Shown in pieces: positions 1 through 37,628 of a stretch of 37,628 nucleotides of DNA. Positions within the stretch are counted from its first letter, which is position 1; each line of letters starts with the position of its first letter. Where the stretch lies: contig JADFCW010000020.1 in the NCBI GenBank assembly GCA_017161705.1, positions 1-37,628 on the forward strand. Direction: 5' to 3'. The notes under the pieces were generated by a model. The model saw only the letters and a list, made by a program, of their open reading frames with translations. It was not told the DNA's origin and made no database searches. Both the position numbers and the translations under genes were made by a program. The stretch is from Candidatus Sumerlaeota bacterium (GTDB taxonomy: Bacteria > Sumerlaeota > Sumerlaeia > JADFCW01).

Positions 1-1
1 C

Positions 2-925
2 TACGCCTATCATTTGGCGCTTTCCTGCGCCTACGAGCCGCTGATGCATCCGCAATTCGACGAAATCCTCGAGATTGCCTCGCGCCATGAAGTCCCCGAA
101 TGGGGAATTGTGACCAACGGCGTGCTCCTGAACGAAAAGGTTTCCGCGGCGCTGATTCAGCGCCGCATGGTCGTGCTTAGCGTTTCGCTCGACGGCGCAA
201 CACGCCAGACGTATCGCGACATTCGCGGCGTGGACGCCTTCGACCGCGTGCTCGGCAACGTTCGCACCTTGCAGGCGATGAAACGCCGCGCCGGAAGCGA
301 GCTTCCGCATCTGTTTGTCAACTTTGTTCTGATGAAGCGCAACGTCGGCGAGATTGTGCCCTTTTTGGAACTGTGCCGCGAACTAGGCGCCGAGGACGTG
401 ACGTTTGTCCACGTCATGCCGCGTTCGCGCGACAATCCCGACTCGCTGCTGCTTGCGCCCGACCTGTACGCTGCCGCCTACGAGGCTGCCCGCCGCGTCA
501 TTGCCGACAGCTCCATGCGTGTGTTGCTTCCCGCGCCGTTCACGGCCGAAGAACTGGCCGCCGCCGACGGCGCCCCGCGCGAACGGCGGTTGCAGCAAAG
601 CCGAAGCAGCGACTTGCGCAACGCCGGCGCGCGCGTGACGTCGCAGCGCGTCGAGGCCGCCGGCGATACCATCTACTGCGCGTCTCCGTGGATGATGCTC
701 TTCATTTCGCCCAACGGCGACGTCCATCCGTGCAGCCATCGCCAGAACGACCCGCCTTTCGGCAATCTTGCCACGTCTCCCTTCGAGGCGATCTGGAATG
801 GGCCGGCTTTTCTCGAACTGCGCCGCCGCCTTTATGCGCATGACCTCGAAGGCCGCTGTCTGGCCTGCGAAGCCCAGACGCCCAACAGTGAACCGATGGT
901 CCGGCGCCCCATTCGCTTGTTGTGA
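2..925 (+). CDS. Radical SAM/SPASM domain protein, 5'-truncated by the window edge
   Basis: Frame is open from base 2; radical-SAM-like core (VTNGVLL, VSLDGATRQTYRDIRG) and SPASM-like C-terminus (CASPWMMLFISPNGDVHPC...GRCLACEA); the CxxxCxxC motif lies outside the window. Confidence 0.85.
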   Translation, partial: YAYHLALSCAYEPLMHPQFDEILEIASRHEVPEWGIVTNGVLLNEKVSAALIQRRMVVLSVSLDGATRQTYRDIRGVDAFDRVLGNVRTLQAMKRRAGSELPHLFVNFVLMKRNVGEIVPFLELCRELGAEDVTFVHVMPRSRDNPDSLLLAPDLYAAAYEAARRVIADSSMRVLLPAPFTAEELAAADGAPRERRLQQSRSSDLRNAGARVTSQRVEAAGDTIYCASPWMMLFISPNGDVHPCSHRQNDPPFGNLATSPFEAIWNGPAFLELRRRLYAHDLEGRCLACEAQTPNSEPMVRRPIRLL

Positions 926-1036
926 CTCTGCCCGTCTGTGGGATTATCCAAACCCGAAGTCTTTCCCCCCGCTCTTCCTCCCCGCAGGCGGGGAGAGGGA
1001 AGGGAGGAGTTTTCCGATAGAGGCAAAAAAAAGAGA

Positions 1037-1075
1037 GCCGCTGCCTTGCGTGGCAGCGGCCCTTTGTTTGTTTTT
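1037..1075. terminator. Bidirectional Rho-independent terminator between convergent genes
   Basis: GCCGCTGCC-ttgcgt-GGCAGCGGC (9-bp perfect stem, 1037-1060), preceded by an A-rich run and followed by cctttgtttgttttt. Confidence 0.85.
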
Positions 1076-1099
1076 GTCTTGGCGCTTTTCTGACGCCTC

Positions 1100-2506
1100 T
1101 CAGGCCAGCGACAGGATGTCTTTCGGCACTTCCAGGCGGATTTTCTTTTCCATCGCTTCGAGGCCAAGCAGCGCGGGGACGGCGCTCTTCAGGCCGACCA
1201 TGCCGTCGCAGAACGGATTGAGCTTGTCGAGCACGGACTGTTTGAAGCCGGTCAGCTCGATCTCGTAGGTAGCTTTCTTCAACGAGGCTGTGGCGGTGTC
1301 CACAAGGTCCACGATGTCCATGCCGGCGACTTTTTCCAGACGCGTTCCCGGCGAGGGCGTGCCGTTCAGAACGATACCGGCCTTGTGTTCCTTGTGAATC
1401 ACGTTCGGGCTGTTCAACGGCTCGCGATGGGCGGCGGGCATCCACAGTTGCTCCTGCACGCCGGGTTCGAGGAAGAACAACCCGCAGAGTTTCGACAGGT
1501 GGGCCATGATCAGCGTGCCTTTTTCGCCCTGAATGATCTCGAAGGCCTCGCCGAACGGGCTGAACGAGTTGGTGGTGATGGACTGATAGGTCAGCTGGAT
1601 GCCGTCGGGGTACTCGTAGATCAGGTGCACGTTGTCGAAAATGTCGCGTTTGGGAAGGTTGGCGCCCATCTTGCTGTCGTCGTTGTCAATCTTGCCGACG
1701 CCAACGATGGCTTCGGGCATTTTATCTTCCATGAACCAGTTCATGATGTCGAGCTGGTGGCTGGCCAATTCGGTCATCAGTCCGCCCGAATACTTGCGGT
1801 AGAGCCGCCAGTTGAGGACTTCGTCTTCGGTTTCATAGCCCCATTTTTTGAAGTCCACGCCCTGCATGGGCTCGGCGGGCTTGCGCCACGTGCCGTTGCG
1901 GTTCCACTGACAGGTGATGTTGTTGATCTTGCCGAGCAGTCCCTTGTCAATGTAATGCCCCTTGGCGAAGTGATAGAGCGGATGGTAGCGGAGATGGTGG
2001 CCGATTTGGAGGATTTTGCCGGCAGCCATTTGCGCCTTGAGCATGGCCTTGCAGGAGGGAATGTCATAGGCCATGGTTTTTTCGCAGAAGACATGGCGGC
2101 CGCATTTGAACGCTTCCTCGACCATTTCCTTGTGGAACTTCAAGGGTGTCACGATCATGACGGCGTCCATGTCGGCTTCTTTGAGCAACACGCGCCAGTC
2201 GTCGTAAATCTTGGCCTGTCCGCCGGCAATCTTATTGGCTTCCTGAGCGCGTGCGGGGAGCACGTCGCAGACGGCCGTGAACTTCCAGCCGGGCACGCGC
2301 AGGGCTGCCGGCATGAGGTTCAGACGGGCCTGGCTGCCGCAGCCAATGAGACCCACTTTGAAAGGCCGGTCGTCGGGGGCTCCCGCGGCCGCAGGTGCAG
2401 CCTCGGCGGCCCACGATTTGTAAGCCTCGATCATGGCCGCGCTGCCCGCGAGGAATCCCGCCGAGGTCTGGAGAAATCCTCTCCGACTCACACTCTGATT
2501 GTTCAT
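1100..2506 (-). CDS. Gfo/Idh/MocA family oxidoreductase with Tat signal peptide
   Basis: Tat motif SRRGFLQTSAGFLAGSAA; Rossmann KVGLIGCGSQAR; EKTMAYD and HHLRYHP motifs typical of the family. Confidence 0.9.
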   Translation of the reverse strand: MNNQSVSRRGFLQTSAGFLAGSAAMIEAYKSWAAEAAPAAAGAPDDRPFKVGLIGCGSQARLNLMPAALRVPGWKFTAVCDVLPARAQEANKIAGGQAKIYDDWRVLLKEADMDAVMIVTPLKFHKEMVEEAFKCGRHVFCEKTMAYDIPSCKAMLKAQMAAGKILQIGHHLRYHPLYHFAKGHYIDKGLLGKINNITCQWNRNGTWRKPAEPMQGVDFKKWGYETEDEVLNWRLYRKYSGGLMTELASHQLDIMNWFMEDKMPEAIVGVGKIDNDDSKMGANLPKRDIFDNVHLIYEYPDGIQLTYQSITTNSFSPFGEAFEIIQGEKGTLIMAHLSKLCGLFFLEPGVQEQLWMPAAHREPLNSPNVIHKEHKAGIVLNGTPSPGTRLEKVAGMDIVDLVDTATASLKKATYEIELTGFKQSVLDKLNPFCDGMVGLKSAVPALLGLEAMEKKIRLEVPKDILSLA

Positions 2507-2736
2507 TGTTCCTCCTCCTTAAGGGGGACGTTGGATTACCGCTTGTTTTTTGCGCTGTGTTTCTTTCCACACAAACGGCAGTTCTTCTCTTTCTGTTTAT
2601 CCGACCGTCAAGCTCAAAAAAAGGTTAGGCTGGGCGCGCGCAACTTGTTGAGGGAAAAACATCCGGCGCATCGGCCAGGTCTAGCGAGGTGTCTTTTCAA
2701 TCCTTTTCGGACGCCGAGGACGGCGTCCCTCCCGCC

Positions 2737-4800
2737 TTACAGCTCGGACGTATCCTCCAGGTCCGCTGGCGCAGCGTCCAGGTCCGCCGGCGCCTTGTCG
2801 CGCGGCGGCGGTTCGGTATCGGCAAGGTTCAATTCCCGCAGCAACTCGCCGATGTTCAACCCAACGGCTGATGTCTTCTGTGTATAGGCAGCCACCTCCC
2901 GCGATTCCTGCTCCTTCAGAAAAGCACGCCGGCTCAGCGAAATCTTTTGCTCCCGGCTGTCTATTTTGATCACCTTCGCCTCGACCGTGTCGCCGACTTT
3001 CACGACATCTTCGGGTTTATCCACGCGCTCTGTGTCCAACTGCGAGATGTGGATCAGGCCCTCGACTTCCGGGGCCAGTTGCACAAACACGCCGTAGGGC
3101 GTCACGCTGGTGACCGGTCCTTGCACGACCGATCCTACGCGATGCGACTCGACGAAGCGTTCGAACGGGCTTTTCGCCAGTTGCTTCAGTCCCAGGCTGA
3201 TCCGCCGTTTTTCGCCGTCCAGCCGCAGGACAACCGCCTCGACCTCGTCGCCGACTTTGACATAATGGGACGGCGACTTCGGCTTTTTCTCCCACGACAT
3301 GTCGGAGACATGGATGAGTCCTTCGATCGCGTCGGTCAGCCGTACGAACGCCCCATAGGAAGTCACCGAGGTCACGGTTCCCTTCACGACGGTCTGGGGT
3401 GGGAACCGCTGCTCGACCTCCAGCCACGGGTCCTTGGTCACCTGCTTGAGGCCCAGGGACATGCGTCGCTGCGCTTTGTCCACGCTCAGAACGACGGCTT
3501 TGACCGTATCGCCCACGCGCAGATAGTCTTCTACTTTCTTTGGTCCTTTGTCCCAGGAGAGATCGGAGGCATGGATCAGACCGCGGACGCCTTCTTCGAG
3601 GCTGACAAACGCGCCGAATTCCGCCAGGCCGACAACTTTGCCTTTGACGATGGTTTCGGGCGGATATTTCTCTTCGATTTTTTCCCACGGGTCGGGCCGC
3701 GCCTGTTTCCGGCTGAGGGCGATTCGCCCCGTTTCGCGGTCCACGCTGATCACGCGAACCTTCAGGTCCCGCCCTTCTTTCAAATACTCCCTCGGATCGG
3801 CGTTGATCTCCCACGAAACCTCGGAGCGCGGGATCAGGCCGTCAATGCCGCCGAGGTCGGCAAATGCGCCGAAGTCCATGATCTTTCGCACGCGTACCAC
3901 GCGCTCCTGTCCGACTTCGAGGGAGTCGAGGATGCGGCGGCGTTTGCGCTCGGCGTCTTCCTGCAGCAATTTCCGGCGCGAGACAATCACGCGCTTTCGC
4001 TCGCGGTCGGTCTCCAGCACGCAAACTTGGACTTCCCGGCCAACCCACTCCTCGAGGTTTTCGACCCGCGAGGTATCTATTTGCGAGGCGGGCATGAACG
4101 CCGGAATCCCCACGTCCACGATCAAGCCCGATTTGACCACTTGCACCACCCGGCCCGTCAGGGTGCTTTGCTGTTTGGCTGCTTCGGTGATCCGCTGCCA
4201 TGCAATCTCGGCCGCAGCCTGACGGTAGGAAACAAAGACCTGGCCGGTGTCCGTCTCGCGGCCCATGATCCGCACCGGAATGCGGTCGCCGACGGCCACG
4301 CGGATTTCCCCCTGAGGGTCCACGAACTCGTCAATTTCGATGATCCCCTCGGCCTTGTCGCCCACGTCCACCAACACATAGGTGCGCTTGACATCCACAA
4401 TTTCGGCTTCCACGATATCGCCGGCCGAAAAGTCCTGAATCTTGTCGAGGTAGGCGTCCAGCATCTGGCCGAATTCATCACTAGAGGCTGCGCCGGCTGT
4501 TTCGGCGGACGTTTCTACTTCTTCTTCCACCGCTTCCGTTTCCGGTTCGACCTCCACCGCTGCGGCCTTGCCGTTCGACAGCGGTTCCGCCGATTCCGCG
4601 GCAGCCACGGGGGGCTGTGCGGACGCGGCCATGGGCGACGGCTCCGTTCCCTCCAGCGCCTCGCCGGTTTCGTCCTTGGGCGTCCGGTCTGTTCCCCCCA
4701 AAATCCTTAAAGGATCGATCGGCGACAGTTCGTCTTCGATTTCACCGCCGATGGGTGCTTCTTTTTCCGGATTCACGGGGCCGTGATTTTCATTGGACAT
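2737..4800 (-). CDS. rpsA: 30S ribosomal protein S1 homologue with six S1 repeats and an acidic N-terminal extension
   Basis: Six S1/OB repeats readable (e.g. VKGKVVGLAEFGAFVSLEEGVRGLIHASDLSW). Confidence 0.9.
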   Translation of the reverse strand: MSNENHGPVNPEKEAPIGGEIEDELSPIDPLRILGGTDRTPKDETGEALEGTEPSPMAASAQPPVAAAESAEPLSNGKAAAVEVEPETEAVEEEVETSAETAGAASSDEFGQMLDAYLDKIQDFSAGDIVEAEIVDVKRTYVLVDVGDKAEGIIEIDEFVDPQGEIRVAVGDRIPVRIMGRETDTGQVFVSYRQAAAEIAWQRITEAAKQQSTLTGRVVQVVKSGLIVDVGIPAFMPASQIDTSRVENLEEWVGREVQVCVLETDRERKRVIVSRRKLLQEDAERKRRRILDSLEVGQERVVRVRKIMDFGAFADLGGIDGLIPRSEVSWEINADPREYLKEGRDLKVRVISVDRETGRIALSRKQARPDPWEKIEEKYPPETIVKGKVVGLAEFGAFVSLEEGVRGLIHASDLSWDKGPKKVEDYLRVGDTVKAVVLSVDKAQRRMSLGLKQVTKDPWLEVEQRFPPQTVVKGTVTSVTSYGAFVRLTDAIEGLIHVSDMSWEKKPKSPSHYVKVGDEVEAVVLRLDGEKRRISLGLKQLAKSPFERFVESHRVGSVVQGPVTSVTPYGVFVQLAPEVEGLIHISQLDTERVDKPEDVVKVGDTVEAKVIKIDSREQKISLSRRAFLKEQESREVAAYTQKTSAVGLNIGELLRELNLADTEPPPRDKAPADLDAAPADLEDTSEL

Positions 4801-5176
4801 GAAACAACATGCTCCTGAAAAGCGATTCGTGATTCACACTCGCGCAAACGCATCCGTCTGCTTGCCGCACTGGTGCGGCGGGCCCCTTCCCATGAGTATC
4901 GCTAAGAGTTATGCGGTATTCGGGTGTGACCGCGTGTTGCCGGTTTGTTTTTGTTTCCACCCTTCGCGGCAACACAGCGGCGGATTCAGCTGGAGACGCT
5001 CCCGCGCGGTTTGCGTGAAAGGATTCCGCCGGGCGACCGGTCGTCTTTTTCTTCCTCGCTTTTTGCACCTGGCTGTTCCTACCGCCGAACACAGGATGGT
5101 TGCTAAAAGCCCGCCTCGCCTCTGTCAAGGCTAATCCAACCCCGCTGTCGCGGCCGAGATCTTTTCCGCAAACAGG

Positions 5177-5800
5177 TCAAGCTGGGAGATGGTAGTCTTT
5201 TATGACTTTGGAGACGTTCTGCGCACAGCTGCGGCGCTGCGCCCAGAGATCGTAGAGATGGCGCAGCGCCTCGCGGAGATTGCCGTTGTGTTTGTCAAAT
5301 AGATGAAAAATCAGATCCGACGGCAGGGCATCGGCTCCCGCCAACTGGGCCGCAATGTAGCCGAGCAACTGCGGGGTTGTCCGGCACTCGATCAAGGTCG
5401 GCAGCAGGCCCGGGCGGTGCGACGTGATGATCAGTCCGCCGGCGCGCGAGGTTTTCCGTTTCAACCGCGCCCACGACCGCGGCCGCATCAGGTCGGCGCC
5501 GTCGAAAAGCACAACATCGCGCATGTTCAATTCGGTGATAAACCGGCGCAAAGCATCCGGCGGGAACGAGTTCTCTTCCTCCGTCAGGCGCAGCCGCGCA
5601 GGTGTGAAGCCCAGGGCGCGCAAATGCGGTTCGAGGTCTTCGAGCAGCGTGGTCTTGCCGGAGCCGTGGGGGCCGACGACGGCTGCGCGATACTCCAGCG
5701 CTTTCAGCCGTTCCAGCAATTCGGGCCAGGTAATCCCGAGCGGGCAGTAGCGAATGCGCAGAACGCGGTCGGCGGAAAATGGATTGTCTCGGGCTTTCAT
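5177..5800 (-). CDS. P-loop ATPase, 207 aa
   Basis: Walker A GPHGSGKTT; Walker B-like DVVLFDGADL. Confidence 0.7.
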   Translation of the reverse strand: MKARDNPFSADRVLRIRYCPLGITWPELLERLKALEYRAAVVGPHGSGKTTLLEDLEPHLRALGFTPARLRLTEEENSFPPDALRRFITELNMRDVVLFDGADLMRPRSWARLKRKTSRAGGLIITSHRPGLLPTLIECRTTPQLLGYIAAQLAGADALPSDLIFHLFDKHNGNLREALRHLYDLWAQRRSCAQNVSKVIKDYHLPA

Positions 5801-6180
5801 TCTGGGCTGGCGAAATCCGGATAGAGCAGAATTTCCCTGCCGGTTGGCGACAGAGTGATTTCGAGCCGCTCGGTCTCGCCCGAAGGTTCGACCACAAGTT
5901 CAATGGCCCACACGAGCGAAATCAATTTGCCCGAAAAACTGTAAGGTGCTTTTGGCAGCGTGAAACGGAGCGGTTGTTGATCGCTCAGCGGCGGGCGATC
6001 GAAGCGGAGCGCAGCGGCAACTTCCGTGTCCGTCGTGCCTTTGCCGCGCGTGAACCAGAACAGGCGGACCTCGATGGATTCCGCCGGTTGGTTCAGCCGC
6101 CAGGCGACGTGGCCCTCGACGGTCTCGCTCGGCAAGAACGCTGTGCGGTTGTCGCGGAGGACAATGTAAAGGGCGCTCAC
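5797..6180 (-). CDS. Hypothetical protein, possible arrestin-like beta-sandwich
   Basis: 127-aa ORF with 4-nt overlaps to both neighbours in the same operon. Confidence 0.6.
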   Translation of the reverse strand: MSALYIVLRDNRTAFLPSETVEGHVAWRLNQPAESIEVRLFWFTRGKGTTDTEVAAALRFDRPPLSDQQPLRFTLPKAPYSFSGKLISLVWAIELVVEPSGETERLEITLSPTGREILLYPDFASPE

Positions 6181-7925
6181 GGCTCGTCTCCTTGTTCTCC
6201 ATTGGCGGGCAGGACTGTAAAATCGAACTCTTCATTGACGTCGGGCCATCTGTCCACTTCACCGTGTACTTTGACTTTCCAGACGATTGTATTATTGGGC
6301 GCCGAGAACGAGTGCATCGTATGGGGGGGAATCACGAACCGACCGCGCCCGATTCCCATTTCGGTGCGGTGCGTGGTATCGGCGATGGGGATCGCGGCGA
6401 AAGTCTTCGTATCCGTGGCGGTCGAGGTGCCGCGGCGATACGTGGCTTGCTCGCGGCCCTGGAGTTCAATGCGCAGACGGGAGAGTTTCGACGTCCGGCC
6501 TTTCAACTCCCACTCGATATCCACGGCTGCACCGAGGGGCGCCGCGGCTGCGCTGAGATGGATGCGCGGCCATGGGTTGAACAGGGCAAGGAAGTAATAG
6601 ATGCTGCCGGCGATCATGGCGAGCCCCGCCAGCAGAAAAGGGATCGCAAAAAGGGTTTCGAAATAATTGAGACGGCCTTTTTGCCAACCGGCGGCCACGT
6701 CGGCAAACAGAAATGAGCATATACCGTTCCAGGCGAGTGCGAGGAAAGCCATACCCGCGAACTTGGCCGCCCGTATGCCTTTGGCTTCCAGTGTCACGGG
6801 CCCGGGCGCCGCGTCGGGCAAGGTCCTATGGCGGATTGGCCGCGGTCCACCGGCAGGGTCCATTCTTGTCCAATGCTGCTTATCTTCCACACCGGGCGGG
6901 CGGAGGCGATGAGCAAGACCGATGGCGCCGATTCCCATGAAGGCCAGCGGGATGAGTCCGAAAAGCAGAACAGGAGAGAGCCCCCGTTTGAGGACGGCGT
7001 CGTGCGGGTCTTTGGGATTGACAAAACAGATGGTTTCACGGCCCGGCGGATGCTGCCGCACCACTTTCGCCTTTCCCTCATAGCCGCTGGAGGATAACCG
7101 CAATAAGCCGTAGCGGTTCGACCGGTATTGTTTTCCGTTCACCTCATATTCATACAGAATGTCTATGCTGTAGGTATGGCCGTCATCGTTGGAGTGTGTG
7201 CGCACGGTGCTGGAGATCACTTTGCAAGGCGTGGGCTCCCACTGGCGCGCGGCAAGCCAGCGAAAAACAGGAAGAACCGTAAAGTAATATGACAGCATTC
7301 CGCCGATCAGGAAGAATGCGCCAAAGACGAGTATGCCTCCGGCGGGGCTGGCGACCTTTCGGGGGCGCGGCGTTTTTTTCGATAGGGATACGGACTTTTT
7401 TGCCCGCTTCTTTTTCTTCGAGCGCGCCCCGCCGAACCACAGAAAATAAAGCCCGCCGGCGCCAATCGCCGGGAAGATCAGCGTGATCAGACACGCCAGT
7501 CCCACCAGCGGGCTTTGCGGTTGGAGAATCGCTTCAGTCGGATTCGCGGGATTCACATAACAGCGGGCCGTGCTGCCTGCCGGAAAGCAGTCGGCAAGCC
7601 GCTGTGCCTTGTTGTAGCTCGAATAGCGGGCGCTGCCAAACGTATACTGGTGCGACGTGTATCGCTCGCCGTTGTATGTGTAGCGATATGCAACCTGAAC
7701 CTGATAGGGATTTTCGCCGCCGACATCGTTGACGCCGCTCGAGAGAATCTCGCATTCGACCGTCGGCCAGCTATGGGAACGCGCATTGCGGACGGTCTGC
7801 TGCGCCACGACAACCGTAAGGGCGGAACCGACAAGGAAGAAGGCCGCGAATACTATCGAGCCCACAACCCTGCCCGCACAACCGGGATTGCGGGAGGAGT
7901 TCGCGCCAGATTTGACCGTGAACAT
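6177..7925 (-). CDS. Membrane protein with two DUF3592-like domains and a C-terminal beta-sandwich-like region
   Basis: Two internal repeats of W..(V/C)..SS...Y...Y.Y..NG..Y.S...(C)(Y/F)VNP; several TM segments. Confidence 0.75.
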   Translation of the reverse strand: MFTVKSGANSSRNPGCAGRVVGSIVFAAFFLVGSALTVVVAQQTVRNARSHSWPTVECEILSSGVNDVGGENPYQVQVAYRYTYNGERYTSHQYTFGSARYSSYNKAQRLADCFPAGSTARCYVNPANPTEAILQPQSPLVGLACLITLIFPAIGAGGLYFLWFGGARSKKKKRAKKSVSLSKKTPRPRKVASPAGGILVFGAFFLIGGMLSYYFTVLPVFRWLAARQWEPTPCKVISSTVRTHSNDDGHTYSIDILYEYEVNGKQYRSNRYGLLRLSSSGYEGKAKVVRQHPPGRETICFVNPKDPHDAVLKRGLSPVLLFGLIPLAFMGIGAIGLAHRLRPPGVEDKQHWTRMDPAGGPRPIRHRTLPDAAPGPVTLEAKGIRAAKFAGMAFLALAWNGICSFLFADVAAGWQKGRLNYFETLFAIPFLLAGLAMIAGSIYYFLALFNPWPRIHLSAAAAPLGAAVDIEWELKGRTSKLSRLRIELQGREQATYRRGTSTATDTKTFAAIPIADTTHRTEMGIGRGRFVIPPHTMHSFSAPNNTIVWKVKVHGEVDRWPDVNEEFDFTVLPANGEQGDEP

Positions 7926-7988
7926 GCCGTTGCCATCCTCGCGTTTGCCGCCTCTTTCGGACCCATTGAGTTATGAATACAACTATAC

Positions 7989-8002
7989 GGGGGTTCAACC
8001 CC
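7989..8002. promoter_or_regulatory. Near-perfect palindrome in the divergent promoter region (possible operator)
   Basis: GGGGTTCAACCCC between the divergent DUF3592 operon and the hydrogenase operon. Confidence 0.3.
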
Positions 8003-8107
8003 AAAAACATACCCGGTTGCAGTTTGCACAAGGGCTACCCGAGTGGCTTTTTTCATTTGACAGTGAGCCGTCCATTTTTTGACATGTGGGACGTTGTCTG
8101 GGGTTGG

Positions 8108-8132
8108 TCGGGCTGCAAAAAAGCCCGATTTT
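8108..8132 (+). terminator. Short hairpin plus T-run upstream of the hydrogenase operon
   Basis: TCGGGCT-gcaaaaa-AGCCCGA-TTTT (7-bp stem). Confidence 0.4.
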
Positions 8133-8221
8133 GTAAAAGAATGGTTTGTGAAATTGATCACAAATTGCGCGGACTTGGCAGTCCATCACTTCGCAGCCTA
8201 TTTTTCGAGCATGGCCTGGCG

Positions 8222-8683
8222 TTGCGCTCAACGGTAATTGTAGGTTTAGGCAATGATCTTCTTAGCGACGACGGCGTCGGTCTCTATGTAGCCCGCCGGT
8301 TGCGCCGGCAGTTGGACCCCAGGTTTTATGAGGTTCTCGAGTTATCGGTCGGCGGCATAGAATTGGTGGAACGTCTGGCGGGTTTCCGGCGGGCGATCAT
8401 CATAGACGGCTGCCGAACGGGCCGATGCGTTCCCGGCACTGTGACGCAACATCGAGCGGAGGAGTTCAACCGAAGCCTGCGGCTGAGCTCTTTTCACACG
8501 ATGGATTTTGGAACGGCGCTCGAGCTGGCGCGGCGGCTGGGCGCAAGGCTGCCCGATGAGATCATTGTCTTTGCGATCGAGGTCGAGGACGTTGAAACCC
8601 TGGGGGAGTGCTGCACACCGCATGTCGAGGCGGCGATCGAACCCGCCGCCCGGGCGGTGAGGGAGTTTGTAGAGAGCCGGTAG
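8222..8683 (+). CDS. [NiFe]-hydrogenase maturation endopeptidase (HycI/HyaD/FrcD family)
   Basis: VIVGLGNDLLSDDGVGLYVARRL and IIIDGCRTG motifs; start uncertain (TTG 8222, or ATG 8141 in the same frame). Confidence 0.85.
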   Translation: MRSTVIVGLGNDLLSDDGVGLYVARRLRRQLDPRFYEVLELSVGGIELVERLAGFRRAIIIDGCRTGRCVPGTVTQHRAEEFNRSLRLSSFHTMDFGTALELARRLGARLPDEIIVFAIEVEDVETLGECCTPHVEAAIEPAARAVREFVESR

Positions 8684-8690
8684 CGGATCA

Positions 8691-8726
8691 GTCCGACCTG
8701 TCCGACGCGTCCGACCGGTCCGATTG
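8691..8726 (+). repeat. 9-bp tandem repeat, site 1
   Basis: gtccgacct|gtccgacgc|gtccgaccg|gtccgattg. Confidence 0.8.
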
Positions 8727-8759
8727 ATTCGATGGATCACCCAGAAAGGAAGAACCAGT

Positions 8760-9416
8760 ATGGCGCACCTGGAGACTCCGGGAACGCTGCCCGCGCGCGA
8801 GAGCGAGTTGCGGCGCGCGTTCCTGTCACAAGTGGACATTGTTCCGGGCGGCGAACGGCTGCGAAAGTGCATCCAATGCGGGACGTGCACGGGCTCGTGC
8901 CCTGTCAGTTACGCGATGGACCTGTCGCCGCGCGAGGTCATCGCGCGGTTCCGCGCCGGCGACATCGAGACCATCTTGCGTAGCCGCACCATTTGGATTT
9001 GCGCTTCGTGTTATGCATGCACGGTGCGGTGCCCGGTCGAAATCCGCATCACGGATTTGCTCTATGCCCTCAAGCGCGTGGCCATGGGGAAGAACATTCG
9101 CCCGCGGCAGTTTCCTGTTTATGCGCTGTCGGAGGCGTTCGTGCGCAGCGTGAAGTGGTTCGGCCGCAACTATGAAATGGGCCTGCTGACCGAATTTTTT
9201 CTGCGGTCGCTGAAATGGGTCAATCTCTTAAAGATGGCCCCGCTCGGTCTGAAGATGCTGAAGGCGGGGCGTCTGGGGCTGTTTCCCGAGCGGATTGCCG
9301 GCCACGCCGATTTGAAAAAGATCATCGCGCGCGCCGAAGAGATCGAACAGCCCCGCGAGCCGGTTCCCGTTCGCGCTGTCACCGACGAGGTCGGCTACAA
9401 AGCCATTCAAAGCTGA
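8760..9416 (+). CDS. hdrC: Heterodisulfide reductase subunit C-like, two [4Fe-4S]
   Basis: CIQCGTCTGSCP and CASCYACTVRCP motifs; followed by hdrB. Confidence 0.92.
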   Translation: MAHLETPGTLPARESELRRAFLSQVDIVPGGERLRKCIQCGTCTGSCPVSYAMDLSPREVIARFRAGDIETILRSRTIWICASCYACTVRCPVEIRITDLLYALKRVAMGKNIRPRQFPVYALSEAFVRSVKWFGRNYEMGLLTEFFLRSLKWVNLLKMAPLGLKMLKAGRLGLFPERIAGHADLKKIIARAEEIEQPREPVPVRAVTDEVGYKAIQS

Positions 9417-9436
9417 GTCACGACGGAGAACGTGCA

Positions 9437-10306
9437 ATGGAATACACTTACTATCCGGGGTGCAGTCTGACGAAAACGTCAAAGCCCTATGATCTTTCGA
9501 CCCGGGCGGTTTTCCGGGCTTTGGGCCTGGGCCTGCACGAGCTGGAAGACTGGAATTGCTGCGGCGCCACGGTGTATATGTCGGTCAAGGAGACCGTATC
9601 GTTTTCCATCAGCGCGCGCAATCTGGCGCTGGCCGAGAAGATGAAACGCGACGTGGTGGCGCCGTGCAGTGCGTGCTATCTGGTGCTGAACAAGACTAAC
9701 CGGTTTTTGCGCGAGTTGCCCGATCTGAACGCCAAGGTCAACGACGCGCTGTCGGCGGCGGGACTTTACTATGGCGGAACAGTTCGGGTGCGCCACCCTC
9801 TCGAAGTGCTGATCAATGACCTGGGGATCGAGGGAGTGGCCGCAAAGGCCCGGCGATCGCTCAAGGGATTGAAAATTGCGGAATATTACGGCTGCCAGAT
9901 TGTCCGCCCCCAGCGCGGGTTCGACGACATGGAGTTTCCGCAGACCATGGACCGGCTGTTCGAGGCCCTCGGCGCCGAGAACGTCTATTTTCCGCTCAAG
10001 GTGCGATGCTGCGGCGGCATGTTGATGACAACGGCCAATGACGTGGCCATGAAGCTGTGCCACGACCTGATCGCATGCGCGCAGGGCAACGGCGCCGACT
10101 GTATTGTGACGACCTGTCCGCTGTGTCAGATGAATTTGGCGGCGTATCAAGACCAGCTGTCGGCGAAGTTCGGGGAAGACTTGCACATGCCTATCCTATG
10201 GTTCACCGAGCTGCTCGGCCTGGCGTTGGGATTGGACGTTAGGACCGTTGGATTGAACGCGCATTTGGAGCGGATTCCGGAGAAAATTCTTTCGCTGGCG
10301 GCCTAG
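9437..10306 (+). CDS. hdrB: Heterodisulfide reductase subunit B-like, two CCG domains
   Basis: YYPGCSL...NCCGA...CSACY and YYGCQ...RCCGG...CPLCQMN, i.e. both noncubane cluster motifs. Confidence 0.93.
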   Translation: MEYTYYPGCSLTKTSKPYDLSTRAVFRALGLGLHELEDWNCCGATVYMSVKETVSFSISARNLALAEKMKRDVVAPCSACYLVLNKTNRFLRELPDLNAKVNDALSAAGLYYGGTVRVRHPLEVLINDLGIEGVAAKARRSLKGLKIAEYYGCQIVRPQRGFDDMEFPQTMDRLFEALGAENVYFPLKVRCCGGMLMTTANDVAMKLCHDLIACAQGNGADCIVTTCPLCQMNLAAYQDQLSAKFGEDLHMPILWFTELLGLALGLDVRTVGLNAHLERIPEKILSLAA

Positions 10307-10353
10307 CCGGAAACGGAAGGGCCTCCACTCAGAGCCAGAACGGAGTTTCGGAT

Positions 10354-11253
10354 ATGGAAAAAATCGGCGTGTATATTTGCCACTGCGGGGTGAACATCGC
10401 GCAGACGGTGGACGTAGAGAAAATCCGCGAGATTGTTTCGCAGCGTAAGGATGTGGCCGCTGCCCGCACCTATAAATTTATGTGCTCGAACACGGGCCAG
10501 GAACTCATTCAACAGGACATCAAGAATTTAGGCTTGACGCGCGTGGTCGTGGCCGCGTGCTCGCCCCTGATGCATGAACTGACCTTTCGCGGAGCGTGTG
10601 AAGGTGCCGGCCTGAACCGTTACCTTTTCCAAATGGCTAACATCCGCGAGCACTGCTCCTGGGTGCACGACGACCGCAAGGCGGCTACCGACAAAGCCCT
10701 CATGCTGGTCAACGCGGCCATCGAGCGGGTCAGCCGCCAGAAGCCGCTGCATCCGTTGCGGGCGGCGATCAACCCTGCAACTCTGGTGGTCGGCGGCGGG
10801 ATCGCCGGAATCCAGGCGGCGCTCGAACTGGCCGAGACGGGCCATCCCGTATATCTGATCGAGCGCGAGCCTTCGATCGGCGGCAAAATGGCCATGTTCG
10901 ACAAGACATTTCCGACGCTCGACTGCGCAGCGTGCATCCTTACGCCCAAGATGGTTTCCGTCAGCCATCGGCACAACATCAAGCTGTTCAGCTACAGCGA
11001 AGTGCAAAAGGTGTCGGGTTTCATCGGCAATTTCAAGGTGCAGGTGCTGAAAAAGGCCCGCTATGTGGACACCGATAAATGCACAGGCTGCGGGCAATGC
11101 TGGTCGCACTGTCCGGCCACGCGCATCCCGCACAAGCGCGAGATTCGGCTGCAGGACCTGATCATCAATCGAAGCGACACCAAAGCCCAGTACGGCGCCA
11201 GGGTTCTGGAGGTCGAGCCGGCACCCGAAGCGCTCGAAGCGGCGGAAGGATAA
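10354..11253 (+). CDS. hdrA: HdrA N-terminal half: N-terminal Fe-S domain, FAD ADP-binding fold, start of the inserted ferredoxin domain
   Basis: VYICHCGVNIAQTVD; LVVGGGIAGIQAALELAETGHPVYLIEREPSIGGKMAMFDKTFPTLDCAACILTPKM; CTGCGQCWSHCP; ORF ends where canonical HdrA continues. Confidence 0.9.
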   Translation: MEKIGVYICHCGVNIAQTVDVEKIREIVSQRKDVAAARTYKFMCSNTGQELIQQDIKNLGLTRVVVAACSPLMHELTFRGACEGAGLNRYLFQMANIREHCSWVHDDRKAATDKALMLVNAAIERVSRQKPLHPLRAAINPATLVVGGGIAGIQAALELAETGHPVYLIEREPSIGGKMAMFDKTFPTLDCAACILTPKMVSVSHRHNIKLFSYSEVQKVSGFIGNFKVQVLKKARYVDTDKCTGCGQCWSHCPATRIPHKREIRLQDLIINRSDTKAQYGARVLEVEPAPEALEAAEG

Positions 11254-11315
11254 AGAGAAGGGAGAAGCATGGGGGCGGGAGCGGAGAAAGGAGAAGCGGG
11301 AACGGTAGAGAGTAT

Positions 11316-11351
11316 GTCCATTTCGTCCATCCCGTCCGGCAAGTCCATCTT
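11316..11351 (+). repeat. 9-bp tandem repeat, site 2 (degenerate)
   Basis: gtccatttc|gtccatccc|gtccggcaa|gtccatctt. Confidence 0.65.
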
Positions 11352-11408
11352 TCTTTCCTGCTCGCACTATGGCCCCAATTCTGGGCGCAGCTGCAAGGTG
11401 CTCGGCAA

Positions 11409-11786
11409 ATGACGCTGAATGAAGTAAAACACATTCTCCAATGCGAGGTGATCGCAGGCGAAGACCGCTTGAACACGGAGGTCAGGATGGGCTGCGGCTC
11501 CGATCTGATGAGCGACGTGCTGGCGTTTACCAAGGCCGACGCACTTTTGTTGACGGGGCTGGCCAACCGGCAGGTGATTCGGACGGCGGAAGTGGCCGAC
11601 ATCCGGGCGGTCGTTCTGGTTCGCGGCAAACGGCCCGACGCCGAAATGGTGGCTCTGGCGCGCGAGCAAGGGATCCCGCTGATGGTCACGAACGTGTTGC
11701 TCTATGAAGCGTGCGGGCGGCTGTATCGGGCGGGGCTGCCCGGCTGCAGCGAAGTGCCGGCGGCCGAGGGCGGAACGGCAGGATGA
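11409..11786 (+). CDS. DRTGG domain protein
   Basis: MTLNEVKHILQCEVIAGEDRLNTEVRMGCGSDLMSDVLAF; typical of hydrogenase-associated DRTGG proteins. Confidence 0.8.
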   Translation: MTLNEVKHILQCEVIAGEDRLNTEVRMGCGSDLMSDVLAFTKADALLLTGLANRQVIRTAEVADIRAVVLVRGKRPDAEMVALAREQGIPLMVTNVLLYEACGRLYRAGLPGCSEVPAAEGGTAG

Positions 11787-12208
11787 ACGGAGGGACGTTC
11801 AGGCGCGAGTTCGAGGTGACAGGCGGCGACTTTTACAACGCCGGACGCGTTTCGACGGAAATCAAGGAAATCCTTCGGCAGATCGGCATCGCGGCACCGA
11901 AAATCCGCCGCATCGCCATCGCTGCTTACGAAGCCGAGATGAACATCGTCATGTATGCCCGTAGCGGGATGGTGATCCTGCAAGTGACGCCGGAAATCGT
12001 CCGACTCGATGTCAGCGATGTCGGGCCGGGAATCGAAAACATCGAGCTGGCGATGCAGGAAGGGTACTCAACGGCGTCGGAAGAAATGCGCGCGCTTGGT
12101 TTTGGCGCGGGCATGGGATTGCCCAACATCAAGAAAAATGCCGACCGGTTTGAAATCCGTTCGGAAGTGGGAAAAGGCACCACATTGGAAATTGAGGTTA
12201 ACCTGTAG
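11783..12208 (+). CDS. HATPase / anti-sigma-factor-like ATP-binding protein
   Basis: VSDVGPGI and GFGAGMGLPNIKKNADRFEIRSEVGKGT (N and G boxes); ATGA overlap with the upstream gene. Confidence 0.85.
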   Translation: MNGGTFRREFEVTGGDFYNAGRVSTEIKEILRQIGIAAPKIRRIAIAAYEAEMNIVMYARSGMVILQVTPEIVRLDVSDVGPGIENIELAMQEGYSTASEEMRALGFGAGMGLPNIKKNADRFEIRSEVGKGTTLEIEVNL

Positions 12209-12214
12209 GAGACG

Positions 12215-12250
12215 GGTCGGACAGGTCGGACAGATCGGACAGGTCGGACG
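12215..12250 (+). repeat. 9-bp tandem repeat, site 3 (complementary sense)
   Basis: ggtcggaca|ggtcggaca|gatcggaca|ggtcggacg. Confidence 0.8.
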
Positions 12251-12313
12251 GATAACCAAAAACCTCATGGAAGATCTGGCCGGGCAGCCACCGGCCCTGC
12301 GGTGGAAAGTAAA

Positions 12314-13612
12314 ATGACGCGAAACGGCGGCTCCATACGAATAGACGAGGCGCGCTGCACGGGCGACATGGCGTGCATGCGGGTATGCCCGACCGAGGCG
12401 ATTCGGGTGCGCGGCGGCAAAGCGCGGCTGCTCGAGTCGCGCTGCATAGACTGCGGCGAGTGTATTCGCGTCTGTCGCCCGCGGGCGGTCAGTCCTGTGA
12501 CCAATTCGTTCGCCGAACTGTCGAGGTTTGACTATCGCGTGGCTCTCGCTTCGCCGGTCATCTACGGCCAGTTCGGTCCGGCGGCATCCCCCGAACGGAT
12601 TCTGGCAGCACTGGAGAAAGCGGGATTCGATTGTGCCGTGGACTCGACGCAAACGTGCGAAGCGGTCAGCGCCGCCATTGGGCATTATCTGCGGACGTCG
12701 GGCGGCCCCCGGCCTCTGATCTCCTGCTTCTGTCCCACCGTCCTGAGATTGATCGAGGTTCGCTATCCAGAACTGATCGAGCTGGTCATTCCGATCGAGT
12801 CGCCGAAAGAGATTTTGGCGCGCGAGGTCCGAAAGGCCAAAGCGCGCGATCTGAATCTGCCGGAAGACCGTATCGGGATCATTTACCTGACGCCGTGTCC
12901 GGGAAAAATGCTGGACGTGCTCGAGCGACCCGGACGGCGGCGGTCCAACGTCAACGGCGCCATTGCGATCTCGGACATTTACCGCACGGTCCGTTCGCTT
13001 TTGCCGATTGCCAGAGGCAGCGGTGGCGGGCGGCCGCAAATCTCCGCCGTTGGGTTGACGTGGGCCACGCTCGGCGGCCAGACGGCCTTTCTTCCGCCCG
13101 AACATCGCCTCGAGGTGGCCGGCTTGCGCAACGTCGAGCGCATTCTCACCGATATCGAGATGGGGAAGTTGCGCGATGTCGAGTACGTCGAGTTGCACAC
13201 CTGTCCGGATGGCTGCGTCAGCGGGTCGCTATTAGTGGAAAACCCGTATGTGGCGCGGGGTCGCATTCTGGAAATCATCGGCCGTCTGGGCCCGCAGCCG
13301 CGCGAGCGCGAACTGGCCGAGTTTTGCGAAAAGGGCGAGTATCTGGCCGACCGGAACCTGTCGGCGCAGGCGCCGGGGGCTCTGGATCTCGATGTCGGGC
13401 GGGCCATCTCGAAAATCCGCCGGCTCGAAGATATTCAGCAGCTGGTGCCCAATATCAATTGCGGCGCCTGCGGCGCGCCCTCCTGCACGGCATTTGCCGA
13501 AGACGTCGTCCGCGAGGAAGCCCATCTGAACGATTGCGTTTTTATGGCGCTGAGCCAGCTGCGCGCGAAACACAACCAGGTCGTGGACGTAGTGCGGGAA
13601 GCCAAGGGGTGA
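12314..13612 (+). CDS. [FeFe]-hydrogenase-like Fe-S protein: ferredoxin domain, degenerate H-cluster-type domain, C-terminal Cys4 Fe-S domain; likely sensor/regulator
   Basis: CTGDMACMRVCP...CIDCGECIRVC; ISCFCPTVLRLIEVRYPEL; LTPCPGKML; ELHTCPDGCVSGS; CGACGAPSCTAFAEDVV. Confidence 0.8.
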   Translation: MTRNGGSIRIDEARCTGDMACMRVCPTEAIRVRGGKARLLESRCIDCGECIRVCRPRAVSPVTNSFAELSRFDYRVALASPVIYGQFGPAASPERILAALEKAGFDCAVDSTQTCEAVSAAIGHYLRTSGGPRPLISCFCPTVLRLIEVRYPELIELVIPIESPKEILAREVRKAKARDLNLPEDRIGIIYLTPCPGKMLDVLERPGRRRSNVNGAIAISDIYRTVRSLLPIARGSGGGRPQISAVGLTWATLGGQTAFLPPEHRLEVAGLRNVERILTDIEMGKLRDVEYVELHTCPDGCVSGSLLVENPYVARGRILEIIGRLGPQPRERELAEFCEKGEYLADRNLSAQAPGALDLDVGRAISKIRRLEDIQQLVPNINCGACGAPSCTAFAEDVVREEAHLNDCVFMALSQLRAKHNQVVDVVREAKG

Positions 13613-13620
13613 ATCGAACA

Positions 13621-13665
13621 GGCCGGACGAGTTAGACGGTCCGGACGCGTCGGACGGCTCCGACG
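13621..13665 (+). repeat. 9-bp tandem repeat, site 4
   Basis: ggccggacg|agttagacg|gtccggacg|cgtcggacg|gctccgacg. Confidence 0.7.
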
Positions 13666-13688
13666 GGGCACAAGGCGGAAACCAGAAG

Positions 13689-14048
13689 ATGAAACTGAGT
13701 GAAATCCTCCAGCAATTGGACGCGGCGGTCTGCACGCATCCCGAGCGCGCCGATACCGAGGTGACCGGAGGCTACTGCGGCGATCTGTTGAGCGATGTCA
13801 TTGCCAACGCCCAGGCAGGCCAGGTGTGGGTGACCATTCAGGTTCATTCGAACATCGTAGCGGTGGCGGCGCTGAAAGACTTGGCGGCGGTCATTCTGGC
13901 CAACGGCCGCAAGCCGCAGGAGGACACTCTCCGGAAAGCGCAGGAACAGAACGTGACGCTGCTGACCAGCCCCATGACTAGTTTCGAGTTGGCAGGAAAG
14001 ATATATACCATGATTGCGCATTTAGATTTGGGTTCCGGGTGCCGATGA
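13689..14048 (+). CDS. Second DRTGG domain protein
   Basis: MKLSEILQQLDAAV...GGYCGDLLSDVIANAQAGQVWVTIQ; parallels 11409-11786. Confidence 0.8.
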   Translation: MKLSEILQQLDAAVCTHPERADTEVTGGYCGDLLSDVIANAQAGQVWVTIQVHSNIVAVAALKDLAAVILANGRKPQEDTLRKAQEQNVTLLTSPMTSFELAGKIYTMIAHLDLGSGCR

Positions 14049-14779
14049 AACGCTGGAGGGCCGACCTCCATATTCATACCTGTTTGTCGCCTTGCGCGGA
14101 ATGGGAAATGACCCCGCGGGCGATTGTGAAAAGAGCAAAGGAGATCGGGTTGGATCTGATCGCAATCTGCGATCACAACAGTGGGGAGAATGCCGAGGCG
14201 GCCGTGGAAGCCGGTCAACGCGAGGGACTGGCGGTCGTGCGCGGTATCGAGATTACCACCGAGGAAGAGGTGCATATCCTGGGGCTGTTCGATCGGCCCC
14301 GCAACCTGGAGGCCGTCCAGGAACATATCTACGCCTATTTGCCGGGCGAAAACATCCCCGACGTCTTTGGCTATCAAGTGGTCGTGGATGCAGCCGACGA
14401 GATTGTCGGCGAAAACCCGCGCCTGCTCATCGGCGCCGCCCGCCTTGCGCTGGAGGAAGCGGTCGGCCTGATTCAGGCGCACGACGGAGTGGCAATCGCC
14501 GCGCACATTGACCGCGAGGGATTCGGGCTGATTGGGCATCTGGGATTTGTGCCCGACGTCCCTCTGGACGGGCTGGAAATTTCGCCGCTGATGACCGTCG
14601 AGGAGGCGGAGGAAAAATTCGGCCTGGGCGGGCGGTTCGGATTGATTCAGGCCTCCGACGCCCATCGGCTGGACGAGATTGGGCGGGTTGCAACCCTATT
14701 CGAACTGGCGGAGCCGACGGTTACCGAGATTCGCCTGGCCTTGCAGGAACGCCAGGGAAGGAGAGCGCGAAACGCCTAG
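14045..14779 (+). CDS. PHP domain metal-dependent phosphoesterase
   Basis: DLHIHTCLSPC; ICDHNSGEN; GIEITTEEEVHILGLF; AAHIDREGFGL; SDAHRLDE; ATGA overlap with the upstream gene. Confidence 0.9.
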   Translation: MKRWRADLHIHTCLSPCAEWEMTPRAIVKRAKEIGLDLIAICDHNSGENAEAAVEAGQREGLAVVRGIEITTEEEVHILGLFDRPRNLEAVQEHIYAYLPGENIPDVFGYQVVVDAADEIVGENPRLLIGAARLALEEAVGLIQAHDGVAIAAHIDREGFGLIGHLGFVPDVPLDGLEISPLMTVEEAEEKFGLGGRFGLIQASDAHRLDEIGRVATLFELAEPTVTEIRLALQERQGRRARNA

Positions 14780-14795
14780 CACGCGGAGACCGACA

Positions 14796-15329
14796 GTGGA
14801 GGAACTGGCGCTTCATATCCTCGACATCGCGGAGAACTCGATCCGCGCAGGAGCGCGGACCATCGAAATCGAAGTCGCGGAGGACCTTCAACAGGATCGG
14901 CTGCTCATCACGATCCGGGACAACGGCAAGGGAATGGACAAGCGAACGCTGCGCCATGCGCTCGATCCGTTCTTTACGACCAAACCCAACAAGCGCGTAG
15001 GACTGGGATTGCCGCTGCTGGCAGCAGCGGCCCGGCAAGCCGGCGGCGACATCGCAATCCGATCCAAGCGGGGGGCGGGAACCGAGGTCGAGGCCGCGTT
15101 CCAATACAGCCACGTGGACCGCCAGCCGCTGGGCAATCTCGCCGCGACAATGGAGGCATTGATCATCGGAAATCCGGACGTGGATTTCCGCCTCGTTCAT
15201 CGGAGTCCGAAAGGAGTAAAGCAACTGGATACGCGCAACATTCGGGCGGCGCTCGACGGGGCGCCGATCAACTCGATCGAAGGCATACGCAGGGTCAAAC
15301 AGAGCATGGAGGAACACGGATGGCGATAA
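14796..15329 (+). CDS. HATPase (histidine-kinase-like ATP-binding) protein
   Basis: GTG start; ALHILDIAENSIRAGA; IRDNGKGMD; FFTTKPNKRVGLGLPLLAAAARQAGGDIAIRSKRGAGT. Confidence 0.88.
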   Translation: MEELALHILDIAENSIRAGARTIEIEVAEDLQQDRLLITIRDNGKGMDKRTLRHALDPFFTTKPNKRVGLGLPLLAAAARQAGGDIAIRSKRGAGTEVEAAFQYSHVDRQPLGNLAATMEALIIGNPDVDFRLVHRSPKGVKQLDTRNIRAALDGAPINSIEGIRRVKQSMEEHGWR

Positions 15330-15826
15330 AAGAGGTCAGCGAGGAGAAAGTCCGGGAGATTGCCCGTCGCTGGGGCGGACGCGAAGGCTTCCTCGTCGAA
15401 ATGCTGCAGGATGTGCAAACCGAATATCGCTATATCCCGGAGGCGGCGATCCGAACGCTCTCCAAAGAGGTGGGCGTGCCGGTCGGCCAGATTTATCATC
15501 TGGCGACGTTTTTCAAACGGTTCAGCCTCAAGCCGCGCGGCGAGCACGTGGTCAGCGTCTGCACGGGAACCGCTTGTCATGTCAAAGGGGCGCCGCGGGT
15601 GCTGGATGCGTGCGCGCGGGAACTGGGCATCGGGGTCGGCGAGACCACCCGTGACGGCAAGTTCACGCTCGAAGAGGTGCGCTGTCTGGGCTGCTGCGGT
15701 CTGGCCGCCGTTGTTACGGTCAACGACGATATCCATGGGCATGTCACAACGTCGAAAGTTCCGCGTTTGTTGAAACGATACAAAGGAACGGAGAAGGCGA
15801 GCCATGGCGAAGCTGACGATCAGTGA
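15320..15826 (+). CDS. nuoE: NuoE/HydC-like [2Fe-2S] NADH-oxidoreductase subunit
   Basis: VCTGTACHVKGAPRVLDAC...CLGCCGLAAVVTVND; 10-nt overlap with the upstream gene. Confidence 0.93.
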   Translation: MAIKEVSEEKVREIARRWGGREGFLVEMLQDVQTEYRYIPEAAIRTLSKEVGVPVGQIYHLATFFKRFSLKPRGEHVVSVCTGTACHVKGAPRVLDACARELGIGVGETTRDGKFTLEEVRCLGCCGLAAVVTVNDDIHGHVTTSKVPRLLKRYKGTEKASHGEADDQ

Positions 15827-16187
15827 GCTGCAAAAACTGCGCGAGAAACTGGCGCAGGAACGCCAGACGCGCGAGGGCAATGCCCGCGGGCAGATTATCA
15901 TCCACATGGGCACATGCGGAATCGCCGCCGGCGCGCGAAAAGTCCTGACGGCGCTGCTCGAGGCGATGGACAAGCAGAATGTCCGCGACGTGATAGTCAG
16001 CACGTCGGGCTGCGCCGGCATGTGCAGCAAAGAGCCGATGGCCACCGTGCAACTGCCCCAACAGGCGCCGGTGAAATATATCTCGCTCAACGAGGAGAAA
16101 ATTGTCCGCATCCTCAACGAGCACCTGCTCCAGGGCAACGTGGTCAAGGAGTTTGCTCTGGCTGTCGGCAGCGAGCGGATGGGATGA
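15804..16187 (+). CDS. Thioredoxin-like [2Fe-2S] ferredoxin
   Basis: IHMGTCGIAAGARKVL...STSGCAGMCSKEPMATV; overlaps nuoE end. Confidence 0.85.
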   Translation: MAKLTISELQKLREKLAQERQTREGNARGQIIIHMGTCGIAAGARKVLTALLEAMDKQNVRDVIVSTSGCAGMCSKEPMATVQLPQQAPVKYISLNEEKIVRILNEHLLQGNVVKEFALAVGSERMG

Positions 16188-16214
16188 GACGATTGGGGAT
16201 TCGAGAGAAAGAAG

Positions 16215-16245
16215 AAAAGCGGCAGCATGGCTGCCGCAGTCCAAA
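16215..16245 (+). repeat. REP-like palindrome, copy 1
   Basis: AAAAGCGGCAGCATGGCTGCCGCAGTCCAAA; second and third copies at 35465 and 35539. Confidence 0.7.
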
Positions 16246-16261
16246 GCAGAGAGAATGAACT

Positions 16262-18052
16262 ATGCCTTACCGACTTCACATGATGGTGTGCGCGGGAACC
16301 GGTTGCGTCAGCAACCGCTCGCTGGAATTGCGCGATGCGCTGTCGGCCGAGCTGGCCAGGCGCGGCTTGGACAAGGAAATCGAGATTGTAACGACCGGCT
16401 GCAATGGCTTCTGCGGCGTCGGGCCGATCCTGCTCGTGCAGCCCGACGGCATCTTCTATCAAAAGGTGCAGGTGAAAGACGTGCCGCTGCTGGTCGAGGA
16501 ACACTTGGTGAAAGGCCGGCCGGTCAAATCGTTGATGTTCACGCCGCCCGAGGCCAAAGAGCCCGTACCTCGGATGCGCGACATTCCATTTTTTGGCAAG
16601 CAGATGCTGGTCGCGCTCCGCAACCGCGGGATGATTGATCCGGAGAAAATCGAGGACTATATCGCGCGTGGAGGCTATCAGGCGCTGGCCAAGGCTCTGA
16701 CCACCATGACGCCAAAGCAGATCATCGAGGAGATCAAGGCGTCCGGTCTGCGGGGGCGCGGCGGCGGCGGATTCCCCACGGGCATCAAGTGGGAGACCTG
16801 CGTCCATGCCCACTCCGAGGATGGCGTGCGCTATCTGGTCTGCAACGCCGACGAGGGCGACCCGGGCGCCTTTATGGACCGCAGCATCATCGAGGGCGAT
16901 CCGCACTCGGTCATCGAGGGGATGGTGATCGGCGCCTATGCCATTGGCGCGCATCAGGGATACATCTATGTTCGCCACGAATATCCTCTGGCGCTCAAAC
17001 GGTTCATGATTGCGCTCGACCAGGCGCGCGAATACGGCCTGCTGGGCAAGGATATTCTGGGGACAGGCTTTGATTTCGACATCGAGGTGCATCGCGGCGC
17101 GGGCGCGTTTGTGTGCGGCGAGTCCACGGCGCTGATGGCCTCGATCGAAGGCCGCGTCGGCGAACCGCGCGCCAAATACATTCACACCGTCGAGGTGGGC
17201 CTTTACAACAAACCGACGGTGCTGAACAACGTGGAGACGTTTGCCAACGTGCCGGTTATCATTGAGCGCGGGGCCAAATGGTTCGCTTCGATCGGCACGG
17301 AACACAGCAAGGGAACCAAGGTGTTTTCGCTGGCTGGCCGGGTGAAAAACACGGGATTGGTCGAGGTGCCGATGGGTCTTTCGCTGCGCGAGTTGATTTT
17401 CGATATCGGCGGCGGAATTGCCGACAACGGGAAATTCAAAGCGGTGCAGACAGGGGGCCCGTCGGGTGGCTTCCTTCCCGAAGATTTGCTCGATCTGCCG
17501 GTGGACTATGAAAAACTTTACGAGGCCGGCTCCATGATGGGCTCCGGCGGCGTCGTGGTCATGGACCATACCTCGTGCATGGTGGACGTGGCGCGGTTCT
17601 TTGTGGATTTCCTCCAGAGCGAGTCGTGCGGCAAGTGCACGCCGTGCCGCGAGGGCATCAAGGCGATGCACGGCATCCTGTCGCGCATTTGCGACGGCAA
17701 AGGCAGCGAAGCGGACCTGGCGACGCTGGAAGAACTGTGCTCCGTCGTTGCCGACACCTCGTTGTGCGCCCTGGGCGGCAGCGCGCCGAATCCCGTGCTG
17801 ACCTCGCTTCGCTATTTCCGCAGCGAGTATGAGGCGCATCTTCAGGGGAAATGCCCGGCGGGGGTCTGTCGGGCGCTGATCACGTTCCGGATCAACGACA
17901 AATGTACGGGCTGTCATCTGTGCTTCAAGGCGTGTCCGACCTCGGCGGTCCTGGGCGAGCCAAAACAGATGCACAGCATTATTCAGGGAAAATGCATCAA
18001 ATGCGGCGCCTGCTATGATGTGTGCAAGTTCGAGGCAGTGACGAAGGAGTAA
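16262..18052 (+). CDS. nuoF: NuoF/HydB-like NADH-binding subunit with N-terminal [2Fe-2S] and C-terminal two-[4Fe-4S] domains
   Basis: GLRGRGGGGFPTGIKW; GAGAFVCGESTALMASIEGRVGEPR; ESCGKCTPCREG; CTGCHLCFKACP and CIKCGACYDVC. Confidence 0.95.
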   Translation: MPYRLHMMVCAGTGCVSNRSLELRDALSAELARRGLDKEIEIVTTGCNGFCGVGPILLVQPDGIFYQKVQVKDVPLLVEEHLVKGRPVKSLMFTPPEAKEPVPRMRDIPFFGKQMLVALRNRGMIDPEKIEDYIARGGYQALAKALTTMTPKQIIEEIKASGLRGRGGGGFPTGIKWETCVHAHSEDGVRYLVCNADEGDPGAFMDRSIIEGDPHSVIEGMVIGAYAIGAHQGYIYVRHEYPLALKRFMIALDQAREYGLLGKDILGTGFDFDIEVHRGAGAFVCGESTALMASIEGRVGEPRAKYIHTVEVGLYNKPTVLNNVETFANVPVIIERGAKWFASIGTEHSKGTKVFSLAGRVKNTGLVEVPMGLSLRELIFDIGGGIADNGKFKAVQTGGPSGGFLPEDLLDLPVDYEKLYEAGSMMGSGGVVVMDHTSCMVDVARFFVDFLQSESCGKCTPCREGIKAMHGILSRICDGKGSEADLATLEELCSVVADTSLCALGGSAPNPVLTSLRYFRSEYEAHLQGKCPAGVCRALITFRINDKCTGCHLCFKACPTSAVLGEPKQMHSIIQGKCIKCGACYDVCKFEAVTKE

Positions 18053-18113
18053 CGGGCGCGAAAACCAGCGGCGCAGGCGGACCGCCTGTCCGATACGATA
18101 AGGAAGAGCGATC

Positions 18114-19886
18114 ATGATCAAACTGCGAATTGACGGAAATGAAGTCGAGGTCAATGCGGGAACTCCGCTCCTGAAGGCGGCTCAGAAACTGAATATCGAG
18201 ATCCCCACGCTGTGCCACTATGAGGGGATCGAGCCGTATGCCGCCTGCCGGGTCTGCACGGTGGAGGTGGTGCGCGGCCGTCGCCGGCGCATGGTCACCG
18301 CGTGCAACTATCCGGCCACCGACGGCATCGAGGTGTTCACCGACAACGAGCGGGTGAGGCGCGCGCGCCGGCTGAATCTCGAAATGCTTCTCGGCCGGTG
18401 TTCCGAGGTGCCGGCGATTCGAGCGTTGGCCGCCAAATACGGCGTCGAGAAATCCCGCTTCGGCTACGATCCGAAGGAAAAATGCATTCTGTGCGGCCTG
18501 TGCGTGCGGATGTGCAGCGACATCGTCAAGGCCAACGTCCTCAGCTTTGCCTACTCCGGGCCGCGCCGCAAGGTCGTTACGCCTTTTGAGCGCGAGATGG
18601 CCACCGATGTGTGCATTGCATGCGGGGCCTGTGCGCACGTTTGCCCGACTGGGGCGATCACCATTGAGGACTTGTCCCAGCGGCGCGGCGAAGTGCCGGA
18701 AATGTATCTAGGTCCAAAGACAGCCATCTCGATTCCGTTCCAGCAGGCCGTGCCCAAGGTGCCCTATATTGATCCTGACGCGTGCATCAAAATGCAAACG
18801 GGCGGCTGCGGCATTTGCGCGCAGGTCTGCGAACCCGAAGCGATCAACTACAAGATGCAGGACGAGGTGGTGGAACTGGACGTCGGGCAGATTCTTGTCG
18901 CCACCGGCTACCAGATTTTCGACGCCTCGCAAATGGCCCAATACGGCTACGGCAAGCTGGACAATGTGCTGTCGGCGCTGGAATTCGAGAAGATGCTCAA
19001 CTCGACGGGGCCGACGGGCGGGCGTGTACTGACCAAGAACGGCAAAGAGCCTCGTGCCATCGGGATTATCCATTGCATCGGCTCGCGGGACGCCCGCTAC
19101 CACAAATACTGCTCGCGCGTCTGCTGCATGTATGCCCTGAAGTTTGCCCACCTGGTCAAGGATCGCACCAACGCCGAGGTTTATCAATTCTACATTGACA
19201 TGCGGGCGTTTGGCAAAGGCTACGAAGAATTCTATTCCCGCGTCCTCGACGAAGGGGTCAATGTGATCCGCGGCAAGGCAGCCGAAGTGGTCGAGGCCAC
19301 GTGGGGCAATGAGCGCGAGGGCCACCTCCTGGTGCGCTGCGAGGATACCCTCATCGGCAAGTTCCGCGAAGTGCCGGTGGATATGGTGGTGCTCTGCGCG
19401 GCGATCGAACCCAACGTGGATCAGGAGCGTGTCGGCCAGATTTTCTCGCTCAGCCGCAGTCCGGACGGTTTTTTCCTCGAACGCCACCCGAAGCTTGATC
19501 CGATGGGAACGGTCAACGACGGCATTTATCTGGCCGGCTGCTGCCAGGGGCCGAAGGACATTCCCGACACGGTGGCGCAGGCGCAGGGAGCTGCCGCTCG
19601 CATTCTTGCGATGATTGCCAAGGGCGAAGTTCTCCTCGATCCGATTCGGGCGAGCATAGACGAGAATCTGTGCGGCGGCTGCAAGGTGTGCAACAATCTG
19701 TGTCCCTACATGGCCATCACGTTCGACGACGTGAAAAAGGTTTCTGTCGTCAACGAAACTCTCTGCAAGGGCTGCGGCACGTGCGTGGCTGCCTGTCCGG
19801 CAGGCGCCATCACGGGCAGCGGCTTTACCGATGAACAAATATTTGCGGAAATCGAAGGTATTCTCGCAGATGCTGGAAATAAGTAG
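18114..19886 (+). CDS. Fusion of NuoG/HydA-type [2Fe-2S]+2x[4Fe-4S] N-terminus with the C-terminal half of HdrA
   Basis: N-term: CHYEGIEPYAACRVCTVEVVRGRRRRMVTAC, CILCGLCVRMC, CIACGACAHVCP. From ~AISIPFQQAVPKVPYIDPDACI onward HdrA-like: ELDVGQILVATGYQIFD, CIGSRDARYHKYCSRVCCMYALKFAHLVK, RAFGKGYEEFY, LAGCCQGPKDIPDTVAQA, two C-terminal [4Fe-4S] motifs. Confidence 0.93.
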   Translation: MIKLRIDGNEVEVNAGTPLLKAAQKLNIEIPTLCHYEGIEPYAACRVCTVEVVRGRRRRMVTACNYPATDGIEVFTDNERVRRARRLNLEMLLGRCSEVPAIRALAAKYGVEKSRFGYDPKEKCILCGLCVRMCSDIVKANVLSFAYSGPRRKVVTPFEREMATDVCIACGACAHVCPTGAITIEDLSQRRGEVPEMYLGPKTAISIPFQQAVPKVPYIDPDACIKMQTGGCGICAQVCEPEAINYKMQDEVVELDVGQILVATGYQIFDASQMAQYGYGKLDNVLSALEFEKMLNSTGPTGGRVLTKNGKEPRAIGIIHCIGSRDARYHKYCSRVCCMYALKFAHLVKDRTNAEVYQFYIDMRAFGKGYEEFYSRVLDEGVNVIRGKAAEVVEATWGNEREGHLLVRCEDTLIGKFREVPVDMVVLCAAIEPNVDQERVGQIFSLSRSPDGFFLERHPKLDPMGTVNDGIYLAGCCQGPKDIPDTVAQAQGAAARILAMIAKGEVLLDPIRASIDENLCGGCKVCNNLCPYMAITFDDVKKVSVVNETLCKGCGTCVAACPAGAITGSGFTDEQIFAEIEGILADAGNK

Positions 19887-19919
19887 TGGATCTCATAGGG
19901 TCCAGAGTTCCCAAGGAGC

Positions 19920-20333
19920 ATGACAATGGCGTTCGAACCCAAAATCGTAGGCTTTTTGTGCAATTGGTGTTCTTATACCGGCGCGGATTTGGCGGGGGTT
20001 TCTCGGATTAAGTGGCCGCCCAACGTACGGCCTATTCGCGTAATGTGCTCGGGACGCATTGACCCGACTTTTGTCGTCAAGGCATTCCGCGAGGGGGCCG
20101 ACGGGGTACTGGTCAGCGGCTGTCATCCCGGCGACTGCCACTACTATCAGGGCAATTACAAGGCGCTGCGCCGATATCATCTTCTGCGGCGTGTGCTCGA
20201 GCAATTCGGCATCCATCCCGACCGGCTCATGCTGACCTGGGTGTCGGCGGCCGAGGGCGAGCGCTGGGCCAAAGTGACCCAGGAAATCACGGAACGCGTG
20301 CGGAAACTGGGCCCGCTGCATCTGAAGGACTGA
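19920..20333 (+). CDS. mvhD: F420-non-reducing hydrogenase iron-sulfur subunit D (MvhD)-like
   Basis: GFLCNWCSYTGADLAG...VMCSGRIDP...SGCHPGDCHYYQGN. Confidence 0.93.
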   Translation: MTMAFEPKIVGFLCNWCSYTGADLAGVSRIKWPPNVRPIRVMCSGRIDPTFVVKAFREGADGVLVSGCHPGDCHYYQGNYKALRRYHLLRRVLEQFGIHPDRLMLTWVSAAEGERWAKVTQEITERVRKLGPLHLKD

Positions 20334-20401
20334 AATCGTTTCGTGTTGGAGATTGCGGAGAAGGAATTCCAGGACCTAACCCGTGCGGAAAAACACCGGA
20401 A

Positions 20402-20458
20402 CCACAGATTCAGACAGATTTCAAAGATCACTTTGTGTGCATTCCGCGAAATCTGTGG
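20402..20458 (+). repeat. Intercistronic inverted repeat mvhD-mvhG
   Basis: CCACAGATT ... AATCTGTGG, 9-bp perfect arms. Confidence 0.5.
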
Positions 20459-20503
20459 ATTTTCCTTACGCACACAACAAACTCCGATTGGGGAAAAGAA
20501 ACC

Positions 20504-21490
20504 ATGCCAAAACCCAAGGTAGCACTTTACTGGGCGGCCAGCTGCGGCGGCTGTGAAATCACCGTGGTGGACATCGAGGCGCACATTCTGGATGTCGCCA
20601 AGGCCTTCGATATCGTCTTTTGGCCCTGCCTGATGGACTTCAAGGTCAAAGATGTCGAGGCCATCGAAGACGGCGGCATCTTTGTCACTTTGTTCAACGG
20701 CGCCATACGGAATAGCGAGCAAGAGCACCTCGCCAAACTCCTGCGTCGCAAGTCCAAAGTGCTCGTGGCCTTTGGCTCGTGCGCGCACGAAGGCTGCATT
20801 CCCGGCCTGGCCAACGTAACCAACCGCGACGAGATTTTCAAAACTGTCTATCAGGAAACCGCCTCGACCGACAATCCCAAGGGAGTTCTCCCGCAAACCA
20901 AGACCGAGATGCCCGAGGGGGTGCTGGAAATCCCCGAGTTCTGGAACAAGGTTTGCTCGCTCGACCAGGTGGTGGACGTGGACTATTATGTGCCCGGCTG
21001 CCCGCCGCAGTCCAATCAGGTGTGGGCCGTGCTCGACCATCTCATCCAAGGCAAACCGTTGCCGCCCAAAGGCTCCATTCTCGGCGCCGGACAGAAAACC
21101 TGCTGCGACGAATGCCCGCGCGTACGCAAAGAAAAGAAGATCAAGCGGTTTTATCGCACCCATGAGATCGTCCCGAACCCCGAGGAATGCCTGCTGGATC
21201 AAGGCCTGCTGTGCATGGGACCGGCCACGCGCGACGGCTGCGGCGCCAAGTGTGTCAAGGTGGGCGTTCCCTGCCGCGGCTGCTACGGCCCGCCCCCCGG
21301 CTCGCACGACATGGGGATGAAGATGATCAGTGCCCTGAGCTCCGTGATCGATTCCGAAGACCCTGCGGAAATCGAGCGAATTATTGCCACCATCGCCGAC
21401 CCCGTCGGCACATTCTACCGCTTCAATCTCGCACACTCGATTTTGTACCGTGTGCAGGAGGATTTGAAGGAGAAACAAGCAGTAAAGTAG
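20504..21490 (+). CDS. mvhG: [NiFe]-hydrogenase small subunit, MvhG-like (group 3c-like)
   Basis: ALYWAASCGGCEITVVD; FGSCAHEGCIPGLAN; YVPGCPPQSNQVW; C-terminal GCGAKCVKVGVPCRGCYGP. Confidence 0.93.
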   Translation: MPKPKVALYWAASCGGCEITVVDIEAHILDVAKAFDIVFWPCLMDFKVKDVEAIEDGGIFVTLFNGAIRNSEQEHLAKLLRRKSKVLVAFGSCAHEGCIPGLANVTNRDEIFKTVYQETASTDNPKGVLPQTKTEMPEGVLEIPEFWNKVCSLDQVVDVDYYVPGCPPQSNQVWAVLDHLIQGKPLPPKGSILGAGQKTCCDECPRVRKEKKIKRFYRTHEIVPNPEECLLDQGLLCMGPATRDGCGAKCVKVGVPCRGCYGPPPGSHDMGMKMISALSSVIDSEDPAEIERIIATIADPVGTFYRFNLAHSILYRVQEDLKEKQAVK

Positions 21491-21492
21491 GA

Positions 21493-21529
21493 CAGGTTGC
21501 CAACCGTTGCCGCGCTATTCGGCAACCTG
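21493..21529 (+). repeat. Intercistronic inverted repeat mvhG-mvhA
   Basis: CAGGTTGCC ... GGCAACCTG, 9-bp perfect arms, 19-nt loop. Confidence 0.55.
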
Positions 21530-21592
21530 GCGGTCCGAATGGAGATTTGGACAGGGTTGCAAACCTCTCCCACATGATCGGAGGAATAGTCC

Positions 21593-23071
21593 GTGAAACG
21601 CTACACGATTGATCCCGTCACACGCCTCGAGGGCCATGGCAAGATTGAGATCTTTGTCAATGACGAGGGCGAGGTGGAAAACGCGTATTTCCAGATTCCG
21701 GAGCTGCGCGGCTTCGAGAGGTTTTGTGTCGGCCGGCCCGTCGAGGAAATGCCGCGCATCACCACGCGTTTGTGCGGCGTGTGTCCCGAAGCGCATCACA
21801 TGGCGGCGGCCAAGGCCTGCGATGCCGTCTACCACGTCGAGATTCCGCCGGCGGCGAAGAAGTTGCGCGAACTGCTGTATTCATTCTTTTTTACCGCGGA
21901 CCACACGGTGCACTTTTACGCGCTGGCCGGCCCGGACTTTGTCTGCGGCCCCGATGCGCCGCCGGCCGAACGCAACATCCTTGGACTGATCGCCAAAGTC
22001 GGCCTCGACGCCGGTCTCCAAGTGATCCAGTGCCGCGCGCGCTGCCAGGAAATGATCGAAAAGCTGGGCGGCAAGAAAATTCACCAGGTGACCTCGATTC
22101 CCGGCGGCGTCACCGTGGGACTGACGAAAGAAGACCAACAGAAAGCAATTGATTACGCCAAGCAGAATATCGAATTCGCCAAGTTCACACTCAAGGTCCT
22201 CGAAGACGTAGTCCTCAAGAACAAGGCGTATCTCGATCTCATTCTCGGCGACGCTTACAGACACGAAACCTACTACATGGGCCTGGTGGACGAGAACAAC
22301 AAGGTCAACTTTTACGACGGCAAGGTCCGGGTTGTCGGGCCCGACGGCACGGAGCACTGCAAGTATTCTCCCCACGAATACCGCGAGTATATCGCCGAGC
22401 GCGTGGAGCCGTGGACCTATCTGAAATTCCCCTATCTAAAAAAGATCGGCTGGAAGGGATTTGTGGACGGCAAGGACAGCGGCGTCTATTGCGCTACGCC
22501 GCAGTCGCGCCTCAACGCCGCCGACGGCATGGCTACGCCGCTGGCGCAGGCCGAATATGAAAAGATGTTCGAGACGCTGACGGGGGACAAGGCGGGCAAG
22601 AAACCTATCCATGCACGGCTGGCCACGCATTGGGCGCGCGTCATCGAGTTGACGTATGCCGCCGAACGCTCGCTCGAATTGGCCCAGGACCCCGAAATTA
22701 CCAGCGACAAGATTCGGACCATTCCCACGGCCAAACCCGACGAAGGGATCGGCATCGTCGAGGCGCCGCGCGGCACGCTCACGCATCACTACTGCACCGA
22801 CGAGCGGGGCATTCTGACGAAGGTCAATCTGGTGGTCGGGACTACCAACAACTATGCGCCGATCGCCATGTCGGTCAAACGCGCAGCCCAGAAACTCATC
22901 AAGAAAGGCGCGGCCGTGACCGACGCCCTCCTCAACATGGTCGAGATGGCATTCCGGCTCTATGATCCGTGCTTCGGTTGCGCCACCCACACCCTGCCCG
23001 GCCAAATGCCGCTGATTGTGACCATCCGCGACCTGGCCGGCAACGTGAAGCAGGAATTCCGCCGCGATTGA
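21593..23071 (+). CDS. mvhA: [NiFe]-hydrogenase large subunit, MvhA-like
   Basis: GTG start; RLCGVCPEAHH (L1) and LYDPCFGCATH (L2) [NiFe] ligand motifs; C-terminal extension TLPGQMPLIVTIRDLAGNVKQEFRRD. Confidence 0.95.
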   Translation: MKRYTIDPVTRLEGHGKIEIFVNDEGEVENAYFQIPELRGFERFCVGRPVEEMPRITTRLCGVCPEAHHMAAAKACDAVYHVEIPPAAKKLRELLYSFFFTADHTVHFYALAGPDFVCGPDAPPAERNILGLIAKVGLDAGLQVIQCRARCQEMIEKLGGKKIHQVTSIPGGVTVGLTKEDQQKAIDYAKQNIEFAKFTLKVLEDVVLKNKAYLDLILGDAYRHETYYMGLVDENNKVNFYDGKVRVVGPDGTEHCKYSPHEYREYIAERVEPWTYLKFPYLKKIGWKGFVDGKDSGVYCATPQSRLNAADGMATPLAQAEYEKMFETLTGDKAGKKPIHARLATHWARVIELTYAAERSLELAQDPEITSDKIRTIPTAKPDEGIGIVEAPRGTLTHHYCTDERGILTKVNLVVGTTNNYAPIAMSVKRAAQKLIKKGAAVTDALLNMVEMAFRLYDPCFGCATHTLPGQMPLIVTIRDLAGNVKQEFRRD

Positions 23072-23221
23072 TAACCGCAGCACGGGCGTCCCGCCTGTGG
23101 CGGTGTTGCCCTCGCCTCCTGCCCAGTGGCCATGCGCCGGGGCGGGCGAAACCGTTTTTTGCTTTACAGATGCAGGCGCGCCGCCTTATCGCTTGAATCA
23201 ACACTGGCGGGAGTGGCGCGC

Positions 23222-23818
23222 GTGCATCTGGGTCTTTTCGGCGGCACCTTTGATCCGCCCCATATTTGTCACACGCTGTTCTGTCTCTACGTGCTCGAAA
23301 TGACCGACGTGGAGCGTATTGTCTGGGTGCCGTGCGCCGACCATCCGTTCGGCAAACCGGCGACCGCGTTCGAGCATCGGCTGGCGATGTCGCGTCTGGC
23401 GGCGCGTTCACTCGGCCCGCGGGTGGTCGTATCCGACCTCGAGGCCTCGCTGCCCCGGCCCAGCTACACGATTCATACCGTCGAGGCGCTGCTTCGCACG
23501 CAGCCCGACGCAAAGATTTCGCTCCTGATCGGCTCCGACATTTTGAGCGAGTTGGACCGCTGGGAGCGAATCGAGGACTTGCGGGGGGTGACGCGGATGA
23601 TCGTAGTGCCCCGAGGCGGATTTTCCGTCGCGGGCGATGCGCTGCCATTTGCGCTGCCGCAGCTGAGCAGTTCGGATGTCCGCAAGGCTTTGGCCGAAGG
23701 AAAGTCCGCGGAGGCGGTCCTGAGTCCGGCAGTGCTGGACTACATCCGGCGTCATGGCTTGTATGGAACCGGTCGAAACGCGGGATCGATGACGAGAGGC
23801 AAAAAACAACCTGCTTGA
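23222..23818 (+). CDS. nadD: Nicotinate-nucleotide adenylyltransferase
   Basis: GLFGGTFDPPHICH; SYTIHTVEALL; LLIGSDILSELDRWERIEDL; SSSDVRKAL. Confidence 0.92.
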   Translation: MHLGLFGGTFDPPHICHTLFCLYVLEMTDVERIVWVPCADHPFGKPATAFEHRLAMSRLAARSLGPRVVVSDLEASLPRPSYTIHTVEALLRTQPDAKISLLIGSDILSELDRWERIEDLRGVTRMIVVPRGGFSVAGDALPFALPQLSSSDVRKALAEGKSAEAVLSPAVLDYIRRHGLYGTGRNAGSMTRGKKQPA

Positions 23819-23825
23819 TTGGTCG

Positions 23826-23875
23826 GGTCCGACCGATCCGTCCATTTCATCCGTTCTGTCCGATCCGACCGATCG
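23826..23875 (+). repeat. 9-bp tandem repeat, site 5
   Basis: ggtccgacc|gatccgtcc|atttcatcc|gttctgtcc|gatccgacc. Confidence 0.7.
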
Positions 23876-23895
23876 AAGGGAAGGAAGGCGGCAAA

Positions 23896-24834
23896 ATGGG
23901 CAAGGCGGTTATCCAAATCGAAGGGCTGTCGGTCACCTATAAAAAGGGGTTTCGCCGGCAGCCCGTGCGCGCGGTGCGCGACCTGAGTTTCACCGTGGGC
24001 GAGGGCGAAGTCATCGGCTTCCTCGGCCCCAACGGCGCGGGAAAGTCCTCGACCATCAAGGCCATAATGGGCTTTCTGTTTCCCAGCGCCGGGCGAATCG
24101 AGGTGCTGGGCCATCCAGCAGGCTCAACCGTGGCCAAGCGCCATCTGGGCTATCTGCCCGAGGTTGCGCTGTATTATCCGTTTATGAAACCGCGCGAACT
24201 GCTCTGGTTATACGGCGGTTTGTCCGGGCTGCGTTCCTATGAGCTGGAGCAGCGGATCCCGCAGGTGCTGGAGATGGTGGGGCTGGCCGGCCGCGAAAAC
24301 GCACTGCTGAAAACTTTCTCCAAAGGAATGCAGCAGCGGTTGGGAATCGCACAGGCGCTCATCGGCGATCCGGCGCTTCTGATCTTCGACGAGCTGTCGT
24401 CGGGACTGGATCCCATCGGCCGGCGCGACCTGCGGCAGATCCTGCAGCAATTGAAACAGGAAGGGAAAACGATATTCTTTTCCTCGCACGAGCTGTCCGA
24501 GGTCGAGATGCTGTGCGACCGGATTCTGATCATCAACCGCGGACGGAAAATCCTCGAAGGTCCGCTCGAAGACCTGGTCCGGCCGTGGGGCAACTTTGAA
24601 ATCGAGTTTCGGGCTAGGCCGGGCGGCGGCGCGCTGCCGCCATTGCCAAGACCGCCTGAAGAAACCGCCGACGGCATCCTGCGCTTGCATTTGAGACCGG
24701 ACGATCAGCCGGCGCGTTTGCTTCGGGAACTAGTCATGGCTGACTGCGAGATTATTGAGTTCCGCAGCGAACGCAGCTCGCTGGAACAGGAGTTCATCCG
24801 GATTATCCAGGAGGACGACGCCCACGCGGCGTAA
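23896..24834 (+). CDS. ABC transporter ATP-binding protein
   Basis: Walker A GPNGAGKSS; TFSKGMQQRLGIAQAL signature; LLIFDELSSGLDP Walker B. Confidence 0.93.
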   Translation: MGKAVIQIEGLSVTYKKGFRRQPVRAVRDLSFTVGEGEVIGFLGPNGAGKSSTIKAIMGFLFPSAGRIEVLGHPAGSTVAKRHLGYLPEVALYYPFMKPRELLWLYGGLSGLRSYELEQRIPQVLEMVGLAGRENALLKTFSKGMQQRLGIAQALIGDPALLIFDELSSGLDPIGRRDLRQILQQLKQEGKTIFFSSHELSEVEMLCDRILIINRGRKILEGPLEDLVRPWGNFEIEFRARPGGGALPPLPRPPEETADGILRLHLRPDDQPARLLRELVMADCEIIEFRSERSSLEQEFIRIIQEDDAHAA

Positions 24835-24853
24835 GGAACGGTTGTGGTGTATA

Positions 24854-24907
24854 ATCCGACGTGTCTGACCTGTCTGACTTGTCAGGCGTGTCCGACCTGT
24901 CCGGCCG
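24854..24907 (+). repeat. 9-bp tandem repeat, site 6 (six units)
   Basis: atccgacgt|gtctgacct|gtctgactt|gtcaggcgt|gtccgacct|gtccggccg. Confidence 0.8.
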
Positions 24908-24946
24908 CTCTTCGGCAATCACTCAAAGCAGCCAGGGACCCGCCCT

Positions 24947-25543
24947 ATGATCGAATGGCTTTCGGGGATTCTGCGTTTCAAAGAACCCAACCATATTGTC
25001 GTGGACGTACAGGGCGTCGGCTATGGTATGGATGTTCCGGCAAGCACGTTCGAGCGGCTTCCGGAGGTCGGTTCGCCAGTCGAGCTGCACACCTATTATT
25101 ACGTGCGCGAGGACGAGACGGCGCTGTTCGGGTTTCTTACGCCCGAAGAGCGGACGGTGTTCGAGATTTTCATCAACACCTCGGGCATCGGGCCGAAAAC
25201 CAGCCTCGGCATTTTGTCGTCGGTGCCCATTGGGGAGTTTGCGCGGGCGGTCATGGAGAACGATCTTGCGGCGCTAATGAAAGTGCGCGGTGTCGGACGC
25301 AAAACGGCCGAGCGCCTGATCGTAGAGCTGCGCGACAAAATGAAATCGTTCATGCTGGGACTGGAATCGCGCGGAATACCGCTGGAGAAACCGTCGCCGG
25401 AAGCCGAGGACGCCATAGCGGCGCTGGTGCAGCTGGGCACGCGGCCGGCAGTCGCTGCGCGGGCGGTTCGCCGGGCTGTCGAGATTCTCGGCGACAAGGC
25501 CAGCGGCGAGGCACTTCTGCGCGAGGCGCTGAAACATCGGTGA
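24947..25543 (+). CDS. ruvA: Holliday junction DNA helicase RuvA
   Basis: MIEWLSGILRFKEPNHIVVDVQGVGYGM...GIGPKTSLGILS...VRGVGRKTAERLIVELRDK. Confidence 0.95.
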   Translation: MIEWLSGILRFKEPNHIVVDVQGVGYGMDVPASTFERLPEVGSPVELHTYYYVREDETALFGFLTPEERTVFEIFINTSGIGPKTSLGILSSVPIGEFARAVMENDLAALMKVRGVGRKTAERLIVELRDKMKSFMLGLESRGIPLEKPSPEAEDAIAALVQLGTRPAVAARAVRRAVEILGDKASGEALLREALKHR

Positions 25544-25589
25544 TCTTCCCTTGCGGGAATGATAAAGCCGTTTCGGAGAAACCATTCGC

Positions 25590-26615
25590 ATGCCCTTCGA
25601 CAAATCCATCCTCTCGCCTTTTCCCGAAGAAGCCGACCGGCAGGAAGACCGCCGAATCCGTCCGGCCACCTGGCAGGAATTCAGCGGCCAGACCAAAGTG
25701 GTCGAGAAACTGCGCATCAGCATCGGCGCGGCCAAGGCCCGCGGCGAACCCCTCGACCACGTTCTGCTTTACGGCCCGCCCGGTCTGGGCAAAACCACCC
25801 TTGCCCAGATTATCGCCAACGAAATGGGCGTAGCGATCAAGTCCATCTCCGGCCCGGTCATCGAGCGCAAGGACGACCTCGCCTCGATCCTCACCGACCT
25901 TCAGGAAGGCGACGTGCTCTTCATTGACGAGATTCACCGGCTCAACCGCATCGTCGAGGAATGCCTCTATCCGGCGATGGAAGACTTCCGCATCGACATC
26001 GTGCTGGACAAGGGGCTTCACGCGCGCACGCTTCGTATTGACCTCAAGCACTTCACATTGGTCGGCGCCACCACGCGCGCGGGCATGATCACGGGGCCGC
26101 TTCGCAGCCGTTTCGGCATCACCGAGCGCCTTGAGTTTTACACGGTCGCCGAGATCGAGACGATCCTGCGGCGGTCGGCCAGGATCCTCAACGTCGCACT
26201 CGACGAAGCCGGCGCCCGCGAGATCGCCCGCCGCTCGCGCGCCACGCCCCGCATCACCAACCGCCTCCTGCGGCGGGTCCGCGACTATGCCACCGTGCTC
26301 GGCGATGGCATGATCACGCGCGAGATCGCCTCGCAGGCGCTCGACCACCTCGAAGTGGACCATCTGGGGCTCGAGCCGGTGGACCGCCATTTGCTGCGCA
26401 CGATGATCGAAAAGTTCAACGGCGGCCCCGTCGGCCTCGGCACCATCGCCGTCGCCGTGCAGGAAGACGAAGACACGATCGAAGACGTCATCGAGCCGTA
26501 TCTGATCCAGATCGGCTTCCTGCAGCGCACGCCGCGCGGCCGCGTTGTCGCCAAAGCGGCCTATGAACACCTGGGATTGCGGTTCGACCGGCCGGAAAAT
26601 CCGAACTTGTTTTAG
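25590..26615 (+). CDS. ruvB: Holliday junction DNA helicase RuvB
   Basis: [75 protein letters not shown]. Confidence 0.97.
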
Positions 26616-26650
26616 TGTTTTGGGAACGGGTTGCGAAGATTGCGAAGCCT

Positions 26651-27337
26651 TCAGCGGATCGCCTGCCACAGCAGGCGTGCTCCAAATCCGCACAGCATCA
26701 ATCCGCCGAAAATATTGACCGCACGGAGAGCGGCGAGGCTGACAAAGCGCCGGCCAAAGTGAAGCACCGTAGTAATCAGCACCACCCAGCTGGCGCAGCC
26801 GATCGGTACGGAGACCGCGAGCCATAGGTAGGCCCATGGATTGCCCGCGGCCGAGTCGCCGACCACTGAACTGAAACTCAGCCACGCTGCCATTGAAAGC
26901 GGATTGCCGGCCATCATCGCCAGGCCGATGGCGTAGCAGCGAAGCGGCGAGGCCTGAACGTCCCGCCTGTGCGGCCTGGCCGATTGGTCCGACTGGTCCG
27001 ACGCGTCTGACTTTCCCCCAAGAATCTCCTGCGGTACTCCCTTCCACCGCACCGCGTCCCGTATCGCCAACAGGCCCAAAGCCTCCAGCATCACCACACC
27101 CATAGCCAACAGCGCCGTTCTCACCGCCGCAAATTGCACCAGATGCGCAACACCCAGGCAGACCAGCGCGAGATAAACCGCGTCGGCGGTCACTGCGCCC
27201 ATGCCCAGCGGGAAGGCTTCGCGATAGCCGGAGCGCAACCCCCGCCGGATGATTTCGATATTCACCGGCCCGATGGGCATGGCCACGCCGAGGCCGATTC
27301 CAAATCCCGTCGCCATTATGGCCCATGCATCGCTCAT
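26651..27337 (-). CDS. LysE/RhtB family transporter
   Basis: MATGFGIGLGVAMPIGPVNIEIIRRGLRSGYREAFPLGMGAVTADAVYL; hydrophobic TM segments. Confidence 0.85.
   Translation of the reverse strand: MSDAWAIMATGFGIGLGVAMPIGPVNIEIIRRGLRSGYREAFPLGMGAVTADAVYLALVCLGVAHLVQFAAVRTALLAMGVVMLEALGLLAIRDAVRWKGVPQEILGGKSDASDQSDQSARPHRRDVQASPLRCYAIGLAMMAGNPLSMAAWLSFSSVVGDSAAGNPWAYLWLAVSVPIGCASWVVLITTVLHFGRRFVSLAALRAVNIFGGLMLCGFGARLLWQAIR
26978..27013. repeat. 9-bp tandem repeat, site 7, inside the LysE-family ORF
   Basis: ggccgattg|gtccgactg|gtccgacgc|gtctgactt; encodes SDASDQSDQ on the minus strand. Confidence 0.75.
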
Positions 27338-27476
27338 GAGGGAGCACGTTGGACAATCGAGTTCCAGCTGCAAGAAAAATTTCCACTATACAAGGCCGCT
27401 GCCGCTGAGTTCAGATGAAGGCCGTAGGGGAGATTCCGCGATCGCCCATTCATTTTCCTGCACAGGAGCGCACGCC

Positions 27477-28082
27477 ATGTCGGGCACATTTCAACCGGAA
27501 CTGATCATCGCGGGGCTGGTGCTGTGTTTGTTTGGCTGGACACTCTACTGGGCGGGTCTGCGGCTGATGGGCGCGCTGTGCGGAGCCATCGCAGGTGTCG
27601 CCGTGGCCGCAGTCGCCATTTTGTTTCTGGTGGGCGAGAACCGCACGGCGTTGATATGGGGCGGCGCCGCCGGGGGGCTGATCGGCACCGCTCTTGGCGT
27701 GTATCTGATTGTTCGCGCTCACTATCTCCTGTTTTTCTTTACGGGTGCGGTGGCCGGTTTGGCCACGGCCTGGGTGTTCGAGGCGGCCTGGCTGACATGG
27801 CTCCAGCAATATATCGCTGGGACTTTGGGACAAATCGCTTACTATGGCATCTTCACTCTTGTCGGCGGCCTGGTGATTGTGCTCTCGCATCAGTTTATTG
27901 TCACGTTGCTGACAGCGTTTGCGGGAACAGGCCTGTTTATGCTGGGCCTCCCGCCGCGTTATGCGGTCTGGCTTTGCCTGCCTGTATTTGTCACTTCGCT
28001 GGTTGTTCAGACCGGTGTGCTTCGCGCCCTGGGATTCCGTCCCCCGCCTATGCCCGCGCAGGGTCCCCCGCCTCAGGGGTAA
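27477..28082 (+). CDS. Multi-pass membrane protein (DUF4203/TMEM198-like)
   Basis: Gly/Ala-rich TM repeats: LMGALCGAIAGVAVAAVAILFL...GGAAGGLIGTALGVYLI. Confidence 0.6.
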   Translation: MSGTFQPELIIAGLVLCLFGWTLYWAGLRLMGALCGAIAGVAVAAVAILFLVGENRTALIWGGAAGGLIGTALGVYLIVRAHYLLFFFTGAVAGLATAWVFEAAWLTWLQQYIAGTLGQIAYYGIFTLVGGLVIVLSHQFIVTLLTAFAGTGLFMLGLPPRYAVWLCLPVFVTSLVVQTGVLRALGFRPPPMPAQGPPPQG

Positions 28083-28189
28083 CATGCTGCAAAAGCTGGG
28101 ACTTTTGGCCCTGCAGATTATCTGGTGAGACGGAGACAAAGACTAGAGCGGCAGCGGCAGAGTTGCGGATCAAATCGGCGGCTGCACTC

Positions 28190-28876
28190 TTACGGCACCC
28201 ACGTATAGGGATCGCCCACACCCTGCGCGCCTGTCACATCCGACCCCACGCCGAAGTTGGGGCCTTTCCCCGCGATGAAATTGACCGGCACTCTGCCGCC
28301 GTGCCGGTAGATATCGCCCCAGCTCACTGTGCCGTTGGTTGGATCATAGGGAAGCGCATAGCGCGTGTAGGGATAGCCGGCGCCGCCTCCGCCGCCCGTG
28401 TCGTCGGCCGAATCGGGGCCGTAGCTGACCGCCACCCATTCGGTTTTTTGCGGATTCGTAACCGGCGGCCCGACATATCCCACATGCACCTGCAGGTACG
28501 GATCGAGCAGCCCTGAATCGCCGGGAGGATGAATGGACTGACTGTGCGTGCCGATGCAGACAAACGCATCGGTGACCGGCGTGGTCAAATAGGCCACGGG
28601 TGTGCTCAGCGCAATCCAAAAGTAGCCCGGCGCGGGCGCGGTCCGCGAACCCGCCCCCACCCACGAATGCCAGTAGGGGATGGCGTTCCAGTCCACGCGA
28701 TACGCTTCGAGAGCGTTGGCCAGCGAACGCATATCCGCCTGGACGCGCGCGACTTTCGACCGCGTTTGCGCCTCCAGAAAATTCGGAATGGCGATCGCGG
28801 CCAGAATAGCGATGATTGCCACGACAATGAGCAACTCGATCAGTGTGAATCCGATTCGTCCGCCTGCGTTTCTCAT
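28190..28876 (-). CDS. Type II secretion/prepilin-type pseudopilin
   Basis: N-terminal GFTLIELLIVVAIIAILAAIAIPNFLEA. Confidence 0.9.
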   Translation of the reverse strand: MRNAGGRIGFTLIELLIVVAIIAILAAIAIPNFLEAQTRSKVARVQADMRSLANALEAYRVDWNAIPYWHSWVGAGSRTAPAPGYFWIALSTPVAYLTTPVTDAFVCIGTHSQSIHPPGDSGLLDPYLQVHVGYVGPPVTNPQKTEWVAVSYGPDSADDTGGGGGAGYPYTRYALPYDPTNGTVSWGDIYRHGGRVPVNFIAGKGPNFGVGSDVTGAQGVGDPYTWVP

Positions 28877-29002
28877 GGGTGCAACCTCCTGTTGTCTGCC
28901 GCGTTCTCTTTCACTGGGAAATGAAATTCATGTTGCCTTTGCGATGTCAAATGCAATCCCCAGGTAGAACGAAAATACAGGAGCGGCGGAACAATAGCCG
29001 GC

Positions 29003-29094
29003 AAAAAAAATGAGAGAGCTTGGCCCTCCCGCTCGTCGGTTGCGCGTGTGCGCGAGGCTCACGCGCTCCCGTTTTCAGCGGAGGGCCTGCTCTC
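29003..29094 (-). terminator. Large nested stem-loop and T-run downstream of the MFS gene
   Basis: GAGAGCTTGGCCCTCC (29014-29029) pairs with GGAGGGCCTGCTCTC (29080-29094); inner GCGCGTG/CACGCGC; T8 on the minus strand at 29003-29010. Confidence 0.7.
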
Positions 29095-29135
29095 CCGAAA
29101 ACCACCCGTCTGCGGCGGCGGCAAACCACACCGCA

Positions 29136-30341
29136 CTATTGCTTGGCTGCCACGTCGCCCTTGGCCTTGGTCACGCCCATGAGCAAAGCCAGAATGATCA
29201 GCGCCACGGCTACGCCAATCAGCACCTGCAGACCTGATTGCACCGAGCCGCCTGCGCTGGCGGCGATCTTGCCGATCAGCTGCACAAAGAACACCGCACC
29301 CGCCAGCCCCACGGCAAAGATGATCCCGAAGACACTGCCATAGACCTTCGGATCGAACTTCGAGAAGGTCACGCCGACAATGGTCGGGAAGCACGGCGCA
29401 CAGGCTAGACCGATCAGCGCCACCAGCACCCACGCCAGGCCAACGCTACCGCTTTGGGTCATGATAAACAGGACGATGGCCGCCAGAAGCCCCATGCCTG
29501 CCACGACCTTGTCGCCCACGCGGGTAATCGCTGGAATCTGCGAGGCGATCAGACGGCCGACCATCATGGCGATGGCGAACATGGACATCATGTAATTGGC
29601 CTTTGCCTTGACGGCCTCTTCAGCAATGCCTGGCGTTTTCTTCAGCACCTCTGACGCGTAGGAGCTTACCCAGGTGCCCATCGAAACTTCGAGGGCAATG
29701 TAGAAGAACAGCGCCAGGGCCGACACCCAAACGGCTATCTGCCCGAGAAGTCCCGCCGCCTGCGAAAACTGGAATCCCGCCGAGGACACTGGATACTCCG
29801 CAAGAATGGCTAAAACGACCGGAAGAAGAACGATCACCGCCAGAACGGTCACATTGGTCGAGTATGCCCCGGGGTTCCTGTTAAATAGCAGTCCCGTCAG
29901 GAGCGGCGTGATAAAAAACCCCAGCCCGAAGAAGATGTTGCCGAAATTGCTGGCCGCCGCCGGATTCTTTCCTCCGAACAACACCACCGGAATCAGCGTA
30001 TTGCCCGCGGTGTTGCAGCACATCGCCCCGATTCCCAGCAAAATGCAAGCGAGCATGGCCATGCTGAAGGATGTCGCGCGCGACAAAAGAAAAATGCACA
30101 GCGCCGTTACGACAAAGCCTAAAATAGCAATCGGCTTGTAGCCCCACTTGTCGCACAACAAACCCGTGACGAGCGACATGATCAGGCAGGCAAACATGAA
30201 CGTGGAACCCAGCTGCCCGAATTGCGCATCGGTGATGTTCAGAAACGGCACCAGATGCACTTTGAGCGCGCCCAACAGGGCGAAGCTCATTCCCAGGCCA
30301 AATACACACAACAATGCTACGACTGCTGCCAACTTCTTCAT
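29136..30341 (-). CDS. MFS transporter
   Basis: Twelve-TM-like hydrophobic protein; LVTGLLCDKWGYKP motif. Confidence 0.88.
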   Translation of the reverse strand: MKKLAAVVALLCVFGLGMSFALLGALKVHLVPFLNITDAQFGQLGSTFMFACLIMSLVTGLLCDKWGYKPIAILGFVVTALCIFLLSRATSFSMAMLACILLGIGAMCCNTAGNTLIPVVLFGGKNPAAASNFGNIFFGLGFFITPLLTGLLFNRNPGAYSTNVTVLAVIVLLPVVLAILAEYPVSSAGFQFSQAAGLLGQIAVWVSALALFFYIALEVSMGTWVSSYASEVLKKTPGIAEEAVKAKANYMMSMFAIAMMVGRLIASQIPAITRVGDKVVAGMGLLAAIVLFIMTQSGSVGLAWVLVALIGLACAPCFPTIVGVTFSKFDPKVYGSVFGIIFAVGLAGAVFFVQLIGKIAASAGGSVQSGLQVLIGVAVALIILALLMGVTKAKGDVAAKQ

Positions 30342-30725
30342 GGTTCCGTTCTCCTTTCCAGGTGAGATTCATCGGCCCGAATTGCATCCCGTTTGCGGGT
30401 TGCCTTTCCCGCGGGCCTCGTTGCAGCAATGCCGCCCCGAAGGCTGCCAGACAAACACTCTGTTACCCCTTCAACGTCTTTCTGGCGGAAATGCTTCCAC
30501 ACCTCCTCTGCGCTATGGAATATGAACTCGGATGGTTTGGCCCGCTGTAGGAACCTTGGCCGTCAGTCTATGGGGTGCGGTTTTGCCGTCAAGCAAAATA
30601 TGAACCCTCGGAACGCGCTGCGGGTTGTGCTGGCAGCAGCATGGGTATCTTGACCCTAATCCACCGCCCAGGACCGGGCGATAGGACTGAAATCTCATGG
30701 GCAAAATGCCTCTGCCGCCTTCCCG

Positions 30726-31680
30726 CTAGGGCTTCGGGGTCCATTTCAGCCGGGCAATCTGAATGCCTTTGAGCGAGGGCAGCAGCGCCGCTATATAATA
30801 TTGGCCCTCGTGCAGAAGAATCTCCGGTGCGGCGACCGGCAGCGTGCACACAAAGTAGCGGTCGTTCTCCACGCCGAAGTCCATCGGGTCCTTCGAGGCA
30901 TAGACGCTGGTTTGCGCCTTCACGCCGTAGCGCTGCGTGCGGAACAAATAGAACAAGCCATCCTTCTCGACGACGAACGGACATTCGGCGGAGTAGGGAT
31001 TGCTGCCCGCCCGGCCGCCGAAGGCCACGATTTTCGATTCGCCCCATGTCGTCATGTCCGGCGACGTGCGGCAATAGACCGCCCCTTTGCGCTCCGGATA
31101 GGCCGTATAATAGCAATGCCACAAGTCGCCGATTCGGAGGACCATCGGGTCGCGCGTATTGTTGCCGGCGCCTTCGCCAAACATGCCGGTGCGGCCGTCG
31201 GGGCCGACCACGCGCTCGAACGTTTTGCCATCCGTGCTGCGGGCGCGGCAGATGTGCTCCCAGTCGCCGTAAAACATGTGATAAACGTCGCCGACTTTGA
31301 CCACATGAGGCGCCTGAAGACCGCCGGTTGTTTCGCCGGCCTTCGGATCGGCCTGCAGGGCGATGCCCATCGGTTTCCAGTCGCGATCGGTCAGACGCGC
31401 GCCCTCCCAGCGATAAAAAAGCCGCGTGCGGCCGCCGCAGTTGGTGCCGCGGATGCACGACCACAGCTGCCAGGTGCCGTCGGCGGCCTGCCAGATGGAA
31501 AAGTCCACCGGTTGCTGTTTGGGATTGGTCAGCGGACCAAGGTCGGGATCGCTGGCCGCCTGCCACCATTCGCCGTCAAGGACGGGGACGAGCACGGCCG
31601 GTGCGGCGCCGCAGGGGATTTGCGCAAGTGTCCACAACACGGCAGTCATTACGGCGGTCTGGATGAGTCGAGGTCCCATG
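30726..31680 (-). CDS. Secreted five-bladed beta-propeller glycoside-hydrolase-like protein
   Basis: Signal peptide; HVVKVGDVYHMFYGDWE, RDPMVLRIGDLWHCYYTAYP, ECPFVVEKDGLFYLFRT blades. Confidence 0.75.
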
Positions 31681-31696
31681 GACTTTCTCCTTGTCT

Positions 31697-32686
31697 TCAG
31701 TCCAAAATGTCGAACCGGTCGAACAGACCGGTCGGCTTTTCCGGTTTGATTTCCACATGAGTCACTTTGGCTGCACGCGGTCCCGTGCGGATCGCTTTTT
31801 CCAGTTCCGCCAAAGCCTTTTGATCGCCCTCGGCAACGAGTTCGACGCGGCCGTCGGGGAGATTTTTCACCCAGCCGCTGAGTTCCCATTGCCGGGCGCG
31901 CAATTGCACAAAGTTGCGGAACCCCACCCCCTGCACACGCCCCGAAACAAAGGCGCGGAACGCCGCGGCGCCCGCAGGAGCGGCCTTGCCCGGAATCTCG
32001 ATGATCAGCGTGATCGAGGTGCCCTCTCTCGGCAGCAACGCCTTGTTCGCGTGATGCTTGCTTTGGTCGGTGGCCGAGGCCAACGGATTCTGAATGAGCA
32101 CGCCCGGATCCTGGTGATGCAGCGAGATGATGTTCTTGACAATGGCCACCTGCGGCACGCGCCGGCCGGTCGCAGGATCTTCCACTTCCTCCGAACCGAT
32201 ATAAGTCCACAGGCAATGCGGCATGGTCTCGGTGGTGGCGGCGTCTTTGACAAAATCCTCGACGCGCCGCACCTGTTCTTTGCCGCCGTCGTTCCACCGC
32301 ACCCAAAGAACGAGGCCCTGGCCTTCGGGCAGGATGTGGCGGCCGTCGGGAAGATCGGCGGCGGGCTTGCCGCGCGCGAGGCCCAGCTGGCGGCAAGCGG
32401 CCAGAATGTCTTCCGGTTTGGGCTGGAGAATAAACAACGACTCATAGGTCTTGCCGCCTTCGCATGTCGCCGCATATTCGAGAACGCCTTTGAGCTCTCG
32501 GGCGTAGATGTCCTGTTTGGCGACCTTGCCGGCGATTTCGATCCTGCGCTGGTCGGGGAAAACGCGAAGGCCCTCGGCGTTTGCTGCCGCGCGCGTACAG
32601 GCGGCAACCATGGCCAGCGTTGCAGGCAGGCAAACTATCCAGCGCAACCGTTGAGAGAGGGCTATGTTGTGTTTGTCTTGGTTCAT
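31697..32686 (-). CDS. Secreted YdjY-like domain protein fused to a C-terminal acylphosphatase domain
   Basis: Signal-like N-terminus MNQDKHNIALSQRLRWIVCLPATLAMVAACTRAAA; YdjY-like GVLEYAATCEGGKTYESLFIL; acylphosphatase FVSGRVQGVGFRNFVQLRARQWELSGWVKNLPDGRVELVAEG. Confidence 0.8.
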   Translation of the reverse strand: MNQDKHNIALSQRLRWIVCLPATLAMVAACTRAAANAEGLRVFPDQRRIEIAGKVAKQDIYARELKGVLEYAATCEGGKTYESLFILQPKPEDILAACRQLGLARGKPAADLPDGRHILPEGQGLVLWVRWNDGGKEQVRRVEDFVKDAATTETMPHCLWTYIGSEEVEDPATGRRVPQVAIVKNIISLHHQDPGVLIQNPLASATDQSKHHANKALLPREGTSITLIIEIPGKAAPAGAAAFRAFVSGRVQGVGFRNFVQLRARQWELSGWVKNLPDGRVELVAEGDQKALAELEKAIRTGPRAAKVTHVEIKPEKPTGLFDRFDILD

Positions 32687-35184
32687 GAGGTTTCGACCTC
32701 CATCTCTTTTCGTCGGCCCACCCTTGCCACAAGCATTGCCGTCAGAATTGCGCAAGCGGCCAGCGACAAATACAGGCCCGACCGAAAACTCTCCGGCTGG
32801 AAAGTCAGTTCGATCGTGTGGCTGCCCTCCGGCACCAGCACGCCCAGCCAAGCATGGTTGGCGCGATAGACCGGCACGCGCTCTTCTCCCTGCCGCGCCG
32901 TCCAACCGGGATGATAGACCTCGGACACCACCGCCGCAGCGGGCACATTCAGCTGCACCTCGAGCCTCATTCGATTGGGCGAGGGGCGGTGCAAGACGAC
33001 CGTCGAGCTGGCCGAAGGCGCCTGCCCGTCGCCCCACGACTCTTGCGGTGCGGCAATCCAGGTCGTCTGTTTGGGATCAAAACCGGGGTCCGTCAAAGCC
33101 TCGAAAATTTGCTGGGCGTTACTTTGCGGCATGAATCGCGGCGCGGCCAGCCACGCCGGCCCCAGACTGTCGGCTACTTCCCAGATGTCCAGGCCAAAGT
33201 CCATCCGGCGGACCAGCCGCAAGTCGCCCGCGCGCGGGCGGGCGTAGGACAGCACATATCGAACGTTCAGCATTCGCAGCAGGGCCGGATGGAAGTTTTC
33301 CTCGATGCGGAGAAGTCCGCCCATTGGAAAACCGATCGGGCGGCCATTCATGACGTTGACGAATTGCCCGAACCATCGCAGACACAGCGGATAGTAACCT
33401 CGCGCATCGCGCAGACCGTGCAGCGTCGAGCGGTTGGCCCACAGCTCCGGCTGGTTTTGATCGTTTTGCCAGTCGCCGACGGTGTCGGTGGCCAGATAGC
33501 GATGACTGGAAGCCGTGCCTTCGATCAGAAAATCAATGAGAGGCGAACGGGGGAAAAAATCGCTTCGGCATTGCTCAGCGGTTTGAGTTACCGGCGTCCA
33601 TTTCCCATACTCGAAAGAGTCGGCGAAAACCAGCAGGGCCGCCAAGAGCCAGCCGCTGTTCCGCCGCCGCCGATTCACGGTGCGTCCGATGGCAAAAACC
33701 ACCATCCAGCCGGCGGAAAACAAGGCTGCCCGCCAGAGTGCTCCCGCCGTCCAACTGTGCAACTGCATGGCCAGAGGATCGTTGCCAACGGCGAAAGCGA
33801 AACCCGGAAAGACGCGCTCGATGCCCGCCGCGCGCATTACATCCAGAGCGCGGAGGGCGCCGGCGATCGAGACCAGTGCAACCGCCGCGGCAAGACCGAC
33901 AGCCGTCCGCTGAAGTCGAGATTTGCCGCCGCTCTCGCTGAAACAACGCTCCAGAACGAGCGCCCATAACACCGCCAGGCCGAATTGCCAGAACACCAGC
34001 CAGCGGCCCGGCACGCGGAAGCGGTCGAAACCCGGCACACCCCAGTCGTAAAGCAGGCGATAGACCGGATTGTAACGCCCGAGAGCCAGAAAAAGGGCGA
34101 GGCAGGCCAGCGCAAGATGAAAAACAAAGAACCCGCGGACGTCGTGCGAAGATTCTTCTTTTCCATGGGTATCGTTCTTGTCCATCCGGCGATGGAAGGC
34201 CGCGCCTGCAGCGAGGAGAGTCAGAAATCCAAGCAGCGGACCGATCCCGCAGTACCCGCTGACGTCCCAATAGCCCTCTTGCCCGCCCCAGTAGATGCCT
34301 TCGCTGCGCGGGTCGCCGAAAAACTTTGGCGCGATCAGAAGCCAGAAATAATGCGGGGCAATCGAACACTCGGCTACCGCTTTCCATTCGGGCTTTTCGC
34401 CTCGCTGAAGCGACAGTGCGCCAAACTCTCCGGCCGGCAGCAAACTGGAAGCACCGAGGGCTGCTCCCAAAAGCGCGGCCGAAAGATAACGCCGGAAAAT
34501 GACCAGAGATTGCCCAGCGGACTTTTGCGAAAAAACCGACGCGGCGATTTGCACGCCTGCCTGCAACGTCAGCGCAATCCACGTGTAAAAAACAATTTGA
34601 GGCGAGCCGGCGAGGATTTGCAGACCGAGAGCGCCGGCCAGCAGCGCCGCCGCGCGCCCGCCGTCCCTGCCCCCGCCGATTCGCCAGCCCAGAAGCAGGA
34701 TCCACGGAATCCACGACGCCGTCGCCGGAAACACCACAATCCCGCTCATCCTATGATTGGCCATGAAGCCCGAGAGCGCCACGGGCAGCATTCCGCACAG
34801 CGCAGCCCAGGGGCTAAGGCGCCCCACACGCCGCAGGTAAAACCACATTCCCAGCGCGCCAAACGCCAGATGAATGAGATACAAGATGGTGAAGGCGTAG
34901 TATGGCGCGAGGACCATCAAAAGCACGTTGGGTGGATAGAACCACCGCAGCTGCGGGTCGCCTACCTGGGGCCAACCGCAGAAGGTCGTCGGATTCCACA
35001 GCGGCAGAATGCCCTGGCGCAGCCAGGGGCGCGCAAACTCTGCCGTGGGAAGAAAGTAATTGATCAGGTCAACGCCGCAGAGGCCTTTGGAAAGGAAAAG
35101 AAAGTCGCTAAAAAGCACAACAATGCCGACTGCCGCTATGCATAGGGCGATCGCTGAATCCTTCTGCCGAATGGCGCCGTTCAT
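32683..35184 (-). CDS. YfhO-like large membrane protein
   Basis: GVDLINYFLPTAEFARPWLRQGILPLWNPTTFCGWPQVGDPQL; many TM helices; C-terminal VSEVYHPGWTARQGEERVPVYRANHAWLGVLVPEGSHTIEL. Confidence 0.85.
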   Translation of the reverse strand: MNGAIRQKDSAIALCIAAVGIVVLFSDFLFLSKGLCGVDLINYFLPTAEFARPWLRQGILPLWNPTTFCGWPQVGDPQLRWFYPPNVLLMVLAPYYAFTILYLIHLAFGALGMWFYLRRVGRLSPWAALCGMLPVALSGFMANHRMSGIVVFPATASWIPWILLLGWRIGGGRDGGRAAALLAGALGLQILAGSPQIVFYTWIALTLQAGVQIAASVFSQKSAGQSLVIFRRYLSAALLGAALGASSLLPAGEFGALSLQRGEKPEWKAVAECSIAPHYFWLLIAPKFFGDPRSEGIYWGGQEGYWDVSGYCGIGPLLGFLTLLAAGAAFHRRMDKNDTHGKEESSHDVRGFFVFHLALACLALFLALGRYNPVYRLLYDWGVPGFDRFRVPGRWLVFWQFGLAVLWALVLERCFSESGGKSRLQRTAVGLAAAVALVSIAGALRALDVMRAAGIERVFPGFAFAVGNDPLAMQLHSWTAGALWRAALFSAGWMVVFAIGRTVNRRRRNSGWLLAALLVFADSFEYGKWTPVTQTAEQCRSDFFPRSPLIDFLIEGTASSHRYLATDTVGDWQNDQNQPELWANRSTLHGLRDARGYYPLCLRWFGQFVNVMNGRPIGFPMGGLLRIEENFHPALLRMLNVRYVLSYARPRAGDLRLVRRMDFGLDIWEVADSLGPAWLAAPRFMPQSNAQQIFEALTDPGFDPKQTTWIAAPQESWGDGQAPSASSTVVLHRPSPNRMRLEVQLNVPAAAVVSEVYHPGWTARQGEERVPVYRANHAWLGVLVPEGSHTIELTFQPESFRSGLYLSLAACAILTAMLVARVGRRKEMEVETS

Positions 35185-35464
35185 GCGATTCTTGCGTGAC
35201 CGGGTTCAAGAAAGGAAAGCCTCGAATCGCCGGTAGCCGGCCGGGCATCCTCTCGCCGACGATGCTTCACGGGCGCCCGGCGATGTCAAGAGCCGGCTCC
35301 GCCGGCGGCATGGACTAAAATCGCATCCCGGAATGTCTACACGGTAGATTGTGGATTTAGATTCTTTCGTTTCAAGATTCAGCCACAATCCGTGCATCTT
35401 CGTGGAGCGCCCCATGTTTGATTATGGCTGGAGGCTGCGTTCGGTGCGTCGAAACTGGGTAGCC

Positions 35465-35495
35465 AAAAGCGGCAGCATGGCTGCCGCACTCCAAA
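35465..35495 (+). repeat. REP-like palindrome, copy 2
   Basis: AAAAGCGGCAGCATGGCTGCCGCACTCCAAA, one mismatch to copy 1. Confidence 0.7.
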
Positions 35496-35538
35496 ACAGC
35501 ATTCCTCTTTGCCGTATCCGGAGCCTGCGAAGCAACCG

Positions 35539-35570
35539 TTTTGGACTGCGCAGCCCATACTGCCGCTTTG
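35539..35570 (-). repeat. REP-like palindrome, copy 3 (inverted, diverged)
   Basis: Reverse complement CAAAGCGGCAGTATGGGCTGCGCAGTCCAAAA. Confidence 0.6.
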
Positions 35571-35850
35571 CTTTGCAGTCCTGGTTTATTGGAAGACTAC
35601 CTTTTGCCCCGGCTTTTGCGCCCGCCTTGGAATCTTTCACGTGAGATTTAGCTATCTTGCAAATATCTCTTTGGGGGCGGCGGGATGCCACGTGAGCCAT
35701 GTTGCAAAGGACTATTGGGTTGCGGCTGCAGGTCGTGTTAGGTTTTTCTTGCCGATCCCCTGCACTCTATGAAAACTTGCACGTTGTCCAACAGCCGGCC
35801 GAAAGGCCCGCACGGGTCTTTTCGCCACACACCCTTCGTGAGGTGAGCGT

Positions 35851-36270
35851 ATGTCTCATGTGGAACGTTTCTCCGTCTCGATGAACGCCGAGCTCCTGAA
35901 ACGCTTTGATGAGCACATCGGCCGCAAGGGATATCCCAACCGCTCGGAGGCCATTCGCGACCTGGTGCGCAATGCGTTGGTCGAGGAGCAATGGAACCGC
36001 CCCAACGAGAAACTTGCCGCCACTGTGACGCTCGTCTATGACCACCACAAGCGGGAACTGGCCGAACGTCTGGCCCATATTCAACACCATCATGGCGGGC
36101 TTGTAGTGGCCGCCACCCACGTGCACCTCGACAACGACAATTGTCTCGAAGTGGTGATCCTGCGGGGTGTTTCCGAGCAGGTGCGCCAGCTGGCCGAACT
36201 TCTCATCGCCCAGAAAGGCGTCAAGCACGGCCGGGCTACTTATACGACCGAAGGGAAAAACTTGTGGTGA
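35851..36270 (+). CDS. nikR: Nickel-responsive transcriptional regulator NikR
   Basis: RHH N-terminus RFSVSMNAELLKRFDEHIGRKGYPNRSEAIRDLVRNAL; Ni ligands HHHG...HVHLDNDNC. Confidence 0.94.
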   Translation: MSHVERFSVSMNAELLKRFDEHIGRKGYPNRSEAIRDLVRNALVEEQWNRPNEKLAATVTLVYDHHKRELAERLAHIQHHHGGLVVAATHVHLDNDNCLEVVILRGVSEQVRQLAELLIAQKGVKHGRATYTTEGKNLW

Positions 36271-36287
36271 GAACGATATGGGGAAGC

Positions 36288-36431
36288 ATGAACGCGGAAC
36301 GATGAATGATGAAGGCAAAAGGAGACGATAATGAAAGAGGACAGGCGGTTTAGCTTTGCCATCCAGAGTATCGAATGAAAAAAACTGTTTTTTATTTTCC
36401 CATTTTTCATCATTCCTCGTTCCTCGTTCAT
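36288..36431. repeat. Imperfect 26-bp inverted repeat flanking ~92 bp
   Basis: 36288-36313 ATGAACGCGGAACGATGAATGATGAA; reverse complement of 36406-36431 ATGAACGAGGAACGAGGAATGATGAA (24/26). Confidence 0.7.
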
Positions 36432-37628
36432 CTATTCATCTATCTGATCATTTCTCATTCCTTCTCTCAACATGCCTCCGGCGCGGGGAACGGCGCGCAC
36501 AGCGCCGGTGCCGAAGGCCTTGAGATCGCTTTCGATAAACGGCCACATGCGCTTGAACAGTTCGTTGCGAACCTCGGGGTGGCTGGTCGCTACATCGTTG
36601 CAGCAGTTGCGGTCCTGTGCCAGATTGAACAGTTCCACATGGTGGGTTAGCTTTTCAGTCACCACGGGGTAGGCGATTATTTTCCATTGCTCGGTGCGAA
36701 TCATCCGGTCTTTCACATGGACCATGTTGGCCATGTAGCGGGATTTTTTATAGAGTTTGAGTGTGACCGGATCAATTTCATGGACCAAGCCGTAGCCGGC
36801 GAAGTCGTAGTCGAGATGACCGGCGATGAAAAAGCTGGGCGACGACAGACCGGTCTCGCCGTAGATCCAGCGTTCGCGGTCGTCCTCGACGCCGGTTTCG
36901 ATGTCGCGCAGGCGGGAGACGCCCTCGGCCGATTCGAGCGGCGGCAGGCCGAGTGCATCGAGGAGGGTTGGGGCAATGTCCACGGAGCGGACGAGGCGTT
37001 GCAGGCGACGGCCGGCATATTTTTGCTTTGGAAATTTGATGGCCAGCGGCACATGGGTATCGCTATCGCCCCAGAGAAAGAAACCGTGCGTCGAGGAGCC
37101 GTAAATATAGCGCAGCCCCGGCTCGGGCAGGTTCTCTCCGTGATCGGCCATCAGCACAATATAGGAATTGTCATAGAGACCGGCTTTTTTAATCTCGGCG
37201 ATGAGGGCGCCGAAGGCGTCGTTGACCGAGCGTGTCAGAGCGTTATAGAGGTTCATTTCCTGTGTAAAAATCCACGCGGTGTCCTCTTCGGAAAACTGCT
37301 GCTGCAATTCTTTGTTCTCCAGAATTTTTTCCAGCAGCGACCGGTAGCCGAAACGGTTGAGCACCGGCCCGAACGACGGCGCAAATTGCGTGGAATAGGG
37401 ATACGAAACGCAGAAGGGAATATGGATCGAGCACAGGTGAATGGCCTGGAAGAACTTCGGCTCCGAGCGCATCCGCCGAAGATGCTTTGCGACCGCCTCG
37501 GTCATGAACTCCGGCCGATAGGTGGCGCGATAGGCAGCATTCATCCGCAAGCTGGGATCGAAATAAAACCCCAGCCGGTTGTTGAGGAAAAAGTAGTAGA
37601 GAATGGTGGGGAATTGGACCGAGCTCAT
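36432..37628 (-). CDS. Sulfatase family protein, N-terminus outside the window
   Basis: ADHGENLPEPG; THGFFLWGDSDTHVPLAIKFPKQ; SVDIAPTLLDALGLP. Confidence 0.88.
   Translation of the reverse strand: MSSVQFPTILYYFFLNNRLGFYFDPSLRMNAAYRATYRPEFMTEAVAKHLRRMRSEPKFFQAIHLCSIHIPFCVSYPYSTQFAPSFGPVLNRFGYRSLLEKILENKELQQQFSEEDTAWIFTQEMNLYNALTRSVNDAFGALIAEIKKAGLYDNSYIVLMADHGENLPEPGLRYIYGSSTHGFFLWGDSDTHVPLAIKFPKQKYAGRRLQRLVRSVDIAPTLLDALGLPPLESAEGVSRLRDIETGVEDDRERWIYGETGLSSPSFFIAGHLDYDFAGYGLVHEIDPVTLKLYKKSRYMANMVHVKDRMIRTEQWKIIAYPVVTEKLTHHVELFNLAQDRNCCNDVATSHPEVRNELFKRMWPFIESDLKAFGTGAVRAVPRAGGMLREGMRNDQIDE

Follow-up and report, generated by a model that had tools for sequence, protein, structure and literature searches.

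A protein encoded at positions 18114–19886 of the 37,628-nucleotide stretch of Candidatus Sumerlaeota DNA analysed here (the window) raises the question of how a NuoG/HydA-like module and HdrA come to share one chain and whether electrons could pass between them. An earlier note had described this protein, which we name FUS, as a NuoG/HydA–HdrA fusion lacking the His-Cys3 cluster segment and had proposed that it forms a hard-wired conduit from NuoE and NuoF into the HdrA flavin.

Architecture of the fusion protein

The description as a fusion holds: the gene is an intact open reading frame encoding 590 amino acids from an ATG start, with no internal stop and no frameshift, and a BfuA/HydA/NuoG-type module stands ahead of HdrA sequence. 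The Pfam matches are Fer2_4 (residues 1–78), a Fer4 dicluster (123–181) and a second dicluster (514–567). The HydA-A6, HoxU and NuoG profiles of NCBIfam match the first ~190 residues, and residues 197–586 correspond to positions 263–643 of the 777 positions of the HdrA2 profile. Residues ~160–588 align with solved HdrA proteins, from residue ~240 to their C-terminus. The HdrA part of FUS comprises the second half of the inserted ferredoxin domain, the residues K343 and E292, and the C-terminal 2x[4Fe-4S] domain. Domain and profile searches of FUS found no H-cluster or molybdopterin-type C-terminal domain as in NuoG or HydA. HdrA does stand in that place, as had been claimed, but merely with its C-terminal ~400 residues, the HdrA N-terminal domain and the GxGxxG half of its FAD domain being missing.

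In an alignment of the window FUS with 21 orthologs, the cysteines of the N-terminal [2Fe-2S] cluster (C34, C45, C48 and C64) and the two following [4Fe-4S] sets, which had already been noticed from the sequence and map to the dicluster at 123–181, are invariant. The His-Cys3 motif is absent from the window FUS and from all 21 aligned orthologs. Its absence had been presented as a special trait of the fusion, a view that has to be abandoned. Type 2 Bfu enzymes are defined by a BfuA without clusters A3 and A5 (PMC9304861); taking cluster A3 to be the His-Cys3 cluster, which is our reading, its absence from FUS is not novel, since Type 2 BfuA proteins also lack it. The best structural match to the N-terminal module of FUS is the 247-residue BfuA of the tungsten aldehyde oxidoreductase Wor-Bfu (9mqx_A), with an rmsd of 1.6 Å over 188 columns; the two are colinear and there is no His-Cys3 insert.

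The orthologs belong to 21 other loci in about ten phylum-level lineages and share 50–96% identity, one of the loci (L028) lying on a closed chromosome (CP054675); this recurrence argues against the architecture being due to chance or to an assembly error. A misread stop or frameshift at the fusion boundary, raised in the earlier note as a possible objection, is ruled out by the single open frame and by the same architecture in the 21 other loci. The note had also considered that the arrangement could prove widespread and already characterised. Widespread it is, but no characterisation was found in the searchable literature; within the open literature, our search found no description of a BfuA–HdrA fusion or of a split HdrA.

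K343 and E292 are invariant in the 22 FUS sequences and correspond to K409 and E356 of Methanothermococcus HdrA (numbering via 5odc_A), which have been described as marks of the bifurcating HdrA flavin (PMC12054007; PMC9430772). The GxGxxG of the HdrA FAD domain is absent from all 22, the GxG-like matches in some of them being ferredoxin-type or unrelated stretches. In intact HdrA from related loci, GGGIAGIQAALE, near residue 150–190, is the ADP-binding GxGxxG of the FAD domain. FUS has thus kept one half of the flavin site and lacks the other.

HdrA is divided between two genes

That the FAD half had been lost altogether was considered and overturned by a translated search with HdrA N-halves, whose match at 10360–11124 (+) located a stand-alone gene, HdrA_N, in the same window (Table 1). 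HdrA_N contains the N-terminal domain, the GGGIAGIQAALEL FAD half and the first cluster motif, CTGCGQCWSHCP, of the inserted ferredoxin domain. The two halves are complementary, HdrA_N covering positions 1–260 and FUS 263–643 of the HdrA2 profile, and the cut separates one cluster motif of the inserted ferredoxin domain from the other: HdrA_N stops just past CTGCGQCWSHCP, the HdrA part of FUS starts just before the second motif (C224, C232, C235 and C239), and the BfuA (NuoG-N) module precedes the HdrA C-terminal half exactly at this cut. The cysteines of both the inserted and the C-terminal ferredoxin domains of HdrA are present, those of the inserted domain being divided between HdrA_N and FUS. 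A whole FAD (TrxR-like) domain with its GxGxxG is not found in FUS, the motif lying in HdrA_N; since the ADP-binding half is on a separate subunit, FUS alone would be unable to form an FAD site.

All 17 HdrA_N sequences compared conserve the GxGxxG (G147, G149 and G152) and the cluster cysteines without exception. A stand-alone HdrA_N was found upstream of FUS in each of the 18 other loci whose contigs extend far enough; in two of these, L011 and L030, the copy is frameshifted. L017, L023 and L027, where the contig reaches less than 1.3 kb beyond FUS on the upstream side, stand outside this count. It is also present in G012 and G011, which belong to the same phylum as the window genome. At the level of the coding sequences, our results show HdrA to be encoded by two genes, HdrA_N and FUS, and a split HdrA is strongly supported.

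Table 1. Features of the gene cluster in the window, in gene order, and single-chain versions in other loci
Feature	Coordinates	Strand	Remarks
HycI-type [NiFe]-hydrogenase maturation protease	8141..8683	+	TIGR00072; start codon approximate
HdrC-like	8760..9416	+	two CxxCxxCxxxCP motifs ([4Fe-4S])
HdrB	9437..10306	+	two intact CCG motifs (non-cubane cluster type); TIGR03288 E 8.6e-61
HdrA_N	10354..11253	+	stand-alone HdrA N-terminal half, 299 aa; HdrA2 profile 1-260 of 777, E 1.5e-109
DRTGG-domain-like protein 1	11409..11786	+	regulatory, HydABC-operon type; by eye, resembles the second DRTGG gene; conserved position
Anti-sigma-type HATPase	11783..12208	+	
Degenerate [FeFe]-hydrogenase-like Fe-S protein	12314..13612	+	RnfB-like FeS domain; altered L1/L2/L3 motifs
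DRTGG-domain protein 2	13689..14048	+	
PHP-domain protein	14045..14779	+	
HATPase-domain protein	14796..15329	+	start codon approximate
NuoE/BfuC	15320..15826	+	thioredoxin-like [2Fe-2S]
Small [2Fe-2S] thioredoxin-like ferredoxin (HydD-like)	15804..16187	+	
NuoF/BfuB	16262..18052	+	FMN/NADH subunit, C-terminal 2x[4Fe-4S], B2-cluster ligands
FUS	18114..19886	+	BfuA/NuoG-N module ([2Fe-2S] + 2x[4Fe-4S], aa 1-~190, no His-Cys3) and HdrA C-terminal half (aa ~195-590)
MvhD	19920..20333	+	[2Fe-2S] linker between hydrogenase and HdrA
MvhG	20504..21490	+	small subunit, group 3c [NiFe]-hydrogenase
MvhA	21593..23071	+	large subunit, group 3c [NiFe]-hydrogenase; both CxxC nickel motifs, cleavable C-terminal extension
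Single-chain version	L022:7032-9542		
Single-chain version	L105:4634-7498	-	
Single-chain version	L106:3232-5799	-	

Several observations bear on whether the two halves work as one unit. HdrA_N, the two-[4Fe-4S] part of BfuA and HdrA-C are joined in a single chain of 856–955 aa in L022 (Planctomycetota) and in L105 and L106 (two Sumerlaeota genomes), where the gene sits between HycI-HdrC-HdrB and MvhDGA; these single-chain versions have no [2Fe-2S] domain and their loci no BfuBC. Pairwise distances computed from HdrA_N track those computed from the HdrA-C part of FUS (Mantel r 0.87, 17 loci, permutation p 0.0002), and the correlation is still 0.75 with the BfuB distances removed and 0.74 with those of the BfuA part removed. 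The two parts of the FUS chain itself correlate less (0.68, and 0.34 with the BfuB distances removed). Odd placements are common to the C-half and HdrA_N trees: both place L024 together with type I HdrA of Dehalococcoidia and L067 next to its own type III HdrA from the same locus.

When FUS was modelled alone by AlphaFold, the BfuA module was predicted with good confidence and the score dropped below 50 at residues 186–218, 249–265 and 456–511, segments that, on this model, should be the remnants expected to pack on the missing HdrA half. The equivalent FAD segments of the L022 fusion score about 71–93, and its model matches 5odc_A with a TM of 0.84 (target-normalised) against 0.33 for FUS alone, a contrast that is supportive and not decisive, since intact HdrA sequences were also part of the L022 alignment. 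In a second cluster, found on contig C370 of the same genome (L092) and also present in a congener (L114), the N-terminus of NuoE/BfuC carries the HdrA FAD half as a fusion, next to BfuB and a NuoG–HdrA-C protein; this fusion connects the flavin half to the Bfu core a second time and independently.

Taken together, these observations make it probable that FUS is one half of a split HdrA, assembling with HdrA_N into a split-HdrABC/BfuBC(/Mvh) complex in which BfuA is grafted on the low-potential exit. We predict that the complex forms and that FAD is bound in trans. One genome (G002) possesses both a single-chain and a split system.

The gene cluster in the window

All genes of the cluster lie on the plus strand, with intergenic gaps of at most 170 bp and several overlaps, and we infer that they are transcribed as one unit; a scan of the cluster for promoters and terminators gave no signal above shuffled sequence. 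Alongside the split HdrA, the window encodes the other elements of HdrABC (an HdrB with two CCG motifs and an HdrC with two [4Fe-4S] motifs), those of a group 3c [NiFe]-hydrogenase, MvhAGD (N- and C-terminal CxxC nickel motifs, the small subunit and MvhD), and the minimum of the BfuABC family, namely BfuC and a BfuA with [2Fe-2S] and [4Fe-4S] clusters, A3 and A5 being missing as in Type 2.

The NuoF of the window is BfuB: it matches HydB of A. mobile (7t2r_B) at full length, over residues 3–595, and comprises FMN/51K, NADH_4Fe-4S and C-terminal 2x[4Fe-4S] domains. By alignment, it has all five ligands of the B2 cluster (A. mobile C438, C476, H525, C531 and C536); across related BfuB sequences, four of them are invariant (17/17) and C476 occurs in 7 of 17. 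The degenerate [FeFe]-hydrogenase-like protein is probably a redox sensor or regulator inherited from a HydABC operon. The catalytic hydrogenase subunits of the operon in which it lies are solely [NiFe].

Distribution and evolution

The gene order of the window is retained in a congener (L109), and the most constant set across lineages is HdrBC, HdrA_N and FUS. BfuBC adjoins FUS in most loci, the exceptions being L015, whose genome has BfuB elsewhere, and L025; MvhDGA is not adjacent in L014, L015, L016, L018, L024 and G012. Since each is missing beside FUS in some loci, neither BfuBC nor MvhDGA is strictly obligatory. The hydrogenase looks like a plug-in to a core formed by the Hdr–Bfu junction.

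Neither FUS nor HdrA_N is monophyletic in the C-half and HdrA_N trees, and the FUS label has to change at least seven times at starred nodes of the C-half tree. The trees do not support one common origin of the fusion: in both, FUS C-halves and HdrA_N are interspersed with HdrA of types I and III. Because they do not form single clades, the split would have arisen several times, or there would have been joint exchange of the two halves with resident HdrA copies. For L023, L024 and L067, the split halves group with HdrA paralogs from their own lineage, suggesting gene conversion or a repeated origin of the split. As for the Bfu part, the HydABC-type regulators in the cluster, including the degenerate [FeFe]-hydrogenase-like protein, suggest that it derives from a HydABC operon in which HdrA replaced the H-cluster domain.

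Proposed mechanism and alternative explanations

In MvhAGD-HdrABC, electrons from H2 pass through MvhD and the C-terminal ferredoxin domain to the HdrA FAD, from which one branch leads to HdrC/HdrB and the low-potential branch runs via the inserted ferredoxin domain to free ferredoxin. This inserted domain of HdrA has been named as the ferredoxin-binding one (PMC9430772). In the system proposed here, HdrA_N and FUS would assemble into one FAD site, with HdrC/HdrB docking on the HdrA_N side and BfuB/BfuC on the N-terminal module of FUS; the C-terminal ferredoxin domain would take up MvhD together with the MvhGA hydrogenase, just as it does in MvhAGD-HdrABC. Because BfuA is grafted exactly at the inserted ferredoxin domain, the low-potential port of HdrA, a path from the HdrA FAD to the BfuB FMN is possible: on leaving the FAD, the low-potential branch would cross the inserted clusters and then the [4Fe-4S] clusters of BfuA before reaching the FMN, where NAD(H) and ferredoxin would be the exchange partners, and electrons could also take this route backwards. 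In this way, NAD(H), ferredoxin and a thiol/disulfide acceptor at HdrB, together with H2 in the window genome, would be linked by one reversible complex.

The conduit between NuoE/NuoF and HdrA is well supported, given that the covalent BfuA–HdrA link is conserved and that NuoE/NuoF adjoin in nearly all loci. What needs amending in the original proposal is its end point in the flavin, since FUS is without the ADP-binding half and the graft point is the inserted ferredoxin domain. The arrangement suggests two energy-conserving machines wired together. More tentatively, and with nearly as much to be said for it as against it, it could represent a new subclass of energy-coupling enzymes, with an HdrA FAD built from two polypeptides and a Bfu FMN-FeS site in series, an internal BfuA wire replacing mobile ferredoxin, and one soluble complex equilibrating NAD(H), ferredoxin, a bacterial disulfide/thiol couple and H2.

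FUS could instead function without an HdrA flavin, its HdrA half serving as an Fe-S and MvhD-docking scaffold that passes electrons from MvhGA to BfuA in a plain NiFe-Bfu (HydABCSL-like) hydrogenase, with HdrA_N serving otherwise. Such an enzyme would fit the lack of GxGxxG in all 22 orthologs and the loci L017 and L027, where FUS-MvhDGA directly follows BfuB; the NiFe-Bfu of Acetomicrobium mobile indeed joins BfuABC to a group 3 hydrogenase without HdrA (PMC9304861). We consider it unlikely, however, in view of the invariance in FUS of the K and E that contact the flavin N5, of the presence of HdrA_N in every testable locus and its co-variation with the HdrA half beyond background, of the single-chain versions, and of the several FUS loci without an adjacent hydrogenase. 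It is also quite improbable that the operon encodes two separate enzymes, an ordinary HdrABC-MvhAGD and an ordinary BfuABC, the fusion being a convenience of expression across which no electrons flow. All subunits of both known complexes are present and the HydABC-type regulatory genes lie between the two sets, as this explanation would have it, but the sole BfuA of the cluster is covalently part of HdrA and occupies the ferredoxin port, the site at which a GltD module is inserted in other HdrA (PMC12054007). In the second cluster, the fusion of the HdrA FAD half to NuoE ties flavin domain and Bfu core together from the opposite direction.

Nearly all loci are contigs of metagenome-assembled genomes (MAGs), and HdrA_N is frameshifted in L011 and L030, so that one may ask whether fragmented MAGs have produced the split artificially, through misassembly or frameshifts. 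The probability of this is negligible: several other genes separate the halves in most loci, each half has a proper start and stop of its own, and about ten phyla show the split in this form, the closed chromosome being among the cases. We favour a split HdrA wired through BfuA to the Bfu core.

Relation to known systems

Compared with the methanogen MvhAGD-HdrABC (PDB 5odc), the window system has in common HdrB with two CCG motifs, HdrC, the HdrA domains with K409/E356, MvhD and a group 3c MvhGA; it differs in that HdrA consists of two polypeptides, a BfuA module lies in the split ferredoxin domain, and BfuB/BfuC are encoded in the same cluster. With Type 2 Bfu enzymes such as Wor-Bfu (9mqx) it shares the B2-cluster ligands of BfuB, BfuC and a BfuA N-terminal module without His-Cys3, and with the Type 3 NiFe-Bfu HydABCSL (7t2r) the group 3 [NiFe] catalytic subunits. 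Unlike in the BfuABC (HydABC) family, BfuA is fused to half of HdrA, and HdrBC and a second (HdrA) flavin site are added. The accessible part of PMC9304861 lists no Hdr-Bfu type with a split HdrA.

The Bam complex (class II benzoyl-CoA reductase, BamBCDEFGHI) also combines a Bfu module with an HdrA-type module, and two bifurcation events have been proposed for it (PMC9304861; PMC12054007). Its BfuA (BamI) is described as a separate subunit, whereas that of the window is fused to HdrA, and its catalytic partner is a tungsten benzoyl-CoA reductase instead of HdrBC and a hydrogenase. Type III HdrA (GltD-inserted; also Moorella HdrA) likewise has its inserted ferredoxin domain interrupted, between the two cluster motifs, by an NAD(P)H module. 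Many members share the Mvh gene neighbourhood, and the C-half of type III HdrA is 58–74% identical; these proteins are, however, single polypeptides with GltD in place of BfuA and without BfuBC. Their GltD is an independent precedent for an NAD(H) module in the ferredoxin port (PMC12054007). In Sumerlaeota, group 3c mvhADG with hdrABC2 has been reported, the split and the Bfu link not being noted in the accessible part of that survey (PMC8092238).

If the split-HdrA reading is true, the flavin domain at which HdrA bifurcates electrons can withstand division into two pieces, the ferredoxin port of HdrA serves NAD(H) modules (GltD, BfuA) as a general socket, and the complex is a natural system coupling two kinds of electron bifurcation, as proposed, not demonstrated, for the Bam complex. 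It also carries a warning for annotation: in these MAGs the gene pair resembles a truncated HdrA and a mis-annotated NuoG, so that an Hdr complex which is likely complete may be missed or taken for an incomplete one.

Other HdrA-type genes were encountered in the course of the analysis. Bacterial type III HdrA, with GltD in the ferredoxin domain, occurs in L029–L056 and other loci as ORFs of ~1140–1220 aa, often with MvhDGA, in Zixibacteria, Calditrichota, Aminicenantes, Actinomycetota, Gemmatimonadota and others; a 2025 survey of type III HdrA has methane- and alkane-metabolizing archaea as its sole scope. The order of the second cluster (L092, ~2775–9692) is the FAD half–NuoE/BfuC fusion, BfuB, a NuoG-N/HdrA-C protein joined to a full HdrA, and MvhD, the joined proteins forming one 1088-aa ORF in L092 and two neighbouring ORFs in L114; HdrB/HdrC-like and Flx-like genes lie close by. 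Contig C316 of the window genome (L093, ~5500–9100, minus strand) encodes a QmoA/QmoB-like pair, consisting of a 462-aa HdrA without the N-terminal domain and a 738-aa HdrA–MvhD fusion.
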